DNA from: a virus | Virus record (IMG/VR): IMGVR_UViG_3300031722_000008 | Coordinates: 96,541 to 160,540 of that record | Direction: 5' to 3' (one strand) | DNA: 64,000 nt | In this document: positions 1 to 64,000 of the stretch, piece after piece | How positions within the stretch are numbered: the first letter of the stretch is position 1 | How the letters are laid out: each line of letters opens with the position of its first letter | Made by a program: the position numbers and the translations under genes | Notes under the pieces: generated by a model | The model's input: only the letters and a program-made list of their open reading frames with translations | The model's database searches: none | What the model was told of the DNA's origin: nothing

Positions 1-602
1 TAGGTGAATATAAATCCAAAAAAGAGCAAATGGAGAAAGTGGCATCATGTACCGATGTATCCGAAGAAGCTATAAAATTACTTGATGAAGCTATTGATAT
101 TAATGAAAAAATAAGCACAATTAAGAAAACATTAGATTCTCTTAATTCTTATAAAAAGAAGTCTGCATCAGCTAAAGAAATAATTGACAGGGTAAGCATA
201 GAAGATATTAGTGTTGCTATTGAGCAAATCGATGAGATTATATTATTGACAACTAATATTAAAAATATGAAAGATAGAAATGCCCGATTGAAAGAACTAC
301 TCAAAAAGAAATTTGAATTAGAGGAATTACCAAAAAGCGAAGATATTGATTCAGTTATTGAAAATTTAGATAAAGGAATAGAAATTCTAGAATCTCTATC
401 TAGAATAAAACCTGTTAATGATAAATATAAGAAAGAAATTTTAAGAAAAGAAAATGGAGAAAAGGTTATTGAAGATTTAGACAAAAAACATGATGACGTA
501 GTTGAAGAATACAAAAATGGATTACGTGAGTCAAAACGTTGCGAAGTATGTATGTCCGTAATGACAGAAGAACATATTCACAATATAGAAGAATATATGT
601 AG
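1..602 (+). CDS. Coiled-coil ATPase, probable N-terminal half of a split SMC/Rad50-like protein (5' end outside window)
   Basis: The reading frame is open to the left edge, so the start is missing; the first internal Met is at 30. The visible 190 residues from that Met are almost entirely Glu/Lys/Ile-rich heptad-like helix, as in the arm of an SMC, Rad50 or SbcC protein. At the C-terminus is C-x2-C followed by H-x-H (C171, C174, H182, H184 counted from Met 30). This is a possible zinc site where Rad50 arms carry their CxxC zinc hook. The protein stops just after it, as if cut at the hook. A gene at 5372 encodes what looks like the missing C-terminal ATPase lobe. The stop codon abuts the polymerase ribosome binding site, so the two are probably one operon. 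The Walker A part would lie outside the window, so the ATPase assignment is inferred; it could be an unrelated coiled-coil protein. Confidence 0.55.
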   Translation, partial: GEYKSKKEQMEKVASCTDVSEEAIKLLDEAIDINEKISTIKKTLDSLNSYKKKSASAKEIIDRVSIEDISVAIEQIDEIILLTTNIKNMKDRNARLKELLKKKFELEELPKSEDIDSVIENLDKGIEILESLSRIKPVNDKYKKEILRKENGEKVIEDLDKKHDDVVEEYKNGLRESKRCEVCMSVMTEEHIHNIEEYM

Positions 603-613
603 GAGGGTCAATT

Positions 614-3600
614 ATGGCATGCAAATTTTATCAGTTACACGATCATACAGAGAAAAGCTTAAATGATGGTATGATTAAAGTTAAAAAGCTTGCAAAGAAA
701 TTAAAAGAACAGGGCGTAGATAAATTTGCTGTTACTGAACATGGAGAAATGATGGATATGCCCGCAGCGTATTTAGCGCTTAAAGATGAAGATATCGAAC
801 TTATCGTTGGAATGGAAACATATGTTGCTCCAAGAAAAAGAAGTGATAAGGAAAAAAGCGAAGGTGATGATGCTAATTATCATCTAGTACTTCTTGCGGA
901 AAACAACGAAGGCTATGATAACCTTAAAATCCTTGCATCTGAAGCTGCACTGAACGGATTTTACTATAAGCCTAGAGTAGATAAGGAACTTCTTAGACAA
1001 TACCATAAGGGCATCATAGCATCAAGTGCTTGTCTTGGAGGAAGTATAAATCAATTCCTTTTAGAAGATAAATATGAAGAAGCTAAATTAGAGGCTCTTG
1101 AATATTTAGATATATTTGGTGAAGGGAATTTCTTCTTAGAACTTCAAAGGCATGGACTTAGAGAACAAGAGCAGATTGAGCCTATGATTCTTAGATTAAG
1201 TAGAGAAACTGGAATACCACTCATAGCAACTAATGATTGTCATTACCTAAATAAAGAAGATTGGGAAGCTCACGATATACTTATGGCAATTCAAGCAGGA
1301 ACAACTATTGATGATACTAAGAGAAAAATTTATACTTCTCATGAGTTTTATGTAAAGTCTCCCGAAGAAATGATTCATCTGTTTCGTGACGTACCCGAAG
1401 CTATAGAAAACACCGTAAGAATAGCAGATAGGTGTCACGTTGAATTAGAATTTGGAGTTAATAAAATACCACCATTCAAACTTCCAAATGGATACAAAGG
1501 CACGGAGAATGATTTTTTAAGGGAAATAGTTGAAGGCAATGCTAAAATAAAATATTCAGGAATATCAGAAGAAGTTCAAGAAAGAATAGATTTTGAACTT
1601 GAAGTAATTGAAAGAATGGGATATGTAAACTACTTCCTTATTAATTGGGACTTCTTTAGATTCTGTAGAGAGGGTACTTATGAAATAGAAGATGCTCCAA
1701 ATACTGATTGGGACCCAATACTAACAGGTCCTGGTAGAGGTTCGGGAGCTGGATCAATAGTTGCTTATTGTACTGATATTACTAAAATTGAACCACTCCA
1801 GTTCAATTTATTATTTGAAAGATTCTTATCGCCGGAAAGAGTATCAATGCCGGATATCGATAGTGATTTCGAAGATACTCGAAGACAAGAAGTTATTGAT
1901 TATGTTGTATATAAATATGGAAGAGAATGTATATCTCAAATAATAACTTTTGGAACACTAGCAGCGAGAGCAGTAATAAGAAGAGTGGGGAAAGCATTGG
2001 ATTATCCATACGCAGTATGTGACAAAATAGCAAAATCTATACCTGCAGAAGTTGGAATAACAATAGAAAAGGCACTGGCAGTAAATCAGTCACTTAGAAA
2101 AGCATATGATACTGATAAGAGTATAAAGCGCTTATTGGACTTCTCTATGCAATTAGAAGGTTTAGTTACTAGTTGTAGTACTCATGCGGCAGGAGTACTA
2201 ATAACTGATAAGAAAGGTGTTACAGCCCATGTTCCTTTATGGGAAAATAAAGGTGGAATTGTTGCTCAATTCTCTAAGGATTATATTGAGATGCTAGGAC
2301 TTCTTAAGATGGATTTCTTAGGACTTGGTACATTAGGTATTCTTGGTGATGCAAAAAGAATGATTAGAGCAAATCATGGAGTTAATATTGATTTTGATGA
2401 ATTATATAAACTACCAACAATGGAACCACTACAACTTATAAGGGATGGAAAGACTGAATGCTTATTCCAATTAAATGGAGCAGGTATGACAGCATTTATG
2501 AAAGAATTAAAGCCAAACAGTATAGAAGATATAATTCTAGGTATCTCTATGTACAGACCAGGACCTATGGCTGAAATACCAAAACTTCTATATAGTAAAA
2601 GAAATCCTAATAGTATCACATATGAGGTTGATGGACTTAAATATATTCTTGACCCTACTTATGGAAGTATTGTATATCAGGAACAATGTATGCAAATAGT
2701 TGTTGCGATAGCAGGATTCTCTAAGGCAGACAGCGATAACTTTAGGCGTATTATATCTAAGAAGAAATTAAAAGAAATGCCAAAACAACGTGAATGGTTC
2801 GTTCATGGAAGAAAGAAAGATGATTATGATTATGAAGGGCATCTTAGGCACTACAAAGCAGATATACTAGGAGGAGTAGCTTTAGGTCATAGCGAAGAGG
2901 CACTGAATAAGTTATTCGATAAGATGGTTGACTTCGCCGCTTATGCTTTCAATAAATCCCATGCTGCTGCTTATGCTTTTGTTGGATATTTAACTGCATG
3001 GTTTATGAAATATTATCCTGTAGAATTTATGGCTGCTAATCTTAATGCTGTTCAAAAGAATAGAGCCAAGATTGCGCGGTATATGAATTATGCAAGGAAA
3101 GAATTGAATCTCGAAATTTTAGAGCCTGATATAAATGAATCAGTAGAAAGATTTAAAGCTACAAAAGATGGAAAGATAATGTATACTCTATCAATAAAAG
3201 GAGCATCTATTGATTGTTTAAAGAGAATAGTCGAAGAAAGAGAAACTAATGGTAAATTCGAGAATCTTATCGATTTTATAGCTAGAACGAGAAATTTCCT
3301 AGATAAAAAGACTTATGAGGGATTAATAGGATCAGGAGCATTAAAATGTTTTGGAATAATAAAATCTCAACATTTAGCAGCACTTGATGATTTCTGGGAT
3401 GGATGCCTTAAGAAAACTAAAGATTCCGAAAAGAATGCTTTAAAGAAAAACAAAGACTTTAATTTCGAAGAAATATTGCTAGGAAAAATAGATGGATTAT
3501 TACCAAATATAAATGAATATCCTAAAGATATAGATTTAAGACTTGAAAAAGAGTTCCTAGGAATGTATCTTACTGATAATCCATTATACAGATATGCATA

Positions 3601-4165
3601 TACTATCAAGACTAGCAATAATTTTGAGTTATCTGATGTTGATTATGAAGTTGATGAAGAGACTGGAATTATAATGATGTCGAATGATTCAGTGAGAGAT
3701 AGACAGAAAGTTAGATTTGTAACCATACTAAATGATGTAGCTGAATTAACAACAAAGAAAAAGACTTTAATGGCAAGGCTAGAATTAGAGGATTTAACAG
3801 GAATAGCTGGAGCTTTAATTTGGCCATCAACGTATGATTCAATCAAAAGTAAATTAAAGAAAAATGAAATCTACATGTGTCATGGCTACTTAATGGTATC
3901 ATCAGATGAAGCACCAACCATTGTCGTTGAGGATATGGAACTTATGGAAGAAATGGTTACAGAAAGAGCAATCATTTCAGTTGATAGTAAAGAAGATGCT
4001 GTTGATATCATTAATTACATTAACGATACTGATATGGCAAAAGGTATGACTCCGGTTTATCTAGTTTACAATAATCTCCAAACATTACTAACTAGGAATT
4101 ATTGGATAAACTTAAATCATATGAATCAAAAATATGAAAATAAAATTAAAATAAAGATTTGGTAG
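614..4165 (+). CDS. dnaE: DNA polymerase III alpha subunit, DnaE type
   Basis: Replicative polymerase of about 1183 aa, the usual DnaE length. The N-terminal PHP domain shows H-D-H (9-11) and TEHGEM (41-46). The palm carries GPGRGSGAGS near 370 and the catalytic PDIDSDF at 413-419. YRPGPM and FNKSHAAAYA follow, both family hallmarks. An OB-fold segment lies near 1030-1115. There is no inserted 3'-5' exonuclease domain, so it is DnaE rather than PolC. The start at 614 has AGGAGGG 7 nt upstream; an in-frame start at 539 would overlap the previous gene and lacks such a site. No clear clamp-binding pentapeptide was seen in it. It would copy the phage genome, probably with the host clamp and clamp loader, since neither was recognised in the window. 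Confidence 0.95.
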   Translation: MACKFYQLHDHTEKSLNDGMIKVKKLAKKLKEQGVDKFAVTEHGEMMDMPAAYLALKDEDIELIVGMETYVAPRKRSDKEKSEGDDANYHLVLLAENNEGYDNLKILASEAALNGFYYKPRVDKELLRQYHKGIIASSACLGGSINQFLLEDKYEEAKLEALEYLDIFGEGNFFLELQRHGLREQEQIEPMILRLSRETGIPLIATNDCHYLNKEDWEAHDILMAIQAGTTIDDTKRKIYTSHEFYVKSPEEMIHLFRDVPEAIENTVRIADRCHVELEFGVNKIPPFKLPNGYKGTENDFLREIVEGNAKIKYSGISEEVQERIDFELEVIERMGYVNYFLINWDFFRFCREGTYEIEDAPNTDWDPILTGPGRGSGAGSIVAYCTDITKIEPLQFNLLFERFLSPERVSMPDIDSDFEDTRRQEVIDYVVYKYGRECISQIITFGTLAARAVIRRVGKALDYPYAVCDKIAKSIPAEVGITIEKALAVNQSLRKAYDTDKSIKRLLDFSMQLEGLVTSCSTHAAGVLITDKKGVTAHVPLWENKGGIVAQFSKDYIEMLGLLKMDFLGLGTLGILGDAKRMIRANHGVNIDFDELYKLPTMEPLQLIRDGKTECLFQLNGAGMTAFMKELKPNSIEDIILGISMYRPGPMAEIPKLLYSKRNPNSITYEVDGLKYILDPTYGSIVYQEQCMQIVVAIAGFSKADSDNFRRIISKKKLKEMPKQREWFVHGRKKDDYDYEGHLRHYKADILGGVALGHSEEALNKLFDKMVDFAAYAFNKSHAAAYAFVGYLTAWFMKYYPVEFMAANLNAVQKNRAKIARYMNYARKELNLEILEPDINESVERFKATKDGKIMYTLSIKGASIDCLKRIVEERETNGKFENLIDFIARTRNFLDKKTYEGLIGSGALKCFGIIKSQHLAALDDFWDGCLKKTKDSEKNALKKNKDFNFEEILLGKIDGLLPNINEYPKDIDLRLEKEFLGMYLTDNPLYRYAYTIKTSNNFELSDVDYEVDEETGIIMMSNDSVRDRQKVRFVTILNDVAELTTKKKTLMARLELEDLTGIAGALIWPSTYDSIKSKLKKNEIYMCHGYLMVSSDEAPTIVVEDMELMEEMVTERAIISVDSKEDAVDIINYINDTDMAKGMTPVYLVYNNLQTLLTRNYWINLNHMNQKYENKIKIKIW

Positions 4166-4178
4166 GGGGATTTTAAAA

Positions 4179-4418
4179 ATGAAAACAATGGTAGAATTAA
4201 CAAATTTAAAGAAAAAGGCAAGTGACTTAAGGGATCAATCAATTCAAGCAAAGGCAACAATGAAAGAAGTAGATATCAATATTGAGAATGAAGAGAAAGA
4301 ATTGAAGTCACTAGGGATAAAAGACATAGAAAAAGCTGATGAGGAAATTGAGGGATTTGAAAAGCAAGCAGAAGATTTATACAATGAAGCCTACAGTAAA
4401 ATAGAAAAGTGGATTTAA
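4179..4418 (+). CDS. Small coiled-coil protein
   Basis: A 79-aa, highly charged helical protein, rich in Lys and Glu with heptad-like spacing of Leu and Ile. A GGGGG ribosome binding site sits 13 nt after the polymerase stop. It is the last gene before a strong terminator, so it probably shares the transcript of the left ATPase half and the polymerase. It resembles arm segments of the neighbouring SMC-like halves but has no motif that proves a link. Function unknown. Confidence 0.7.
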   Translation: MKTMVELTNLKKKASDLRDQSIQAKATMKEVDINIENEEKELKSLGIKDIEKADEEIEGFEKQAEDLYNEAYSKIEKWI

Positions 4419-4424
4419 CTTTCT

Positions 4425-4457
4425 AATAAAAAGGGTGTATTATGCGCCCTTTTTATT
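4425..4457 (+). terminator. Rho-independent terminator after the polymerase operon
   Basis: Arms AATAAAAAGGG (4425-4435) and CCCTTTTTATT (4447-4457) pair perfectly, with G4437-C4445 closing further in. The T run is within the right arm. It stands 7 nt after the stop of the small coiled-coil gene. Confidence 0.85.
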
Positions 4458-4485
4458 AATTATGATATGAGTGGGGGGTATATAA

Positions 4486-5394
4486 ATGAAAAGAGGATGG
4501 AGTGATTTACAAGAAGAAATATTAAGAGATATATGTGATATAGATTTTCTAGTTCCAATGACTGTTATATGTTTTTTGGTTCGAAAATCAGAAACATCTA
4601 TCAGATTAAAATTGAAAGAGTTAGGACTTAAACGAGCAATATCAGTATGGTCAAAATCAGATGATAAATATATAGTTGAAAATTATCCAAATAAAAATAT
4701 AATGCTAGGAACTATGAGTATTAAGCTTGGCATGTCAGAGAATGCTATTCATATAAGAGCTTCAAGATTAGGAATTAAGAGGGGAATATCAGATTTAGAT
4801 CAGTATCTGATAGATAATTATGGAAAGGAAGATTGTATTCCTAAGGAAATTGCTAGTAAATTTTGCGTGTCATTATCTCATGTTTATAATCGAGCAGCGG
4901 AGTTGAAATTAGTAACACCTCATGAATATGGAGAAACAACTACATCAAAGTATAATGAAATCACCCAAAGATATAGCAAGGATAATACAGTAGCCCTTGC
5001 TATATCTTTGGGTGTATCTGAATATACAGTAAGAAGGATTGCAAGTAAAGAAAAAATAAGAAAAGCAAAGAAAATTAAGAAACAAAACAAAAAACCTAAA
5101 GTTAAACCTAGATGGACAAAAGAACAAGAACTTTTTCTTAAAGAAAATTATTACAAAATGACATCTAATGATATGATGTCAATATTTCATAAATCATCTT
5201 CATCAATAAATAGTAAACTTAGGCATATGGGATTGCGAGATGGTAGCCTAAAAATATATTGTATTGGATCCATTAAGTTTACTTATATTACCGAGGAAGA
5301 AAAAAGAAGAAAATATGAATATGTTACAATGTATCTACAATTATTAAATCAAAACAAAAGGGGAGATTATTATGTCATCAGAAAAGCTAGCTAA
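4486..5394 (+). CDS. DNA-binding protein with about five tandem Myb/HTH-like repeats
   Basis: The 302-aa protein can be read as five diverged repeats of about 45-55 aa. Each opens with an aromatic or hydrophobic residue plus acidic residues (WSDLQEE, WSKSDDK, ISDLDQY, TTSKYNE, WTKEQEL) and ends in a helix-turn-helix ending such as SETSIRLKLKELGLKR, SENAIHIRASRLGIKR or SSSSINSKLRHMGLRD. This is the layout of Myb/SANT-like or homing-endonuclease-associated HTH repeats. A Lys-rich linker (about 186-204) separates repeats 4 and 5. No nuclease motif is seen, so a regulator or genome-binding protein is inferred. GTGGGGGG lies before the ATG. The 3' end overlaps the next gene by 23 bp. A 20-bp perfect inverted repeat lies inside repeat 4 (4962-5014). 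Confidence 0.7.
   Translation: MKRGWSDLQEEILRDICDIDFLVPMTVICFLVRKSETSIRLKLKELGLKRAISVWSKSDDKYIVENYPNKNIMLGTMSIKLGMSENAIHIRASRLGIKRGISDLDQYLIDNYGKEDCIPKEIASKFCVSLSHVYNRAAELKLVTPHEYGETTTSKYNEITQRYSKDNTVALAISLGVSEYTVRRIASKEKIRKAKKIKKQNKKPKVKPRWTKEQELFLKENYYKMTSNDMMSIFHKSSSSINSKLRHMGLRDGSLKIYCIGSIKFTYITEEEKRRKYEYVTMYLQLLNQNKRGDYYVIRKAS
4962..5014. repeat. Perfect 20-bp inverted repeat inside the HTH-repeat gene
   Basis: Left arm CACCCAAAGATATAGCAAGG (4962-4981) and its exact reverse complement (4995-5014) are separated by 13 nt. It lies wholly within coding sequence, with no T tract after it, so it is not an ordinary terminator. It would form a very stable mRNA hairpin or DNA cruciform. Confidence 0.95.
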
Positions 5395-5974
5395 ATATAT
5401 AAGTGATATGAGAACTGATTTAGCAATAAAACAAAGCAAAAAATCAGAATTAGAAAAGAAACAAGTAGGTATAGAGCTTAATATAAAAAATTTAAATATA
5501 GACGTTCTAGAAGAAACTGTAATAGTGTTAAAGAAGTTATCTAAAACTCAGCGTGATTCCGCGAAACTAAGATTAGAGGAGTTAGCTACAGAAGCATTGC
5601 AATATTCTATGAATGATACAAGAAGAGTAGAAATAAGGATAAATGATACATTAAAAAGACAACAAGCTTATGTATGGCTAGTTGATGATGTAACAGGGCA
5701 TGAAACAGACCCATATGAAGATAATGGTGGTGGAGTTATAGATATTTTAGGTATTGGATTACTTATAATATCTCTACAATCAGCTGAACCACCAATAGAC
5801 GGACCAGTACTTATCGATGAACCTTTTAAAATGGTATCCGAGGAATTTATTCCTGCTCTAGCAAACTTTATCAGAAAAATTTCTGATGATTTTGGAAGAC
5901 AAATAATAGTAGTAACTCATAATAAATATCTAGCAAATACTTTTGATACAAAGATTGATTTCAATCTAATATAA
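5372..5974 (+). CDS. C-terminal lobe of an SMC/Rad50-like ABC ATPase, encoded alone
   Basis: The 200-aa protein starts with about 75 aa of coiled coil. It then shows a glycine-rich signature-like segment (EDNGGGVIDILGIG, about 116-129), Walker B with D-loop (VLIDEPFKM, D149/E150) and an H-loop (VVTHN, H183). This is the order of the C-terminal half of Rad50/SbcC-type ATPases. There is no Walker A P-loop, so it cannot hydrolyse ATP alone and needs an N-lobe partner. The best candidate is the truncated coiled-coil gene at 1-602. GGGGAG lies before the ATG. Likely role: DNA end processing or recombination with a nuclease outside the window. Confidence 0.8.
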   Translation: MSSEKLAKYISDMRTDLAIKQSKKSELEKKQVGIELNIKNLNIDVLEETVIVLKKLSKTQRDSAKLRLEELATEALQYSMNDTRRVEIRINDTLKRQQAYVWLVDDVTGHETDPYEDNGGGVIDILGIGLLIISLQSAEPPIDGPVLIDEPFKMVSEEFIPALANFIRKISDDFGRQIIVVTHNKYLANTFDTKIDFNLI

Positions 5975-5991
5975 TAACTGGAGGTATACTT

Positions 5992-6750
5992 ATGAATAAT
6001 AAGAAAGTTTCGACACTAATAGTCATATCATTATTGGCAACCTATAGTGTTGGCGCTACTTATGAATCGCATAGGCAAAGCGTAATTAAACAAGCAACCA
6101 TAGAAAGAGAAGAAACACTTAGAGAGAACATGGAAAAAGAATTAAGCGACGCACGCATTGAAAGTGATACTAATAAGGAAAAGTTAGCCGAATTAGAATC
6201 TCAAGTGCAAGAAAAAACCAATGCATTGGAGTTAGCCAGGCGAAGTATTGAACTCCTTAATACAAGAGTAGAGTTTGATTATAATGATGTAACAAAACCT
6301 TCCCATGCAACTAATATTGATATGAGAAGGGTACTTAAAGGAACTAAAATGTATGATATAGCTGATGCAATAGTTTCTGCTGAGGAGCAATACAAGAATG
6401 TGAATGCTTTTCTCCTTGCAGGAATAATTGCTCAAGAATCAAGTTGGGGAGGAAGTGATAGAGCTGTATATGATAACAACTTAACTGGTTATGGTGTTTA
6501 TAATCCTGCAAGCAGGGGAATTAATCCTAATAGCAGATACCAAAGTGTTATGAATACAGCCAAATTACTTAGTCGAGATTATCTAACCCCAGGAGGAGAA
6601 CACTACAACGGAGTTAGCTTAATAGCTGTGAATGAAAAGTACTGCTATCAAAAGGATATGAAGACTGTTGATTATAGATGGACATCTGGAATATCAAGTA
6701 TAGCTAATGACTTAGTGAAAAAAGCAAATAGTTATAAGAAGGAGAGATAG
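5992..6750 (+). CDS. Exported or membrane-anchored coiled-coil protein with glucosaminidase-like domain
   Basis: Residues 4-24 are a hydrophobic signal peptide or anchor after MNNKK. Residues 30-92 form a coiled coil. Residues 117-250 read as a glucosaminidase/lysozyme-like fold, with AGIIAQESSWGGS (probable catalytic Glu149), NNLTGYGVY, and a final SISSIANDL-like helix. This is the family that cleaves the peptidoglycan glycan strand. It sits in the replication region, away from the lysis cassette, directly after the ATPase lobe with its own GGAGG site. It could remodel the wall early, or act as a non-catalytic wall anchor. Catalysis is not proven by the sequence. Confidence 0.7.
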   Translation: MNNKKVSTLIVISLLATYSVGATYESHRQSVIKQATIEREETLRENMEKELSDARIESDTNKEKLAELESQVQEKTNALELARRSIELLNTRVEFDYNDVTKPSHATNIDMRRVLKGTKMYDIADAIVSAEEQYKNVNAFLLAGIIAQESSWGGSDRAVYDNNLTGYGVYNPASRGINPNSRYQSVMNTAKLLSRDYLTPGGEHYNGVSLIAVNEKYCYQKDMKTVDYRWTSGISSIANDLVKKANSYKKER

Positions 6751-6755
6751 TTGAT

Positions 6756-7214
6756 ATGGAATTTTGGGTAGATAAATTCACTTTTGAAATAAAAGATTTA
6801 ATTGAAAAAAAGAGAAAACTTATAGCAGAAAGAGATAAGATAAGAGGTAATTTCAAAGCTGCTGAAGCATATTTTACCAAGATAGGCAGTAAGCAAGAAA
6901 TCCAACTTGGAGCAGAAAGAATGTTAGAATTATCTAAGAAATTTTTAGAGATAGATAATGAGATTTCAGATATAGATATAGTAATTGCATCTAATCTTGA
7001 AATCTACCTAGGCAATTTTACTGCAAGAGTTAAAATGCCAGATAGATTGAATGATGCTGGTGATTTAATAAGACATGATTGTGTATATGCAGTTCCGTTT
7101 AAATCCGGCGATGAAAACTTAAAGGAAGTTGTACCTGACGATATATGGTTCTTGAAACTTATCAAAACTGCATTTAAAGCTACCAATGTTACATTTATTG
7201 AAAAGGAAGAGTAG
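6756..7214 (+). CDS. Hypothetical protein with N-terminal coiled coil
   Basis: A 152-aa protein. Residues 10-75 are a charged helical hairpin with coiled-coil character; the rest is mixed alpha/beta with no recognised motif. It follows the glucosaminidase-like gene by 5 nt, with GGAGAG upstream, so it is probably co-transcribed. No function assigned. Confidence 0.75.
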   Translation: MEFWVDKFTFEIKDLIEKKRKLIAERDKIRGNFKAAEAYFTKIGSKQEIQLGAERMLELSKKFLEIDNEISDIDIVIASNLEIYLGNFTARVKMPDRLNDAGDLIRHDCVYAVPFKSGDENLKEVVPDDIWFLKLIKTAFKATNVTFIEKEE

Positions 7215-7217
7215 TTT

Positions 7218-7787
7218 ATGGAGAAAGTAACATTTAAGATGCATGGAGATTGGTTTACTGATTATATAAGGACATTATATTATGGAGATGATCTAAACTT
7301 CAATAAGTGTAGAGATTCATTGATACAGAGCCTATGCTTAAATAATATCTCCGAAGAAGAAAAGGAAGAGTTAGCTAAATTAATACTTTTCGGAGAAAAG
7401 AGATTTGTCGGAATAAATAATTTTGATTTGATTGATGATGTTGATTTTGATGTTTATAAATACAGTAGATTTTCAAGACCAACATTTCATTTAAATTGCA
7501 GAGGTATCAGAGGAATACTCACAAGAGAAGGAATATTTGTGCAATGCCCATATGAAGGTCATGCCAGTACAATAGAAAAGATAGGTATCGATAAATGTGA
7601 AGGAGCAATACAATTTTGGATGGGACTTATGGGAGCTGGTGCTAGTAAGGATAAATGGGAAGATAATATAACTAAACAGCAGCACAAATTCTTCTATCAG
7701 AATATACACTATATGCATCCAGAACAAATCAAAAATTGGAAAAACTTAGTTAAACATGAAATACTCATAAGAAAATATAACTTGTAG
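7218..7787 (+). CDS. Hypothetical protein
   Basis: A 189-aa protein that begins 3 nt after the previous stop. It has scattered Cys (RGIRGILTREGIFVQCPYEGH) and a C-terminal region rich in aromatic residues, His and Lys. No known motif was recognised. It is kept as real because of its length, operon spacing and codon use like its neighbours. Confidence 0.7.
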   Translation: MEKVTFKMHGDWFTDYIRTLYYGDDLNFNKCRDSLIQSLCLNNISEEEKEELAKLILFGEKRFVGINNFDLIDDVDFDVYKYSRFSRPTFHLNCRGIRGILTREGIFVQCPYEGHASTIEKIGIDKCEGAIQFWMGLMGAGASKDKWEDNITKQQHKFFYQNIHYMHPEQIKNWKNLVKHEILIRKYNL

Positions 7788-7799
7788 GAGGAATTAATT

Positions 7800-8006
7800 A
7801 TGCTGAAGAAAAAGTATTATAAAATGGAAGTAACAATAAAAGCACATGTGTTGGTACCAGCAGATGAATATGACGATAAAGAATTAGCAATAGAATGTAT
7901 TGAAACAGGAGATATCGAGGATATTGCTTCTCAAATTAAAGAATGTAATGATGAACCTTGTTTTGTGTTTGTTAATAAGAATACAGTCAAAGAAGTAGAA
8001 TACTAA
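7800..8006 (+). CDS. Small acidic hypothetical protein
   Basis: A 68-aa protein that reads as alternating strand and helix with many Asp/Glu. It has a good AGGAGG site 8 nt before the ATG. It is similar in style to small host-takeover proteins of large phages, but no family is recognised. Confidence 0.7.
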   Translation: MLKKKYYKMEVTIKAHVLVPADEYDDKELAIECIETGDIEDIASQIKECNDEPCFVFVNKNTVKEVEY

Positions 8007-8024
8007 TTCGAAGGAGATAATAAT

Positions 8025-8153
8025 ATGCCCGATAAAATAAATTGCAATTGTAGTATATGTAAAAAATATACTCCATATAGCGAAAAGTGGGTTTTAATAT
8101 CAATTTATTTAGCCAATAGAAAAAATCGAAAAATAAGTAATTCGCAAAACTAA
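8025..8153 (+). CDS. Very small Cys-containing protein
   Basis: A 42-aa protein with C-x-C-x2-C near its N-terminus (NCNCSICKKY) and a basic C-terminus. A GGAG site precedes the ATG. It ends just before a repeated promoter element. The motif suggests metal binding, but three Cys alone do not prove it. Confidence 0.55.
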   Translation: MPDKINCNCSICKKYTPYSEKWVLISIYLANRKNRKISNSQN

Positions 8154-8163
8154 TTAATAATTA

Positions 8164-8179
8164 GTATAAGATATTAAAG
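8164..8179 (+). promoter_or_regulatory. Repeated 16-bp element, probable phage promoter (copy 1)
   Basis: GTATAAGATATTAAAG is identical at 8164, 8871 and 17801, each time in a gap between genes on the + strand. It contains a -10-like TATAAG with a preceding G but no good -35 box here. What follows is a structured region ending in a terminator, as expected for a short transcript starting near 8178. Confidence 0.65.
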
Positions 8180-8303
8180 AAAGGTGACTTCACCTAGAAG
8201 TGAATAATACTAGGTCAGTAAGATAGTCCGTATAGGGTGACGGAAAAATAACAACTCTATTATTCAAATATAATAAATGTGATGAAAATCACATTTATTT
8301 TTT
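8178..8303 (+). ncRNA. Probable small structured RNA with own promoter and terminator
   Basis: About 125 nt with no reading frame, bounded by the repeated promoter element and a strong terminator. Competing stems are possible: AGGTG (8182-8186) with CACCT (8191-8195), or ACCTAG (8192-8197) with CTAGGT (8210-8215). A 9-bp long-range stem TGAATAATA/TATTATTCA joins 8201-8209 to 8258-8266. A hairpin TCCGT/ACGGA (8227-8231, 8240-8244) has loop ATAGGGTG, whose GGTG could pair with CACC at 8191-8194 as a pseudoknot. It matches no RNA class that I recognise. It could be a free sRNA or a leader for the gene at 8328. Confidence 0.6.
8272..8303 (+). terminator. Terminator of the 8178-8303 RNA
   Basis: Perfect 12-bp stem AATAAATGTGAT/ATCACATTTATT closed by a GAAA tetraloop (8284-8287) and ending in six T (8298-8303). 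Confidence 0.9.
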
Positions 8304-8327
8304 GCTCAAAAATAAGGAGGGGTAATT

Positions 8328-8501
8328 GTGAATTGTAAGGAAAAAGATTGTGGAGCGAGATGTAGTTTCGAGTGCATTGTATGTAGTCAGAACAGAGATA
8401 GTGGAGAAGAAGGTGTAGTTAATTGCTATAGAAAAAAGTCACCATCAATAATTAAAAGTATATTAAGTGTATTCGGAAAGAAGATAAGAGTTATACTGTA
8501 A
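8328..8501 (+). CDS. Small Cys-rich protein, GTG start
   Basis: A 57-aa protein starting at GTG with AGGAGGGG 5 nt upstream. The first half carries six Cys (C3, C8, C12, C16, C19, C33), consistent with a small metal-binding knuckle. The C-terminal half is a basic, hydrophobic helix that may touch membrane. It directly follows the terminator of the small RNA. Confidence 0.6.
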   Translation: MNCKEKDCGARCSFECIVCSQNRDSGEEGVVNCYRKKSPSIIKSILSVFGKKIRVIL

Positions 8502-8527
8502 GATAAGTAACGAAGGGAGAAATGGTA

Positions 8528-8854
8528 ATGAATTTTTTTTGGATGAATTTTTCATTAGGAATATGTCTATTTATAATAGATAGGACGATGAGTTATTTTA
8601 AGGAAGAAAGAACAGAAACAGAAGAAAAAGAATTAGAATTAGATTTCAAAAGAAATGCTGAACAGTTAGAGGAAATGTTATCTTATATTATCTACAAACC
8701 TGGATTAGCTAATGACATAATAAGCTCTGTAAATATTATTAAGAATAATGTGTTTTTAAAGCAATTTGTAGTGTTTGTCTTTTTTCAAATTCCTGCAATT
8801 AATATATTCATGTTTTTATCGAATTTTAAAAAAGACAAAAATAAACCTTTATAA
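8528..8854 (+). CDS. Small membrane protein, two hydrophobic segments
   Basis: About 108 aa. A hydrophobic N-terminus (FFWMNFSLGICLFIID) and a second hydrophobic stretch (FVVFVFFQIPAINIFMFL, about 78-95) flank an acidic helical segment. The start at 8528 has AGGGAG at proper spacing; the ATG two codons earlier is too close to it. Probably an inner-membrane protein. Function unknown. Confidence 0.65.
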   Translation: MNFFWMNFSLGICLFIIDRTMSYFKEERTETEEKELELDFKRNAEQLEEMLSYIIYKPGLANDIISSVNIIKNNVFLKQFVVFVFFQIPAINIFMFLSNFKKDKNKPL

Positions 8855-8870
8855 ATCAAGTAATAATCTA

Positions 8871-8886
8871 GTATAAGATATTAAAG
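8871..8886 (+). promoter_or_regulatory. Repeated 16-bp element, probable phage promoter (copy 2)
   Basis: Identical to the element at 8164, and preceded by CTA as the first copy is by TTA. It lies 17 nt after a stop codon and 114 nt before the next start, followed by two hairpins. Confidence 0.65.
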
Positions 8887-8984
8887 AGAGAAAGGGTTAA
8901 TAACAATTTAACAACAGGAATGTTGTTAAATATGTCCTTAGAGATAAGGGTTTATATTCCTTTGTCTCTTAATTTTATTTTAAA
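8887..8984 (+). ncRNA. Structured leader or small RNA with internal terminator
   Basis: After the second promoter element comes hairpin ATTTAACAACA/TGTTGTTAAAT (8906-8916, 8921-8931) with a GGAA tetraloop. A second stem AGAGATAAGGG/CCTTTGTCTCT (8940-8950, 8959-8969, two G-U pairs) follows, then the T-rich TTAATTTTATTTT. The second stem looks like a terminator placed before the gene at 9000. So this is either a free small RNA or an attenuator leader. Confidence 0.5.
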
Positions 8985-8999
8985 AATGGAGGAAGAAAT

Positions 9000-9944
9000 A
9001 TGATAATTAATAATGAAAACTTCGGAGAAGTTGTAGCAAAAATGTTAAGGGCGGCATCAGAATATCACAAGGCAGAGAGATTTGATACTTGTGGTATTAT
9101 TTTTGACAAAGATGATAACTCATTAAAACTAATCTCAGTTTGGTTCTTTGTTAGAGTTACAAATGTAAAGATTGAAATTGATATTCCTAGAGGAAAGCCA
9201 TTTTATAATGTTTTAGGAAAAGTATGGACAGAAATTCCTTATGAGAAACCAGTTGAATATTACATGGAAAAAAGAGCTGAAAGTTATAACTTCGTAGGAA
9301 GAACAGAATACTATGCAAATAATATATTAAATATTATCAACAAGGAAACTGAGAAAGTATTGGATTTAAGAGCAAGATATGTATTTGTTCAAGGATTTTT
9401 ACCTCAAGGCTGTGCAGCAATAACTTTCAAAGAAGAAAATGGAAAGCCAGTATTTAAAGCGCCTAAGATACCAAAGAAATTTGTCATTGATGAAAATTCA
9501 GCAATTCCTGAAAAATTTGTTCAACCTGGGATTACTTATGCATGTACATTAAATGATTGCGGAGATACTGTAACTCTTGATGTAATAACAAAATTCGGAA
9601 AAACTAGATCAGGTATGTTCGTTTCAGAAGTTAAGTATGATAGTAAATGCCTACCTAGATTAAATAATTTAGAAATAATTCACCCTGAACTAACTGTATG
9701 TTCTAATATATTAGAAACATCAGATGAAGAAATTAATATGCCACCAATACATCTAGGTGCTATGTTATTGTATGATTTGCTTAAAATACTTTTAATTTGC
9801 AAAACATCTAAATTCAACCTACATTATCAAGAAAAAATAAATGATGATATATGGATAGAATCTGTACCAGAAGATGATGATGACGCAAAAGTATCTATAT
9901 TCTTCCCTCCTTATGATTACTATAAAAATATTCAAAGAGGATAA
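9000..9944 (+). CDS. Hypothetical protein heading the paralogue array
   Basis: A 314-aa mixed alpha/beta protein with a GGAGG site. It is the first gene after the structured leader and lies directly upstream of seven related acidic genes, 4 nt before the first of them. The C-terminus is acidic then aromatic (EDDDDAKVSIFFPPYDYY). No motif identified. A fold such as a processivity factor was considered because the next genes carry clamp-like peptides, but nothing in this sequence shows it. Confidence 0.7.
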   Translation: MIINNENFGEVVAKMLRAASEYHKAERFDTCGIIFDKDDNSLKLISVWFFVRVTNVKIEIDIPRGKPFYNVLGKVWTEIPYEKPVEYYMEKRAESYNFVGRTEYYANNILNIINKETEKVLDLRARYVFVQGFLPQGCAAITFKEENGKPVFKAPKIPKKFVIDENSAIPEKFVQPGITYACTLNDCGDTVTLDVITKFGKTRSGMFVSEVKYDSKCLPRLNNLEIIHPELTVCSNILETSDEEINMPPIHLGAMLLYDLLKILLICKTSKFNLHYQEKINDDIWIESVPEDDDDAKVSIFFPPYDYYKNIQRG

Positions 9945-9948
9945 ATAA

Positions 9949-10494
9949 ATGCAAGAGGATTACCTAACAATGATTATAGCTAAAGACAAAAACTTATGGC
10001 CTAATCCTGAGAATATAGATGTTGAAGATATAGATAAATCCATATTTAACTACTTGGAAGAAAGAGAGCATTTAAATACTCCTAGGAATCAAGAGAAATT
10101 CTCAGAAACAGTTAACGATTTTTATCACATGGCACAAGAAGAATTTTTCGAAGAGAACGAAGAATACTTGATTCCTTCGCCACAAATAATTAGCGATATG
10201 ATAGATGAAGAAAACATCAATATCATATCGCTATTTGTATTAGATACAGAAAAAAGAAATAGCGAGGATAGGATAGAGAATATAATTAATATTTATATAA
10301 AAGAAATATCCTCTCAACTATTATATTCTGTCATAGAAGCATTAGATACTCTAGGACTACCCTTCTCCGATAAAGATCATCCAAATGATAAGGCAGTATC
10401 GGAGGTGAGAAATAAATGCTTTTATGACCCTTATCAAATAAGAATGTTTGGAGATGAAATATATGACAGAAGGAAAATTGATAGAAATTGTTAG
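9949..10494 (+). CDS. Acidic paralogue 1 with C-terminal QIRMF motif
   Basis: A 181-aa acidic protein. The shared features of this array are a helix of the type SVIEALDTLGLPF and, after it, a short strand with N/D-P-x-Q-x-x-M-F-x-D; here YQIRMFGDE with QIRMF at 163-167. Q-x-x-M-F matches the form of bacterial beta-clamp-binding peptides such as the internal site of E. coli DNA polymerase III alpha. Otherwise there is no recognised domain. Its end overlaps the next start by 32 bp. Function unknown; clamp binding is an inference. Confidence 0.7.
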   Translation: MQEDYLTMIIAKDKNLWPNPENIDVEDIDKSIFNYLEEREHLNTPRNQEKFSETVNDFYHMAQEEFFEENEEYLIPSPQIISDMIDEENINIISLFVLDTEKRNSEDRIENIINIYIKEISSQLLYSVIEALDTLGLPFSDKDHPNDKAVSEVRNKCFYDPYQIRMFGDEIYDRRKIDRNC

Positions 10495-11086
10495 CGATAA
10501 ATTACCTGATGGAGTTCAGGATTTTGACAATATAGAAAATAGAATGGTTTTGTCATGGACTGGTGATATGCCAGAAAATATGAAAGAAGTAAATGAATAT
10601 ATAATAGGGGATATATATAAGGAAGAGTGCATAAATAAACAAGGTATCCCTGAATTCGATGATCTTTTGGAAAGTGTTGATATTCTTAATTCTGAATGTA
10701 TGGCAGAGATAGCTCTCATACAAGTAGTTCAAGAATATAATGAACAAGGTATTGATATTGGAGATGTATCGGAAGAGAAACTCTCAGAAGATACAGCAGA
10801 GAAGGAAGCTGGAGTCCTAGACTTCTATAGTTATAATGGAATGATTGATACTAAACAAGAAATATTTAATTATGCTGAAGAAAAAGGTATGAGTTTCATG
10901 ATATCAAATCATACAGAGGAGTATGATAATTTTACATGGGGAATTGAAATGTCAGAAGAATCACAACTAGACATTATAGTTAATGGACCTCAAATACCAA
11001 TGTTTCCAGAATTAGCTGTAGATGAATGTGAAAATGATTTTTGTAGATACGGTGGTTTCTTTCTACATGTATCGGAGGCTGTATAA
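10463..11086 (+). CDS. Acidic paralogue 2 with QIPMF motif and N-terminal GIPEF copy
   Basis: About 207 aa. ATG 10463 is chosen because TTGGAG lies 9 nt upstream; a frame opening at TTG 10448 has no site. QIPMFPEL lies at 177-184 near the C-terminus. A second, weaker copy QGIPEFDDL (60-68) sits in the first half, suggesting an internal duplication. Very acidic. No catalytic motif. Confidence 0.7.
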   Translation: MTEGKLIEIVSDKLPDGVQDFDNIENRMVLSWTGDMPENMKEVNEYIIGDIYKEECINKQGIPEFDDLLESVDILNSECMAEIALIQVVQEYNEQGIDIGDVSEEKLSEDTAEKEAGVLDFYSYNGMIDTKQEIFNYAEEKGMSFMISNHTEEYDNFTWGIEMSEESQLDIIVNGPQIPMFPELAVDECENDFCRYGGFFLHVSEAV

Positions 11087-11791
11087 ATGAACGATATTAT
11101 TATAAGATCTGACGAAGATGAAATTGTAGACAAAAGACTAGCTGAATTAACAAATCTACTTATCGTGGATAGTGATGAGTCTTCAGAAAAATATGTCAAG
11201 GAATTAATTGAGGAATTAAATAATATACCAAAATCAGGAATACCATGCTTAAGTGATATTCTTCAACCAATGATAGATAATAACGATACTGTTATTGATA
11301 TTATCATGAAAACCCTAATAGTAAATGATAGAGTTGATATGCCAACAGATTGTGATAGAGGGGCTACAGACAGATCATCATGTGCAGAATGCGAAGAACT
11401 CTGCGAGTGCTATGAAGATTTAGATTACGAGATAAGACTTGATGAATTTCCACAATGTGATGATACTCACTTGGCATACTTATTATATTACATTCTTGTG
11501 AATACAGGTATGAGTATGATTATGGAAAAGGATGATTACAATGCGTTCCCAGACTTCTGTATGCATTTTGATTACGATAATGAGGGAATTTTATCAGACT
11601 ACTTCACTGGAACAGAAAATAAAAACAAGGTAATAGTAAATCATGCTCAACAAATGATGTTCTCTGAAATATTTATGGAAGAGAATAATCAGAATGGGAG
11701 TTGCTATTGTTATGGGCAAAACTTCGCAATAATGTTTGATAATTACAATATACAGGAAGAAAGATTAGCCTTAAAGGAAGGAGGTAAATAA
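11087..11791 (+). CDS. Acidic paralogue 3 with QQMMF motif and Cys cluster
   Basis: A 234-aa acidic protein. QQMMFSEIF is at 188-196, and the N-terminal weak copy SGIPCLSDI is at 50-58. Unlike the other members it has a Cys cluster (C89, C99, C102, C106, C108) within an acidic stretch, perhaps metal-binding. TCGGAGG lies before the ATG, and its stop overlaps the next start as TAATG. Confidence 0.7.
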   Translation: MNDIIIRSDEDEIVDKRLAELTNLLIVDSDESSEKYVKELIEELNNIPKSGIPCLSDILQPMIDNNDTVIDIIMKTLIVNDRVDMPTDCDRGATDRSSCAECEELCECYEDLDYEIRLDEFPQCDDTHLAYLLYYILVNTGMSMIMEKDDYNAFPDFCMHFDYDNEGILSDYFTGTENKNKVIVNHAQQMMFSEIFMEENNQNGSCYCYGQNFAIMFDNYNIQEERLALKEGGK

Positions 11792-12417
11792 TGTCAATAC
11801 AATTAAGAGAGGATATTTTCTCAGAATATATAGATGAAAAAAATCCAGAAATAATATATACAGCGAATCCAAATTCTTTACTTATGATAAAGGATATCAT
11901 TCTGGAACAACTTAATAACAGAGGAGAGGCTTCGTTAGAATGGATAATAAGTGATATTCATTTTGGTAATGCAAGAGTATTTGAAAATATAGCAGCTAAA
12001 GGTTTTGATACAGGGAAATTTGATATAGGTAACTTTGATAATTATGGTGATGGAATTACTGAAATGGCTGATGATATAGAACAATGGTATTTTGTTGAAG
12101 ATGAATTAACAGAATTAGAAAACCTAATATATGAGTCAGCTAAACAATTTGACTTACCTGTATATATGACAGCAGAGCAGGTAGATGAATACCCAACTTT
12201 TATAAGAAGATTCTCTGAAGAAAATTCTTATCTGGACTGCATAGCTAAAGAAAAAGAGATAAAGGTCAATGCATTCCATGCACAAATTCCAATGTTTGAT
12301 GATCTATTCGATAACTGCGGAAGTTGTTTTTATGGAAGAGAAAATGTGCTATTAATTGATGAATACAATAAAAATAGGAATTATGGATTAATGGAGGGTA
12401 GCGATGAAAGAAGATAA
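11791..12417 (+). CDS. Acidic paralogue 4 with QIPMF motif
   Basis: A 208-aa acidic protein with HAQIPMFDDLF, QIPMF at 165-169, followed by a Cys-containing tail (NCGSCFYGREN) resembling the tail of paralogue 3 (NGSCYCYGQN). Paralogues 3 and 4 are therefore probably the closest pair. GGAGG lies 8 nt before the ATG. It overlaps the next gene by 14 bp. Confidence 0.7.
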   Translation: MSIQLREDIFSEYIDEKNPEIIYTANPNSLLMIKDIILEQLNNRGEASLEWIISDIHFGNARVFENIAAKGFDTGKFDIGNFDNYGDGITEMADDIEQWYFVEDELTELENLIYESAKQFDLPVYMTAEQVDEYPTFIRRFSEENSYLDCIAKEKEIKVNAFHAQIPMFDDLFDNCGSCFYGRENVLLIDEYNKNRNYGLMEGSDERR

Positions 12418-13090
12418 ATCTCTCCGGATAATAAATCCAGACATCGATATGCTTGAAATGCAATCAGAAATTATAGGCATAAATGAAGATAATTTCGAAA
12501 GAGATAAGAACACTATATTGGAAATGTATAAATCGGAATATACGAAATATAAGGATCGCGCAAACATACCTCTTTTTTCTGATATAGAAAATTCTGTTCT
12601 CGCTTATAATTATGACAAGTGTTATGAAATATCAGTTATTGAATTTGAAACATTTGATAAAGCAGAAGTTATGAATACATTTTATAGCTCTGCTTATTGT
12701 TCCACAATGGACATAAATGATAGAATACAGGCGATACTAGATCAGAAGACAGGTAATATGATGAATGATATAGGGTGGTCACATTCCGAAGCTATAAGAA
12801 TGTGTATAAGGAATTCACTAAATGAATTGGGTGTTATTTATGAAGATAATGATCCTTGTAATCCATTCCTCCGAAATATATTTGCAGATTTTAATATTTT
12901 CAGAATAGTAGCTAATAATGCTCAAATAGTAATGTTTCCGGACATACATAGACAGGAGTATATGTATGATGCGGACTTAATCAATGATACTTTAGATGAT
13001 ATTACAAACTATGTCATAGAAAGAAGAACACAGAGCGCAATAAAAGATAGGTTGCTTGGTTCTGGGGGTGATAAAAATGTCCCAAAGTAA
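12404..13090 (+). CDS. Acidic paralogue 5 with QIVMF motif and N-terminal NIPLF copy
   Basis: A 228-aa protein. NNAQIVMFPDI contains QIVMF at 174-178, and a second motif ANIPLFSDI (53-61) matches the pattern IPxFxD[IL] of paralogues 2 and 3. The helix NSLNELGVIYED before the motif matches ALDTLGLPFSD in paralogue 1. GGAGGG precedes the ATG. Function unknown. Confidence 0.7.
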   Translation: MKEDKSLRIINPDIDMLEMQSEIIGINEDNFERDKNTILEMYKSEYTKYKDRANIPLFSDIENSVLAYNYDKCYEISVIEFETFDKAEVMNTFYSSAYCSTMDINDRIQAILDQKTGNMMNDIGWSHSEAIRMCIRNSLNELGVIYEDNDPCNPFLRNIFADFNIFRIVANNAQIVMFPDIHRQEYMYDADLINDTLDDITNYVIERRTQSAIKDRLLGSGGDKNVPK

Positions 13091-13436
13091 AGAGATAACT
13101 AAATCTATGCTCCGAAACAGAGGACTAATTATGCAAGATACGGAAAACAATACTTTTGTTGAAATCGTATCATCAAATTATATAGTTTGTATAAATCGAA
13201 GAATAAAAAAGGGACAAACTATAGTTCCTGAATATTACGAAATCAGCGACGAGTGCTTGGAGTTCATTGCTGACCATGGAATAAAAACTGTTACATGGAA
13301 CGGCATGATATTAAATGCTATGTCAGCTCTAGATTTATCATTAAAAGATGTACTTGAAGATGAAGGTTTTATTTTTGAATATAACCGAGAAATAGTGAAT
13401 CCTTATCAGCAGATTATGTTCGAGGATTTAAATTAA
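13077..13436 (+). CDS. Short acidic paralogue 6 with C-terminal QQIMF motif
   Basis: About 119 aa, apparently only the C-terminal half of the longer members. It has a helix ALDLSLKDVLEDEGFIFEYN, then NPYQQIMFEDLN with QQIMF at 111-115, four residues from the end. ATG 13077 has GGGGGTG upstream and overlaps the previous gene by 14 bp; an in-frame GTG or ATG farther up lacks a site. Confidence 0.7.
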   Translation: MSQSKEITKSMLRNRGLIMQDTENNTFVEIVSSNYIVCINRRIKKGQTIVPEYYEISDECLEFIADHGIKTVTWNGMILNAMSALDLSLKDVLEDEGFIFEYNREIVNPYQQIMFEDLN

Positions 13437-13450
13437 GGAAGGTGTAAATA

Positions 13451-13825
13451 ATGAGTAAAAGCATTATAGAAATAGAAGATAGTCAGCTTCAAAAAGAAGC
13501 TAGATGGGAGGACGTAGAAAAGATTATACTCAACACATACAATGAACTTTTTGATAAGGATAAGAAAGAACCGAGCATAAGCAGAGTATTCGATGAAATT
13601 AAATATAAGTTTGAAACTGAAGCATATGACATTATCTACGGAATATCAGCAGAAGACATTACAGAAGAAATGATAATGGTATGTCTTACGAAAAAGGGCT
13701 GTGTATTCACATGGTGCGGAACAGTATGTTGTGAAGCGCAACAAGTGATGTTTGGGGAGATATACGAACAATTAGAAGGAGATTTCATCAGCTACAATAA
13801 TAATATCATAGGTCTTCATGAGTGA
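13451..13825 (+). CDS. Short acidic paralogue 7 with QQVMF motif
   Basis: A 124-aa protein. EAQQVMFGEIY has QQVMF at 97-101, and PSISRVFDEI (near 40) may be the diverged first motif. VFTWCGTVCC just before the motif resembles TVTWNGMILN of paralogue 6. AAGGTG upstream. It overlaps the next gene by 8 bp and is the last motif-bearing member of the array. Confidence 0.7.
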   Translation: MSKSIIEIEDSQLQKEARWEDVEKIILNTYNELFDKDKKEPSISRVFDEIKYKFETEAYDIIYGISAEDITEEMIMVCLTKKGCVFTWCGTVCCEAQQVMFGEIYEQLEGDFISYNNNIIGLHE

Positions 13826-14471
13826 TATAGATAAAAGTGATGTTGTATTTAAATCTCTGTCATGTTTTAAATCCATGTTAAAATATGACAGAGTTAATCC
13901 CCAAATATTTCTTCATAATAAATCAGCTTATATGCTCGGAGAAAAAACGAAAGGAAAGATAGAATTTTTAAATAGGAGCTTTGAAACTTTAGTGGGTATA
14001 CCATTCAATAAAGGTTTCGAGTATTCAGAAAATATAACAAACAAGATTTTAAGTGAGAATATCAATATAATTAATAAGTTAGCCAGGACTTATTGCGAAA
14101 CTCTATTTTATATTGATAAGGTAAAGTTAATTAAATTCATTGACGATAATTATAATTCTTTAGCAAAGTTAAATAAAATGAAATTAACTATAACAACTGT
14201 GCCTCATATAAGGTTTAATTTTAAGCCTATAAAAAAATCTACTTCAGTGTTTGAGAGTGAATATATTATTTCAGAACCTGTAAGAGTGAGTCCAAACTTT
14301 AGAGTAAAAGATGAAGAGATTGTTTTAAATTCTCTTCTTTTTTATGAAGTTATAAATAATGAACTTTTTTCACAAATAATAAAAATGGAGATAAACAAAG
14401 AAAAGAAATTTATAAGATTAGCTTGTGTTAATGATAATGTAAAAGTTAAGTTTATAATTAACCAAAGATAA
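13818..14471 (+). CDS. Hypothetical protein after the paralogue array
   Basis: A 217-aa Lys/Ile/Asn-rich protein without the Q-x-x-M-F motif, so not clearly part of the array although its start overlaps paralogue 7. Basic rather than acidic. No known domain seen. The upstream site is weak (AGGTC), which suggests translational coupling to the preceding gene. Confidence 0.6.
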   Translation: MSDIDKSDVVFKSLSCFKSMLKYDRVNPQIFLHNKSAYMLGEKTKGKIEFLNRSFETLVGIPFNKGFEYSENITNKILSENINIINKLARTYCETLFYIDKVKLIKFIDDNYNSLAKLNKMKLTITTVPHIRFNFKPIKKSTSVFESEYIISEPVRVSPNFRVKDEEIVLNSLLFYEVINNELFSQIIKMEINKEKKFIRLACVNDNVKVKFIINQR

Positions 14472-14490
14472 AGTCTAGAAATTGCTTAAC

Positions 14491-14527
14491 GTGTTCGGCA
14501 AATAATGGTATCATTAACATTGAACAC
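14491..14527 (+). promoter_or_regulatory. Nested hairpin in the leader of the primase-helicase gene
   Basis: GTGTTC (14491-14496) pairs with GAACAC (14522-14527), and inside it TAATG (14503-14507) pairs with CATTA (14512-14516). It lies 25 nt before the gene start. It could be a leader structure or operator; no promoter box is clear. Confidence 0.35.
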
Positions 14528-14552
14528 TAAAAAGAGATGGGGGATTGGCACA

Positions 14553-17500
14553 ATGGATAAACTAGAATGGTACGAGAGCGTTGAAAATAAGATCAATGAA
14601 GATATTGATTTGTTTTATGGTGAGTTTTATAGCGGAGCAAAACCTAAAAAGATAGGACCTGATAGCTATAGAATTAATCCATGTCCAGTATGTGGACATT
14701 CTAATAGTTGCACATTAACAGGAAATACTGTTCATTGTTTCAGTGGTGAATGTGGATGGAAAGGAACACATATTACGGCATGGTATGAATATGCAAAAGA
14801 AAAGCTCAATTTGTCACTTTACGAGGCGGTGGCGAAGTTAGAAAAATTCACAGGATATAAGTTTCCAGCTGGAACAAAAGAAGAAATAGAAGCTTATGAG
14901 AAGCATCAGAAACAACAAGCAATTTTGAGAATTTCAGAAGATTTTTACCACAAACAGCTTTTAATATGTAATTTGACTTTTCCTTTCAAAGATAAGAGAT
15001 ACACACCACTTGATTATATGTTACAAGTAAGAAAAAGAAAGATAGAAACCTTGAAGGATTTTAAAGTTGGATTTGCTATTAATTACTTTGGATTAAGAAG
15101 TGAATTATTGGAACAAGGATTTACGAAAGAAGAAATTAAAGAAGGAAAAGCATGGCAACCAGAAGGAACTTTTGTGTTCTTCTATAGGCATCCATTAACA
15201 AAGGATATTGTAAGGACAAATATTAAAAATCCATTTGGGTCAAAATCTAAAGAAAAAAATGAGTTAGGTCAAAGTATAGATGGCGATGTTATTGTTGGAT
15301 ATTCTACTGGAAGTAAGTTTATGTATTTTCCTCCGAATTTCTCCTTCGATAAAGATATTACTATAGTTGAAGGGGAGCATGATGTATTTGCTGCCTATGA
15401 AAATGGATTTAATGTAGCTGGTGTTGGAGGACAAATAGAAAGAGAATACCAATTATCTGTATTGGATAAGGCAAAAGAAAATATAACCTTTCATACGATG
15501 TATGATAATGATGATGCTGGAAGTAAATATACTGAATTCACTAATGAATATTTTGCTGACAGGCCAGTAAAGAAAATAAAATATGATGAAGCATTCAATG
15601 ATCCTGATGAATATTTCAGAGAGTGCGAAAATCACAAATCCCTTGAAGAATTATTTGAATTTGCAGAAACATTAACTACTGACAAATATAAGATTCGCAG
15701 ACAAGGTAACTTATGGACTGTAGCAACGAGAGAAAGAAAACTTGAATTTACCATGAAAGGCAAAAATGATAAAGGTTCTTTCAGTGGAAATGCTGTATAT
15801 TATTATAATGGTCTATTAAGCGATAGAGATGATAATATACAACTCGTAAAATGCAAAGCTAAGATAAAGCCATTAAACTTTTATTTATATGACCATATAG
15901 AAGAGTATTTTAATAGTAATTTAGATAAGAAAAGCATCGATGAATTAATATTGATATATTCAATGTCAGCGAAGAAAGATGAGATAATTAAAAGATTAGC
16001 CGAAATGTTATTTGAGTCAGAAAATGATGAGTCTATTATAAATAACATGAAAGTTCAATTAAGTAAGCATGTAACGAATCATGAGAATGTTGTTGATGAA
16101 ATACTTAAAGAGGTTAATGATATACAGAATAAGGCTAATACAACATCGTTATCGAACATACCTAAAATGCGTGTTGGACAATACTACAATGTGAGAAACG
16201 GTGATGCTTATATGTATTTTACTTATGTAAAAATCGATGGTGATATAAAAAGAAAATTACCTTTCCTGCTTAGGAATGATGGAACACTAATAAGACTCGA
16301 TCTATTAAAAAGAAAGGATTCTCAATGCTTGCTTCTTATTGATAATAAGTATGAACTTCCATGGGAAATAAATGATGCTATTCTAGAACTTAATGAGTGT
16401 TGCTTGACTCAAGAATGGGTAGAGAAATATAAAGATGGCAAAATATCAGATAGTGAATTAGAACCTTCAATACTTATAAAGAGAATAGAGGGTTATATTA
16501 GGAAATTTTATTATACTAATGATTCAAATATCTACAAGGTGCTATCTCTCTATATATATTCAACCTACTCATATGAATTATTTGCACAAATACCATATCT
16601 TTATTTAAATGGTTCTAAGGGTTCAGGTAAGTCAATTCTAGATGAATGCATTAGATTATTATCCTTTAATTCAAAGATGGCTGTAGACATAACTGAAGCA
16701 GCATTATTCAGAACACTATCTGTTGAAGGAGGAGTATTAATACTTGATGAGCAGGAAAACTTAAATTCTAAAAATGCGAGAACTACTGATAGTGGTATGG
16801 CAGCAATACTGAAAGGTGGCTACGCAAGAAGTGGTGCAGTATATAGAGTTAACAATGAAAAAGGGGGCATAGTAGAGAAATATACTATCTACGGACCTAA
16901 GGTTATATCCAACATAATGGGAATGGATGATGTAATTGAGGATAGATGTATAATAATTGAAACATATGCCCTTAAATTGACTAAAGAAACTAAAATGGAA
17001 GATCCTAAATATTACGCGGAAGAAAGATTAGATGAAATAAGAGAACTCACAAGTAAATGTGCGATCTCTGCCCTGAAAAATTTCAAGACGCTATATGATA
17101 TATATAATGGTAACTTATTCGAAACAGGGAATGCACGTTTATCGCAAATACTAACTCCTATATTAGCTGTAGCTAAATTGGTTGATTTGAGAGAAAAAGA
17201 AAATGCATTATCTACTAATCCAGATATAAAAGATTATATCGGAGAATATGAAAGATCATTAATGGATTATTTTGTTATACTGAATGAGCTTAAAAAGAAT
17301 ACTGCTCAAAGTACTCCAGAGGGTATAATAAAATCTTCTGTATCTACAGTTGCAAAAGAACTCTGGGGATTAGTTCCACCTCACAATATAGAATTTATAG
17401 ATTCGTCATCACATAAATATACCGAAGCTATAAAATGCGATAAGGAGCAAGGCTGGTTCGAAATCAATGTACTTCACTTTAAATGTTTCATCGAAGAAGT

Positions 17501-17765
17501 TAAACCTGGAGAAACAGCTTATGCTAGATATATTCCTAAATGGATTAAGACTGTTTTCAAAATCGATGCATGCGATATAAAAAGAAAAGCTGTGCATATT
17601 GAAAATGAAGATTTGATGAAAGAATTTAAAGGTAATGTAAAACCTAAGGTAAACTTTTATAGGTTTTATTTTAAAGACTATATAAACATGGATGAAGCAT
17701 TTTTCGGCAACAGCAAAGAAAATGATTCAGCTATTAAGACCGATAAAGGGGCAGAACTATTTTAG
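14553..17765 (+). CDS. Primase-helicase: zinc and TOPRIM primase fused to a P-loop ATPase
   Basis: About 1070 aa. The N-terminal zinc domain of DnaG/T7 gp4 type has C44, C47, C62 and C67. The TOPRIM centre shows VEGEHD (272-277) and MYDNDDAGS (316-324), with acidic metal ligands. The C-terminal ATPase has a P-loop GSKGSGKS (687-694) and Walker B VLILDEQE (D732/E733), of a kind seen in phage and plasmid primase-helicases. Between them is an unassigned domain of about 300 aa. ATG 14553 has GGGGG upstream; an ATG at 14505 has no site. It would make primers and unwind the fork for the polymerase encoded at 614. Its 3' end is part of a terminator stem. Confidence 0.9.
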   Translation: MDKLEWYESVENKINEDIDLFYGEFYSGAKPKKIGPDSYRINPCPVCGHSNSCTLTGNTVHCFSGECGWKGTHITAWYEYAKEKLNLSLYEAVAKLEKFTGYKFPAGTKEEIEAYEKHQKQQAILRISEDFYHKQLLICNLTFPFKDKRYTPLDYMLQVRKRKIETLKDFKVGFAINYFGLRSELLEQGFTKEEIKEGKAWQPEGTFVFFYRHPLTKDIVRTNIKNPFGSKSKEKNELGQSIDGDVIVGYSTGSKFMYFPPNFSFDKDITIVEGEHDVFAAYENGFNVAGVGGQIEREYQLSVLDKAKENITFHTMYDNDDAGSKYTEFTNEYFADRPVKKIKYDEAFNDPDEYFRECENHKSLEELFEFAETLTTDKYKIRRQGNLWTVATRERKLEFTMKGKNDKGSFSGNAVYYYNGLLSDRDDNIQLVKCKAKIKPLNFYLYDHIEEYFNSNLDKKSIDELILIYSMSAKKDEIIKRLAEMLFESENDESIINNMKVQLSKHVTNHENVVDEILKEVNDIQNKANTTSLSNIPKMRVGQYYNVRNGDAYMYFTYVKIDGDIKRKLPFLLRNDGTLIRLDLLKRKDSQCLLLIDNKYELPWEINDAILELNECCLTQEWVEKYKDGKISDSELEPSILIKRIEGYIRKFYYTNDSNIYKVLSLYIYSTYSYELFAQIPYLYLNGSKGSGKSILDECIRLLSFNSKMAVDITEAALFRTLSVEGGVLILDEQENLNSKNARTTDSGMAAILKGGYARSGAVYRVNNEKGGIVEKYTIYGPKVISNIMGMDDVIEDRCIIIETYALKLTKETKMEDPKYYAEERLDEIRELTSKCAISALKNFKTLYDIYNGNLFETGNARLSQILTPILAVAKLVDLREKENALSTNPDIKDYIGEYERSLMDYFVILNELKKNTAQSTPEGIIKSSVSTVAKELWGLVPPHNIEFIDSSSHKYTEAIKCDKEQGWFEINVLHFKCFIEEVKPGETAYARYIPKWIKTVFKIDACDIKRKAVHIENEDLMKEFKGNVKPKVNFYRFYFKDYINMDEAFFGNSKENDSAIKTDKGAELF

Positions 17766-17777
17766 TCTGTCCCTTTT
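17745..17777 (+). terminator. Terminator overlapping the end of the primase-helicase gene
   Basis: AAAGGGGCAGA (17745-17755) pairs with TCTGTCCCTTT (17766-17776) with one G-U, followed by T. The last codons of the gene form the left arm and loop. Confidence 0.75.
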
Positions 17778-17800
17778 ATTGTCTTTAGGTAGATAACTTG

Positions 17801-17816
17801 GTATAAGATATTAAAG
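17801..17816 (+). promoter_or_regulatory. Repeated 16-bp element, probable phage promoter (copy 3)
   Basis: Identical GTATAAGATATTAAAG. Here a fair -35 (TTGTCT, 17779-17784) lies 17 nt before TATAAG. It stands just after a terminator and 25 nt before the next start, which is the expected place for a promoter. Confidence 0.7.
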
Positions 17817-17840
17817 TAAAAGAAAGAGAGGAAAAATAAT

Positions 17841-18068
17841 ATGAAAATAATAAGTAAATTAATAACACTAGGACTAGGAGGAATTATAGGAATAGGAGCA
17901 ATTGCAGCACAAGGAGCAATAAGCAGAAAAAAGATTAGGTTAGAAAAAAATGAAACAAAATCTTCAAAGGAAGAAGAAAAAGTGATAGAGGAAGAAATAT
18001 CAGCAGAAGAAGAAATTAATAACAACGAGAATAATATCAATATTGATGATTCAGACATAAAAGCTTAA
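17841..18068 (+). CDS. Small single-span membrane protein with acidic tail
   Basis: A 75-aa protein. Residues 5-28 are a Gly/Ile/Leu-rich membrane segment; a short basic stretch (RKKIRLEK) and an acidic Glu/Asn tail follow, so the tail is probably cytoplasmic. It is first in the transcript from promoter copy 3, with GAGAGG upstream. Function unknown. Confidence 0.7.
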   Translation: MKIISKLITLGLGGIIGIGAIAAQGAISRKKIRLEKNETKSSKEEEKVIEEEISAEEEINNNENNINIDDSDIKA

Positions 18069-18121
18069 ATAACATTAAGATGTAAAGTGGAAAAAATAAG
18101 ATGATAAAGTGAGGAATTAAG

Positions 18122-18331
18122 ATGAATAGTTTATTTTTAAAGAAAATTGGAAAGATAGCAATTGAAGGTGGAAAAATAATAATAATCGAAGGGATAATAA
18201 GTTTAGTTAGTCAAAGACTAAGAGAAACAAGTAGAACAAATTACAACAATGTAAAAGACAGCACAAGACAAGGAATAAATTTAACAAAGAATGAATTGAC
18301 AGGAGCAAGTCCAGAAGATTGGGATTTATAG
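18122..18331 (+). CDS. Small protein with hydrophobic N-terminal helix
   Basis: A 69-aa protein. MNSLFLKKIGK is followed by an Ile-rich amphipathic or membrane helix (IIIIEGIISLV) and a polar tail ending SPEDWDL. Its N-terminus resembles that of the gene at 19859 (MGFLKKIGK). A GAGG site precedes the ATG. It is followed by a strong terminator. Function unknown. Confidence 0.7.
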   Translation: MNSLFLKKIGKIAIEGGKIIIIEGIISLVSQRLRETSRTNYNNVKDSTRQGINLTKNELTGASPEDWDL

Positions 18332-18339
18332 TAAAACAT

Positions 18340-18369
18340 AAAACAGGAACGGTAAACGTTCCTGTTTTT
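18340..18369 (+). terminator. Rho-independent terminator
   Basis: Perfect 12-bp stem AAAACAGGAACG/CGTTCCTGTTTT (18340-18351, 18357-18368) with loop GTAAA and a T run. It lies directly after the 69-aa gene. Confidence 0.9.
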
Positions 18370-18398
18370 CATTATTTAAAAATGGGAGGAAGATTAGT

Positions 18399-19205
18399 AT
18401 GCTAATGATGTTTGGCTCTGCTTTAAGGAGGGCACCATTTGAAAGAGCAATGCCTTTCAATGACAGCGATTTGATGATACTTGTAAATCCAGATTATGGA
18501 TTTAGATTGTGTAATATTACTACTGAAGATGGCGAAAAATTTGGGATTAAAAATTTCATGATATCAGAAACTGAGGTTTCTGGACAAAAGCCAAAAGATA
18601 TATTTGGGAAAAAGCCATTCGAAGAAAGAGTTAAAGAATTTGGTGAAATCTTTAATGGGAGAGTTGAAAGATTTTTTGAAACTGAGAAGAGCGACTATAT
18701 CTTCTTTGATTTAGAGGAACAAAAATATCTAAGAAAATTAATGTCCAAAAAAGGATTGAGTTGCTCTGTTGAGATATATAAGTATCATAAAAATAAACCA
18801 CCAGAAAAAATAGAGTATCTTGATTTGCCTTATGAAGAAGCAATCATGATAACTAAATTTTTATCATCGTGCAAAGTTAGAACTGTTTTAAATTGCAGAG
18901 ATTATTATTATATGAACAAGGCCAATCATGAAAAAAGTAGGGAAAGGCGTTCAAAATATAGTAATTTTAATAATAAAAGGGATAGTGAAATGGAAATTCT
19001 ATTCAATAGGTACAAGCAGTTAAGGGATTTGACAAGCAAAGAAAGAGTTGATAAGTATTTCAAGGCACTTACTGTTAAGTATCATCCTGACAGAGAGGGA
19101 GGTGACGCAGAAATATGCGCAACCATCAGAGAAGATTTTGGAAATATTAAGGAAGGCAGATGGTATATAAATCTTAAGGATAAAGAGGATGGGGGCGAAA
19201 AATAA
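18399..19205 (+). CDS. J-domain (DnaJ-like) protein
   Basis: A 268-aa protein. The C-terminal part has the J-domain signature: helix II KYFKALTVKY, then HPD at 229-231 and REGGDAEICATI as the start of helix III. HPD is the residue triplet that stimulates Hsp70 (DnaK) ATPase. Helix I may be EMEILFNRYKQLRDL (198-212). The N-terminal 190 aa is unassigned and may bind a client. GGGAGG lies before the ATG. It would recruit host DnaK, perhaps for replication or assembly of a phage complex. Confidence 0.7.
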   Translation: MLMMFGSALRRAPFERAMPFNDSDLMILVNPDYGFRLCNITTEDGEKFGIKNFMISETEVSGQKPKDIFGKKPFEERVKEFGEIFNGRVERFFETEKSDYIFFDLEEQKYLRKLMSKKGLSCSVEIYKYHKNKPPEKIEYLDLPYEEAIMITKFLSSCKVRTVLNCRDYYYMNKANHEKSRERRSKYSNFNNKRDSEMEILFNRYKQLRDLTSKERVDKYFKALTVKYHPDREGGDAEICATIREDFGNIKEGRWYINLKDKEDGGEK

Positions 19206-19837
19206 TGAATATGGACGACATGATTAATCAGCTGAATCAGCAATATGAGGAAGTTGATTCCAAGGAAACTGTTAAAGAAGAGAAGATAGATCTCAATGAA
19301 ATATTAAAAGCTAATGAAATTACCGAGAAATGGTTGGATGAAGAAAGAGAGTTCCAAAAGAATTCTAAGGATGATAATTTCAGTAAAGATGCATTTACTA
19401 AGAAAAGAAGTTCTTCTTATGAGAAGAAAGAGGAAAAGAAAGAGGAGAAACGAAGTTCGTATGGTTATTATAAGAGCAGTGAAGACGAAAAGAAATCCTC
19501 ATATAGCAGCAAGTACAGTTCTTCATCTTCTTCAAAGAAGAGTTCTGACGATATTTTCTATGAGAAAGTGGAAAATGCATTTATTGAAAAAGTAAATAAA
19601 ATGGTGGATGGATTATTCGATAAGAATCTAAATAAAATAGAACATGAAGGCGAGTGGGATATGCTAGACCTTCAATATGAACTTAACAGAAAAAGGATTA
19701 CTGATAGGGATTATGAGGATAAAATCATCACAAAAGAATTTAATAAAGCTATGGAAAAGCATAGCAATAGTTGTTCAAGAAAAGTTGATATAGCCGAATT
19801 AATGATACTATTAAAAGTTAATCCACATAGATATTAA
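19205..19837 (+). CDS. Low-complexity Ser/Lys/Glu-rich protein
   Basis: A 210-aa protein whose start overlaps the stop of the J-domain gene by one base, so the two are coupled. Residues 60-120 are disordered-looking runs of Ser, Lys, Glu and Tyr. The C-terminal 90 aa is a helical domain (from FYEKVENAF onward). It is a plausible client or partner of the J-domain protein by position only. Confidence 0.7.
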   Translation: MNMDDMINQLNQQYEEVDSKETVKEEKIDLNEILKANEITEKWLDEEREFQKNSKDDNFSKDAFTKKRSSSYEKKEEKKEEKRSSYGYYKSSEDEKKSSYSSKYSSSSSSKKSSDDIFYEKVENAFIEKVNKMVDGLFDKNLNKIEHEGEWDMLDLQYELNRKRITDRDYEDKIITKEFNKAMEKHSNSCSRKVDIAELMILLKVNPHRY

Positions 19838-19858
19838 TAAAATTTAGGAGGAATTGTA

Positions 19859-20152
19859 ATGGGTTTTTTAAAGAAGATAGGTAAAAGAATAACAGGCAAT
19901 GTAAAAAAAGATATTGATTATTTGAGAGGTGAGGGGGCTGATGAAAAGGCTGACCTAGTTTATGACAGAATCAAATCTTTCCTTTCAGGTGGATGGAATA
20001 TAATGATAGACAAGATAGTTAATTTATTGTTAAAATCAGCAGAGAAAGATGTTAGAATAATAATATCAGAATGTAAGGCTCATGGTGTTGATCCATATGA
20101 ACGTTTTCCAGCAAATTTAAGAGATAAATTGAAAAAGAATTACGCAATGTAA
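19859..20152 (+). CDS. Small basic helical protein
   Basis: A 97-aa protein with N-terminus MGFLKKIGKR, an amphipathic basic helix, a hydrophobic helix (IMIDKIVNLLLKSA) and a basic end. AGGAGG precedes the ATG. The stop codon lies inside the right arm of a 16-bp terminator hairpin. Function unknown; membrane association is likely from the helices. Confidence 0.7.
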   Translation: MGFLKKIGKRITGNVKKDIDYLRGEGADEKADLVYDRIKSFLSGGWNIMIDKIVNLLLKSAEKDVRIIISECKAHGVDPYERFPANLRDKLKKNYAM

Positions 20153-20164
20153 TTCTTTTTCAAT
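20128..20164 (+). terminator. Terminator-like hairpin overlapping a gene end
   Basis: Perfect 16-bp arms ATTGAAAAAGAATTAC and GTAATTCTTTTTCAAT with loop GCAAT. The T run is inside the right arm. The last codons and stop of the 97-aa gene are part of the stem. Confidence 0.75.
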
Positions 20165-20185
20165 GAGGGGTGGGGTGTTTAGTAA

Positions 20186-20371
20186 GTGACAAAAGAGAAC
20201 AGCAATGACAACAAAATTATCCCCAAAGATATTACCTCAAAACTATTAAGCATAATCCTAATAGCAATAGGAAATGTTCTCATCATTGTAGGGGAAAACT
20301 TAATAGAAAAAGGTAAGGGGAATCTAAATCTGGATCGATACAGTGATGATTTTCTTTCAGACAATAAATAG
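20186..20371 (+). CDS. Small single-span membrane protein, GTG start
   Basis: A 61-aa protein from GTG 20186 with AGGGGTGGGG upstream. Residues 20-39 (LLSIILIAIGNVLIIVGENL) form one membrane span with a polar start and end. Its stop is 17 nt before the helicase start. Function unknown. Confidence 0.65.
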   Translation: MTKENSNDNKIIPKDITSKLLSIILIAIGNVLIIVGENLIEKGKGNLNLDRYSDDFLSDNK

Positions 20372-20388
20372 TTAGAGGAGGAGAAATT

Positions 20389-22371
20389 TTGTTAGTACTT
20401 AAAGTCGAGGGGAAATTCAAGATACTGAAAATAGAATGCTCAGCTGGCATGGCCAGCGACGTTCTATTTTCGCTTTCTGAAATCCCAAAAGAAGTTGATA
20501 CAACAAATAACAATGTCTGTACAATACTTATCGACATGAAATATATCGATAAGTGTAACACTACTCTTAATAAATATAAGGGCAGTGTGAAATTTGATAG
20601 TAGTTTTCTTGAATGGAAGAAAAAATTCCATAAGAAAACACCAATACTAATCAGAAGCGCAGTTATAAATACCAAAATATATAGAAGTCCTGATTTCGAA
20701 GTACCACATCAAGCAATAGAAGATGCAACGAAATACTTTTTTAAACCTGCAGTAAATATGAAATCTTATAAAGACAAGAAGTGGGATGGATATGTAAAAT
20801 TATACGAGAGAAGATTCTATAAGTTCCCAACAGGACTAATAGACAGAGTTTTAGAGGTATTTGATAAAGAAGAAATACCATATACATTAGAACATGTGCA
20901 TGATGAGAGTCCACCTAAAGAATTTGATTGGGAACCAAAAGAACTATTTGTTCCATCGGAAGACCAATTAGAAGCTGTTGATATTTGCATGAAATATGGA
21001 AGAGGAGTAGTTAAGGCAGCCACAGGATTTGGTAAAACTGCAATGCTTGCGAGATACTTAACTGCAAGTCATGGTGTTCCTACCCTCTTTATAGCCAATA
21101 AGAAGATACTTTTAGATGATGCAGCCAATGACTTTAGAAATGGAATAGAGGGTCTCCTTGAGGGTGATATAGCTCAAATTAAGGATGGTAAGTTTGGTGA
21201 TATTAATTTGAGAAAGAAAGAAAGTTTTACTCAATATGATTTAGATAATGCACTGTCAGATAAAAAGATAATCGTAGCAACAATACAAAGTCTACATGCA
21301 AGAGTGGAGGATACAAAAACTAGGGGTGCATTAATTCATTGGCTTCATAATACTTGTAAGTTTGTGATGATTGATGAGAGCCAAGCTATCAATGATAAGC
21401 AATGGCAAGATGTATTGAATGAAGTAAGAGCGCCATATAGAATTGCCCTATCTGCTACACCAAGACGTACAGATGGAGCTACATTACTCATAGCAGCACA
21501 ATCAGGACCACTAATATATGAAACTACTGCTGATGAACAAATAAGAAAAGGTAGACTCTGTGATTTAAAAATTGATTGTTGGCCATTCGATCATAAGCTA
21601 TATAACGACAATGACAAGGAACTTAACTATGCAGAAGTGTATACTCAATGTATAGTTGAGAATGAAGAGAGAAATAGATTCTTAATTGAGAGAACTTTAG
21701 AAATGTTAGATGAGGAAAGGCAAGTATTAATGTTAGTCCTTAGGATAGAACATGGACATATACTAAAAGAAATGCTACTAGAGAAAGGATTGAGTTTAGA
21801 TGAAGTTAACTTCGTATGGGGGGATACACCAGATAAGGTTAGAACAAAAGCCGTTGAAGACTTTAGAAAAGGGAAATACAAAATACTTATCGGAAGCACC
21901 GTTGCTGATGCCGGACTCAATATCCCCTCCATCTCTGGAGTCATACTCTGCGGAGCTGGAAATTCTGACATCACGCATATACAACGGATTGGGCGTGGAT
22001 CAAGAACTTTTGACTACCTCAAAAACTGGGGCTTCGAACCTAAATTTATCCATGATGCAAATGGAGAAAAGATTACGAGAATCATTGATCCAATTGATAT
22101 TAACATCGCCTTTTTTAAGAAGCAATCTAAAAATAGATACTATAATGCCTGTGAAGAGTTCGGAGCCGATAGAGTCCATCTGATAGGTGTTGACGCGTCT
22201 ATATTTAGATACAGAAGTAAAAAGACGGAAAGCAAAAAAGATATCGATGACCAAAAAGCATTAGAAGATATGTTTAATGCATTCAGTGGCGTAGATAATG
22301 AGGAAACCGAGGAAAATACTATGAGTCAAAATGATGCAGTTGATAATTTCATAAGTATATTCAAAAGGTAG
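20389..22371 (+). CDS. UvsW-like superfamily 2 DNA helicase
   Basis: A 660-aa protein from TTG 20389, with AGAGGAGG upstream and no better ATG. Helicase motifs are in order: I AATGFGKT (210-217), II DESQ (329-332), III SAT (355-357) and VI QRIGRGSR (532-539). The N-terminal 180 aa resembles the substrate-recognition part of T4 UvsW-type helicases that resolve branched DNA and help recombination-dependent replication. A short stretch at about 21,890-22,030 has clearly more C and G in third positions than the rest. The first 200 bases carry several inverted repeats (20427-20471, 20526-20554). Confidence 0.85.
   Translation: MLVLKVEGKFKILKIECSAGMASDVLFSLSEIPKEVDTTNNNVCTILIDMKYIDKCNTTLNKYKGSVKFDSSFLEWKKKFHKKTPILIRSAVINTKIYRSPDFEVPHQAIEDATKYFFKPAVNMKSYKDKKWDGYVKLYERRFYKFPTGLIDRVLEVFDKEEIPYTLEHVHDESPPKEFDWEPKELFVPSEDQLEAVDICMKYGRGVVKAATGFGKTAMLARYLTASHGVPTLFIANKKILLDDAANDFRNGIEGLLEGDIAQIKDGKFGDINLRKKESFTQYDLDNALSDKKIIVATIQSLHARVEDTKTRGALIHWLHNTCKFVMIDESQAINDKQWQDVLNEVRAPYRIALSATPRRTDGATLLIAAQSGPLIYETTADEQIRKGRLCDLKIDCWPFDHKLYNDNDKELNYAEVYTQCIVENEERNRFLIERTLEMLDEERQVLMLVLRIEHGHILKEMLLEKGLSLDEVNFVWGDTPDKVRTKAVEDFRKGKYKILIGSTVADAGLNIPSISGVILCGAGNSDITHIQRIGRGSRTFDYLKNWGFEPKFIHDANGEKITRIIDPIDINIAFFKKQSKNRYYNACEEFGADRVHLIGVDASIFRYRSKKTESKKDIDDQKALEDMFNAFSGVDNEETEENTMSQNDAVDNFISIFKR
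20427..20471. repeat. Compound inverted repeat near the helicase start
   Basis: GAAAATAGAA (20427-20436) pairs with TTCTATTTTC (20462-20471), and GCTGGC/GCCAGC pair inside it around 20443-20457. It lies 38 nt after the TTG start codon and may affect early translation. Confidence 0.75.
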
Positions 22372-22382
22372 GAGGGATTAAT

Positions 22383-22610
22383 TTGAGTAAAGTATGTCTT
22401 CATTCAATATGGAAATGTATAGATAATGATGATGAGATGTATGAAAGATATTGCATTGTAAAAAGTATAGATGATGATCCTGATTATAATGGAGAAGGAA
22501 CCATAGAATTATTATATGCTAATAATATCAGGAGTTATGGTAAGGTGCGTAGATTCATGCCGGGCATAACTCATAGATTTATAAAGATGTACGAGGGTAG
22601 GAGGGATTAA
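22383..22610 (+). CDS. Small hypothetical protein, TTG start
   Basis: A 75-aa protein from TTG 22383 with GGAGGG upstream, 11 nt after the helicase stop. It reads as a small beta-barrel-like protein (alternating hydrophobic strands, GEGTIELLYANN). No family recognised. Confidence 0.65.
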   Translation: MSKVCLHSIWKCIDNDDEMYERYCIVKSIDDDPDYNGEGTIELLYANNIRSYGKVRRFMPGITHRFIKMYEGRRD

Positions 22611-22611
22611 T

Positions 22612-23289
22612 ATGGACATTGAATTAGAAATGGAGCGTTTCACTTTTAAATTAGATTCTATTCATATTCAGTCAACATGTTCAAAATTTGATGATATAAA
22701 AAGGAGTTTGGACATTTTCAAGAAGAGTACTCTTCTTGAAAATGTCTTCGAAGCTCACCTAAAGGATAATTTAATTAAACAAATAAAAAGAGATTCTTAT
22801 TGGAGATACAAAAAATATTTAGAAAATCACCTGGACGAGATTTTAGAGAAAGCAAAGTCATGCTATGTATTCCGCATGGATACTGAATTATCGAGATCAT
22901 ATTGGATTGATGGAGAGAGTGATAATCATTACAATGAATATGATATTACCAATATGTGTTCAACGAACGAATGGTTTTATGAACGCGAAGATGGTAGCAC
23001 AATCATCGTATATGATTTGAATGGCGATATTAAGGCGACATTCAAAATTAAGATAGATAGTCAGCGTACCTTTACTGGTAATTGGATTAGTCATCAAGAT
23101 TTTATATTTACTTATATTCCCGAAGGAATTATTGGTAACGAGGAAACAGATAGTTTTAAAGCAGGTTATTTAGATGGTTTTAGAGTTAGGAAATTTCGCA
23201 CTAGACCATGTCCACAATATCCGCGTGGATACGAAAAAATGGACCAAGAAGAATATGACAGAGGATACAATAAAGGATTGGAGGGATAA
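22612..23289 (+). CDS. Hypothetical protein carrying a 36-bp palindrome
   Basis: A 225-aa protein: helical N-terminal third, then beta-rich with many Tyr, Trp and Asp, ending in a polar RGYEKMDQEEYDRGYNKG segment. AGGAGGG lies before the ATG. A 36-bp perfect palindrome lies inside the helical part (22711-22746) and encodes DIFKKSTLLENV. No function is recognised. Confidence 0.7.
   Translation: MDIELEMERFTFKLDSIHIQSTCSKFDDIKRSLDIFKKSTLLENVFEAHLKDNLIKQIKRDSYWRYKKYLENHLDEILEKAKSCYVFRMDTELSRSYWIDGESDNHYNEYDITNMCSTNEWFYEREDGSTIIVYDLNGDIKATFKIKIDSQRTFTGNWISHQDFIFTYIPEGIIGNEETDSFKAGYLDGFRVRKFRTRPCPQYPRGYEKMDQEEYDRGYNKGLEG
22711..22746. repeat. 36-bp perfect palindrome inside a coding sequence
   Basis: GACATTTTCAAGAAGAGT (22711-22728) is followed at once by its exact reverse complement (22729-22746). 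There is no spacer and no T tract after it. Confidence 0.97.
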
Positions 23290-23293
23290 ATAA

Positions 23294-23635
23294 ATGAATC
23301 AAGATATGGAAATAAAATTCAATGATTATGAAAAAGAAAAAGTGGGGGAAATATTTGAAAAGCATATAGCTAAAACTACATTAAATATCGAAGGAATAGA
23401 AGGCAAGCTAATTAACGGAAAAAGAAAATATGGACTTAAATGGGACTTAGTTAAATTATATAAGGATGAAAAATTTTTAGAGGGACATATTGATATGACA
23501 AGGATAGGAGCATTAAATTCCATATTAAAAGATATGATATGCCTAAATAATGATGACAATGAATCATTATTTGAAGAAGTAAAAATAACAAAGGAATATA
23601 TAACTGGTATAATCAATGATGAATACTTTAAATAA
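23294..23635 (+). CDS. Hypothetical charged protein
   Basis: A 113-aa Lys/Glu/Ile-rich protein, probably helical with one beta segment, 4 nt after the previous gene. No motif found. Confidence 0.65.
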   Translation: MNQDMEIKFNDYEKEKVGEIFEKHIAKTTLNIEGIEGKLINGKRKYGLKWDLVKLYKDEKFLEGHIDMTRIGALNSILKDMICLNNDDNESLFEEVKITKEYITGIINDEYFK

Positions 23636-23657
23636 ATGATGGTGGGGGATATAAAAA

Positions 23658-24794
23658 ATGAAACAAAAATTTGAATTAACATTAACAAGTAAGTATGCTG
23701 CTGAGTGGGGAATACAAGATGCTCTTAGGGAATTTATGCAAAACTGCTATGACCAATCTAAAAAGCAAGAGGGTAATGATTGGGGAGTTCATTATGATAA
23801 AGATACGCAATCATTATTTATCACTAATAAAAAATCAGTTCTCAAAAAACAATCATTACTTCTTGGATATACAACAAAGCAAGATGATGATGAAACTATA
23901 GGACAATTTGGAGAAGGATATAAGATAGCTCTATTAGTACTTACAAGGCTAGAGAAAACAGTAACTATTTATACTGGTGAGGCTAATAAAAAAGAAGAAT
24001 GGTCGTCTAGATTTGTTACTTCCAAAAGGTATAATTATGAGAAGATATTAACAGTATTTGTTGATACAGACACTAAGCAAAATTATGATAATAATCTAAC
24101 TATAAAAATAGATAATATAACTGAAGACGAATATAATGATTTTACTTCAAGAGTATTACATCTTCAAAAGGATGTAGGTGAATTTTTAACGTGTAGCGAA
24201 GGAGAGATATTATTAGGCGAAAAACACAAAGGAAAGATATACGTAAATGGATTATATGTAAGTAAAATAAAAGATTTCCTTTTTGGTTATGATATAAAAC
24301 CTGCTTATCTTAAAATAGGCAGAGATAGAAACCTAGTTGATTCTTTTGATATACAATTTCAGACTTCTAGAATGTGGAAGCAACATAACAATGAAAAACT
24401 AGCAATAATGATATCAGCACAATCTCCAGATATAAAATATATATGGTTGCCTGGAGAAGAAAATGTAGAAGAACTAAAAACAGTAAGTGATGATGTCTAT
24501 GAAGAGATTAAAAAGGAAAACGAGGATAAAGATATATATCCAGTAACAAACCAAGAAGAATATAATATGGCTAAAGAAGCTTACCCTAGTGCAACTCCTG
24601 TTATTGTAAATGAACTTCAAAAGAAAGTAATAAATAATAGCGAGAAATTTAAGGAGAAAGTCGCTTCTTACAAAAAGGAAGAGACTTCTCCAATTAAAGA
24701 ATATGAATTATGGAAAAATAAATATATGGGTGAGAGAGTTTATCAAACGGCATTTAGGGAACTTGATGATATTATAGAAAGAATAATGAAGTAG
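23658..24794 (+). CDS. GHKL-type ATPase (Hsp90/MORC/histidine-kinase fold)
   Basis: A 378-aa protein. The Bergerat ATP-binding fold is shown by the N-box ALREFMQNCYD (E25, N29) and the G2 box IGQFGEGYK (81-89), with the usual lid K (YTTKQDDDE) between. The usual D-x-G-x-G box is replaced by FITNKKS (54-60), so nucleotide use may be altered. There is no histidine-kinase phosphoacceptor domain and no recognised transducer motif. The C-terminal 100 aa is charged helix. GHKL proteins act as ATP-driven clamps or chaperones; here the target is unknown. Confidence 0.75.
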   Translation: MKQKFELTLTSKYAAEWGIQDALREFMQNCYDQSKKQEGNDWGVHYDKDTQSLFITNKKSVLKKQSLLLGYTTKQDDDETIGQFGEGYKIALLVLTRLEKTVTIYTGEANKKEEWSSRFVTSKRYNYEKILTVFVDTDTKQNYDNNLTIKIDNITEDEYNDFTSRVLHLQKDVGEFLTCSEGEILLGEKHKGKIYVNGLYVSKIKDFLFGYDIKPAYLKIGRDRNLVDSFDIQFQTSRMWKQHNNEKLAIMISAQSPDIKYIWLPGEENVEELKTVSDDVYEEIKKENEDKDIYPVTNQEEYNMAKEAYPSATPVIVNELQKKVINNSEKFKEKVASYKKEETSPIKEYELWKNKYMGERVYQTAFRELDDIIERIMK

Positions 24795-24805
24795 GAGATA
24801 ATGAG

Positions 24806-24922
24806 ATGCTGAATTATAGTCAGAGGTATTGTGAGAAATGCAAAAAATGGTATATACCTAAAGATTTATCAGAATGTATGAGATGCTCTATATGTAATGG
24901 TGAGGTACATGGAGATGAGTGA
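24806..24922 (+). CDS. Tiny zinc-ribbon protein
   Basis: A 38-aa protein with CEKC and, 14 residues on, CMRCSIC, enough for a two-knuckle zinc ribbon. AGGAG precedes the ATG. It lies between the GHKL ATPase and another zinc-ribbon gene. Confidence 0.6.
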   Translation: MLNYSQRYCEKCKKWYIPKDLSECMRCSICNGEVHGDE

Positions 24923-24933
24923 GGTGAGAGTAG

Positions 24934-25428
24934 ATGAGAATATTAAATGATATAATTGCAGATCTAAAAGAAGGAAAAGAAGTAGAATATGAAGAAGCAA
25001 GGCTAGCGGCGATTGTGTATTCTAATCTTTTATTCTTTGCTAATAATAACATAAAACAATTACTAGGAACCAAAAATCCACTTGTAAAATCTTTAGTTGA
25101 AGAAGACTATATCCGAAGACATCACAATGCACTTAAAAAATCTCCAGAGGAATGGCTTGGCAATGACCACCCCGACAACGAGGAGCATAAGAAGTTCATG
25201 GAGATTGGAAATAAAATATTTGACCATGTTATAGAGAAGATAATGAAGGATCAAATGATTGTAGATGAAAAAAGAAGAGAAGAAAGTGTTCCACTTAAAC
25301 CATATAATATACATCATTCTAATAATACTACGATTGGATTATGTCCTTCATGTGATACAAGAGTCAGGAATGGTATAGGTGGCAGAGATGAAGAATGTCC
25401 TAGATGTAAAAGAAAGATGAAGTGGTAG
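24934..25428 (+). CDS. Hypothetical protein with C-terminal zinc ribbon
   Basis: A 164-aa protein. Residues 1-120 are helical; residues 136-160 carry CPSC and CPRC separated by 16 residues, a classical zinc ribbon. GAGGTGAG lies before the ATG. It could bind nucleic acid or protein; nothing more specific is visible. Confidence 0.7.
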   Translation: MRILNDIIADLKEGKEVEYEEARLAAIVYSNLLFFANNNIKQLLGTKNPLVKSLVEEDYIRRHHNALKKSPEEWLGNDHPDNEEHKKFMEIGNKIFDHVIEKIMKDQMIVDEKRREESVPLKPYNIHHSNNTTIGLCPSCDTRVRNGIGGRDEECPRCKRKMKW

Positions 25429-25437
25429 GAGGCATAT

Positions 25438-26136
25438 ATGAATAATAAAATCAAAAATAAAAGAACAAGAAGAAAGAGAGAATTGCAAGCTAAGGAGAGA
25501 GTGCAGTTCTCTCTTGAGCAAAAAAGGATAGATGAAAATATAGCGAAGGCATCGTTACTAGGATATGATATGAGCGTTAAAGCGATTAACTATGAAGATA
25601 GTCCGATTATAGGAGTAGATTGGGGTAGAGAAGAAAGTTATAGTGTTCCAGTAACAACATTGAGAGGTAAGGCGTATCCTGGATGGATTGATGATGCTTC
25701 ATTCATGGCTGACAAAGAAATTCAAAAGGCTATGGAGATATTACAGAATCAAGGCGTTGCGTTCCATGCTAGCACTGATAAATATGTGAGGGAAGAAATT
25801 ATAGTTCATGCAGTACAATATAACCTCAGTAAAGGAAGAGGATTGGAAGATGGATTTACATTGGAAGATTATATGTCCGAAAAAGTTAATCTTTACAATA
25901 AAGCATTTTCTAGCTTTGGACATATAACAAAAGTTCCTGAACTATTTACTGATGAAAATCTAAAGAGATTAGTTTTTCCGTATATAATAGATAAGGATAA
26001 GAAAACTGTATATATAGAAAAGGATGATTATATTGTTATTGATAATGAGGGAAATAAAGGTCTTATAAACAAGGAAGATTTTGAAAAGAATTTTAGGAGG
26101 GCTAGGCTTTATGAAGAAGTCAAAGAAAGATTATGA
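25438..26136 (+). CDS. Hypothetical protein with basic N-terminus
   Basis: A 232-aa protein. The first 40 residues are strongly basic (KNKRTRRKRELQAKERV), as in a nucleic-acid-binding arm. The rest is mixed alpha/beta with IIGVDWGREE, superficially like an actin or RNase H strand, but further motifs are absent. It overlaps the next small gene by 26 bp. Confidence 0.65.
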   Translation: MNNKIKNKRTRRKRELQAKERVQFSLEQKRIDENIAKASLLGYDMSVKAINYEDSPIIGVDWGREESYSVPVTTLRGKAYPGWIDDASFMADKEIQKAMEILQNQGVAFHASTDKYVREEIIVHAVQYNLSKGRGLEDGFTLEDYMSEKVNLYNKAFSSFGHITKVPELFTDENLKRLVFPYIIDKDKKTVYIEKDDYIVIDNEGNKGLINKEDFEKNFRRARLYEEVKERL

Positions 26137-26275
26137 AAACTTTCTAAATGAATTAGGAATACCTAATAGCGATTTAATAAGCAATGGAGGAAGAATAAGG
26201 GATGGAAGTAAATATGGCTCATGGCTTCGTAGAAATGACTCTATTGCTTTTGAGGTTGGTTATAGGGAATGGTAA
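26111..26275 (+). CDS. Small hypothetical protein
   Basis: A 54-aa protein. ATG 26111 is chosen because AGGAGGG lies 9 nt upstream, within the previous gene. Basic and Gly/Asn/Arg-rich (NGGRIRDGSKYGSWLRR). No family recognised. Confidence 0.6.
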   Translation: MKKSKKDYENFLNELGIPNSDLISNGGRIRDGSKYGSWLRRNDSIAFEVGYREW

Positions 26276-26354
26276 AATAAATATATACAAAGCTAATAAC
26301 AAATGTTAAAATTGGCTTAGATAGAATTAAATGTTAAACGGAGGGGTATGAAAA
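26276..26354 (+). promoter_or_regulatory. Intergenic region with a direct repeat
   Basis: AAATGTTAAA occurs at 26301-26310 and 26329-26338, 28 bp apart, before the gene at 26355. It may be an operator or promoter; no convincing -35/-10 pair was found. Confidence 0.3.
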
Positions 26355-26798
26355 GTGAGTAATGAAGTTTCAATACAAGATGAAGTAAAAGTTGATACCG
26401 AAAGTAATATTGAAATTGAAATAAAAGAAAAGGTCTTCGCTAGGATGTGTCAAATACTTGACGAAAAGGGCATATTAATTCCTGGGATAATAGTTGAAAA
26501 CAAAAAGAAAGAGAAGAAATCAATAACAGTTCCTTTTAATGAATATGATAAGATAGAGAGATATATCAAAGAATCTTTCTTTGAGGAAACAAAAAAGGAC
26601 ATTAGTTTCTTTTCTAAAGATTTAATAGATAGAATAACAGTGTTAATGATTCTTGAACATCATACTAAGTGTGAAGCCATCGATACATTAGATGATATAA
26701 TTGACGCAATTATAAATCCAATGATTCTTAAAGGTAAAACAATTGAAGCTAGAGAAGATGAAAAAGGTATGTTTGTAATGTATACATTAAATAAATAA
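26355..26798 (+). CDS. Hypothetical protein, GTG start
   Basis: A 147-aa acidic protein from GTG 26355 with CGGAGGGG upstream. Mainly helical, with a probable five-strand patch. No motif recognised. It opens the last short transcript of the + half. Confidence 0.65.
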   Translation: MSNEVSIQDEVKVDTESNIEIEIKEKVFARMCQILDEKGILIPGIIVENKKKEKKSITVPFNEYDKIERYIKESFFEETKKDISFFSKDLIDRITVLMILEHHTKCEAIDTLDDIIDAIINPMILKGKTIEAREDEKGMFVMYTLNK

Positions 26799-26816
26799 AA
26801 AATGGGGGTTTTGGAC

Positions 26817-27029
26817 ATGAGTGCAACAAAAAAACAAGAAAAGGTTAATTGCTCATGTCCTTTATGTAATTCTATGTCAAAATTACTAAAGGGAAATACA
26901 AGAAAAACTTTTTTTTGTGACCAATGTTGCATTGAGTTCAAAACCGACGATAAGTACAAAGTGGTCAATGTGTTTCGTGTAACAGAAAATGGAGATGTAG
27001 AAGAGGTAAAGGACTGGAAAAAAAAATAG
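26817..27029 (+). CDS. Zinc-ribbon protein
   Basis: About 70 aa with CSCPLC and CDQCC, 19 residues apart, a zinc-ribbon arrangement with beta strands after it. ATG 26817 is preferred because GGGGG lies upstream; ATG 26802 has no site. The stop leads directly into the bidirectional terminator. Confidence 0.7.
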   Translation: MSATKKQEKVNCSCPLCNSMSKLLKGNTRKTFFCDQCCIEFKTDDKYKVVNVFRVTENGDVEEVKDWKKK

Positions 27030-27054
27030 AGCGGCATTGCCGCTCTATTTTTTT
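27018..27054. terminator. Bidirectional terminator between convergent halves
   Basis: Perfect 17-bp arms around T27037, core TAGAGCGGCA/TGCCGCTCTA, with an A run on the left (27018-27026) and seven T on the right (27048-27054). It therefore works on both strands. It separates the replication genes from the lysis genes. Confidence 0.95.
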
Positions 27055-27057
27055 CGC

Positions 27058-27423
27058 TTACTTATTCTCTATATTTTTATCTGTATCTGATTCTCCAACC
27101 ATAAGTGTACCAAAAGAACTTCCTATATTTAATGCAGCTGATTCCAGTAAAGCTTCTATCTGTTCATCAGTTAATTTGCCTCCGAACATCTTAGTCATAA
27201 ACTTAACAACATAGTCTTTCTTAAGGCTACTCTTATCGTCACCAGTATACTTCTGATACATTTTCTCAGCAGCTTCAGCTGCAATGCCTGCCCATGATTT
27301 ATATTTATTAAGATTTTCTGCACCAATCTTTTTTACTATAAATGGCACAGCAGTTACGCCTGCAACAGATACTACTAATTTGATTATAAGATTTGAAATT
27401 TCATATATTTGATCACTTGTCAT
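27058..27423 (-). CDS. Holin, LLH family type
   Basis: A 121-aa protein. One hydrophobic N-terminal segment (LIIKLVVSVAGVTAVPFIV, about 12-30) is followed by Lys-rich helices containing AAEAAEKMY and LTDEQIEALLESA. This layout matches the phage LL-H holin family. It is the last late gene, just downstream of the endolysin, with AGGAGG before its ATG and its own host-type promoter. Confidence 0.7.
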   Translation of the reverse strand: MTSDQIYEISNLIIKLVVSVAGVTAVPFIVKKIGAENLNKYKSWAGIAAEAAEKMYQKYTGDDKSSLKKDYVVKFMTKMFGGKLTDEQIEALLESAALNIGSSFGTLMVGESDTDKNIENK

Positions 27424-27457
27424 AATGAATTACCTCCTAAATTTTATTCTATAGATA

Positions 27458-27485
27458 ATTATATCACAACATGTTTCAGAATCAA
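27458..27485 (-). promoter_or_regulatory. Host-type promoter for the holin gene
   Basis: On the - strand TTGATT (27485-27480) and TATAAT (27463-27458) are 16 nt apart, a near-consensus sigma-A promoter. The -35 lies at the end of the endolysin gene. Confidence 0.6.
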
Positions 27486-27490
27486 TGATT

Positions 27491-28336
27491 TTATTTTGTC
27501 CAGGCTCCTGATTCATCAACTTTGAACCCATCAGGAGTAACCATGTTTGAAGCCATGACACCATCACTAAAGAAATAGTAACATTCTCCATTAATCCATA
27601 TCCATTCGTTCTTAGCCATCTTACATGAAGATTTTAACCAATACCAACGTCCTCCATCTTGAACCCATGAAGATTGTTTAGCATATCCATCGATATCAAA
27701 TAAATAATATTCTCCATCAATGAACTTCCATTGATCCTTGTAGTAATATTCATTAGCAACATCAGTACAATACCACCAACCTTTAGGATAAAGATTCCAG
27801 CCTAAATTAACTACTGATTGACCAGTTAATCCTTTTACTATTGCATTAGCTATCGCTTCTGCTCCTAATGAATTATATTGATTTGTATCAGATTCATTGT
27901 CACAGAAACATATTTCTATTAGCATCGCAGTCATTGAAGGCCTTGCAACCATAGCTAAATGACTACCATCTTTTATTCCTCTATCAGTGAATCCCATATT
28001 AACTATATTATTTAGTACATTTCTAGCTTGTGGCACCTCTTTGGCATTATAAGTAAACACTTCTGTTCCATGCCCATTTCCATCACTTGCGTTAGCATGA
28101 ATACTAATACAGTAATCACAGTTGTTATTATTTGCTTCAATGTATCTTTGATATAAGCTATTACTTACACTTGAAGCATAAGATGGTCTTGTTTGAATTA
28201 CCTCATTACCAATAGCAACTAATTTAGATACCACTAATTCACCAACCATATCGATTATAGTTTCTTCAGGTATATATCCACCAGCACCTCTATCTTGGCC
28301 AACGCCATGACCAAAATCTATCGCATATTTACTCAT
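27491..28336 (-). CDS. Endolysin: N-acetylmuramoyl-L-alanine amidase (Amidase_3) with wall-binding repeats
   Basis: A 281-aa protein. Residues 1-175 have the Amidase_3 pattern: IDFGHGVGQDRGA (H10), YIPEET with Glu 24/25, ISIHANAS and LIEICFCDN, which supply the zinc ligands and catalytic Glu. Residues 180-281 contain Trp/Tyr-rich repeats (GWWYCTD, WKFIDGEYYLFD, GGRWYWLK, GECYYFFSDG) of the choline-binding or CW type. It cleaves the peptide from the glycan during lysis. AGGATGA precedes the ATG. Confidence 0.92.
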   Translation of the reverse strand: MSKYAIDFGHGVGQDRGAGGYIPEETIIDMVGELVVSKLVAIGNEVIQTRPSYASSVSNSLYQRYIEANNNNCDYCISIHANASDGNGHGTEVFTYNAKEVPQARNVLNNIVNMGFTDRGIKDGSHLAMVARPSMTAMLIEICFCDNESDTNQYNSLGAEAIANAIVKGLTGQSVVNLGWNLYPKGWWYCTDVANEYYYKDQWKFIDGEYYLFDIDGYAKQSSWVQDGGRWYWLKSSCKMAKNEWIWINGECYYFFSDGVMASNMVTPDGFKVDESGAWTK

Positions 28337-28351
28337 CTATATCATCCTTTC

Positions 28352-29347
28352 TTATTTAACTTCTACTATAAAGCAGTCATATCCTAATTCTTTTAATTTG
28401 TTTTGCATAGCTACAGCGTTATCTCTGACTTTAAATACTCCACATTGAACCTTGAATAAGTCAGGGTATATTCTTACGCAGCTGTCGATACCTTTCTTGC
28501 TTAATTCTAAAACTAATTCGTCAGCATATGCTCTAACTTTAAATGCACCAAGTTGTACTCTGTAAAGAATGCTACCTACTGGTGTAGGTCCTGGTGTTGG
28601 AGTAGGAGGTTTAACTACTTTCTCATCTGTAAGTGTCCATAATTCTTTGATTATTGATGAACTTAAATCCAAATGAACATAACCATTATCACCTAAGTTA
28701 CCCCAACTATTAAGGATTTTTAATTTATCACCTTTAAATCCAACGATTAACATACAGTGACCTCCACAAAGTTTTCCTGAAGGTTCACTAGGAATATTAC
28801 CGCCATTTGTTTGAAGTTCATAGAAGTTATCATATACTTTAACTGTTATGATAATAGGCTTTTTCTCTACAGTTAAATATCTCTTTATATCTTCAACATT
28901 TAACCTCACATATCCCTTACTCTTATTCGAAGTTGCCTTTTGGAATAATAATTCCTTTCCATATTTATCAAGGAAAGCAATTATCCCAGGATACTCTTCA
29001 TTAACAGGAAAGTCTTTATTTAAAACATTTCCTTCTTTTACTAAATGTGCAAGTGCTTCTCTAACTATCATTCCTGAACCTTGGAAATCAGAATCAGATC
29101 TATTTGCATAAATAAATCCAACAGAGAATTGTTCATTAGCTTGCTTGACAATTTCCTCACATTCACTCAAGGAATGAGCTACGCAACTACCTACTTTGAA
29201 TTGATTCTTTGGCCCAAATTGATATGGCACATCTAACTCATAAGGTATTGTGACCTCACCATCAGCGCAAGCGATGTCTGAGTAAAGCACATCCCTCTCA
29301 TCGTCTGGTGAACCTAAACAAGTTAATTTATAATTTTTAATATCCAT
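28352..29347 (-). CDS. Papain-like cysteine protease with C-terminal SPOR domain
   Basis: A 331-aa protein. The C1A pattern is complete: NQFKVGSCVAHS (Q49, C55), GGHCMLIVGF (H197) and LNSWG (N213), with the GYVHLDL strand after it. A Pro/Thr-rich linker (247-257) leads to a SPOR-like domain (261-331, YRVQLGAFKVRAYA and FKVQCGVFKVRDNA), a fold that binds denuded glycan. There is no signal peptide, so it would need the holin or virion for export. It sits between the membrane genes and the endolysin. It may cut surface proteins or peptide cross-links at lysis. Confidence 0.85.
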   Translation of the reverse strand: MDIKNYKLTCLGSPDDERDVLYSDIACADGEVTIPYELDVPYQFGPKNQFKVGSCVAHSLSECEEIVKQANEQFSVGFIYANRSDSDFQGSGMIVREALAHLVKEGNVLNKDFPVNEEYPGIIAFLDKYGKELLFQKATSNKSKGYVRLNVEDIKRYLTVEKKPIIITVKVYDNFYELQTNGGNIPSEPSGKLCGGHCMLIVGFKGDKLKILNSWGNLGDNGYVHLDLSSSIIKELWTLTDEKVVKPPTPTPGPTPVGSILYRVQLGAFKVRAYADELVLELSKKGIDSCVRIYPDLFKVQCGVFKVRDNAVAMQNKLKELGYDCFIVEVK

Positions 29348-29757
29348 TATTTATTTTCCTCCTCATTATCATTTTTATCATTATCTTTTTTCTTTCCAAT
29401 ACTTATATTAAACCTTTTTAATATAAAGTCCAATATCTCTCCATTATAAAATTTATAAATATATTTATAACCACCAGCACCAGCTACAAAACTATAAAAT
29501 ATTAATGCTTTGTAACCTCCATAAGAAGCGATTATAGTATTCTCGAAAAAAAACAATGCGAATGTTGATGTAATACTTGTTATAATTATTTTATTTACTT
29601 CGACTTTGTCATTTTTATTTCTTATTAACTCATATATTTCATGCAGATATGAGCCAATCAAGGCAAAAATAAATATCAATAGAAAAATAATAATTGAATT
29701 AAGAACGTCGTTGACTTGAAGCCCCATGGCATTTAATGTATCTAGTAATATCTGCAT
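29347..29757 (-). CDS. Membrane protein, possible second holin
   Basis: About 136 aa from ATG 29757, chosen for the GGAGGAG just upstream. It has two to three hydrophobic spans (about 18-38, 60-78, 82-98) and a Lys/Asp/Asn-rich cytoplasmic tail. Size, spans and charged tail are typical of holins or holin regulators. The sequence shows no family motif that I can name. Stop and next start overlap as TAATG. Confidence 0.6.
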   Translation of the reverse strand: MQILLDTLNAMGLQVNDVLNSIIIFLLIFIFALIGSYLHEIYELIRNKNDKVEVNKIIITSITSTFALFFFENTIIASYGGYKALIFYSFVAGAGGYKYIYKFYNGEILDFILKRFNISIGKKKDNDKNDNEEENK

Positions 29758-29776
29758 ATCATCTCCTCCATTATTT

Positions 29777-30721
29777 TCAAACTTTACTAACACCTCTTGC
29801 TATTCCAATGAAACCTAGTAATAGGATTATTGTTATTAATATCCCAGTACCTTTTAGGTTATTGTTTATAGTGTCATATTTATCTTCAGTATTTTTTATT
29901 GTACTTTCATAGTATTGAAGTAAATCTGCATGATTTGCTTTTAAATCATCATATACGTTGAATCCTTGAATGAATACAATTTTATCATTATCTGTTTTAA
30001 TGCCATTCTGATCTATATCTTCTATGCCAAAAATATCAGAATCTTGTCTTAGGTAACTTGCAGTTAAAAATTCTACGTATTCGAATCCTTTAGCTCCATA
30101 CTTATCGAATAATTTTTGTAGTTCGGACTCATCCATTTTTACTGGCAGATAATATCCATCAGGTGTAGGTAAGTACATCCAGAAGCTATAATCTTTATTT
30201 GTCTGATTCATGAAACCATTTATGGCTATTCTTGCAAGAGGTTTATTATTTTGTTTAGCTATCTCATTGTCTATTGTAAACACTTCACCCAATTCAAATG
30301 CACAATTATGAGATGTATCAGCTACCTTTCCTAATTTAGTCCAAACATTCATATCATTGTTATCATTTTTTACATTCAGAAATTTGCCCTGTATATTACT
30401 TTTCAATATATGATATATTGGGTAATCTCCTATGACACTCAAATCATGCTTCAACGCATCTTTATTTGGGTATGCTTTGAGTATATCTTTTTCTGCTGAA
30501 TCTTTAACGATATCTGCTTGCACTTTTGCTTTGTCAATATTTTCATCAACGATAGCCATGATAGCGATGTACTCTTGTTCCTTTGTCCTTTCTATATCAT
30601 TCCTCTTTAGTTCTTCCATAGTCTGCGACGTAGTTAAAACTGAATAAATATTAGCTCCTAATATTAAAGCTATTATTACTGAAACTACCATTATTGTTAT
30701 TGAATATTTTCTTTCTTTCAT
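29777..30721 (-). CDS. Two-span membrane protein with a large outside domain
   Basis: A 314-aa protein. Span 1 is at 8-30, then about 255 aa of polar mixed alpha/beta sequence, span 2 is at about 289-308, and only six residues remain. It has the layout of a sensor's membrane part without any signalling domain. It is the first gene of the lysis cassette, with AGGAGG before the ATG. It might be a lysis regulator or a superinfection-exclusion protein. No family is recognised. Confidence 0.65.
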   Translation of the reverse strand: MKERKYSITIMVVSVIIALILGANIYSVLTTSQTMEELKRNDIERTKEQEYIAIMAIVDENIDKAKVQADIVKDSAEKDILKAYPNKDALKHDLSVIGDYPIYHILKSNIQGKFLNVKNDNNDMNVWTKLGKVADTSHNCAFELGEVFTIDNEIAKQNNKPLARIAINGFMNQTNKDYSFWMYLPTPDGYYLPVKMDESELQKLFDKYGAKGFEYVEFLTASYLRQDSDIFGIEDIDQNGIKTDNDKIVFIQGFNVYDDLKANHADLLQYYESTIKNTEDKYDTINNNLKGTGILITIILLLGFIGIARGVSKV

Positions 30722-30785
30722 CTATTTTTATCCTCCTATTAAATTTAATATTCAATTATTATTTCTATCACTTAATTCTAACATC

Positions 30786-30843
30786 AAAATAACTAAATAA
30801 AAAGGAAGGTGAAATTTCACCTTCCTTTTTATTTAGTTATTTT
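30786..30843. terminator. 58-bp perfect palindrome, bidirectional terminator
   Basis: The two 29-bp arms meet without a spacer at 30814/30815; the core is AAGGAAGGTGAAA and its complement, flanked by A and T runs. It lies between the 56-aa tail gene and the lysis cassette on the - strand. A-rich left and T-rich right flanks fit termination in both directions, though only - strand genes flank it. Confidence 0.9.
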
Positions 30844-30849
30844 TAACTA

Positions 30850-31020
30850 CTAAGCAACTACTGTTTGCATAGCTATATACTCAGCTACAGCAGCTCTGTA
30901 ATCTAGTTTCGGATCAGTATTAGTTGGTACTACTGGCTTAGTGCTACCTTCTACTGGTTCTAAATCCCATCTACCACCCTTAACTAAAATAGCATAGCAT
31001 GTTATTAAATATGGTTTCAT
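30850..31020 (-). CDS. Small tail-associated protein, CD1375-like
   Basis: A 56-aa protein. MKPYLITCYAILVKGGRWDLEPVE resembles the short CD1375-type proteins found after fibre genes in clostridial phages (Y-x-x-L-V-x-G-x-x-x-L-x-x-V). The C-terminus is a short helix (DYRAAVAEYIAMQTVVA). GGGAGG precedes the ATG. The family call is from memory of the pattern. Confidence 0.6.
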   Translation of the reverse strand: MKPYLITCYAILVKGGRWDLEPVEGSTKPVVPTNTDPKLDYRAAVAEYIAMQTVVA

Positions 31021-31073
31021 TATATTGCACCTCCCAAAATATTACTTTTACATACTTATTCTACGCTTTATTT

Positions 31074-31349
31074 CTAAGAAAGTCCAGCATTTGCTTTTAA
31101 AATTTCAACTTCCATTGTAAGTGAAATTATTGCTTCTGCCATATCCATACTGCCTTGGTCTACTGGGTCATTCATCATAGGCGTATCTATTTGAGGTTGT
31201 GGTTTGCCGTCAGGGTATTTAGCCCTGAATTCAGCAAACATTGCTTTCTCTGTTTCTGTTGCTCCTTCTTCGTATATGCACTTTGTGCCATCTTCACTAT
31301 CGATATATAATATTCCATCTCTTAAATCTGTTTTGTCAAAATTTAACAC
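31074..31349 (-). CDS. Small tail protein, GTG start
   Basis: A 91-aa acidic protein from GTG 31349 with AGGAGG upstream. The N-terminal half is beta-like (DGILYIDSEDGTKCIY), with a Pro/Asp linker and a short C-terminal helix. By position it is an accessory or chaperone of the fibre gene just upstream. No family recognised. Confidence 0.65.
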   Translation of the reverse strand: MLNFDKTDLRDGILYIDSEDGTKCIYEEGATETEKAMFAEFRAKYPDGKPQPQIDTPMMNDPVDQGSMDMAEAIISLTMEVEILKANAGLS

Positions 31350-31360
31350 TTGAGCACCTC

Positions 31361-34036
31361 CTATACTTTTTCTCTACAATCTATAGTTATTTTCCAAGTT
31401 CCGAGTCCTTGAACATATACGCCCCTAGTAGGAACTTGACTTTTTAATGCAGGATTATTATTTAAAACTGATATAACTATACCATTTTCCTGAATCCTAA
31501 CTAAGGTTAAATAACTGTCATTAAGTGTTCCAACGCCTGGACACCAAATACCACCTACTTTAACAGTAACATTTGGCTTGGCAACTTTTTTAGGTGACAT
31601 AGGAACAAATAACAAAAGACCTACAGGATAACCATCTGTTATTGCCCATGTAATAGGATATCCATCCATTAAATAAATTTCCTCGTATATACTTTTATCT
31701 ATTAATGTATCCAGAACGGTATCGTGTACTTGTCTGCTGTCAACTTCTTCTTGTACTTGATTTAATACACTTATTATATCATAAACATAACTACAAGCTA
31801 TGCTACCTATTTGCGGTGCTTGCGTTGCTAGTATCTTGTAGTCAACGGTATAGGCTGCTGATGCGTCAAATCCGTTAGTACTTGCAAGCATATTTGCTTT
31901 ACCATATCCATTTGAATAGGCAGGATTAGTAGTCTGGTATATATTCCAAGCTGAACTATTATATATGCCATTCTTAAATATATTCAATACCCAATCTGAC
32001 TTATATCTAAACATACTACCACCAAGATCATTCATGTAGTAGAGACTATCAGTAGAGTTATACCATGGAGAATTAGCTTCCCCAATAACAATACCGCTGT
32101 CAATAAATAAATAATTGTCTCCTTCTTCTATTTGAGGTATATCTCCATGCACTCTACAATTAGCGTCTGTAAGTGTCTCAGGGTTAGTTAATTTGTAGTG
32201 CAATTGGTACCCCTCATATCCTGGGGCAATATTATTTATACAATAGCTAAGTATTCTTGTGTCAGTAGAACCATTATCTATCCTTACAACTTGTGAACCT
32301 GAAGGGGAACTAGCACCACAAGGAGTAGATAATGTCAAAGTGTTACCACTTATACTTCCTATAATTGCAGAACCTACTGTTCCTATATATACTGATTCAC
32401 CTGCAATAAACTTTGAACCATCTGCAACTACTAAGGTTGTTGAATTAGCCGCATAAGCTGAAGTCGCAGTGGTTTGAGGTACTACTAAAGGTAAACTTCC
32501 ATCAACTAAACTTGCCCATATGAAGTATCTATTGCTAGCATTTGGACCTCCCCATGACTTCCAACCATTCATCCATGCTTTTATCTCGTTTGAATTAGGA
32601 TTTATTCCTTCTGCAAATCCTGTATCCACATCTTTAACTGCTAAATACATGTCGTTGAGAGCATCAAGACAACTTACATCTTTTGAGTTTGCATCAAATA
32701 CGTCTTGATGTGCCAATACACTTCCATCATATTTGACAACTTTTTCTGAGAACGCAACTCCTCTTAAAGCAGAAACCGAGCTTGGAATTCTTATGGATTT
32801 TGCACCAGTTAAATCAGAGCCAAATTGCCAAGCATAGTCTTTACCGAACAAAGGCGATGGGTGCTTCACATTCTTTGACCCATCTACTTTTCCATTTTCG
32901 TAAGTAACGCTATCACCGTCAGCTAGTTTAGTTTCTAGAACTACTCTTTCTATCTCACTTGATTTATAGAAAGCTGGAGCAACTGTTCCTTCTACCAACA
33001 TAATGGAATCAAAATAAGCAGTTCCGACAGTAGAGGAATATCTAACAATTCTTATAGATGTATTGTTTCCACTATTGAATGTTCCAACTCCATTGAATAA
33101 TGTGACAGAGCCATCCAAATTATCAACCTTAATTTTAGCAGTCCCAGTACCATTACTTAGGTTTGCACTTAAGACGTAATCAGTATTAGGTCTAACATTA
33201 ATTATTTCAAATTCTGAATCGCTTATTGCGGAATTTGAAAACTTGAATTTACCGTTTTCCACTATCGATTTACCATTAGCATATGACACCCATCCTGCTG
33301 ATCCGTCTTCAGTGTTACCATTTATGACTAAGTTATTATGGCGAATCTCAAAATAAGGATTAGTAAGGCAAGCATAGCTGTCAACGTAAGGCGAAGGTAC
33401 AAAACTAGAATCTGCATACTGTGCTGCGGTTATCTCTTCTAACATAGCGCCATCAACATATGCATACTTACCATTTTCAGTGAATCCAAATGGGTGCAAC
33501 AGTATACTAGTTGCGTTCACTAGTTCACTTGGTTGTAGCTTTATAAAACACCTAGTAAACTTAGTTGAATCAGTAACTACTCCTGCACCTTTCCATCCTT
33601 TCGGATTAGCTCCATTAATTATTTCTGCCGATAATTGAATTCCCGCTGCAGTATTTCCATTTTTAATATATGAACTAAGACAGTAATATTTTGTTTTGTC
33701 CATTATTGATATTGCTTCTTTGAATAAATTTGAACCCTCTGCGCTATTACCCGTAACTTTTATTCCATTGCTACCAAACACTTTGTTTGAAGAGTCCAAT
33801 GTTAATACTGCATTCCATGTGCCCCATTTACTCACATCTTCACAATTCCCATCACGCCCCAATAAATTAACAATTGTCTTTCCCTTTATAGTGAACTTAG
33901 GAGAAGTGTTAGTTCTCCCAGTACTCTTTATTACATTATTCATACCGAACCCTATTACAGGGTTCACTGTATTTACTTTATCAAGTTCTGCTAAGAACTC
34001 TGGACTCATATCTTCTCTTTTTAATATTCCTGACAT
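31361..34036 (-). CDS. Tail fibre / receptor-binding protein with carbohydrate-binding-like modules
   Basis: An 891-aa protein. The N-terminal 50 aa probably attaches to the baseplate or fibre partner. At least two beta-sandwich modules follow: LLGRDGNCEDVSKWGTW to YVDGAMLEE (about 50-205), and NLVINGNTEDGSAGW to YFDSIMLVEG (about 235-350). Both carry the N/G-x-D...W and final D-x-I/M-L pattern of phage carbohydrate-binding modules. The C-terminal 550 aa is beta-rich with many Tyr and Trp and probably contains the receptor-binding tip. AGGAGG precedes the ATG. Confidence 0.8.
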   Translation of the reverse strand: MSGILKREDMSPEFLAELDKVNTVNPVIGFGMNNVIKSTGRTNTSPKFTIKGKTIVNLLGRDGNCEDVSKWGTWNAVLTLDSSNKVFGSNGIKVTGNSAEGSNLFKEAISIMDKTKYYCLSSYIKNGNTAAGIQLSAEIINGANPKGWKGAGVVTDSTKFTRCFIKLQPSELVNATSILLHPFGFTENGKYAYVDGAMLEEITAAQYADSSFVPSPYVDSYACLTNPYFEIRHNNLVINGNTEDGSAGWVSYANGKSIVENGKFKFSNSAISDSEFEIINVRPNTDYVLSANLSNGTGTAKIKVDNLDGSVTLFNGVGTFNSGNNTSIRIVRYSSTVGTAYFDSIMLVEGTVAPAFYKSSEIERVVLETKLADGDSVTYENGKVDGSKNVKHPSPLFGKDYAWQFGSDLTGAKSIRIPSSVSALRGVAFSEKVVKYDGSVLAHQDVFDANSKDVSCLDALNDMYLAVKDVDTGFAEGINPNSNEIKAWMNGWKSWGGPNASNRYFIWASLVDGSLPLVVPQTTATSAYAANSTTLVVADGSKFIAGESVYIGTVGSAIIGSISGNTLTLSTPCGASSPSGSQVVRIDNGSTDTRILSYCINNIAPGYEGYQLHYKLTNPETLTDANCRVHGDIPQIEEGDNYLFIDSGIVIGEANSPWYNSTDSLYYMNDLGGSMFRYKSDWVLNIFKNGIYNSSAWNIYQTTNPAYSNGYGKANMLASTNGFDASAAYTVDYKILATQAPQIGSIACSYVYDIISVLNQVQEEVDSRQVHDTVLDTLIDKSIYEEIYLMDGYPITWAITDGYPVGLLLFVPMSPKKVAKPNVTVKVGGIWCPGVGTLNDSYLTLVRIQENGIVISVLNNNPALKSQVPTRGVYVQGLGTWKITIDCREKV

Positions 34037-34051
34037 TATTCATTCCTCCTT

Positions 34052-36616
34052 CTATGCTATAGTAGTAGCTACAATTACATTAGAGCTGTTTAATGACCAA
34101 TATACTATATATCCATCACTTCTTTTCTCTATAGTAGTAGTATAATCTCTGCTTTCTAGAGCTGTCACAGCAGATATATTTTTAGTTCTCATAAATTTTA
34201 CGAGTAAATTTGCCTTGTTATTTCCAAATGTATTTCCGTTTACGGAACTTTGTAGGTGATTATAGTTGCAGACTGTTCCAAATATATTATAACTACAGTC
34301 ACAAGATAAATTGTTTCCACCGCATCCATTACCAAACGTGTTGTTAAAACTATCACTTGCCATATAATTGTCATTACAGCTATCCCCAAATGTATTATGA
34401 TGACATCCACCAGCAAAACTGTTATTACAACAACTTGAGACAAAATTATTTGAATAGCATGTTGAACCGAATGTGTTACTACCACAGTTTGCACCAAATG
34501 TATTATTGTTACAATTTGCTCCAAATATATTAGAGGCACAACCAGTTCCAAATGTAGTATGGTGACAATCACTACCAAAAACATTTCCACTACAGTTGTC
34601 TGCTAGCACAGAGGCGTTAAAGGCTACTCCAAATATGTTATTGCAACATGTAGTACCTAAAATATTATTATAGAAGCTACTCATGAACATATTACTATTA
34701 CTATTTCTGCCTATTATATTTGAATAACAGTTAGCTCCAAATGTATTAGCTCCACAGCCACTCTTTAGTATATTATTATAACAAGCCCCTCCAAATATAT
34801 TATTCCCAACTGATGCTTCAAATGTATTATCATAGCAACTTGAACCAAAGGAGTTATAATTGCAGTTATTTCCAAATATATTTCTGAAACAGTTTGAACC
34901 AAATGAGTTTCTCATAGTGTCACCTAAAAATGTATTGAGGTCAAACTCACTACCAAAGTCACAACTATAGCAGTATCCAAAGAAAGTATTACTGTAACAG
35001 CCACTTCCAAATGAACAAGTCATTACATCTCCCATAAAGACATTATTAGGTAATAAATATTTGGGATTGTATGATCCATATATAGTAGCTCCGATAGTAA
35101 TTCTATCATGACTCTTCATAAATGTTAGGTATTCTTTATACGTGGCAGACTTCTGCAAGGTGATATCCTGTGTTCCTGTAGTACTGACCTTTAAATCTCT
35201 TAGCATAGCTCCTACAGTTATGTCTTGATATACTGGTATAAAAAATGCACTATCTGTAGCACTTGAAGGTGCAGTATCAAATCTCCAAGCTTTGTATATT
35301 GCGTTGCCACTCTTATATAAAACATTAGGGAGGGCTATTCCGCTAGTCCACACTGAATAGTTAGTTAGTGTTGTGCCTATTAGATATTGACTAGGATTTG
35401 GTAGATACCTAGCCCACAACATTGTTCTCCAGTCCAGAGGTGCATTTGTGCTAACATTAGGACTTTCATCTATTCTTCTAAGTATAAATCCTGTCCTGCT
35501 TGTAGTACCATCTTCGCACAAGTTTAATGAAAAATCATAGTGGATTGTGTCCTGTGGGTAGTCCAGTGAACTACATACTTTTGCAAATGTACTGTCGCTA
35601 ATAGCTGTAAGAACTAATCTTTCAACTGCCATTTCTTTTATAGCAAGTGTATCAGGTTGTTGATACTTAGTTCTGTAATCACTAAGTACGTATTGAGTTC
35701 CTGGAACTAATGTCTTGTTAGTGACCATCAAAGCTAATTCTGTATAAGTCTTGGTTTGTTGTTTCATATCATCAAGACCTTGAACTCTGTTCGAAGGAAC
35801 TGAATTAATTGCTAAAACTGCTCCTGCTACAGCTCCTTCTGTTCCCATTGGAACATTCTTAAATATATACATTTGAACCCAAGAGCCTATCGATACACCT
35901 TCAGTTAATGTTATATATCCTTTTGTTATAGAGTTATCAGGATTCTCAATTGGATTAGTTATAGAAAAACCAGTCCGAAGTGGAATTGCACTATTCTTTG
36001 CAAGAATCAATGTATCTGTATCTTTATCAAACTGCTCATAAGGAATATCAAACTTAGTTTGATTATTCACAGTAGCTTGCTTTTCATATGGGTAAACAAC
36101 TAATTTAGGTATTCCTGTTTCTGTAACCAATTGTACTTGATTATCAGTATATTGCTTTGCGTGTTCTTCAACCAAAGCAATGTTCTCTTGTATAACTTCG
36201 TCAATATAAACACTCATATCCTTAAGAGATAATAGTGCCTTAGCTACATCAATAGATATAATCTTCATGTTAGCCATATTGATTGTCGCAATTGTAAGTG
36301 CGGTTTCATCAGTAGATTCAGCATTTGATATTGTAAATTCAACCCTTTTATCAACATGAGTGTAAGTCATTTGAAGATATAATTTTCCGAAAGATAACAT
36401 CGAAGGATCGATTTCTATAATTCTTGTTGCAGCATCTTCTTCTATAAATGCACCAGTAATTACGCATCTTCCTGGAGGCAACGAAATCGATGTGTCCGAA
36501 GCTTTCGTTGCCTCGAAGCCAAACATTCTTGCATTGCTACCAACAATAAGATCAATCTTATCATTCAATGCTTTACTTGTTAATTTTTCTTGAAATTTAG
36601 TATTTATAATAATCAT
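34052..36616 (-). CDS. Tail fibre with 30-copy nonapeptide beta-solenoid
   Basis: An 854-aa protein. Residues 1-530 are a mixed fibre region, with an N-terminal T4-like collar or attachment segment and a helical VALVEEHAKQYTDN-like stretch near 145. Residues 531-800 are 30 gapless copies of a 9-residue unit, consensus C-x-x-N-x-F-G-x-x, with 21 copies starting in Cys. This predicts a stiff beta-solenoid with inward Phe and stacked Asn and Cys ladders. A 54-aa cap follows, with SDGYIVYW. GGAG precedes the ATG. It is probably a host-contact fibre. Confidence 0.75.
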   Translation of the reverse strand: MIIINTKFQEKLTSKALNDKIDLIVGSNARMFGFEATKASDTSISLPPGRCVITGAFIEEDAATRIIEIDPSMLSFGKLYLQMTYTHVDKRVEFTISNAESTDETALTIATINMANMKIISIDVAKALLSLKDMSVYIDEVIQENIALVEEHAKQYTDNQVQLVTETGIPKLVVYPYEKQATVNNQTKFDIPYEQFDKDTDTLILAKNSAIPLRTGFSITNPIENPDNSITKGYITLTEGVSIGSWVQMYIFKNVPMGTEGAVAGAVLAINSVPSNRVQGLDDMKQQTKTYTELALMVTNKTLVPGTQYVLSDYRTKYQQPDTLAIKEMAVERLVLTAISDSTFAKVCSSLDYPQDTIHYDFSLNLCEDGTTSRTGFILRRIDESPNVSTNAPLDWRTMLWARYLPNPSQYLIGTTLTNYSVWTSGIALPNVLYKSGNAIYKAWRFDTAPSSATDSAFFIPVYQDITVGAMLRDLKVSTTGTQDITLQKSATYKEYLTFMKSHDRITIGATIYGSYNPKYLLPNNVFMGDVMTCSFGSGCYSNTFFGYCYSCDFGSEFDLNTFLGDTMRNSFGSNCFRNIFGNNCNYNSFGSSCYDNTFEASVGNNIFGGACYNNILKSGCGANTFGANCYSNIIGRNSNSNMFMSSFYNNILGTTCCNNIFGVAFNASVLADNCSGNVFGSDCHHTTFGTGCASNIFGANCNNNTFGANCGSNTFGSTCYSNNFVSSCCNNSFAGGCHHNTFGDSCNDNYMASDSFNNTFGNGCGGNNLSCDCSYNIFGTVCNYNHLQSSVNGNTFGNNKANLLVKFMRTKNISAVTALESRDYTTTIEKRSDGYIVYWSLNSSNVIVATTIA
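34217..35026 (-). repeat. 30 tandem 27-bp units encoding the nonapeptide solenoid
   Basis: Thirty in-frame 27-bp units with no insertion or deletion. The DNA has diverged widely while the C-x-x-N-x-F-G-x-x pattern is kept, so selection is on the protein. Confidence 0.9.
36475..36514. repeat. 12-bp perfect inverted repeat inside the solenoid fibre gene
   Basis: GAGGCAACGAAA (36475-36486) and TTTCGTTGCCTC (36503-36514) with a 16-nt loop, about 35 codons into the gene. Confidence 0.85.
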
Positions 36617-36634
36617 TTAAATTCTCCTTTCATC

Positions 36635-37141
36635 CTAGAATTCTATAGCCCAAGATATTTGAAGTGAAAAGTTAGAGCTACTCTTAAGTGAAACAGTGTC
36701 GAAAGTATGTCTCGCAAATATCGTAGCATCTCCAAAGTGTAAACCACATTCATTTACTAATGAATCTATTTCGTCACAATCAAATAATGCAGTGAATGTA
36801 ACCTTTGGATTTGTACCAGCTAAGTTAGTAGTTGCAGCTGCAATATTGACTGCTTTGATTTTACTTAATAAATCTGTATCACCATCAACAGGGTCTATTG
36901 GATTAAATGCATTAACACCTAAATCAGAAGTTCCTCCTTTTCCGATAGACATATCAGTAATTTTAACATCTAGGTTTTCACCTGCTAATGCTCTGATTAG
37001 GAATGAACGTCCGAGCTTAACTATTAGATTGTGATCTGTATGCTCATATGCAATCTCACCAGTTGTTTTATTTATAAGCCTTTTAGTAACTGTTCCTTTT
37101 CCCGAAAAGGAATCTTTAAATATTTTTCCATTTTGAATCAT
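36635..37141 (-). CDS. Baseplate/fibre-associated structural protein
   Basis: A 168-aa beta-rich protein (FSGKGTVTKRLINKTTGEIAYEHTDHNLIV) that ends with a hydrophobic strand pair. Position between the baseplate repeat protein and the fibres suggests a connector or fibre-attachment protein. AGGAGG precedes the ATG. No exact family is named. Confidence 0.65.
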   Translation of the reverse strand: MIQNGKIFKDSFSGKGTVTKRLINKTTGEIAYEHTDHNLIVKLGRSFLIRALAGENLDVKITDMSIGKGGTSDLGVNAFNPIDPVDGDTDLLSKIKAVNIAAATTNLAGTNPKVTFTALFDCDEIDSLVNECGLHFGDATIFARHTFDTVSLKSSSNFSLQISWAIEF

Positions 37142-37159
37142 CTTTTTACCTCCTCATGA

Positions 37160-39286
37160 TTAGCTTTTTGGGATAAACTTCAATTCTATTGTATCATTCA
37201 TTACAATCATATCACAATAATCCTCACCATCAAAGATTGAATCACGATCTATATTTTTATTAGTGTAACACCTATCCAATACCATTAGTCCTAGTGATAA
37301 CTTAGCTGTATCCCTTGTATCAATCTTATCACAATAATTAGAATTATCAAAGTCAGTATTGTTATCAAAATAAAGATCCTTTAGGATCTGATTAGTATTT
37401 AGGATATCTCCTATTTCTATGCTGATGCTTGATTTGATTTCTTCTTGTGGATTTATATTGTCTAATATTATTGCTACAGATGTCATATTAAGTCCGTTAT
37501 CAGTTAAGCTTATTTGGTCAGCTAAATCCTCGCCATCGAAGCTCATATTATTATCTGTAACTTTATTGCTCTCATATACATCCGCTATTTTTAAATCCAA
37601 TATCAAATCTAAAGTATCTTTTGGGTCAATACTATCGCAATTACAATCTCCATCGCACTCTGCATTTTCATCAAAATAATATTCGGGAGATTTATTATTA
37701 ATATTGAAAATATCTTGAACTGCCAAATCTAAATCTGACTTTATCCAATTTTGCGATGTTAAATTATCTTTTAATTTTGATATTGTTTCTATCGATATTT
37801 CTGTATCCGTAAAACTTGCTGCATCGCAATAATTTTCTCCATCAACATAAAATTCATTATCCAAGTTTGCGTTGCTAATATTTTTTTCTGTTATCTCTAA
37901 TACTACATCTTTCTTAGTCTCATCAAAGCCAATTACAAAATCAAGATGAGTATCATCAATAGTTTCATCATAGTATCTATCTTCGTCAGTATAGATACCC
38001 CTACTATAGTAATAATCACATACGTCAGTAATATTCAGACCTAATGTAAATTTCTCAAATGATTCTTTATATTCTAATATTTCTCTTAGTACTTTTACTG
38101 ATGTCATTATTACCTCAGAATCATTCATAACCATCTTGTCGCATTCAGCGCTATCACTGTCTGCGTAAAGTTCACCATCTAACCATGTAGGACATTTACC
38201 ATCTTTTCTATATACTTCCCATCCATCGTAAAGAGTTAATCCTTGTAATAATTGTTGACTATCCGAATAGTTAAGTTTATCATTACCATCTATTTTCATT
38301 AATGTAGTTAGATTAACAACATCTTCCATATATTTTAAATTCAAAATATCGCTAATTATAAGCTTAGGAGAGAATATGAAATTAGTGTGAGCTGGTTTTA
38401 TCTCTGAGAAAAATTTTCTGATGTATTGTAATTTTTCTGATTTATACAAAAACGAAACTGGCATGGATATCACAAAATCATTAGAAGTGTAATCCTTTAT
38501 TGTTTGGTTATAGCTCCAAAATTTCTTATCTATTGTGGCATTGTATTTATCTATAATTTTTATATCTTCTAATGATTTATACTTACCTAATGAAGTTTCC
38601 AGTTTACTTATAGTTGGACCACCTGCCGCAGCTTCAATAAAACCTTTCATCGTTTCATTATAATCAGGTTTAGTGAAATCTTCACAGAATGGTATATCTA
38701 ATGGCAATCCAAGTTTATTTTCCGAAACATTAGCATCTACAACTATATTTTTTAAAATTAAGAATTTTCTTTGATAAGCATCATCTAAAGAAAATTCTTT
38801 AAGTAGAATTATTTTATTATCTCTAAAAACATAATCCACATCTAGAACAAAAGGATTGTTAGTCATATCACATAATTCAAAATCTATTATGTCATAATTC
38901 ATTACCTCTGTTTTATTATTATCAGGTAATTTAATTACACTTGTGAGTATTATGGAATACCCTGCTATATCTAATAGATTAGCTTTTTCTGTTTTTGACA
39001 TATTATCCCACATTTCTCTCTTCGCATCAAAAGAGAGATGTGGACTGATACCTATAGATGTTAGTAGTGTCGTGTTATTAAGTAATGAATTTATTGTATA
39101 CATTACACTTGTTACATCTATTCTTTGAAAACGTATTGTTTTATAAGTTAATATTTTCGAAACGATACTATTTCTATCAACTTCCCTGACTTGAGCATTA
39201 AGTATATCAAAGATACCTTTATAGGCTTTTTCTAAAATAGAAACCTGATCTTTGTTATACAGAAAGTCTTTGTAGAAATCATTCAT
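37160..39286 (-). CDS. Baseplate-associated protein with acidic repeats
   Basis: A 708-aa protein. The N-terminal 340 aa is unique and helical; MNDFYKDFLYNKDQVSI suits a baseplate wedge tail. From about residue 350 to the end come at least six diverged units with the pattern [YFI]-[VFA]-D-G-E-x-Y-C-D-x4-D-[TS] followed by a strand and short helix. Examples are YVDGENYCD, SFDGEDLAD and IFDGEDYCD. The repeats are very acidic and might bind Ca2+. It follows baseplate J by 15 nt. Function inferred from context. Confidence 0.65.
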   Translation of the reverse strand: MNDFYKDFLYNKDQVSILEKAYKGIFDILNAQVREVDRNSIVSKILTYKTIRFQRIDVTSVMYTINSLLNNTTLLTSIGISPHLSFDAKREMWDNMSKTEKANLLDIAGYSIILTSVIKLPDNNKTEVMNYDIIDFELCDMTNNPFVLDVDYVFRDNKIILLKEFSLDDAYQRKFLILKNIVVDANVSENKLGLPLDIPFCEDFTKPDYNETMKGFIEAAAGGPTISKLETSLGKYKSLEDIKIIDKYNATIDKKFWSYNQTIKDYTSNDFVISMPVSFLYKSEKLQYIRKFFSEIKPAHTNFIFSPKLIISDILNLKYMEDVVNLTTLMKIDGNDKLNYSDSQQLLQGLTLYDGWEVYRKDGKCPTWLDGELYADSDSAECDKMVMNDSEVIMTSVKVLREILEYKESFEKFTLGLNITDVCDYYYSRGIYTDEDRYYDETIDDTHLDFVIGFDETKKDVVLEITEKNISNANLDNEFYVDGENYCDAASFTDTEISIETISKLKDNLTSQNWIKSDLDLAVQDIFNINNKSPEYYFDENAECDGDCNCDSIDPKDTLDLILDLKIADVYESNKVTDNNMSFDGEDLADQISLTDNGLNMTSVAIILDNINPQEEIKSSISIEIGDILNTNQILKDLYFDNNTDFDNSNYCDKIDTRDTAKLSLGLMVLDRCYTNKNIDRDSIFDGEDYCDMIVMNDTIELKFIPKS

Positions 39287-39301
39287 TTAACGCTCACCAC
39301 C

Positions 39302-41125
39302 TTAAGAATTAATTATAGATATCGAAAATCTATTTGCGTTCAATATTGGGTATTCTATTTTCTCAATAGGTAATACACCATCAATTGCTTTTTGACTTCC
39401 ATCTGTAGGTATCTCTTCTTTAATATCGCTTGGCATATAAAATACTTCAAAAGGTAATGGAATGTAATTTATCATATCTTTAACCGATACATCTGTATAT
39501 AGCCAACCAACTAAATCAGATTCTTCTACGGTATCACCCATTTTGTAATTACTGAAATATGAAATTATAGAAGCTTTTATTCTAGTTTCAAGAACCTTCC
39601 TATCCATACTCTTATATACTGCTGTAGGCTTAACTCTAAATTGAATACTTACTGGAACTGGTATAGCTTCCTTACCTATTACATCAGTAGTTATAATTCT
39701 GTTATTGACTAAATTTAATGAATCTCTTAAACGCCTTAATGTCCTGTTCGATGTATATCCAATTAATATTGGCATTCCATTGAAAAATTCCGAGCATTCC
39801 TCACTCTTTATTACTAGGGTACACTCTTCATTTGTAGTACCTGAAATGCCCACTTTGTTTATACTTATTCTTCTATCCATTTCAGTTATAGTAGTTCCCT
39901 TTACATCAATTAAAGAATCTACTGATACTACTGGACTAGCTAGATTTGTTTCGGTTAAGCCAATATCGAAATATCTTTCGCTGTCAGTTTGAACTCCACT
40001 TATTTTGTACGAATATGCTATTTTCATTTGACTTAATATTCCGTTGGAATAAGAACATTCTCCGGTATTATCAATAACTAATCTTGTCTTTCCGGTGCTT
40101 TCTCCAAAAAACTGACTATCTGTTACTGCTGTCACTTCTTTTATTTTTACAGTTTTTGTTGAGTCAGTTAGATTGTATATTTTTATACTGTTTTCAGGAT
40201 TTACTACATCCATTAGGTCAGCAAATTTACAATCAAGAAGTAAAACATCATTATTCAATGTTGTTGATATTTGATTCGTATCATAAACACAACCCTTAAG
40301 ATATAAGTCTACCATTCCACCTACATGTCTAGGTACAATTTCTCCACTATCGCTGAGAACTTTTAAAATATCTCTGGTCATATATTTGTCCTTATATCCA
40401 GAAACATAAACATCTTCAATTTCATTGAATAATTCAAGTATGAAATTTTTATATCCAGGGGCTGTACCTAACTGTCTTGATAAATAGAATTCCCTAATTC
40501 TATTAGCATAATCAACATTAGTTTCTTGATCCAAGCCATCAATGACATCAAACTTATTTACGCAAGAAACCATCGAGTTTGATATAAATGTTTTTGTGAA
40601 AATTATTTCTCCCGCGGTGATGTTATATTTTGTCCCAATTTCTATCGCTGTAATAGGAATGTCTATTTCATATGCAAGATTATTCTTGTTGTAATTTCTT
40701 TGCATATCTGCGGCATACAGAAGTATCGTTGATTTAGTTTGATATTGCAATCCTGAATTTGTAGTAAATGTTGCTCCTGTAGGAATTTTTATAACGAAGT
40801 CAGGATCGTCTAAATTTAAATTAGTGAATTTAAGAGTCAAAGCTGTCGTTGCTGCATAGCCCTTTTTTCTGATTGTAAAATAATTACCTTCACCTATTTC
40901 GTCTAGCTCTGATTCTGTTAAATATTGAGCATTTGATAAGTTAGATTTTAACTCCAATCTATTTAACGATTCAACGAATGGAGTGATTAATTTGATGATT
41001 GGTTTTATGAATAAATCATCAAAAGGAGAATTATCGCTTGTATCTATGTCAGGGTAATATTGTTTAATTGTATCAATTATATATCCCCTAACTATGCTTT
41101 CTAAGTCTAGAACATTTGTAACCAT
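39302..41125 (-). CDS. Baseplate J-like wedge protein
   Basis: A 607-aa protein with the baseplate J pattern: PTGATFTTNSGLQYQT near 115, PITAIEIGTKYNITAGEI near 160, and DVIDGLDQETNVDYANRIREFYLSR near 200, followed by GTAPGYKNFI. P2 gpJ and T4 gp6 have the same core. It forms the ring of the contractile-tail baseplate. AGGTGG precedes the ATG. Confidence 0.9.
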   Translation of the reverse strand: MVTNVLDLESIVRGYIIDTIKQYYPDIDTSDNSPFDDLFIKPIIKLITPFVESLNRLELKSNLSNAQYLTESELDEIGEGNYFTIRKKGYAATTALTLKFTNLNLDDPDFVIKIPTGATFTTNSGLQYQTKSTILLYAADMQRNYNKNNLAYEIDIPITAIEIGTKYNITAGEIIFTKTFISNSMVSCVNKFDVIDGLDQETNVDYANRIREFYLSRQLGTAPGYKNFILELFNEIEDVYVSGYKDKYMTRDILKVLSDSGEIVPRHVGGMVDLYLKGCVYDTNQISTTLNNDVLLLDCKFADLMDVVNPENSIKIYNLTDSTKTVKIKEVTAVTDSQFFGESTGKTRLVIDNTGECSYSNGILSQMKIAYSYKISGVQTDSERYFDIGLTETNLASPVVSVDSLIDVKGTTITEMDRRISINKVGISGTTNEECTLVIKSEECSEFFNGMPILIGYTSNRTLRRLRDSLNLVNNRIITTDVIGKEAIPVPVSIQFRVKPTAVYKSMDRKVLETRIKASIISYFSNYKMGDTVEESDLVGWLYTDVSVKDMINYIPLPFEVFYMPSDIKEEIPTDGSQKAIDGVLPIEKIEYPILNANRFSISIINS

Positions 41126-41144
41126 GATTACACCACCTTTTAAA

Positions 41145-41885
41145 TTAATTGTTTACCATGAACGAGAAGGCTACGGTCTTGCCTAATTTGTTTCGCACTT
41201 GAGTTGTTATATAACAAGTACACTCCTCTCTAACAAATATTATATCTTTTACCTCAACAGAATCCAAAGCCTCTTCCAGAGAAACGGCATTTCCTGCATT
41301 AATTTGTTCTAATTGAGATCTCATAATTTGATCTCCAACATCTTGTATTGATGATGAAATTGATAAAGATAATTCTATTTCATTATACACATTTTCAGCT
41401 AATATATCAGTTATGTTGCTTCCATAACCATCAGCTTGTTTCTCTGTAAAAAGAACTTTAATAAAATCTTGTGATAGTTTCGCAACACCACTAATTGTTT
41501 CAGCATCATTTGAATTAAATAAATCTACGTACCATCCATTATTACCACATCTCTCGCATATCTCACTCTTAGATTTTCTTGTTACTGTTTTTACATAAGC
41601 ACCCCTTATATAATAATTTTGTCCTACAGAAGGACAATTATTATTTTGGTCAATCCATTCTATTATATTGATTGATACCTTTTGTTTGTAATCAACATTT
41701 GGGGAATATTCCGTATTCTTTGATTCATTCAAAAGCTCATCTATTCTGATAAATTCAATATTAGTAGGAACCTTGTCAGGGAAACCTACAATCACATTTC
41801 TTGTCATTAAAATATCTCCATATTCTTTTGTTGTATCTACAATGATGTGGTCACAAGGATAAACTATTTTAGGCGCTAAACTCAT
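41145..41885 (-). CDS. Baseplate protein with CxxC zinc-like site
   Basis: About 246 aa from ATG 41885 (AAAGGAG upstream; start overlaps the previous stop as ATGA). ICERCGNNGWYVDLF (near 115) is a single zinc-ribbon-like knuckle, also seen in the neck protein at 58753. A second Cys pair CTC lies near the end. It lies directly upstream of baseplate J, where a gp25- or wedge-like protein is usual, but I cannot assign it to that family. Confidence 0.6.
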   Translation of the reverse strand: MSLAPKIVYPCDHIIVDTTKEYGDILMTRNVIVGFPDKVPTNIEFIRIDELLNESKNTEYSPNVDYKQKVSINIIEWIDQNNNCPSVGQNYYIRGAYVKTVTRKSKSEICERCGNNGWYVDLFNSNDAETISGVAKLSQDFIKVLFTEKQADGYGSNITDILAENVYNEIELSLSISSSIQDVGDQIMRSQLEQINAGNAVSLEEALDSVEVKDIIFVREECTCYITTQVRNKLGKTVAFSFMVNN

Positions 41886-42544
41886 TGCAATTCTCCTTTC
41901 CAATCAATACACTCTTTTGTCAATATACTGATAATTGACTCTCTTGTTTCTTCTAAGAGAGGAGGGTAGGCTTCTGCACTTATATAATTTTTATTTAAAT
42001 AATAAATACAAAAACTACATGCCTCTAAAAGATAGTCTGATTCTTTAATTTTCATTCTTATATTGTTACATAGTGATGCCAACTCTTCTGCTTTTGTCCT
42101 AGCAGAGATTACGAAATCCACCACTTTACTTGAAGATATAGGACTTATATCAACTGACTTTTTTATATCATACTTAATTATTGAAGAAATCCTAGATTGG
42201 ATATTCTCAAGTTGAGTACATAGATTTTGGTCATTAGAATAAGTAATCCTGGTTGATATGTTGCTAGTTAAATTTGTTAGTGCCGAAATTTTATCATTCT
42301 CTAAAGTTTTATTATTTGTATCTATTATTGCATCAATCAAGAAATCAATGTATTCAGAACATATAGTTCTAGTACTAAAATTTATTGCGTCTTGTATCTC
42401 TGAATTGACGTACGTTAGTTCAGAGAGTAATGAGGCCTCTATATCAAGAGCAGATTGTTTTATTTTAGCAATGCTATTTACATTTTCTGTAAATAGCATT
42501 GCTAACGAATATTCCACTATTGATTTTATATCTTCACTATTCAT
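41882..42544 (-). CDS. Hypothetical helical baseplate-operon protein
   Basis: A 220-aa, nearly all-helical protein with many Ser, Ile and Asn. It begins 1 nt before the end of the sigma-like gene and ends in the start of the next. An 18-bp inverted repeat lies in its first codons (42465-42505). Function unknown. Confidence 0.65.
   Translation of the reverse strand: MNSEDIKSIVEYSLAMLFTENVNSIAKIKQSALDIEASLLSELTYVNSEIQDAINFSTRTICSEYIDFLIDAIIDTNNKTLENDKISALTNLTSNISTRITYSNDQNLCTQLENIQSRISSIIKYDIKKSVDISPISSSKVVDFVISARTKAEELASLCNNIRMKIKESDYLLEACSFCIYYLNKNYISAEAYPPLLEETRESIISILTKECIDWKGELQ
42465..42505. repeat. 18-bp perfect inverted repeat inside a baseplate-operon gene
   Basis: TTAGCAATGCTATTTACA (42465-42482) and its reverse complement (42488-42505) with a 5-nt loop. 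It lies about 13-26 codons after the start of the 220-aa gene. Confidence 0.95.
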
Positions 42545-43452
42545 TAAATCATCCCTTTATTTTCATAAAATTTCCTGAAATTCTCTAAAAGTTGATTTGC
42601 TCTGTAGAATGATAATCCATTTTCTATTGCTATCTTTGAAGACAATCCTTTTAATTTACTTCCTTTGAATTCACCAATTCCCAAATAAGCCATTAAGAAT
42701 CTTCTCTCATTCTTGTTAGTTGTAAAACTTCTTATATGCTCTATTGCCTGTCTTGATTTTACATCATTATTTAAGATATCATTTATATCTTCCGTTCCAT
42801 GCATAACATCTTCAAAAGTTAAACTCTCAGCCCCCGAAGCATTTTCTTTTCCTATAATAGCAGAGCCGCTTAATTCCTTTGTATCATAATGTCTAATTCT
42901 TTCAATTTCTTTTAAGGTTAAGCTTGGAGCATATCCCATATCTTTTTGAATGAAATCTAGCAACTCTTTATCTGTTGGCTTTCTTCCTAGTTTTGGATTT
43001 AGCATAGATTCAGCGTTAACTATATTATTCTTGTAACTATTAAGATTAGATGCCATCTGTATTGTATTTTGCGATGTTTCTTTCTTATAAAGTTTATCAA
43101 GTTCAAAGTTTATCTTATTAGTGAAATAAGTTATAGGTTTTATTCCACTCTTTAAATCAAAACTTCTAATACCATTCTTCAATGCACCTACAGCTAATTG
43201 ATATGTCATATCATAACCTACAACTTTCTTTGCTCTTGAAGCATTAACTAATCTTGATATTTGACCTCTGTACATTGATAGTAATTGCTCTTCTGCGAAG
43301 AAATCTTTGTATAGTTGGACCTGCTGTATTAATACCAATTCTTTTTTAGTTTGCATATCTGTTATATTATCGAAATTACTTTTTACTGTATTCTGCTCGT
43401 TAGAGAAACTGCTCATTCCTAATTTTTCTAGTAAATTCCCATATTCTTTCAT
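42544..43452 (-). CDS. Sigma-70-like factor inside the baseplate operon
   Basis: A 302-aa protein. The region 2 pattern is LLSMYRGQISRLVNASRA (57-74) and YQLAVGALKNGIRSFDLKSG (84-103) with KPITYFTNKINFEL (105-118), as in sigma factors (A-x-x-F-D-x-x-x-G-x-K-x-x-T-Y). Region 3 shows GRKPTDKELLDFI (156-168). Region 4 shows ERRFLMAYLGIGEFKG to AIENGLSFYRANQLLENFRKF (249-295), which fits a helix-turn-helix. It would redirect host RNA polymerase to phage promoters. AGGAGG precedes the ATG. Being in the late operon it may be a late or packaged factor. No search was run, so a structural helical protein is still possible. Confidence 0.7.
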   Translation of the reverse strand: MKEYGNLLEKLGMSSFSNEQNTVKSNFDNITDMQTKKELVLIQQVQLYKDFFAEEQLLSMYRGQISRLVNASRAKKVVGYDMTYQLAVGALKNGIRSFDLKSGIKPITYFTNKINFELDKLYKKETSQNTIQMASNLNSYKNNIVNAESMLNPKLGRKPTDKELLDFIQKDMGYAPSLTLKEIERIRHYDTKELSGSAIIGKENASGAESLTFEDVMHGTEDINDILNNDVKSRQAIEHIRSFTTNKNERRFLMAYLGIGEFKGSKLKGLSSKIAIENGLSFYRANQLLENFRKFYENKGMI

Positions 43453-44409
43453 TTATTGAACCTCCTTCTCGACAATAAAATCCTTACACTTTATTTTAAT
43501 TGTACCATCTTTATTGAAATAAAATGAACCTTTTTCAATATTATCTTTTTTATACTTCACAGAGAAAGCAATGTTGCCTTGCAAATTATATTCAGTATCA
43601 CCTTTCTCTACTGTCAGAGATTCTGTTTCAATATCTGAATTATAATTAGTTACAATATTATTTTTCAGCTCCTTAAGTTTTTCTATTGAAGCTGAATCTC
43701 CTAACTCTATGTTATTATTAAAATTTTCAACCACCTCTATCAAAGAGCCTAGTTTATTTATCAAAGTTATACTGTCATTAATAACTTCTGTTTTTGTACT
43801 GCTATCTATTTCAGAATTATTTATAAATGCTGTTTTATCCTTTTGATAATTCTTTTTTGATGTATTGAAAAAAATTTCTTTTGAACTCCCCATATTAACA
43901 TTATTAAGATTTTCTTTATATGACCTAGAGAACCCATCCCCTTCAAGTAATTCATTTTTCGTTGATATCTTGACCTCCCCATCTCTCATTGAAAGCATTG
44001 AATTCAATGCTTTCAATGAGAGAGAATGATCCTTAGATAACTTAAGAAATACATTATCATTACCTATTCTAGCTTCTCCGGTAAGTAAAGTTTCATCTGT
44101 TAATGAGTCTGGGATTGTTGCAATCAGAATTGGCTTGTGCTGACTAGAAATTAGAACAACACCAATCTGTTTAATTGTTGGAAACATCTTAAATGACATA
44201 TCGCTACCTATTATATTTGTTCCAATAAGTACATCTTTCATTAGGGAACTTGTAGAGGGGATAGATATATTTACTGTCATTTTAGACTCATTAATAGATT
44301 CAACCTTGCATATTAGCGTTGCAGCATTAGTATCTTTTTTAAATCTATTGAAAGTTTGTATATTTTCATTTATTTGTCTTCTTGTTTCATTTATTTCAGA
44401 GTAATTCAT
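43453..44409 (-). CDS. Baseplate spike-like protein
   Basis: A 318-aa protein. The N-terminal 120 aa reads as an OB-fold-like beta barrel (ATLICKVESINESKMTVNISIP, GVVLISSQHKPILIATIP), like the start of gpV or gp5 spike proteins. A helical middle follows, then a beta-rich end (NIAFSVKYKKDN to DGTIKIKCKDFIVE) of a possible needle. It follows the hub gene, the usual spike position. A 42-bp palindrome lies inside. The call rests on position plus pattern. Confidence 0.55.
   Translation of the reverse strand: MNYSEINETRRQINENIQTFNRFKKDTNAATLICKVESINESKMTVNISIPSTSSLMKDVLIGTNIIGSDMSFKMFPTIKQIGVVLISSQHKPILIATIPDSLTDETLLTGEARIGNDNVFLKLSKDHSLSLKALNSMLSMRDGEVKISTKNELLEGDGFSRSYKENLNNVNMGSSKEIFFNTSKKNYQKDKTAFINNSEIDSSTKTEVINDSITLINKLGSLIEVVENFNNNIELGDSASIEKLKELKNNIVTNYNSDIETESLTVEKGDTEYNLQGNIAFSVKYKKDNIEKGSFYFNKDGTIKIKCKDFIVEKEVQ
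43982..44023. repeat. 42-bp perfect palindrome inside the spike-like gene
   Basis: The left arm 43982-44002 (core TTGAAAGCATTGAA) is followed at once by its exact reverse complement 44003-44023. 21-bp arms, no spacer, no T tract. Confidence 0.97.
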
Positions 44410-44426
44410 ATCTTCACATCCTCTAT

Positions 44427-47393
44427 TTATAATTTTCCTGAATTACTAAAACCCGTATTTACTGCAAATGGAGCATCTGCATATCTACCAATAGACACTG
44501 AACTTATTAGATCATTAGCTCTCTTTACGGTAGTCGCAAGTCTAACAATTCTATCTGATACTGTTTTATTTTGTGAAGCGCCACTAGTACATAATGCGTA
44601 CTTCTGATTCAATTTTAACTGTACTTCTTCTATTGTCATATCAGAACCTAAGTCTGCGGTTGATGAAGAAGATGAATATTGAGATGTAATTGGAGGAGTA
44701 TCTGTTGGTGATGCAATTGCACTAGCTGGTTCGGAAGTTTTTGTGATGTAATTAGCGCTTGACCATGCATCAGCACCATTCCAAACAATATTATACCAAC
44801 CATCATTTTCTGCGATTATTTGTACGGTGTCTCCATCCCACAAAGAACCTATTTGTCCAAAATTAGTTCCTGGACCAGTTCTTACACAAAGACCAATACT
44901 ACTTACGTGAACCGTTCCTGCTCCATAACCACCACCAGAACCTGAACTAGCACTTGTTGACCCACCTCCTGTAGACGAAGTAAGTTTTGCCCAAGTCAAT
45001 GGTCCAATTTGTCCATCTACAGATAATGAATTGTCTGTTTGATATGACATGACAGCACTTTGAGTTTGAGGACCATACCAACCATCTATATTTCCAGGAC
45101 TATAACCTGCATTATTTAATAGGTTTTGAGCGCTTGTTACATCTTCACCTTGAAGCATAGGGCTCGTAACTTTCAATAACCTATCTAACGTTGGTGCATT
45201 AGATATAGATGAACCTCCACTAGAACTGGTAGTTGTTACTGGTTCTGAAATAGCTTGAGCATATGCAGTTCCAGCTGACTTATTTGAATAAAAATATTCA
45301 AAGTATGGATCATTAGAGAGAACTTCTTGCGTAGTTGTTTTTGTAGCTGAATAAAAACCCTTAACTTTAGTACTTACCTCAGCATAATTACAAGCTTCAC
45401 CAAAACTTGTTGGTGTAACAAGCAGTGTATTTACGAAAATATCATCTGATTTTCCAGGTTTTAATCCACCAACAGAATTAGCATTGTTTACAAAATCATC
45501 TTTTCTTCTTCCAAATGACATATTTAAAGAAGTATAGTTTCCTGAAGCATTGCCATAATGATTAACTGAATTAACATAGAATATCTTGTTTACTCTTACA
45601 GGATCAATCCAAACATTAAATCCTGGTCTTATCCATGGCATAGCCATAGTTTGTACACTAGCAACAGTAACACTAGAATTAAGATAGTTAATCATATATC
45701 TTGCATACTTTGCTAATGCCCAATAAGCACTACCATGATTAGATGAAGCCCAATATCCACCTCCAGCAACTACATTTGCAGTAGAGAATTTAATTAATGG
45801 TTGCGAACATTCATAAATTAATGGTCCAAACTTTTTTTCTAAATAGGTTGGTTGAAGTAATGTATCTTCACCAACACTATCAGGAGCAACTTCTACTTTT
45901 GATTGCATTATATTTGCAACACCATCAGACTCAACTAATCTTCTTATGTGCCAGAAACTAGATGGCATAGCTCTTGTTAATACGTTTGTTCCTGATTGTT
46001 GAGCTTCGACTATCTCTGTTTTACTTATAGCCATATATACATGATGGTCACTAGGTAATATTATATCCCCAGGAATAACATCTTCTAAATTTTGAACTTC
46101 CCTACCTTTATTGATTAGAGTGTATGTTGTTTGTCGTTCTCCTCCAAAGCCAACATATCCTGCTTGCCTATAAACATAATCTATAAGTCCAGAACAATCA
46201 TAAGAACTAGGACCTTCTGTTCCCCATATATATGGTTTTCCTACTTGTTGGAGAGCAATAGCTACTGCTCCTTGAGCTATATCTGACCCAGCACTTGCAC
46301 CCCCTGCTGCTGTTGATGCTGATATGGATACTAGACATCCTGTATTGGATTCAGTTCCACCTGACGTAACAGCGACAACTGGAGTGATTAGTGATATTGT
46401 TCTTTCACTTGCGTTCTCATCTGAATGCCATTCATCAAGAGCACCTGTAGCTATTGTTCTTGTGTACATTTGACTAAAATTAGAACTTTCAGTATATGAT
46501 AAAATTAATGCTGGATCTATAACATGATTTTTTAATACATGTTCATTCCAAAATGGAGGTTTAATTCTTATGGTTTCATCTCTGTCTTGATAAAATTCAA
46601 ACATTAGTGATTTCAAAATGTTATTTATCATAACATAAGTTGAATCTACTGAAGTTATAGATGATGTAATTACAAAATCTATAACTTCGATTTTTCTTAA
46701 ATTCTCATCTATATCTCCCATAACAACAACTCTACTAAGTGCATCATCCCATTTAGATACAGTATCATCACCATAATATAAACCATTACTTTTGAGTGTT
46801 TGGTTTGATATTTCTTGCCATGTTTGTGATAAAGTTTTTCCTTTAAATGTAACATCTGCTGATGTATGAACCTTGGATACTGAATCTAATTTTATTCCCT
46901 GAGCTTTCCATTTTAATCTATCTCCAGTAGATAGACTCCCATCAAAAGGAACGGCTATTGGACATACAGTTCTTGTAAGCCAATACATAAAGTCTTGTGC
47001 TTGAAATGATAATTTCTTTTGTCCTCCACTTATAGTTGTTGATTTTCCAGTAATGTTTCCTCCAAATATCTGAACATATTTTCCATTAAAAATATTTTTA
47101 ACAAAAATTCTTACATTGGTCATATTCTCAATACCATCATCTAATCCACCATTCATATAGGTAGCTCCGTCAATTACAGTGTAATTAGGTCCTTGTTCAT
47201 GAATTCTTTTATCAAAATCCGGAACATAAACCATATTGATTGTAGCTGATCCTATACCTACATCAACTCCCATATTTACAGAATAATCTGTTACAAATTG
47301 GTCAACTCTTACATTGTCAAAAAACACTAAATATCCACCATTACCAATAACGACTGGAATTTTTAGATTTTCTGCTGCTACTACATCTGCCAT
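44427..47393 (-). CDS. Baseplate hub / tail lysin: NlpC/P60, peptidoglycan-binding and SH3 domains
   Basis: A 988-aa protein. The N-terminal 350 aa is hub-like. Near 370-490 is an NlpC/P60 domain (GKPYIWGTEGPSSYDCSG with catalytic Cys near 400, and DHHVYMAIS with the His). Near 738-801 is a PG_binding_1 domain (GEDVTSAQNLLNNAGYSPG, DGWYGPQTQSAVMSYQ). Near 824-884 is a bacterial SH3 (LCVRTGPGTNFGQIGSLWDG, GWYNIVW). It cuts peptidoglycan peptides during DNA entry and anchors to the wall. GGAGGAGG precedes the ATG. It is placed after the tape measure and hub genes as usual. Confidence 0.88.
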   Translation of the reverse strand: MADVVAAENLKIPVVIGNGGYLVFFDNVRVDQFVTDYSVNMGVDVGIGSATINMVYVPDFDKRIHEQGPNYTVIDGATYMNGGLDDGIENMTNVRIFVKNIFNGKYVQIFGGNITGKSTTISGGQKKLSFQAQDFMYWLTRTVCPIAVPFDGSLSTGDRLKWKAQGIKLDSVSKVHTSADVTFKGKTLSQTWQEISNQTLKSNGLYYGDDTVSKWDDALSRVVVMGDIDENLRKIEVIDFVITSSITSVDSTYVMINNILKSLMFEFYQDRDETIRIKPPFWNEHVLKNHVIDPALILSYTESSNFSQMYTRTIATGALDEWHSDENASERTISLITPVVAVTSGGTESNTGCLVSISASTAAGGASAGSDIAQGAVAIALQQVGKPYIWGTEGPSSYDCSGLIDYVYRQAGYVGFGGERQTTYTLINKGREVQNLEDVIPGDIILPSDHHVYMAISKTEIVEAQQSGTNVLTRAMPSSFWHIRRLVESDGVANIMQSKVEVAPDSVGEDTLLQPTYLEKKFGPLIYECSQPLIKFSTANVVAGGGYWASSNHGSAYWALAKYARYMINYLNSSVTVASVQTMAMPWIRPGFNVWIDPVRVNKIFYVNSVNHYGNASGNYTSLNMSFGRRKDDFVNNANSVGGLKPGKSDDIFVNTLLVTPTSFGEACNYAEVSTKVKGFYSATKTTTQEVLSNDPYFEYFYSNKSAGTAYAQAISEPVTTTSSSGGSSISNAPTLDRLLKVTSPMLQGEDVTSAQNLLNNAGYSPGNIDGWYGPQTQSAVMSYQTDNSLSVDGQIGPLTWAKLTSSTGGGSTSASSGSGGGYGAGTVHVSSIGLCVRTGPGTNFGQIGSLWDGDTVQIIAENDGWYNIVWNGADAWSSANYITKTSEPASAIASPTDTPPITSQYSSSSSTADLGSDMTIEEVQLKLNQKYALCTSGASQNKTVSDRIVRLATTVKRANDLISSVSIGRYADAPFAVNTGFSNSGKL

Positions 47394-47411
47394 TAATTTT
47401 CCTCCTCCCTT

Positions 47412-48209
47412 TTATTTAATTGATAATATATTGGAAAGTCTATAAGCTGCTTTTGCTGCTGACGATAATGAAGATGTTTGAGATAAAATCGAAGATACCG
47501 TAGTCATTATATTTCCTGTAGCTGCAGATGTTAATATATTAGCTACACCAGATGCTAATACTTGAATATCTTCTGCTGACTGAGGACTACTATCTATTGC
47601 TTTGTTTAATCCCATTTGGTCTTTCATTTCGCTCACGCTCATTGATGAAGAACTTATATTGTAAGCTGATGTTGTTTTATAAAACAAAAAGTTCATTGTA
47701 TATTGATACATAAATTGTTGATTGGATGATTTGGTTAAATTTATACTTTGAAGTACTCCATAGTAATAATTTCCCTCTATCAATATTATTTGCGAATAGT
47801 CGCTAACAAAATCCATATATTTATCTTGTTGATCTTCAATGAGATTTGCATACATTTCTAAAAATCTCATTCTCTCTGGAGCATATAAAGTATCAAGGAA
47901 GTATCCTCCAAGACTTAAACTTCCAAGTGCTGGGCCACCTCTACTAATAAACCACCCTGCCATTGTTTTATTGGTTTGTACATCATTCGATTTTTGCATT
48001 GTTAGCGTAGATGGTGACATAAGAAATCCCCAGCTTTGAGTCTCTTGAGTTATTCTGTTTTTAAATATAAGTCTACAGTTTTGATATCCAGGAAGTTTAA
48101 AATCATGTGTCTGCCAACTAGGAAAAGGTTTGCCTCCAAACATAGTTGGGCTTTCCACTACATTTTTATAATATGATGACTTACTTTTTTTCTTTCTAAT
48201 CGAGCTCAT
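47412..48209 (-). CDS. Tail or baseplate protein upstream of the hub
   Basis: A 265-aa protein with a basic N-terminus, then a beta-rich middle (QTHDFKLPGYQNCRLIFKNRI, GSLSLGGYFLDTLYAPERMRFLEMYANL, IEGNYYYGVLQSINL) typical of tail-tube-like or baseplate hub folds, and an Ala/Ser-rich C-terminus. It overlaps the previous gene by 14 bp, with GAGGTGA before the ATG. Not assignable further. Confidence 0.65.
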   Translation of the reverse strand: MSSIRKKKSKSSYYKNVVESPTMFGGKPFPSWQTHDFKLPGYQNCRLIFKNRITQETQSWGFLMSPSTLTMQKSNDVQTNKTMAGWFISRGGPALGSLSLGGYFLDTLYAPERMRFLEMYANLIEDQQDKYMDFVSDYSQIILIEGNYYYGVLQSINLTKSSNQQFMYQYTMNFLFYKTTSAYNISSSSMSVSEMKDQMGLNKAIDSSPQSAEDIQVLASGVANILTSAATGNIMTTVSSILSQTSSLSSAAKAAYRLSNILSIK

Positions 48210-48966
48210 TATTAATCACCTCACTCACTAATACTTCGCAATTATTATATATAACTTCTGCATTCTTATTTACACTTAAGGCAGTAATTTTACCAGCTAT
48301 TGCTGTTGTCTTCGGAATAAAGATTGTATCTGTTTTCTTTAATCTGTCACTATCTAAATGCGGATTAAATTCAATTAAAATCGAAGCTGGGAGAGAGTAT
48401 TTATCAGCAAATAGACTTATCTTACTGAACCCATATCTATTATCTGTAATTATTATATCTTTATTAATCACAACTTCTCCACTAATAATAGTCTCGAATA
48501 TATTGAAGATTGGCTCTGTGTCATTTCTTTTCGCTATAGCTTTCATCATAATGTTATTTATTTGTTTTGTATCCGAAGAATTTTTAGCAAATTTTTTATA
48601 TACAATTTTATCACTTATTTTCATAGAATATTTTATTGATAAATCAGCAATAAGATCTGCTATTTCGTCTTCTTTAAACTTTAGTAAATCATCACTCATG
48701 AGGAGTATTTTTATATCATTGTTATATATTGATAATTCTCCATTATCATGATGAGCTAAATTTGTAGATTTTAATTCCACTATTTCATCATCAGTAATTA
48801 TATAATGATATGGTGGTTTATCCAAAATACTATCACTGTATTTATTATTTAAAAGAATCAATAAATTATACACTGTAAGTTTATGATATTTTTCAAGTGA
48901 TTCTAAAGTAGACGAGCATATCACAACAGTATCTCTAACTTCGGGATTATATTGATTTAGAATCAT
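48196..48966 (-). CDS. Baseplate protein with degenerate amidase fold and LysM-like domain
   Basis: A 256-aa protein. Residues 12-118 follow the Amidase_2/PGRP pattern (YHYIITDDEIVEL, LAHHDNGELSIYNNDIKILLM, FKEDEIADLIADLSIKYSM), but the first zinc ligand pair, usually HH near the N-terminus, is CSS here, so it is probably inactive. Residues 175-219 look like LysM (ISLFADKYSLPASILIEFNPHLDSDRLKKTDTIFIP in shape). It may bind the wall or be structural in the hub. AGGAGG precedes the ATG. Confidence 0.55.
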   Translation of the reverse strand: MILNQYNPEVRDTVVICSSTLESLEKYHKLTVYNLLILLNNKYSDSILDKPPYHYIITDDEIVELKSTNLAHHDNGELSIYNNDIKILLMSDDLLKFKEDEIADLIADLSIKYSMKISDKIVYKKFAKNSSDTKQINNIMMKAIAKRNDTEPIFNIFETIISGEVVINKDIIITDNRYGFSKISLFADKYSLPASILIEFNPHLDSDRLKKTDTIFIPKTTAIAGKITALSVNKNAEVIYNNCEVLVSEVINNELD

Positions 48967-48969
48967 ACA

Positions 48970-49602
48970 CTATATACCTCCTCTCACATTTATGCCTTTA
49001 ATGGTTAATTGACCATATACATTGTTGTTATTACTTATCGAGATATCTAAATTATATTCGTATGGTGTTTGAGGGCTTATAAAATCAGATATTGCTACCA
49101 CTAATTTACCTTTGATAGTAGGAATCGATTCGTTGATTATATATTGTTTTTCAACTCTCTCATTTACAACTGTATTGTATAATGCAATATCAACTTTATC
49201 TCCAATATTAATACCAGAAAAGCCAAGATTTATTATATCTAATGAAAACTGTGGTATTACTTCGCTACGGTTCAATATACGCTTTATAGTAACATTATTT
49301 ATTATAGCATTGTGCTTGACTGTATTTTTAAAATTATTGAAATCATCTGCTGTGTATTGAACCTTCGATGCGTACATATTTATTGAACTAACTATATCCT
49401 TGATTTTTGTTTGATTATAATTCGCATCCTCTAATTTCTTAATTAGGAATTCGTAATCTATCTTCTTGCCATTATTATATTGATTGAATATATTAATAAT
49501 TTCTTCTTGGCATTCAATAATATTATCAATTATATATAATGACTGTAATCCTTCAATTACAAAATTCTCATTTTTTTTAGATATTTCATCCATTCTTTTC
49601 AC
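48970..49602 (-). CDS. Hypothetical baseplate-operon protein
   Basis: A 210-aa protein: helical N-terminal half, then beta-rich (INNVTIKRILNRSEVIPQFSLDI, GKLVVAISDFISPQTPYEY) with a final GQLTIKGINVRG. First gene after the tape measure. GGAGTG precedes the ATG. Confidence 0.65.
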   Translation of the reverse strand: MKRMDEISKKNENFVIEGLQSLYIIDNIIECQEEIINIFNQYNNGKKIDYEFLIKKLEDANYNQTKIKDIVSSINMYASKVQYTADDFNNFKNTVKHNAIINNVTIKRILNRSEVIPQFSLDIINLGFSGINIGDKVDIALYNTVVNERVEKQYIINESIPTIKGKLVVAISDFISPQTPYEYNLDISISNNNNVYGQLTIKGINVRGGI

Positions 49603-49615
49603 TCCTTTATAAACA

Positions 49616-49645
49616 AATTAGACTAGAAACATTTCTAGTCTAATT
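49616..49645 (-). terminator. Intergenic hairpin after the tape measure gene
   Basis: 14-bp arms AATTAGACTAGAAA (49616-49629) and TTTCTAGTCTAATT (49632-49645), 2-nt loop. On the - strand only a short TTTG follows, so it may attenuate or be a processing site rather than a full terminator. Confidence 0.55.
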
Positions 49646-49675
49646 GTAAATCATTATATAATTTTGAGCAATTCA

Positions 49676-52600
49676 TTATGGAGTAACGGTAGGATAAGAG
49701 CCTCCATTTGGATTATAGTATTGAACTACTGTGCTATTTCCCATAGAGTTTATTCTGTTATTCATAGTTGTAATAGCGTTTCCGATTGAAGTATCGTAAC
49801 TTTTCATTGTAGATTCAAATGAACTAGCTAATTTTTCTGAATTAGTTTTGGCATCATCTATTTTTGAAGCACCATCTTTTTGTTGATCTGTTAATGTTTT
49901 AAGTGATTCATCATATACTTTAACTACACCATCAACTAATTGCTTTTGCTGGTCCTTTAGGTCATTTTGTTTTTGTTCGTCTTCTTTAGATAAACCTCCA
50001 CTCTCTTTAGCTTTTTTTACAAATTCCTCTATTTGAGTATTAATTTTTTCTAGGTCTTTATTTGCTTGCTCGAAAGAAACTGCCTTAGCGTTTTCTCCAT
50101 CACCTTCTGTTACTGGCTTAGTATCTTTCAACGCATTGACTATGGCTTTGTAAGTTCCCGAATCTTCAAAACTCTTTTGTCCAGTACTTGAAGACAATGT
50201 ATCAGTTAATGTTTTTTGTGTAGCCTCGGCCATAGCTGCTGAAAGAGCCTGTATGCTATCTGCCGACAGAACGATAGGCTTCTTGTCTTCCCCTTTTATT
50301 CCTGTGTTACCTCCGTTCTCTAATATCTTCATTAAGTCGCTTGTCTTTAAATTATTATCTTTTATTAGCTTTCCAAGTTCAGTATCTTCTCCGAAGGTAG
50401 ATTTTACAGTACCATTAGCTTTACTTTCAAAGTTACCTTTAAATCCATCACCTAGTTCTGCTTCTAAAATTGTAGTTGTCTTACCAATATCAACTGCTCT
50501 CTCTTCTATTTTATCAAGTTCAGCAGTAAGCTTAGATAAGTTTGTAACATCAACCCCACCAACAGTTTTAGCAAATTCTATATATTTAGTTAATGTACCT
50601 TCATCAATAGAACCCTTTAATGCTTCTCCAAGCTTCTTAAGATCATCAACATCCCCACTGCTAATATCGCTTGCGATTTGTTTTCTGTACTCTTCACTAA
50701 CCCCTTTCAGTGCATCTTCTTTATTTTCTTTTATGCTCCTGACAGTATCCATAACTCCGCCTTCTTTATTTATTTCTATATCGTTTTTGGCAGTTATTTC
50801 ATCTATAGTTGCGGATATCTTACTTTTCATAGAGCTAATACTTTTTCCTTTTTCTTGTAAGTCAGTATTAGTACCATCTAATCCAATATTGCCATTTGCT
50901 ATAGTTTTAAATGCAGAATTTATACTACTGACTTCATCTCTTTTTTCTCCTTGCTTTCTCCAAGCACTATAATCATCCCATGTAGCAGCTGTACCACCGA
51001 CAGTACTCCCATCTTGATTAGGTCCTTGTTTAGAGGAATCATATTCTGAATCATATATAAATCCACCATTCTTTTGTTTTTTTAGATGAGTTAAAAGTTT
51101 ATTTTCATCATCAGTATGTGTCCAATTTTTTCCTTTTTCTTCTACTAAACTTTCAGATGTCTTTCCTCCACCCAATTCTTTTGCTCTATCAGAACCTATT
51201 ACCATTCCTACTTTTTTAAGCATAGCTAAAGTGTTCTCCTTATCGGCAGCACTTTTACCTCTCCATGCAAGAAAGTTTTCACTTCCATATTCTTCATTTG
51301 AAAAAGAATTAAGTTGTTTCATCTCTGTTCCGTAATAATTTTCCATAGCTGTATCTACTGTCATATTGTATTTTCCTATATTACCTTCAAAATCCTCAAT
51401 TCTTACTCCCATATAATCTCTCGCAAAAGATTTTCTTATACCTTCTTTTTCGGCTGTACTATTAGATGTGTTTTTTGCTAAGACTCTTTGTTTGGATTGC
51501 ACTTCTGCTTCTCCGTTTAGTCCTTGAATATAATTCTCTGCATCTGCGCCATCTTTGAACTTTCCAACTAATGTCTTTTTGTAGTCAGCTAATTTTTTAT
51601 CAGAGAGGGCATCGCTTGCGCTGTTGTAGTCGCCACTAGTCAATAACTCATCTAATCTTTTAGAGTAACTGGTTATTGAATCAATGTATCCAGCTTTCTC
51701 TGGATTATAACCAGTTGACCTACCATGTTCCACAATTGCATGGCCTCCGTCACCTTTAAGTCTTTTATCGGACAATAGTTTTTCAATATCAGCTGCATAA
51801 TCTTTACGAGTTTCGGTACTATTTTTGTTTACTTCATCAGAAGATAAAAGTTTAACTTCGCTTAAGAATTTATCTTGAGAACTTACAAGCTTATCATTTT
51901 GAGTTGATGCAAATCCTTTTTGTCCAAGTAAATATTCCTTTGCTCCAGCTTCTGTTGTACCTAGTGCCTTAGCGATGTCTATTTCTTTTAAAACTTTACT
52001 TCCATCAAAGTTCCTAGTTACGGATTCTTTTTTGGTATTTACTCCACTTTCTGTAGTTGTAGAACTCCCTGCTCCTGTTTGAGTATAGTCATGAAACTCC
52101 TTCATTAATTGCCCATTTAAGTTTGACCAGTTTGGGTCTGTAGCATAATTATGCCATCCTGCTTTATCATTAACCATAGCATTTAGTGTGTTTTGTTGAT
52201 GTTTAGGATCGTTGACATAATTATCAGCAATCCATTTAGCTCCACCGATAATTCCAGCTTCTGCTGTTCCATAACCATAAGCAGAAGAATATGCACTATT
52301 ATCAAATGCTCCTATCCCAAACCAGTTATTCTTATTCTTAGTTATTTGAGATGTTCCCCAAGCACTTTCATTACCCGCATGAGCAACTAAGTATGCAACA
52401 TCTAATCCTGATTCTTGTGAAGCTTTTAAAAATGTTGCTCCTTTTCCTGTCATGTTAGATTGTCTACCACCAACCTTGTCAGCAATGAAGGCATCGACCT
52501 GTTCGGCAGTTACACTGGTTTGGCTTTTTAAATTTTGATTTCTCATTTGATCAACAGTTACAGAACCTGAACCAGAACTTACGGATGTAGTAGTTGATTG

Positions 52601-55066
52601 ACCTATTTTTTCATTAAAGATTTCTTTGACTCTATTTGATACTTCATCTCCTAATTTTAAACTATCTATATTTATATCTTTTACTGAACCTTGTCCTCCG
52701 ACTGTTCTTAATGCACCCATATCATAACCCAGATTTTTAAATGCTTTATCTACGCTATCTTGGCTTGCGCCACCCACAGTAACAGCTAATGCTGCTCCAT
52801 AATTTCCTCCATACTTAAATACTTGATCTCCTAGCTTGCTTGATGTTTGGTCAATATTTAATTGTTGCCCTTGTGGTTTTGATTGATTGTATTTAGCTAA
52901 GGCAGCAACAATAACTTCTGATAAATCATTCTTCTTTGAATTTTCGATAATAGAACTCTTTTGTTCTTTTATGCCACTTGAAACTTCATCCCAATTAGAT
53001 ATTATATCCCTATCATAATTTACTTGCTTGCTAGAATTTTTAAATTTATTACTAACGAAATGCATTATATTATCATCTATTTGATAACCCTTATCTTGCA
53101 AATCATTTAGTGATGATAAGCTTGAAGCAATAACATTATTGGTTTCATTTGATTTTCTTATAACTTCATCGTAAGATGTACTTTTCAAATCAGATTTAGT
53201 TTTAGAAGATCTATCATATCTTTGTGGGATATCAAGTGTGCCTGCCATCCAATCTTGAGTATATTGAAGTTTTTCGCCAACCCAACTATCTAAATCTACA
53301 GCTCCTTGAGTTATTGAATCTTTTGTTCTATCCCACCAAGCACTTAATCTTTCTGTTACTGATGGAGCATTAGCCAATTGACTTGTTGTAGTTGATTGCC
53401 ATGCTTCTTGTAAACTAATCTGTTTAGCTAATTGTGGATTTTTCTTTTTATAGTCAAAGAATCCATTTAAAAGATTTTGAACTCCCATATCCTTAACTCC
53501 GAAATAATCACTCATTATGGTTCTATCATCAAACCCTTGAGCTTTCAGTTCCTTGTCATTAGTGTAAGTACTTACAGCTTTAGCTATAGCATCAGTCATA
53601 TCCCCTTCTGACATAGCATTTTTTATATAAGTTCCAGCTCCACTATCCCATTTCTTGATTGCATCTCCTTGCCCACTTTGCTCGTACCCTTGAAGTTTCT
53701 TTTCTGCTATTTCTGTTATTTGCTCAACACTTAAGTTCTTATTTTTATAATCATTAAACTTACTTTGATTAAATACAAAATCTTTTTGTTTTGCATCCCA
53801 ATCAAAGTAACCTAACGCAGATGTTGTTACTGAATGTTGGTCAACCATCTTTTCAAGTGTCGCTTGAGTATACATTGATGCTTGTGTTGGTCCACCAAGA
53901 TTTGTTATCATATTTCTGTTTTGTGTTTCTTGTACGGTCATAGAATCTTTATCTGTGTTAAATTTATTATCAAGTTCATTAAAATAACTAGCGACATAAG
54001 CTGTTGTATCTTCTGTTCTTGATGTAGTTTTTGAACCATCATTTGATGTGCCGGAATTTAATTGTTGAACAAAATCAGTGATTGATCTTGCTACAGAACT
54101 ACCACTTTCTCCAGTAAGACCTCCAAGTATGTTACTCTTACCCATTAAATCTTTGTAGTCCTTTTGGTCTATTCCAGCTTTTTTCATTGCAGACATAAGT
54201 TCAGCAACACTGTCATAGGTTTCATTGAGCATTAAGGCTCCTTCTTTTACTGTTTTTGTTAAAGAAGCCATTTTCTTTTTGAACCCATCTAAATCCTTAG
54301 TATCTTTAAGTAATCCACCCTCTGTATATTTTTGGAGCAACATCATTGTATCATCATCACTCATATGAAAATCATCATTCATCTTTCTAACATAGTTAGC
54401 AGCATTGTCTGATTCTTTCCTTGAGAACCCAAGAAGTCCTCTTTCATTATTACTCTCAGATGAATCAATAAACATCCCTGAATTTTTGTATAGATATTTC
54501 TTCAATGAACTGTTTTTTTGAATCTCATCGTTAGCTATATCTACATAACCACCCACAAGTGCCCCTCCGAGGATTCCTGTGCCTATTCCAGCCATTCCAG
54601 GTAACATTGCACCTAATCCAAACGAAGATGCTGTAGAGGCTACAGCGCCCATTCCTGTCATTGCTGTTTGACTAAGCCTAGCGCTATAGTCCATACCCAT
54701 TAAAACTCTTGATGTGTCTGAAGAGTTTGTTGTTGGCGCTGCAACTCCTAAGAATCCATATTGACCTTGTTTTCCTGCTAGCGACGACACTGAGTTCGCA
54801 AAGTTTGCATTCATACTTTGAGCATAAGAACTTATCATTGGTGATGGGCCAAATTGTACTTGTCCTGTATTGTTGCCAAAATTTTGAGAAACATTTTGAT
54901 ACATTGCTGGCGTATCAAAATTAACTTTTTGTTGATTTTCCCTAGCAGTTTTAAGTGCATTCTCTGTTTCATTACTTGCACTCATATTCTTCAATATATT
55001 TACTTGTTCTGTTTGTATTCTTGCTAGATTTTCTAACTCCAGTTTTAGTGAATCTTGTTGTTCCAA
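49676..55066 (-). CDS. Tape measure protein with internal glucosaminidase domain
   Basis: A 1796-aa protein from TTG 55066 (AAGGAGTG upstream; no ATG close by). Long helical and Ser/Lys/Glu-rich sequence with a hydrophobic Gly/Ala segment (about 130-175) that could span a membrane. A glucosaminidase-like domain (about 862-995) has HAGNESAWGTSQITKNKNNW and YGTAEAGIIGGAKWIADNY. The length sets the tail length, and the domain is released on DNA injection to cut glycan. It lies after the frameshifted chaperone pair, its standard place. Confidence 0.9.
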   Translation of the reverse strand: MEQQDSLKLELENLARIQTEQVNILKNMSASNETENALKTARENQQKVNFDTPAMYQNVSQNFGNNTGQVQFGPSPMISSYAQSMNANFANSVSSLAGKQGQYGFLGVAAPTTNSSDTSRVLMGMDYSARLSQTAMTGMGAVASTASSFGLGAMLPGMAGIGTGILGGALVGGYVDIANDEIQKNSSLKKYLYKNSGMFIDSSESNNERGLLGFSRKESDNAANYVRKMNDDFHMSDDDTMMLLQKYTEGGLLKDTKDLDGFKKKMASLTKTVKEGALMLNETYDSVAELMSAMKKAGIDQKDYKDLMGKSNILGGLTGESGSSVARSITDFVQQLNSGTSNDGSKTTSRTEDTTAYVASYFNELDNKFNTDKDSMTVQETQNRNMITNLGGPTQASMYTQATLEKMVDQHSVTTSALGYFDWDAKQKDFVFNQSKFNDYKNKNLSVEQITEIAEKKLQGYEQSGQGDAIKKWDSGAGTYIKNAMSEGDMTDAIAKAVSTYTNDKELKAQGFDDRTIMSDYFGVKDMGVQNLLNGFFDYKKKNPQLAKQISLQEAWQSTTTSQLANAPSVTERLSAWWDRTKDSITQGAVDLDSWVGEKLQYTQDWMAGTLDIPQRYDRSSKTKSDLKSTSYDEVIRKSNETNNVIASSLSSLNDLQDKGYQIDDNIMHFVSNKFKNSSKQVNYDRDIISNWDEVSSGIKEQKSSIIENSKKNDLSEVIVAALAKYNQSKPQGQQLNIDQTSSKLGDQVFKYGGNYGAALAVTVGGASQDSVDKAFKNLGYDMGALRTVGGQGSVKDINIDSLKLGDEVSNRVKEIFNEKIGQSTTTSVSSGSGSVTVDQMRNQNLKSQTSVTAEQVDAFIADKVGGRQSNMTGKGATFLKASQESGLDVAYLVAHAGNESAWGTSQITKNKNNWFGIGAFDNSAYSSAYGYGTAEAGIIGGAKWIADNYVNDPKHQQNTLNAMVNDKAGWHNYATDPNWSNLNGQLMKEFHDYTQTGAGSSTTTESGVNTKKESVTRNFDGSKVLKEIDIAKALGTTEAGAKEYLLGQKGFASTQNDKLVSSQDKFLSEVKLLSSDEVNKNSTETRKDYAADIEKLLSDKRLKGDGGHAIVEHGRSTGYNPEKAGYIDSITSYSKRLDELLTSGDYNSASDALSDKKLADYKKTLVGKFKDGADAENYIQGLNGEAEVQSKQRVLAKNTSNSTAEKEGIRKSFARDYMGVRIEDFEGNIGKYNMTVDTAMENYYGTEMKQLNSFSNEEYGSENFLAWRGKSAADKENTLAMLKKVGMVIGSDRAKELGGGKTSESLVEEKGKNWTHTDDENKLLTHLKKQKNGGFIYDSEYDSSKQGPNQDGSTVGGTAATWDDYSAWRKQGEKRDEVSSINSAFKTIANGNIGLDGTNTDLQEKGKSISSMKSKISATIDEITAKNDIEINKEGGVMDTVRSIKENKEDALKGVSEEYRKQIASDISSGDVDDLKKLGEALKGSIDEGTLTKYIEFAKTVGGVDVTNLSKLTAELDKIEERAVDIGKTTTILEAELGDGFKGNFESKANGTVKSTFGEDTELGKLIKDNNLKTSDLMKILENGGNTGIKGEDKKPIVLSADSIQALSAAMAEATQKTLTDTLSSSTGQKSFEDSGTYKAIVNALKDTKPVTEGDGENAKAVSFEQANKDLEKINTQIEEFVKKAKESGGLSKEDEQKQNDLKDQQKQLVDGVVKVYDESLKTLTDQQKDGASKIDDAKTNSEKLASSFESTMKSYDTSIGNAITTMNNRINSMGNSTVVQYYNPNGGSYPTVTP

Positions 55067-55079
55067 TTTTTTTCACTCC

Positions 55080-55637
55080 TTATTCCCCAAACCCAAGCTT
55101 AGGTTTTTTTGCATCAGCAGATCTTTCAACTATCTTGGCTTTTTGGGCATCTAAAATATCTTGTCTACTTCGTTTAGGTAGTAAGTATTTATCTTGTTTC
55201 TTCATATCCTCTGTCAACTTCATTGTTGTTGGCTGAGTCTTCATGAATGACCATAATTCTTTTTCTTCATCAGATAATAAATCAGGTACGTCTTCGTCTT
55301 GAACTTTTTTATTAGTATCTTTAACAACTTTATTTTCTTGTTTATCATTAAGTCTATCTTCTCTTCTTTTTGCTTTTGATTTTCCTAATGAATCAATTAA
55401 AGTACTTGCATTGGTCTTATCTACTAATAAATAGAAAGCTTGAACGCTTGTTTCTAAATCATCTAATTTATCGAAGAATGCCATCTTTTCAGGCATAGAT
55501 TCTTCTTTCATATTAATTATTTCTATATAATGAAATAACCATTGAAAAGCATTCATATCTTTGAACCTGTCTTCGGTAATCACACCATTCTTATGATACA
55601 ATACGGTTTGAACCACATCTCCAAATGGTGTTTCTAA
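55080..55637 (-). CDS. Tail assembly chaperone, C-terminal frameshift part (GT-like)
   Basis: About 186 codons in the -1 frame after the slippery site; 178 aa if read from GTG 55616, whose ribosome site is weak. It is charged (KAKRREDRLNDKQENK), with a C-terminal basic segment. As in lambda G/GT and most long-tailed phages, it is probably made only as an extension of the upstream 151-aa chaperone. The frame is open through the slip site (L-E-T-P-F-G-D-V). Confidence 0.8.
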   Translation of the reverse strand, partial: LETPFGDVVQTVLYHKNGVITEDRFKDMNAFQWLFHYIEIINMKEESMPEKMAFFDKLDDLETSVQAFYLLVDKTNASTLIDSLGKSKAKRREDRLNDKQENKVVKDTNKKVQDEDVPDLLSDEEKELWSFMKTQPTTMKLTEDMKKQDKYLLPKRSRQDILDAQKAKIVERSADAKKPKLGFGE

Positions 55638-55646
55638 AAATTTTTT
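55634..55646 (-). other. Programmed -1 frameshift site
   Basis: On the - strand the codons AAA-AAT-TTT-TAG provide two overlapping X-XXY-YYZ heptamers, A-AAA-AAT (55646-55640) and A-AAT-TTT (55643-55637), ending at the stop. A -1 slip reads TTA-GAA-ACA and joins the next frame. Confidence 0.8.
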
Positions 55647-56089
55647 ATTTTTTCTACCGTTTCTTGAAAGTTCTCAAATTTATTATTTTGATCTTTCACA
55701 CATTTGATATAAAAAGCATATGCCTTTTCAATTACCATAGCTGGCATTTTCAATAATTGTTTGTACAATAAAGACCTTCTCATTCTTGATTCTTGAGCAT
55801 CATAATCATCTCTCTCTATTGGTATACTGTTTATGGATATCAGTGCTTGAGATAATATACTTGCTGCTCTAACTCTCGCAACGATATCTGATGGTGCTGT
55901 ACTGCTATTCATTATTGATTCTGCGATAAGTAATTCTCCAGTATCTAGTACTTTAACTTTTATCTTAAATCCAGGAACAACCTCTTCCTCGTCTTCAACG
56001 GCACCTGATTTTATGAAATTTTCAAAAAAATTATTTAAATCAGCATTCATGTTTTCATCTTCCATAGTTTCTTTTTCTTTATTACTCAT
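55634..56089 (-). CDS. Tail assembly chaperone (G-like)
   Basis: A 151-aa acidic protein directly before the tape measure pair, with AGGAGGG upstream. Its end codons are ATA-AAA-AAT-TTT-TAG, a slippery run. In lambda the equivalent protein and its frameshift product load on the tape measure to start tail tube growth. Sequence identity is not visible; the call is from size, order and frameshift signal. Confidence 0.75.
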   Translation of the reverse strand: MSNKEKETMEDENMNADLNNFFENFIKSGAVEDEEEVVPGFKIKVKVLDTGELLIAESIMNSSTAPSDIVARVRAASILSQALISINSIPIERDDYDAQESRMRRSLLYKQLLKMPAMVIEKAYAFYIKCVKDQNNKFENFQETVEKIKNF

Positions 56090-56130
56090 AATTAAACCCT
56101 CCTAAAATATTTATGCTTTTATTATATAAC

Positions 56131-56155
56131 AAAAAAAAGAAGGCTAAAAGCCTTC
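56131..56155 (-). terminator. Rho-independent terminator after the tail tube gene
   Basis: GAAGGCT/AGCCTTC (56139-56145, 56149-56155), 3-nt loop, and eight T on the - strand (56138-56131). A partial stop here would give more tail tube than chaperone and tape measure. Confidence 0.85.
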
Positions 56156-56167
56156 CCTCAAATAGTT

Positions 56168-56755
56168 CTAACTAAATGAATAGTTTGAACAGAATTCATA
56201 TACGATAGAAACTGATTCAGCAACAAGGATTTGTCCTGCTGAAATACTTTCTTGTCTTGATTGTATCCAACAATTTTTAAATAGTCTTGTGTATCTAGCG
56301 TCATATTTATCTTTAGTAGCACCTTGACCATAGAATACATACATCATATCTAAAGGAATATTAATATCTCTCAAACTTCTGATCCATGTACTTGGTGTTG
56401 CTTGTTTACCACTAAAGCTATTTGGTTGGTATACAAGATTTAAGAAATCTTCTCCTGATAATAGAATTTTTTGGATTTGAATTTGACCTGTTGTTCTTCC
56501 TGGAATGTAATATGGAATATCTGAACCAAGTTCAAATACCATTTCCATTTGTTTATTTTCTCCCCAAGAATATCCTTGAACAACACCAACTCTTGTAAAT
56601 TCATCACTATCATTAGTTCCACTTTTACTTGCTGGTTTTACATACAAAACGCAACGTGCTGCCGATAAAAAACAGTCTGCATCAGCAGCATCTATATTAG
56701 GATCTAAATGGGAATCCTTAAATTCCCAAACATCAGTTAGTCCTCTATTAGCCAT
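56168..56755 (-). CDS. Tail tube protein
   Basis: A 195-aa beta-rich protein directly after the sheath gene, with a strong site (GAGAGGTGA) and followed by a terminator: the order and expression pattern of a tail tube protein. Segments QGYSWGENKQMEMVFELG and QESISAGQILVAESVSIVYEF resemble tube beta strands. Confidence 0.75.
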   Translation of the reverse strand: MANRGLTDVWEFKDSHLDPNIDAADADCFLSAARCVLYVKPASKSGTNDSDEFTRVGVVQGYSWGENKQMEMVFELGSDIPYYIPGRTTGQIQIQKILLSGEDFLNLVYQPNSFSGKQATPSTWIRSLRDINIPLDMMYVFYGQGATKDKYDARYTRLFKNCWIQSRQESISAGQILVAESVSIVYEFCSNYSFS

Positions 56756-56779
56756 TTAAAATCACCTCTCTCTTTAAAA

Positions 56780-58141
56780 TTATTCAGTCATAATAGTTAA
56801 CTTGATGTAGTTACATGGATATGGAACTTTAACTCTTACATCTAAGATTAATGAATCTGGATTAAATTCATCTTGAGCTAAATTTACTATTTGACCTTCG
56901 ATAAGATACTGATCAGTAATTAATGAAGCAAAAGCTGCATTAACAGAGCCTGTTATCTTTGTTATTGTATCAGCAGTAACATTATACTTACCGATATAAG
57001 TTTCTAATATACTTCTTAGGTATTTAGAAGTATAATCCTTACATGCTAATATAGAATTTTCTCTATATTCTGCTGAATCCATATTTGTAGTTAATTGATG
57101 TCTACAAATTATATTTGTGTCTGCACCACCTGGTTGCTCAAATATAATAACACCTTTTTCAGCTAACTTATTCTTTTCTCTTCTAGTTAATTGAACACCT
57201 AAAAGTTGATCGAATATTCCTGTTGTTGCTCTTGTTTTTGATTTATATAATGGTAAGGTAAACTCTAATCCTACATAAGCTGCTGCTATAAATTGACCAG
57301 TAAGAGTTTCTTGCGCTCCACTATTCATAGTCATTGTTGCAGTCGCAGGGTAGATAGTAGATATTCTTTCATTATATTTAGAGTGAGCGTAAGCTCCAAC
57401 CTTTTCGATTACATCTTCTGCAGTAGTTAATGTCGAAGCATCTTCTCTTGCATAGACAGCACATCTTTCTTTTCTTTCTTCGTAAGAAGAACATTTAGTA
57501 ACATGGCCATCAATGACAGCATTGATATCAGTTCCTAAATCTGCTGGAACTATTCTCCAAATTTCCTCAATATATTGAGCATATTTATCGAGTGCTTTTT
57601 GGTAATCTGTACCAGTGATAACTCCTTCTTCTCCTGGATCAACTTGAAGCATTATGAATTCACTAACACCCATTTTAACTAAAATTTCACCAGCTATAAA
57701 GATGTTGTTTAATGTACCATCAACTTTATATTCTGTTCCATAATAAGTTTCTAATTGCTCATACTTTTCAATTACTCTAGGTACATATTGATCCGCAGGT
57801 ACTGCTGATATATAAGTAACACTATAGCTTTCTCCAGCTGCTGGTGCTTTCGCTCCAACGGTTGCTAACCATTCAACTTTTGAAGCATCAGCTTCATTAA
57901 TCTTGTAGTCAGTTCCTAATGTAAAATCTGCTTTCCTTGAAGTATAACCAACTGATAATATTTCCAAAGCTTGTTTTGGTAATGTGTCTGTAACTCCGCT
58001 ACCTCTAGTTAAAACCTCTATGCTTTTTATTTTTGTGTCACCTGATCCGATAACTAATGGTACTAATCTAGGTCCACCTGTTCCTGTATTAGGTCTTAAC
58101 GATACGGTTTTGGAGTAGACGCCTGGTTCTAAATATGCCAT
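56780..58141 (-). CDS. Tail sheath protein
   Basis: A 453-aa protein. It has a typical sheath opening (MAYLEPGVYSKTVSLRPN), GVIIFEQPGGADTNIICRHQLTTN near 330 and the C-terminal LILDVRVKVPYPCNYIKLTIMTE, all sheath family patterns. It contracts around the tube at infection. AGAGGTG precedes the ATG. Confidence 0.93.
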   Translation of the reverse strand: MAYLEPGVYSKTVSLRPNTGTGGPRLVPLVIGSGDTKIKSIEVLTRGSGVTDTLPKQALEILSVGYTSRKADFTLGTDYKINEADASKVEWLATVGAKAPAAGESYSVTYISAVPADQYVPRVIEKYEQLETYYGTEYKVDGTLNNIFIAGEILVKMGVSEFIMLQVDPGEEGVITGTDYQKALDKYAQYIEEIWRIVPADLGTDINAVIDGHVTKCSSYEERKERCAVYAREDASTLTTAEDVIEKVGAYAHSKYNERISTIYPATATMTMNSGAQETLTGQFIAAAYVGLEFTLPLYKSKTRATTGIFDQLLGVQLTRREKNKLAEKGVIIFEQPGGADTNIICRHQLTTNMDSAEYRENSILACKDYTSKYLRSILETYIGKYNVTADTITKITGSVNAAFASLITDQYLIEGQIVNLAQDEFNPDSLILDVRVKVPYPCNYIKLTIMTE

Positions 58142-58160
58142 AATTCAAACACCTCTCTTA

Positions 58161-58751
58161 TTAATTAAATTTGATATTGATATTTTTTAATGGTTTATCT
58201 ATATCGTATAGTGCATCTTCTGGTCCTTTTGTTCCTATCCAATATAATGTTCCTGATAATTGGATTGGTGTATCCCAAATCTTTTCCGGATATTGTTTAG
58301 AAGGTGATGCATTACCTTTTGATATATTTGATATTTGAAGTCCTAATTTCTCACTTAAATAGTTTATTGCGGCAAACGATGTATACCAATGAACTCTGCT
58401 CGCTAAATCTTTTGACGTATTTTGCTGACCAGAACAAACTAATGTTAATGAGTATGGTATTATATACGCATACTGCTGAGCTCCATTGACTATACCATTG
58501 TATGTTACATCTTTATAGAAATTATACCCAAATGTTGTTTGTGGATTATTCTGTAATGTAACCTGAGAAACTATTATGTGTGGCAGCTTTTCTGCTACCA
58601 CTAAAGAGTCAGGGTAATCTATTGTTATTAATAGCTGAGACTCTTCCTGATTTTTATTATATACAAACTTCTTATCTTTTTCAAATATAGCTCTAAGTCC
58701 TCTTGTAATTCTTGATTCAATTTCATATTCTGCGTCAAAATATTCAGACAT
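58161..58751 (-). CDS. Tail completion / tail terminator-like protein
   Basis: About 196 aa from ATG 58751 (AGGTGG upstream; an earlier GTG has no site). Reads as a small alpha/beta protein with a strand and helix order like tail terminators. It lies just before the sheath. Family inferred from position. Confidence 0.6.
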   Translation of the reverse strand: MSEYFDAEYEIESRITRGLRAIFEKDKKFVYNKNQEESQLLITIDYPDSLVVAEKLPHIIVSQVTLQNNPQTTFGYNFYKDVTYNGIVNGAQQYAYIIPYSLTLVCSGQQNTSKDLASRVHWYTSFAAINYLSEKLGLQISNISKGNASPSKQYPEKIWDTPIQLSGTLYWIGTKGPEDALYDIDKPLKNINIKFN

Positions 58752-58752
58752 T

Positions 58753-59547
58753 TTATTCACCACCTATAATTGGAATTTTATAAAATAGACTTGCTTCTGG
58801 TATTTTATTCATAGAAATTGTTTGCCTTAAAAGAAAGCCATTTTTATAACTTGGTTGCCATGACATCACCGTTGCTCTGTCTTTTGTCATGGTGTCAACT
58901 ATAATATCATTCTCTTGAATTAATGGATATCCTACAGTCCAGAATTGAACTTGTGATTCTTCTTGAGTTGTTCCTGATGGATTCATACCTTCAGTTAATG
59001 AAGAAGCATTTGCAAAATTAACTTTGATTGGAATTGGAGGATAATATCCCCCCTTAAATCCAGTACCAAAGCATATAGTACATCTATCTGCCTCTCTAGA
59101 ACCTCTAACATCATCATAACACTCGCATCGTTCTCCACTTCTAATTCTTTTAAGTAGGTACATTTTCCTATTATTAGTGACATTATCTAAATAAACATTA
59201 TACACAAAATTTAAATAATAAGAATAATTATCAGCATTTATTGATGGTGTTGAGAAAAAATCTGAAAAAATAAATTCATTCGTATCTAAATTAACAGCTT
59301 TTATTTTATAGTATTGATGTATTTCTTCATTTAATAAATTTGCTGAATAATCGTTAAATTCAAAATTTTTGATATCACAATAAATAACTTTGAAATCTCC
59401 ATTCTCTGCAAGGCTCATATATAAATCAAATCTATATCTTGTTAAATCTTCCACCGTATCTTCTAGTGAAAAAGATATATTTATAAAATCTACACCAAAC
59501 GATGCATCAGCTTTTAATTCTTTGAAACTAATCAAAATAATATCCAA
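58753..59547 (-). CDS. Neck protein with zinc-binding Cys cluster
   Basis: A 264-aa protein. CECYDDVRGSREADRCTIC (near 140-158) is a C-x-C-x12-C-x2-C-like zinc site followed by FGTGFKGGYY, as in neck proteins of large Gram-positive phages. It starts at TTG 59547 within the previous gene, without a clear site, so the exact start is uncertain. Confidence 0.6.
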   Translation of the reverse strand: MDIILISFKELKADASFGVDFINISFSLEDTVEDLTRYRFDLYMSLAENGDFKVIYCDIKNFEFNDYSANLLNEEIHQYYKIKAVNLDTNEFIFSDFFSTPSINADNYSYYLNFVYNVYLDNVTNNRKMYLLKRIRSGERCECYDDVRGSREADRCTICFGTGFKGGYYPPIPIKVNFANASSLTEGMNPSGTTQEESQVQFWTVGYPLIQENDIIVDTMTKDRATVMSWQPSYKNGFLLRQTISMNKIPEASLFYKIPIIGGE

Positions 59548-60037
59548 ATTCAGAACTAATACCTACGAAGATACTTGGACTATTAGTTCCGATATAAGCT
59601 GCTTTGAATTCAGCTTTATCTCTCATATAATTTTGTAATAAGAAACCTGCCCAACCTTGATATTCTGGAGACTTATTGAATAGAGCTATTGATAATCCAG
59701 AATCACTGTAATCAACCTTATTGCTTAATTGCAATATTCCCTCAGCAATCATGGAGAATACAACAGTGCCATCAATTAAAAGTGAATCATCAGTAAAGTC
59801 ATAAATGGTAAATTTGGTTAATGGCTGTCCACCATTGATATCTTTTATGGCTCTTTCGAGCAATTTGATTACTTGTTTATCTGAATATCTACTTGTTTTT
59901 TTATTTAAAATATTTCTTTCAGGATCATCATCACTGATAGAAACTCTGAATAAATCTATTAAAGAAGTTAATCTTTCTTTTTGCTCATCAGTATAATTTC
60001 CATCGAGAGAATATTTCCTTTTCATAACTATAGGCAT
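59528..60037 (-). CDS. Head-tail connector-like protein
   Basis: A 169-aa protein. Helical (LTSLIDLFRVSI, DKQVIKLLERAIKDING), then FTIYDFTDDSLLIDG and WAGFLLQNYMRDKAEF, consistent with small head completion proteins. GGACGGTG precedes the ATG; TAATG overlap with the previous gene. Confidence 0.6.
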   Translation of the reverse strand: MPIVMKRKYSLDGNYTDEQKERLTSLIDLFRVSISDDDPERNILNKKTSRYSDKQVIKLLERAIKDINGGQPLTKFTIYDFTDDSLLIDGTVVFSMIAEGILQLSNKVDYSDSGLSIALFNKSPEYQGWAGFLLQNYMRDKAEFKAAYIGTNSPSIFVGISSEFGYYFD

Positions 60038-60588
60038 TATAGCACCGTCCTTTCGAATGATACTGAAATAAAGCCATCTTTCTCAAAAGTAAAAAAGTAT
60101 GTTCCTTGAGGGATCATCATACTCCATTCACCTGTCTGATTTGATTGAGATACACCAATTATTTCTTTGGTATCTTTATTGTAACATGATATTTTTACTC
60201 CTATTATTGGATTACTATTAATATCTAATAATATTGAGTTTGTACCATCTTGATTTAAAAATAAAGAGCTATCTATTTTGATAGGTATTCCACCATTTTC
60301 TTTCATAGACTCAATACCTATTATTTGGCTATAAATATTATTTGTAGCACGTATTGTTAATGAAAAAATCGATTCTGTTTCTGGAACAAATACAAATGAA
60401 TATACTCCACTACCGATATGAGGCATAGTGATTTCACATTCATCTTCTGTCCATATTATTCCATTGAAATAAATTTTTCTTCTTGTATCATAAATAGATA
60501 CTATGACTGTATCATCTCCAACCAGTCCTCCGGTTGAATCTGTTATCGTGGCTTGAACTTGATATTCTTGCCCAACATCAACGAACAT
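60037..60588 (-). CDS. Ig-like / carboxypeptidase-regulatory-like structural protein
   Basis: A 183-aa all-beta protein. The N-terminal half reads as one Ig-like sandwich (VQATITDSTGGLVGDDTVIVSIYD), the C-terminal half as another (NPIIGVKISCYNKDT, GEWSMMIPQGTYFFTFEKDGF), similar to peptidase-regulatory-like surface domains. It may sit on the capsid or neck. Confidence 0.65.
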   Translation of the reverse strand: MFVDVGQEYQVQATITDSTGGLVGDDTVIVSIYDTRRKIYFNGIIWTEDECEITMPHIGSGVYSFVFVPETESIFSLTIRATNNIYSQIIGIESMKENGGIPIKIDSSLFLNQDGTNSILLDINSNPIIGVKISCYNKDTKEIIGVSQSNQTGEWSMMIPQGTYFFTFEKDGFISVSFERTVL

Positions 60589-60608
60589 AAAATCACCAAC
60601 CTTTCATA

Positions 60609-61136
60609 TTATTTAGTAGCTGTTTTCTTTTGACCCTTTTTTTCTTCAACCTTTTCTTCTACTTTTTCTTCTACTTTTTCTTCAACCTTTTCTTCAACCT
60701 TTTCTTCAACCTTTTCTTCAACCTTTTCTTCAACCTTTTCTTCAACCTTTTCTTCAACCTTTTCTTCAACCTTTTCTTCTACTTTTTCTTCTATATTTAC
60801 AGAAGCTGATTCACCCTCTACCTTATCTTCTACCTTATCTTCTACCTTATCTTCTGCATCAACACCTGGTGCGTTTAGAGAAGCAACTTCTTCTTCCACT
60901 GCTACTTTATCAGCATTAATATCAATTCCTCTTGATGATAAGAATCTAGCATAATTGTCTTCTGTGATTTTAAACCATCCGCTTTCTTCTCCATTTTTTA
61001 AGAACTTAAATGTTTTTTCATCAACATTAGCAACTTTAGCTGGTAAATTTGGTAGGAAAGGAATCCCTCCAACCATTACTCCTCTTCTTTCTCTTCCTGT
61101 GTATTGTCCTTTAATTGTTATAACTTTTAATATCAT
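60609..61136 (-). CDS. Head protein with Val-Glu-Glu-Lys repeat tail
   Basis: About 175 aa from ATG 61136 (AAGGGG upstream). Residues 1-75 are a small folded domain (ITIKGQYTGRERRGVMVGG, WFKITEDNYARFLSSRG). Then follow three VEDK units, one IEEK and twelve VEEK units, a charged helix tail, and a basic end. The tail may be a spacer or a bundle on the capsid surface. It stands directly after the major capsid gene. Confidence 0.7.
   Translation of the reverse strand: MILKVITIKGQYTGRERRGVMVGGIPFLPNLPAKVANVDEKTFKFLKNGEESGWFKITEDNYARFLSSRGIDINADKVAVEEEVASLNAPGVDAEDKVEDKVEDKVEGESASVNIEEKVEEKVEEKVEEKVEEKVEEKVEEKVEEKVEEKVEEKVEEKVEEKVEEKKGQKKTATK
60639..60794 (-). repeat. 12-bp tandem repeat, 13 units
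   Basis: Units of TTCTTCAACCTT (12 bp) encode twelve VEEK plus one IEEK. Near identity of the units implies recent expansion. Confidence 0.95.
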
Positions 61137-61157
61137 TTTTATTTCCCCTTTCAAAAT

Positions 61158-61195
61158 TAATATAGGAGTAAGGCATCTGCCTTACTCCTATATTA
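61158..61195 (-). terminator. Terminator-like hairpin after the major capsid gene
   Basis: Perfect 18-bp arms with a TC loop; core AGGAGTAAGGCA/TGCCTTACTCCT. On the - strand ATTTTG follows, a weak T run, so partial termination or mRNA stabilisation is likely. Confidence 0.7.
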
Positions 61196-61206
61196 TAAAC
61201 TTAAAA

Positions 61207-62238
61207 CTATCTTCCTTCAAGAGAACCGTAACCTTTTGTTTCAGTTTCAAATCCCTTAGCCATAATATCTTCATCGTAGAATGCAATTTTATCTGATCCA
61301 TCAACGAATTCAAGAATTAATTTTGCAACAGCTTTTTGAGAAGCTAAATACATTCCTATGAATTCAAACATGAATAATCCTTGTTCAAGCTTGTTTGTTA
61401 CTTGAGTAAGTCTTACTGTTAAATCCTTTAATACTGGCATTCTACCAACATATTGAGGTTCAGCATAAGCATAAACTACATTTTCATTAACAATTCTTGA
61501 TGGGATTAATTTAATACCACCCCAGATTGAATACTTAGCTCCTGATTCCAATATTTCTCTTTGAGTTAATTGGTCGATTTCAGTTGTAGCCCAAGTTAAG
61601 ATATCATCAATTCTGATTTGATTCATAACGAAATTAGATAATGGAACATCATGTCTAGAAAGACATTTCTTTAATTCTACTAAATGATTTTTAGATAGAA
61701 TTGTATCAGCAGATGTTACTATTTGCTTAATATTTTCTGGAACTTTAGCTGTTCCATTACCTAATATTAATTTTTCAGTAAGATCAAGTAATTTTGTATC
61801 TTCTGCTTTTACCATAGATTGAGAACTTAATTCTCTAACTCTTTCTAAGTAGTTAAACTTTTGAACTAATAATCTCTTAAGATTAATAGTTGTATCATCT
61901 GAACTGATAGTGATGATACCAACGTTAACTCCGTCACCTTCAATTTGGTAACGAGGAACTTGCATATCGTCACCATAGAACGCAGAGTGTGAATCAAAAT
62001 CTTTAGGGTAGTAAACATAAGGTTCATTGTTAATCATTTGAACTTCGTCACCTGTAACATTATGAACAACTAAGATCTGTCTACCGAAAGATTCATAATC
62101 TCTTGTCTCTCTAATAAATTGTGGTAATTTTTCTGATGCAAATTTTTCAAAAGCACCAGGTGTCTCCAATAATCTAGATACATTATAATCAGCTGAATTC
62201 GTTTCAGCCGCTGTTTTTATAGCCATTATTCCTGCCAT
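61207..62238 (-). CDS. Major capsid protein
   Basis: A 343-aa protein with the order and length of an HK97-fold capsid of large Gram-positive phages. Segments are FEKFASEKLPQFIRETRDYESFGRQIL, LERVRELSSQSMVKAEDTKLL, LIPSRIVNENVVYAYAEP and GMYLASQKAVAKL. AGAGGGGA lies before the ATG, with a hairpin after the stop. Structure prediction was not run. Confidence 0.85.
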   Translation of the reverse strand: MAGIMAIKTAAETNSADYNVSRLLETPGAFEKFASEKLPQFIRETRDYESFGRQILVVHNVTGDEVQMINNEPYVYYPKDFDSHSAFYGDDMQVPRYQIEGDGVNVGIITISSDDTTINLKRLLVQKFNYLERVRELSSQSMVKAEDTKLLDLTEKLILGNGTAKVPENIKQIVTSADTILSKNHLVELKKCLSRHDVPLSNFVMNQIRIDDILTWATTEIDQLTQREILESGAKYSIWGGIKLIPSRIVNENVVYAYAEPQYVGRMPVLKDLTVRLTQVTNKLEQGLFMFEFIGMYLASQKAVAKLILEFVDGSDKIAFYDEDIMAKGFETETKGYGSLEGR

Positions 62239-62259
62239 TTTTAATCCATCCCCTCTCTA

Positions 62260-62655
62260 TTATACTGTTATTCTTAAGAATCCATTTACAGGTTTGCCAA
62301 TAGCATAACCTACAATTAATTCTCCTGCTGCTGCTGGACATACATTTCCAGCTACAACTGTTAATGGTGTCATATCATCTGAATAAGTCTTAGTTGTATC
62401 AAATTTGTTTGTAGAAACAATTAAGTTACCAACTAAGAATGAAATTTTCCCTACTATTCTTCCGCTAACTTGATCTCTTCCTGGTCTATTTGAACCAATT
62501 GCCATAAAAGCTTTTACATCAGCCTTATTAGCTAAAACTAATTTCCCCGCTTTAATTGTTACGAATTGACCTTCTTCTACTACCACTCCTGGAGTTAAGT
62601 CCATTGAAGCATCTCTGTATGAATATTCGTCAAATCTTTTCTCTGCTCTAATCAT
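62260..62655 (-). CDS. Capsid decoration or stabilising protein
   Basis: A 131-aa beta-rich protein (TPGVVVEEGQFVTIKAGKLVLANKAD, GRIVGKISFLVGNLIVST, NGFLRITV), the type found as DUF2190-like or decoration proteins just before the capsid gene. AAGGGAG precedes the ATG. Confidence 0.7.
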   Translation of the reverse strand: MIRAEKRFDEYSYRDASMDLTPGVVVEEGQFVTIKAGKLVLANKADVKAFMAIGSNRPGRDQVSGRIVGKISFLVGNLIVSTNKFDTTKTYSDDMTPLTVVAGNVCPAAAGELIVGYAIGKPVNGFLRITV

Positions 62656-62676
62656 TTAATATTCACTCCCTTTAAA

Positions 62677-63144
62677 TTATTTTACATATTCCTCTAATGC
62701 TGAGTTTAAATTTTCTTTCCCTTTAATATTATTACCCTGATATAAAAAAGTCAAATCTGATAAACCTTCGTTAGCTGTTTTGACTGGTATACGATTTATA
62801 GTATCCTCCATAACATCGAGTGCATCGCTTGCTATTTTCATTAACTCGTCTTTTTTAGACTTTATATCAGATTTTTTGATTAATCCCTTATTGAACATGG
62901 AATCAGTCAAATTATCTACTTTGTCCTTTTTTACTGCAAGTTCTTTTTCTTTCTTATAGCTACTGATTTCAGATTCCAAACTTGCAACTTTTTGATTTAG
63001 ACCCTTTATGTCTTCGGCAGCAACTTTTAACATTGTTGATGCTAATTTTAAAACTTTTTTTTGTTCTGCTGCCGTTTTTTCCATATCTTGAATTTCTATG
63101 CAGTTAGCAATTTTATTTATTAAATTTTCCTTATCATTACCCAT
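62677..63144 (-). CDS. Coiled-coil head protein, possible scaffold
   Basis: A 155-aa, mostly helical Lys/Glu/Asp-rich protein (VASLESEISSYKKEKELAVKKDKVDNL). Size, charge and position just before decoration and capsid genes suit a scaffold. It overlaps the previous gene by 8 bp. Confidence 0.6.
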   Translation of the reverse strand: MGNDKENLINKIANCIEIQDMEKTAAEQKKVLKLASTMLKVAAEDIKGLNQKVASLESEISSYKKEKELAVKKDKVDNLTDSMFNKGLIKKSDIKSKKDELMKIASDALDVMEDTINRIPVKTANEGLSDLTFLYQGNNIKGKENLNSALEEYVK

Positions 63145-63619
63145 TCATATCACCATCTCCCTTGTTGCCTAAAAGATGATTTGCAAGTGTCATAGAACCA
63201 ACAAATGGCACAACCTTATCTTTACTTTTAGATAGAGGATTCAATGCTCCAGTAGATTTAACTTTAATATATTCGCTTGGTAATCCATTCTTTCCTTCGT
63301 TCTTTAAGATATCATGTTCTTGCACGAAAGAATTTTTTAAAGATTGAGATATCTTCCCTTTTCTCTTGTCGAGAAAATCATACGCCTTTCCTCCAGCTTT
63401 CATATCAATATCCGTAAGCTTTCTTTGGAAATTTTTGTAAGTAGGATTATTACCAGCTTTATTTTTAGTTAAAAAATCCAATATCATTGAACCAGTGCCA
63501 TTCTTAGCAAACATAGTATCATCAATTATCTTTTTGTGATCTCCCTTAATCCCACTTTTAGCTAAAGTAGAGGCAAAATCCTCAATTGATTTTACTGGAA
63601 CACTAGCCTCCTTCTTCAT
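63137..63619 (-). CDS. Hypothetical head-region protein
   Basis: A 160-aa basic, helical protein with Lys-rich segments; it ends in GDGDMNG. The upstream site is weak (TTAGGAT), so it may be coupled to the charged repeat gene. No motif. Confidence 0.6.
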   Translation of the reverse strand: MKKEASVPVKSIEDFASTLAKSGIKGDHKKIIDDTMFAKNGTGSMILDFLTKNKAGNNPTYKNFQRKLTDIDMKAGGKAYDFLDKRKGKISQSLKNSFVQEHDILKNEGKNGLPSEYIKVKSTGALNPLSKSKDKVVPFVGSMTLANHLLGNKGDGDMNG

Positions 63620-63623
63620 ATTA

Positions 63624-64000
63624 TTATCCTAATTTTTCTGATAAAGTACTTAAAATTTCATCGGCAACTTGAAGTATTGGTTTGTCTGATAAGGAAGCTA
63701 ACTTCTCTGCATTTTCAGCTATAAATAATGAAACTTCTTCGTTTGCGCATTTTTCAAATACGAAATCTGCAACAGAAAAACCATTAGATGCTAATTTTTG
63801 TTCTGCTAATTCATATGCTTGCTTAATGACTTCTTCATCTTTTTCGCAATCATCAGCAGATTCTTTCTCTTCTTTATCTTTCTCTTCTTTGTCCTTTTCA
63901 GAATCATCAGCAGATTCTTTCTCTTCTTTATCTTTCTCTTCTTTGTCCTTTTCAGAATCATCAGCAGATTCTTTCTCTTCTTTATCTTTCTCTTCTTTGT
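63624..64000 (-). CDS. Charged repeat protein, start outside window
   Basis: The frame is open from the right edge to a stop at 63624-63626 region (final residues STLSEKLG, stop TAA read from 63626). The visible C-terminal part has an 18-aa repeat ESADDSEKDKEEKDKEEK in at least three copies, then a helical domain (VIKQAYELAEQKLASNGFSVADF to PILQVADEILSTL). The acidic and basic repeats look like a flexible linker of a scaffold or protease-scaffold protein. The N-terminus is not visible. Confidence 0.65.
   Translation of the reverse strand, partial: KEEKDKEEKESADDSEKDKEEKDKEEKESADDSEKDKEEKDKEEKESADDCEKDEEVIKQAYELAEQKLASNGFSVADFVFEKCANEEVSLFIAENAEKLASLSDKPILQVADEILSTLSEKLG
63847..64000 (-). repeat. 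54-bp tandem repeat
   Basis: Three copies (63847-63900 with a few changes, 63901-63954, and 63955 to the edge) of a 54-bp unit encoding 18 aa. It continues beyond the window. Confidence 0.9.

Follow-up and report, generated by a model that had tools for sequence, protein, structure and literature searches.

The window, by which we mean the whole stretch of 64,000 nucleotides analysed here, contains seven consecutive plus-strand genes at positions 9949-13825, each encoding a Q-x-x-M-F pentapeptide, and all seven genes and pentapeptides are present as the original prediction claimed. In the features below, the body of a protein is the part outside the pentapeptide, and the body matches are to other proteins of the array family.

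614-4165, plus strand: phage DNA polymerase III alpha (Pfam; alignment with six bacterial-type DnaE)
9000-9944, plus strand: 314-aa protein, directly 5' of the array (the same arrangement in each of the five phages)
9949-10494, plus strand: array gene 1, 181 aa; QIRMF at 10435-10449; best body match SK_1, E 2e-9
10463-11086, plus strand: array gene 2, 207 aa; QIPMF at 10991-11005; best body match L154_2, E 1e-5
11087-11791, plus strand: array gene 3, 234 aa; QQMMF at 11648-11662; weak body matches, best E 0.01
11791-12417, plus strand: array gene 4, 208 aa; QIPMF at 12283-12297; weak body matches, best E 0.1
12404-13090, plus strand: array gene 5, 228 aa; QIVMF at 12923-12937; best body match SK_4, E 4e-5
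13077-13436, plus strand: array gene 6, 119 aa; QQIMF at 13407-13421; no significant body match, best E 4
13451-13825, plus strand: array gene 7, 124 aa; QQVMF at 13739-13753; best body match SK_6, E 2e-10
13818-14471, plus strand: 217-aa protein predicted to be a divergent sliding clamp of two domains (from a profile and the model of a relative); overlaps array gene 7
14505-17765, plus strand: TOPRIM primase/helicase, directly 3' of the clamp gene, with the C-terminus ...GAELF*

Array genes 2 and 6 most likely start at the ATG codons at 10463 and 13077, and not at the upstream TTG codons. The acidic character that had been described holds for all seven proteins (pI 4.05-4.55). Genes 3 and 4 match each other over the whole protein (E 2e-4), and the pentapeptide of gene 6 lies four residues from the C-terminus. 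Nothing usable was obtained for the array from the family libraries Pfam, PHROGs, NCBIfam and PADLOC: none of the 12 array-family members scanned against Pfam scored above a model cut-off, and the PADLOC matches (2TM effector, BrxA and two candidate models, E 0.002-0.014) were set aside as too weak.

The motif is rare outside the array. Among the 212 ORFs of at least 60 aa in the 160.5 kb phage record, QxxMF is found in eight, i.e. the seven array proteins and NrdD (QNDMF). When the seven proteins were shuffled (3000 rounds), it never appeared in more than two of them. At the DNA level, the pattern encoding QxxMF occurs 14 times in the phage record and 8 times in the control.

The order 314-aa protein, array, primase is the same in four further phages, making five in total (G004, L154, L155 and SK among them), and together these give a family of 30 array proteins, five to seven per array. 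The first array position has a counterpart of gene 1 in all five phages. Position 1 of the motif is glutamine in all seven window proteins and in 29 of the 30 family proteins, position 4 is L or M in 28, and position 5 is F or L in every one. Position 2 is different: an aliphatic residue is found there in four of seven motifs in the window and 9/30 overall, while in the other 21 it is Q, N, S, G or T. The published clamp-binding consensus is matched in full by nine of the 30 motifs, four of them among the seven in the window.

In 8/30 proteins the motif lies at most seven residues from the C-terminus. Such a placement fits the expectation for a docking peptide, and it is partial evidence against the motif being buried. 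The flanks of the pentapeptide are also conserved, often with N/D and then A/C before the glutamine and D/E followed by a hydrophobic residue after it; with conservation reaching beyond five residues, the motif may have a part in a fold as well. Three members had further been proposed to carry an N-terminal copy, IPxFxD[IL]. The segment exists, but it is a general feature of the family: among the 30 members, 26 have the proline, 28 have a hydrophobic residue at the second position after it, and an upstream tyrosine stands in all 28 that are ungapped there. We therefore rejected it as a second clamp motif; it looks like a part of a shared N-terminal domain.

Each phage has its own type of motif: QxxMF, QNELF, Q[IT]x[ML]F, QN[ILP][LI][LF] or Q[SG]x[LM]F. 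On average, motifs agree at 2.62 of four positions within a phage and at 1.26 between phages, and none of 5000 shuffles gave a value as high. The bodies do not follow this pattern, as their mean score is 16.0 bits within a phage and 16.5 bits between phages, so that paralogues are no closer to each other. At the codon level, the four QNELF motifs of G004 use differing Gln and Leu codons, and in comparisons of identical motif residues within a phage, taken over all phages, the codon is the same in 146 cases and different in 98. Several array proteins are clear orthologues across phages, on the strength of high-scoring pairs for the first, second and last genes. The best body match lies in another phage for 25/30 proteins, and for 18 of the 22 whose best match has E <1e-3; we dropped the former count as proof of old paralogy, because 24.7 would be expected at equal distance. 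A motif that changes in step within a phage in this way points to one partner shared by the array members.

What could this partner be? A clamp had been guessed beforehand for the genes flanking the array, and for the family of 13818-14471 a structural model of the L154 member bears this out (pLDDT 75, pTM 0.79; two of the five models were poor, with pLDDT 59 and 53). Against the PDB, the 50 matches listed out of 1232 are all sliding clamps, the best being PCNA (E 2.3e-7, TM about 0.5), with 6-15% identity among the matches listed. On C. difficile DnaN the model aligns over 205 residues with residues 132-362 (Z 16.1, rmsd 3.1), which we take to be the region holding the peptide pocket. Family sizes of 206-255 aa are those of a two-domain clamp.

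The window protein itself is 22% identical to the L154 member, of which it lacks the first helices; compared with its relatives, some 25 residues are missing at its N-terminus. A profile built from three relatives ranks it first of the 212 ORFs (E 4e-12). Alignment of the family with 30 DnaN sequences using hhalign covers 118 columns (P 0.02), and one of 150 block shuffles scored as high. No clamp model of Pfam, PHROGs or NCBIfam matches the family. We conclude that 13818-14471 is predicted to encode a sliding clamp, the fold being modelled on the L154 relative. The family is present in four of the five phages. In G004 the array is present and no clamp gene was recognisable in the locus or the record, which may be incomplete; the profile is also weak on distant relatives, the L155 clamp being recovered only at E 0.014.

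Our preferred explanation, which we hold to be somewhat better than an even bet, is that the array encodes a set of adaptors that dock on the clamp of the phage itself. Each protein would have three parts: an N-terminal helical domain common to the family, a central part that varies in length and presumably has its own job or its own cargo, and the C-terminal peptide Q-x-x-[ML]-[FL]. The peptide would dock in the partner-binding pocket of the clamp encoded at 13818-14471. This clamp would encircle the phage DNA, and the adaptors would deliver functions to it, in the way that T4 gp33 and gp55 ride on the clamp gp45. The proposal that the array proteins bind a clamp thereby gains circumstantial support, from the adjoining clamp-fold family and from the in-step motif in five phages. 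Against a phage clamp as the partner speak G004 with no recognisable clamp, phage polymerases that lack the motif, and the 21 motifs with a non-aliphatic position 2.

If this reading is right, a whole set of paralogues is held to one partner by a common peptide that changes in step in all of them. Such a locus would record, in nature, how a hub and its client proteins co-evolve, and the record could be tested one peptide at a time. It would also give a functional handle on an array protein family in which none of the 12 members scanned exceeded a Pfam cut-off, and the adjoining family would be a clamp that the profiles of Pfam, PHROGs and NCBIfam miss. A bolder version, which we put forward tentatively and regard as less than probable, is that in a clade of large phages, possibly with Clostridia as hosts, five to seven old and non-interchangeable adaptors read one pocket of a ring-shaped phage clamp, and that the docking code is rewritten in step whenever the clamp changes, resulting in a private clamp language insulated from proteins of the host and of rival phages. 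In this version the adaptors might vie for a single ring or occupy it together, and possibly link the RNA polymerase of the phage to replication.

The shared partner could instead be another phage protein, most likely the 314-aa protein, and the locus would then encode a multi-subunit complex unrelated to a clamp pocket. We consider this unlikely, although the 314-aa protein adjoins the array in all five phages and the clamp in four, its divergence (21-30% identity between the window and the other phages) is as expected of a co-evolving partner, and the conservation runs past the pentapeptide. It could even be the relevant clamp, as its alignment with 30 DnaN sequences outscores each of 150 block shuffles, albeit over no more than 33 columns. 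A single-sequence structure model of it reached pLDDT 32, and a comparison with the clamp family gave no match. Its profile, run over 51 records that did not include three of the five phages, found it only in the record of the window and in G004. What counts against the 314-aa protein as the partner is that the motif looks like known clamp-binding peptides (PMC11139829) and that array gene 7 overlaps a gene of the clamp-fold family.

The original prediction named host DnaN, with clamp binding or hijacking as the role; the array proteins would then displace host partners or bring phage functions to the host replication fork. The link to a clamp is supported in part, but this target and a hijacking role are not favoured; host DnaN is improbable in our view, and the phage's own clamp is likelier. 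In four of five phages the array has a gene of the phage clamp family next to it, and a phage-specific change in step is not expected for host DnaN because host clamps share one common motif. Still, the pentapeptides resemble host-type motifs, such as GQMSLF, GQMTLF and GQLDLF in bacterial-type DnaE on gut contigs, in G004 the array stands without a recognisable clamp, and Twort Gp168 is a known case of a phage protein binding DnaN of its host, though outside this pocket (PMC11139829).

Finally, the motif could have a structural role, e.g. as a strand that paralogues swap within a hetero-oligomer. This would account for the longer conserved context, often after a strand-like stretch (judged by eye), and mutual binding would also homogenise the motif within a phage. 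We regard it as very improbable, since almost nothing follows the motif in eight of the 30 proteins and since docking peptides have the glutamine and the two hydrophobic residues at just these positions.

Other genes of the phage bear on an adaptor set for a phage clamp in different ways. A clamp partner would be sought first in the polymerase, yet it has no QxxMF and, in the DnaE alignment, no canonical internal clamp motif; KDFNFEE stands at about that place. The primase ends in LF* in four of the five phages and in EF* in the fifth, and a Pam3 gp34-like protein, found in four phages, ends in LF* in three and APF* in the fourth. These LF* tails are possible further clamp motifs; by eye they also resemble SSB tips. 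A crude Walker A pattern, which misses some ATPases, picked out no clamp loader among the 212 ORFs. The phage also has a gene for an RNA polymerase Rpb1 domain 5 protein.

Using tblastn, neither two array proteins, nor the L154 clamp, nor the 314-aa protein of two phages matched any of 50,697 phage records. The polymerase of the window has matches in 1369 phage records, and 19 of the 20 listed are gut contigs. Twelve polymerase-matching gut contigs show no such array in the stretches examined, and at least six of them carry a bacterial-type DnaE with GQ[ML]xLF. Two weak primase matches were rejected as DnaG-type genes with unrelated surroundings (by eye). In 49 further polymerase-related loci, many of them short fragments, runs of three unlike motifs were found in L167, L174, L175, L176 and L199, and no longer run was seen. 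No report of such an array was found among the open-licence PMC papers listed or in passages of PMC11139829, PMC7892883 and PMC7824862.

How does the locus compare with known systems? The predicted clamp resembles DnaN and PCNA in the fold of its L154 relative, aligned to DnaN residues 132-362, but unlike them its family has no match to the clamp models of the profile libraries. The bacterial beta-clamp-binding motif (CBM) is given in PMC11139829 as Q-aliphatic-x-[L/M]-[F/L], or one residue longer; position 2 is there described as tolerant, and host clamps as having one common binding motif. The array motifs are like the CBM in the glutamine (29/30), positions 4 (28/30) and 5 (30/30), and in lying at or near the C-terminus in 8/30. 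They differ from it in position 2, where 21/30 lack an aliphatic residue, and in being alike within a phage and varied between phages. The array would work like CBM proteins, but because of position 2 we do not file it as a whole as a member. In phage T4, the transcription factors gp33 and gp55 are tethered to the phage clamp gp45 via a sliding clamp-binding motif, according to a passage in PMC7892883. Here too, phage proteins with a putative docking peptide occur together with a predicted clamp encoded by the phage, a likeness by motif and clamp alone; in contrast to T4, five to seven paralogues stand in one array.

Every protein of the array, a set of seven acidic proteins, carries one Q-x-x-M-F close to its C-terminus. 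The genes are tightly packed on the + strand together with those of the two flanking proteins, among the genes between the polymerase and the primase. The window covers bases 96,541-160,540 of a virus record of 160,540 bases, and the features concerned are:

614-4165, phage DNA polymerase III alpha
9000-9944, + strand, 314-aa protein
9949-13825, + strand, seven acidic proteins
13818-14471, + strand, 217-aa protein
14505-17765, TOPRIM primase/helicase

When the seven proteins were shuffled in 3000 rounds, the motif appeared in at most two of them, and among the 212 ORFs (at least 60 aa) of the whole record the only other Q-x-x-M-F is in NrdD, identified by Pfam. The seven-gene family with a common motif, as originally predicted, is real: it is seen in all seven window genes and extends to five phages.

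No usable match to the array, 314-aa or 217-aa proteins was found in Pfam, PHROGs, NCBIfam or PADLOC, and tblastn of two array proteins, two 314-aa proteins and one clamp against annotated phage records found nothing. Four relatives were reached by other genes: G004 (IMGVR_UViG_3300009009_000002) by a capsid alignment scan (capsid identity 71%), SKW48, a contig from the bin of a Clostridia MAG, by a primase scan, and L154 and L155 by a polymerase scan. All four keep the gene order 314-aa protein, array, primase, and in SKW48, L154 and L155 a relative of the 217-aa protein lies between array and primase. The 314-aa family is found in all five phages; its profile, run against 51 records other than SKW48, L154 and L155, matched only the window's record and G004. 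Such an array was seen in none of 49 other polymerase-related loci, many of which are fragments.

Some further observations concern these genomes. IMGVR_UViG_3300030114_000010, a contig from another sample, has a capsid protein identical to that of the window's phage and probably represents that phage; no 314-aa protein turned up in it. The SKW48 phage contig (JAOAHC010000014.1) was seemingly binned into the MAG, which hints at Clostridia as host class. In L155 (639-4575) the polymerase III alpha gene is in two ORFs about 290 bases apart, perhaps because of an intron insertion or a frame error. The window encodes a tail sheath and a capsid protein with distant kinship to its counterpart in Bacillus phage G (27%). 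At 49676-55066 it encodes a 1796-aa protein, judging by its place a tape measure, that includes an endolysin-like domain (phrog_10341, E 2e-50). A protein with RNA polymerase Rpb1 domain 5 (record bases 18354-19961, E 5e-38) means that the phage may have its own multi-subunit RNA polymerase.

Motifs of the array proteins in the five phages
Window's phage, 7 genes: QIRMF QIPMF QQMMF QIPMF QIVMF QQIMF QQVMF
G004, 5 genes: QNELF (four times), RNVLF
SKW48, 6 genes: QIIMF QTIMF QILMF QIFMF QIIMF QILLF
L154, 7 genes: QNILL QNIIL QNLLL QNLLL QNLLL QNIIL QNPLF
L155, 5 genes: QSILF QGLLF QSIMF QGVLF QSELF

The motif changes in step within a phage, while the bodies, i.e. the proteins after removal of the motif region, do not. 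Among these 30 proteins, motif agreement over four positions is 2.62 for the 77 pairs within phages and 1.26 for the 358 pairs between them; none of 5000 label shuffles was as extreme, a shuffle that is blind to kinship, although bodies are no closer within a phage. The mean body score is 16.0 bits within phages and 16.5 between, and the best body match is in another phage for 25 of the 30 proteins (24.7 expected at equal distance), as well as for 18 of the 22 best matches at E < 1e-3. Clear orthologues in other phages exist for the first, second and last genes (first gene of G004 and of SKW48, E 3e-16; second of L154 and of SKW48, E 6e-13; last of SKW48 and of the window, E 1e-10), which dates at least their duplications to before the phages split. 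Body matches are only weak for others, among them window genes 3, 4 and 6 and most of L155.

Recent gene conversion could also make motifs alike within a phage. Identical residues within a phage use the same codon in 146 comparisons and a different one in 98 over all five phages; SKW48 is the most uniform, and there recent conversion is possible. In G004 the four QNELF differ in their Gln and Leu codons. The codon data fit selection on the peptide better than they fit recent conversion. Given motifs alike within a phage without closer kinship of the bodies, the natural reading of the sequences is that all array members would have to fit one partner, which differs from phage to phage.

A candidate partner lies next door. 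By eye, both neighbours of the array looked clamp-like, which was recorded ahead of testing. The L154 member of the downstream family, modelled from an alignment of four sequences, gave pLDDT 75 and pTM 0.79 (five models span pLDDT 75 to 53). Of the 356 matches that Foldseek returned against the PDB at E up to 0.001, each of the 50 listed is a sliding clamp or 9-1-1 (best E 2.3e-7, TM 0.45-0.57). A second structural aligner placed C. difficile DnaN on top (Z 16.1, rmsd 3.1, 205 residues, in residues 132-362), and the named matches in a viral structure library are mostly phage and giant-virus clamps. With hhalign the family aligned over 118 columns to 30 DnaN taken from the same class as the SKW48 MAG (P 0.02; one of 150 block shuffles as high). 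The family very probably has the clamp fold. A profile of the other three members ranks the window's 217-aa protein first of 212 ORFs (E 4e-12; next 0.036). That protein begins some 25 residues late, with an in-frame TAG just upstream of it (13809-13811), so its first helices are seemingly lost. The L155 member is distant (profile E 0.014; E 6e-5 to that of SKW48).

Several points speak against docking on this predicted clamp. No clamp gene was recognised in G004, and a crude Walker A pattern, which misses some ATPases, revealed no clamp loader. The phage polymerase is without the array motif: at about the position of GQMSLF in bacterial DnaE stands KDFNFEE, with KDFIFEE, SFDFEE, AFEIEK and DTTLRE in the polymerase's relatives. 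Further, the conserved context around the array motif exceeds five residues. Tails of other proteins were also noted: the primase ends in LF* in four of the five phages; Pam3 gp34-like proteins (E 1e-16, record bases 6312-7154; also L247, L248 and L249, three other loci) end in ELF*, VLF* or ALF*, and that of L155's phage has an SSB-like EDAPF*; a helicase with DEAD_2 and Helicase_C_2 domains (record bases 15633-17720) ends in GDEDMPF*, by eye resembling the SSB tip.

The clamp-binding motif is given in PMC11139829 as Q-aliphatic-x-[L/M]-[F/L]. The array motif agrees with it at position 1 in 29 of 30 proteins, at position 4 in 28 and at position 5 in all 30, but at position 2 in only nine; in eight, at most seven residues follow the motif. 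It was originally predicted that the array proteins bind or hijack the host clamp DnaN. A clamp is still plausible, with the target shifted to the phage's own, and the balance tips slightly towards docking there. The array may be a variation on docking peptides at a sliding clamp, a candidate rather than a proven case. In their N-terminal half the array proteins share a pattern (Tyr in 28 of 28 ungapped, Pro in 26 of 30), and the length of their middle region varies. They could be adaptors, in which a shared domain and a variable middle are joined to one docking peptide that would bind the phage's own clamp, much as gp33 and gp55 of T4 do on gp45 (PMC7892883).

What the first reader, a model, noticed from the sequence alone, without database searches (positions are those of the whole stretch)
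42544..43452. Sigma-70-like factor within the baseplate gene cluster
Regions 2, 3 and 4 of sigma-70 can be read in order in a gene between spike-like and wedge genes. Phage sigma factors usually lie in early or middle regions. A late operon position suggests a late factor, or a structural protein derived from one.
Basis: partly seen in the sequence, partly recalled or inferred. Interest (0 to 1): 0.65.

Follow-up and report, generated by a model that had tools for sequence, protein, structure and literature searches.

The report
Sigma factor carried with virion RNA polymerase
A gene among this phage's baseplate genes encodes a divergent member of the bacterial sigma-factor family, conserved at the same place in a large group of phages that also encode their own RNA polymerase, and it is probably the promoter-recognition part of a polymerase carried in the virus particle.

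Summary
ORF 42544-43452(-), 302 aa, is a sigma-70-family protein (regions 2, 3, 4). A profile of 25 relatives built without it finds it at E=4e-26. Foldseek and PDB profile hits are all sigma factors.

The finding is wider than described. The same gene sits in the same order (hub - small spike - SIGMA - X - gp25 - baseplate J) in about 20 genomes. The window's record also encodes a fused beta-beta' RNA polymerase (2328 aa) and a second, canonical sigma elsewhere. Among IMG/VR records sampled by the polymerase, 13 of 13 longer than 140 kb carry the baseplate sigma. Phage G, Tonenili and a 485-kb phage share the baseplate but lack both.

In Salmonella phage Arash, published virion MS detects the orthologue (Gp10: 24 unique peptides) with beta and beta'; the second sigma is absent.

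The window phage has 25 near-exact GTATAAGAYATTAAA elements, all on the + strand, 21 of 25 intergenic. The GTATAAG core recurs in relatives, Arash included, but not in controls.

Best reading: specificity subunit of a virion-packaged multisubunit polymerase (about 0.6). Main rival: a baseplate part derived from a sigma. No experiment was done; virion localisation is shown only in Arash.

The parts
42544..43452 (-). Sigma-70-family protein, 302 aa: region 2 about residues 60-135, region 3 about 145-190, region 4 about 230-300
41882..42544 (-). X: 220-aa protein of unknown function; in most relatives a single gene (123-280 aa) occupies this place between sigma and gp25; phage G has no gene at this place
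   Evidence: position and length only; homology between the X proteins not tested
41145..41903 (-). gp25/sheath-initiator-like protein with a CxxC segment
39302..41125 (-). Baseplate J-like wedge protein
   Evidence: Pfam Baseplate_J 5.9e-15; phrog_6 5.8e-30
43453..44409 (-). 318-aa gene in the spike position, no family match
   Evidence: role inferred from position
44427..47393 (-). 988-aa hub/tail-lysin protein (NlpC/P60, PG_binding_1, SH3)
8164..8178 (+). Phage promoter-like element GTATAAGATATTAAA
8871..8885 (+). Phage promoter-like element GTATAAGATATTAAA
17801..17815 (+). Phage promoter-like element GTATAAGATATTAAA

Best explanation
The gene encodes a sigma-70-family protein that is packaged in the virion together with the phage's own beta-beta' RNA polymerase and acts as its promoter-specificity subunit. 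After injection the holoenzyme would recognise a phage-specific, extended -10-like element (core GTATAAG, no visible -35) in front of non-structural genes. In this phage the operon that encodes the second, canonical sigma also has this element in front of it, which would serve a later switch. Shown: sigma family membership; conserved place in the baseplate operon; co-occurrence with the polymerase; the promoter-like element and its sharing between relatives; presence of the Arash orthologue in purified particles (literature). Inferred: packaging in the window's own phage; physical pairing of sigma with the phage polymerase; which sigma reads GTATAAG; timing of transcription.
For: (1) A clean HMM finds it at E=4.3e-26; all of the best 60 PDB sequence hits of the family profile are sigma factors; Foldseek gives sigma factors over the full length for this protein and for the Arash-type protein. 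(2) The own record has a beta-beta' fused polymerase with NADFDGD, 2328 aa, G000:C1:18354-25340, on the strand of the nearby terminase gene. (3) Co-occurrence: all 9 records with the Arash- or D181-type baseplate sigma or the window's, long enough to judge, have the polymerase; phage G, Tonenili, LR745208, S-H34 and SCTP-2 have none. Sampling by polymerase instead, 15 of 30 records and all 13 above 140 kb have the baseplate sigma, and it lies upstream of J on the same strand in 14 of 16 J-bearing records, across the whole polymerase tree. (4) Arash virion MS: Gp10 has the highest unique-peptide density of the 48 proteins I compared (10.3 per 100 aa; capsid 9.8, beta 8.4, beta' 6.6; baseplate neighbours 1.6-5.5); the second sigma gp196 is not listed. 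(5) GTATAAG is the top 7-mer upstream of genes in G000 and G008, 2nd in Arash and G016, 6th in G010, and not enriched in four control sets. G000 has 25 copies within one mismatch of a 15-mer, all on one strand, 21 intergenic. Arash has 31 GGTATAAG, 30 on the strand of its non-structural genes; the one exception, about 300 bp upstream of the sigma gene, is conserved in 7 Arash-like loci. G010 (152.6 kb) has the element but no clear canonical second sigma. (6) N-termini of the sigmas in this subgroup carry a [ILV][EQ]K...A segment like that of several head-region proteins.
Against: The gene lies among baseplate genes, not beside the polymerase. Residues that in sigma-70 melt the -10 element (W433, W434) and bind the clamp (D403, E407) are mostly changed in the window protein; Q406 and Y430 positions are kept (read; residue numbers from memory). 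The Arash MS list is long (116 proteins) and contains non-structural proteins, and its coverage and spectra columns conflict with the unique-peptide column. No complex was predicted. Presence-absence counts are not phylogenetically independent. The second sigma could be the one that reads GTATAAG. D181 showed no GTATAAG enrichment in the stretch examined.
Confidence: 0.6

Rival explanations
1. Exaptation: a sigma factor captured long ago now serves as a structural or assembly part of the baseplate and no longer binds polymerase or promoter DNA.
For: Fixed place between spike and gp25-J in about 20 genomes; found in particles in Arash; the residues that matter most for -10 melting and clamp binding are changed in the window subgroup.
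Against: Relatives with the same gp25-J module but without the polymerase lack it, so the baseplate does not need it. In Arash its peptide density is higher than that of every baseplate neighbour and close to beta, helicase and capsid. Regions 2, 3 and 4 are all kept. Arash-like phages keep a GTATAAG element about 300 bp upstream of the gene.
Confidence: 0.25
2. A phage sigma that redirects host RNA polymerase (late or early), whose detection in Arash particles is incidental carry-over.
For: Sigma fold and late-operon position; the Arash MS list includes many non-structural proteins.
Against: The phages have a second, more canonical sigma, and in Arash that one is not among the virion proteins. 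Clamp-contact residues differ from host-type sigmas. It is conserved with the phage's own polymerase.
Confidence: 0.12
3. The protein is injected to interfere with host transcription (competing for host core polymerase) without directing initiation.
For: Virion-associated in Arash; region 2 and 4 folds kept while promoter-melting residues are lost.
Against: Does not explain the strict co-occurrence with the phage polymerase or the shared phage-specific promoter core.
Confidence: 0.03

Closest known systems
Salmonella phage Arash Gp10 (annotated RpoS-like sigma; PMC10585845)
   Same: Same place in the baseplate operon, same sigma regions, second sigma elsewhere, phage beta and beta' present; detected in purified virions.
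   Different: About 25% identical; Arash has beta (1525 aa) and beta' C-part (606 aa) as two genes, the window phage one fused gene. The authors list Gp10 as a sigma subunit in the particle but do not note its operon or its clade-wide conservation.
mReC: multi-subunit-RNAP-encoding Caudovirales (Weinheimer and Aylward 2020, PMC7481178)
   Same: Same kind of phage: tailed phages with alignable beta and beta', found in IMG/VR.
   Different: A text search of that paper finds no mention of sigma or virion. The link to a baseplate-encoded sigma and to a shared promoter element is new here.
phiKZ and AR9 virion and non-virion polymerases, with sigma-like specificity subunits gp68 and gp226 (PMC7598289, PMC9209446, PMC13282480)
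   Same: Virion-carried multisubunit polymerase; a phage protein gives promoter specificity to the non-virion enzyme.
   Different: Those phages split beta and beta' into 4-5 polypeptides and are said to have no recognisable sigma homologue (PMC7824862, PMC7598289); here a sequence-recognisable sigma-70-family protein accompanies a nearly unsplit polymerase.
Canonical phage sigma factors (for example T4 gp55, cyanophage sigma)
   Same: Sigma-70 regions; may redirect transcription.
   Different: Those examined here (cyanophage, SCTP-2) lie outside baseplate clusters in phages without an own multisubunit polymerase. T4 gp55 is known to me from memory, not tested.

Membership tests
sigma-70 family | Homologous region 2 (polymerase clamp and -10 binding) | tested here: met
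   hhalign over residues 60-168 against canonical phage sigmas, E=8e-7; PDB profile hits all sigma
sigma-70 family | Regions 3 and 4 in order, region 4 as helix-turn-helix | tested here: met
   Full-length Foldseek alignments to sigma factors; Sigma70_r3 in 9 of 10 members of alignment A3; region 4 weak by sequence
sigma-70 family | Aromatic -10 melting residues (W433/W434 of sigma-70) | tested here: not met
   N and K in the window protein; N and W in the Arash type (numbering from memory). Typical of functional sigmas, not a criterion for homology
sigma-70 family | Binds core polymerase and directs promoter-specific initiation | not testable with these tools
   needs biochemistry
structural baseplate component | Present in every phage with this baseplate module | tested here: not met
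   absent in phage G, Tonenili and LR745208
structural baseplate component | Found in the mature particle | not testable with these tools
   Reported for the Arash orthologue (PMC10585845); no data for the window phage
mReC phage (Weinheimer and Aylward 2020) | Encodes alignable beta and beta' with the NADxDGD motif, plus tail and head genes | tested here: met
   Rpb2_6 7.5e-59 and Rpb1_2 1.7e-36 in one protein; NADFDGD; terminase, J, sheath, capsid
phiKZ-like virion polymerase system | Beta and beta' split into several polypeptides | tested here: not met
   single open frame of 2328 aa
phiKZ-like virion polymerase system | Polymerase carried in the virion | not testable with these tools
   Reported for Arash gp206 and gp216; here only inferred from homology and gene position

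The most novel reading that the evidence does not exclude
A large group of tailed phages carries into the host a complete bacterial-type holoenzyme, a beta-beta' polymerase with a sigma-70-family subunit encoded in the baseplate operon, that fires host-independent early transcription from a promoter core (GTATAAG) conserved between phages of very different hosts.
Probability: 0.5. Interest if true: 0.87.

Novelty: new variant of a known kind. Interest (0 to 1): 0.78.

Why it matters
Reviews state that phages with their own multisubunit polymerase have no recognisable sigma factor and that sigma-bearing phages use the host enzyme (PMC7598289, PMC7824862). Here one large lineage has both, with the sigma locked into the baseplate operon and, in Arash, found in the particle. 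That gives a concrete candidate for how such a virion polymerase finds its promoters, a predicted early promoter to test, and a system in which a bacterial-type sigma has co-evolved with a deeply branching polymerase, which bears on how sigma-dependent initiation evolved.

Tried and rejected
Single-sequence scans of the window sigma in viral contigs found only an identical copy, and genome contigs and the phage collection gave nothing; relatives were reached through synteny and the polymerase instead.

Hits L031 (Salicola SCTP-2) and L032 (bacterial FliA in a flagellar operon) were examined and dropped.

The Carin-5 annotation 'RNA pol sigma factor' beside its polymerase was considered as a precedent and dropped: no Pfam support.

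G014 looked like a counterexample (polymerase and J, no sigma). Its contig is 117 kb, no gp25 gene is found beside J, and the polymerase gene sits near J, so it is treated as a rearranged or incomplete record, not as a loss.

Spectral counts of the Arash table were computed, but unique peptides are preferred, because the coverage and spectra columns are internally inconsistent.

No enriched element was seen for structural-strand genes.

A prediction of the complex with the polymerase clamp was not possible with the tools.

Full report
Observation. The gene at 42544-43452 (-) encodes 302 aa. On its own it gives only weak sigma matches (phrog_351 E=0.0076; SigF 1l0o E=0.025) and no Pfam hit. With profiles the match is firm: hhalign E=8.2e-7 against canonical phage sigmas and 1.7e-5 against the Arash-type sigmas. 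An HMM of 25 relatives from which the window protein was left out finds it at E=4.3e-26, with the next unrelated ORF of 1885 at 0.87. A profile of the family against PDB sequences returns sigma factors for all of the 60 listed hits, best 7.4e-12; this profile is dominated by Arash-type rows. AlphaFold2 models are of modest quality (pLDDT 59 for the window protein, 73 for the Arash type), yet Foldseek returns sigma factors aligned over essentially the whole length for both. TM-scores are low, as expected if the domains are placed differently.

Surroundings. Reading along the minus strand the order is: tape measure, three structural genes, a 988-aa hub with NlpC/P60, PG-binding and SH3 domains, a 318-aa gene in the spike position, SIGMA, a 220-aa gene (X), a gp25-like protein, and baseplate J. 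Vibrio phage D181 and Salmonella phage Arash have a sigma-like gene at exactly this place; in D181 it passes the Pfam Sigma70_r3 cut-off.

The polymerase. The window is the right end of a 160,540-base virus record. Outside the window this record encodes a single 2328-aa protein with all main beta and beta' domains and the catalytic NADFDGD, G000:C1:18354-25340(-), and a second sigma with clear regions 2 and 4 (485 aa, G000:C1:58326-59783). Arash and D181 also have beta and beta' and a second, canonical sigma. Phage G, Mycobacterium phage Tonenili and the 485-kb phage LR745208 share baseplate J with this lineage but have neither the polymerase nor the baseplate sigma.

Independent sampling. I searched IMG/VR with the polymerase, not the sigma, and screened 30 of the resulting records. 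The baseplate-sigma profile hits 15 of 30 (E from 7.5e-92 to 8.6e-9), including all 13 records longer than 140 kb; the records without it are shorter. In 14 of the 16 records with a J gene the sigma is on the same strand, 0.9-6.4 kb upstream, and the order SIGMA - X - gp25 - J is kept in most of them. A tree of the polymerases shows the sigma spread over the whole clade, so it is probably ancestral. These counts are not independent events.

Virion. Published MS of purified Arash particles (PMC10585845) lists Gp10, the orthologue, with 24 unique peptides. Per residue this is the highest value of the 48 proteins I compared (10.3 per 100 aa), next to the major capsid protein (9.8), beta (8.4), a helicase (8.1) and beta' (6.6), and above its baseplate neighbours (gp8 3.8, gp11 1.6, gp12 4.2, gp13 5.5, gp14 2.1). 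The second Arash sigma, gp196, is not in the list. Caveats: the list has 116 proteins and includes enzymes of metabolism, and some rows are internally inconsistent (gp183: two unique peptides, 90% coverage).

Promoter. In the window's record a 15-base element GTATAAGAYATTAAA occurs 25 times with at most one mismatch, always on the plus strand, 21 times between genes, although only 6.7% of the record is intergenic. Three exact copies are in the window, where 0.08 are expected. There is no conserved -35. The operon with the second sigma has a copy in front of it (56290). The core GTATAAG is the most enriched 7-mer upstream of genes in G000 and in its relative G008, second in Arash and G016, sixth in G010, and not enriched in phage G, Tonenili, three cyanophages or Carin-5/YerA41. 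In D181 only about 74 kb were examined, without enrichment. In Arash 30 of 31 GGTATAAG copies lie on the strand of the non-structural genes; the one exception is about 300 bp upstream of the sigma gene and is conserved in seven Arash-like loci. The downstream halves of the element differ between the clades.

Mechanism. Put together: a sigma conserved with a phage polymerase, found with it in particles of one member, and a promoter core shared by members of the lineage that is not the host -10 consensus. The simplest account is that the protein is the specificity subunit of a virion-borne holoenzyme. Beta' residues that align with the clamp helices are present but changed, and so are the sigma residues that meet them in bacteria, which is what co-evolution would give. 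It is also what loss of function would give, so the structural rival is kept at 0.25. An N-terminal [ILV][EQ]K...A segment on the sigmas of this subgroup resembles that on nine head-region proteins of the same phage and may be a packaging signal; this is weak evidence.

Novelty. Virion polymerases and phage sigmas are known kinds. I found no report of a sigma-70-family protein encoded in the baseplate operon and carried with a phage polymerase. Reviews say that polymerase-bearing jumbo phages lack sigma homologues (PMC7824862, PMC7598289). The Arash paper names Gp10 as a sigma subunit in the particle and suggests early transcription in general terms. The library held is open-access only, so a report elsewhere cannot be excluded.

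Noticed in passing
own record G000:C1:31150-62239 (outside the window), nine minus-strand ORFs: Nine proteins share an N-terminal YxxxIEKxA segment (5 interior matches in about 40,000 residues), reminiscent of the capsid-targeting sequence of T4 internal proteins (recalled); possibly a head-packaging signal.
   Followed up: partly
window 34052-36616 (-): 854-aa protein whose second half is a long array of N-x-F-G-x-x-C repeats, probably a beta-solenoid fibre protein with many cysteines.
   Followed up: no
L205 (IMG/VR 3300025602_000002, record handle G019): The sigma gene contains an in-frame TGA and baseplate J is split into two ORFs, so this relative may read TGA as an amino acid, or the record may carry frameshifts.
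   Followed up: no
L200 (G014:C1:47000-66900): In this relative the polymerase gene lies a few genes upstream of baseplate J on the same strand, and sigma and gp25 are not found there.
   Followed up: partly
window 41882-42544 (-) and the same place in relatives: A gene X of unknown function sits between sigma and gp25 in most sigma-bearing phages, and phage G has no gene at this place; it may be a partner or adaptor of the sigma. Arash Gp11, the protein at this place, is in the virion list.
   Followed up: partly
L008 9676, L033-L035, L038, L039, L202: A GGTATAAG element about 300 bp upstream of the sigma gene is conserved in seven Arash-like loci; in Arash it is the only copy on the structural strand.
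   Followed up: yes
window 539-4165 (+): A 1208-aa bacterial-type DNA polymerase III alpha subunit with PHP domain is encoded by the phage.
   Followed up: no
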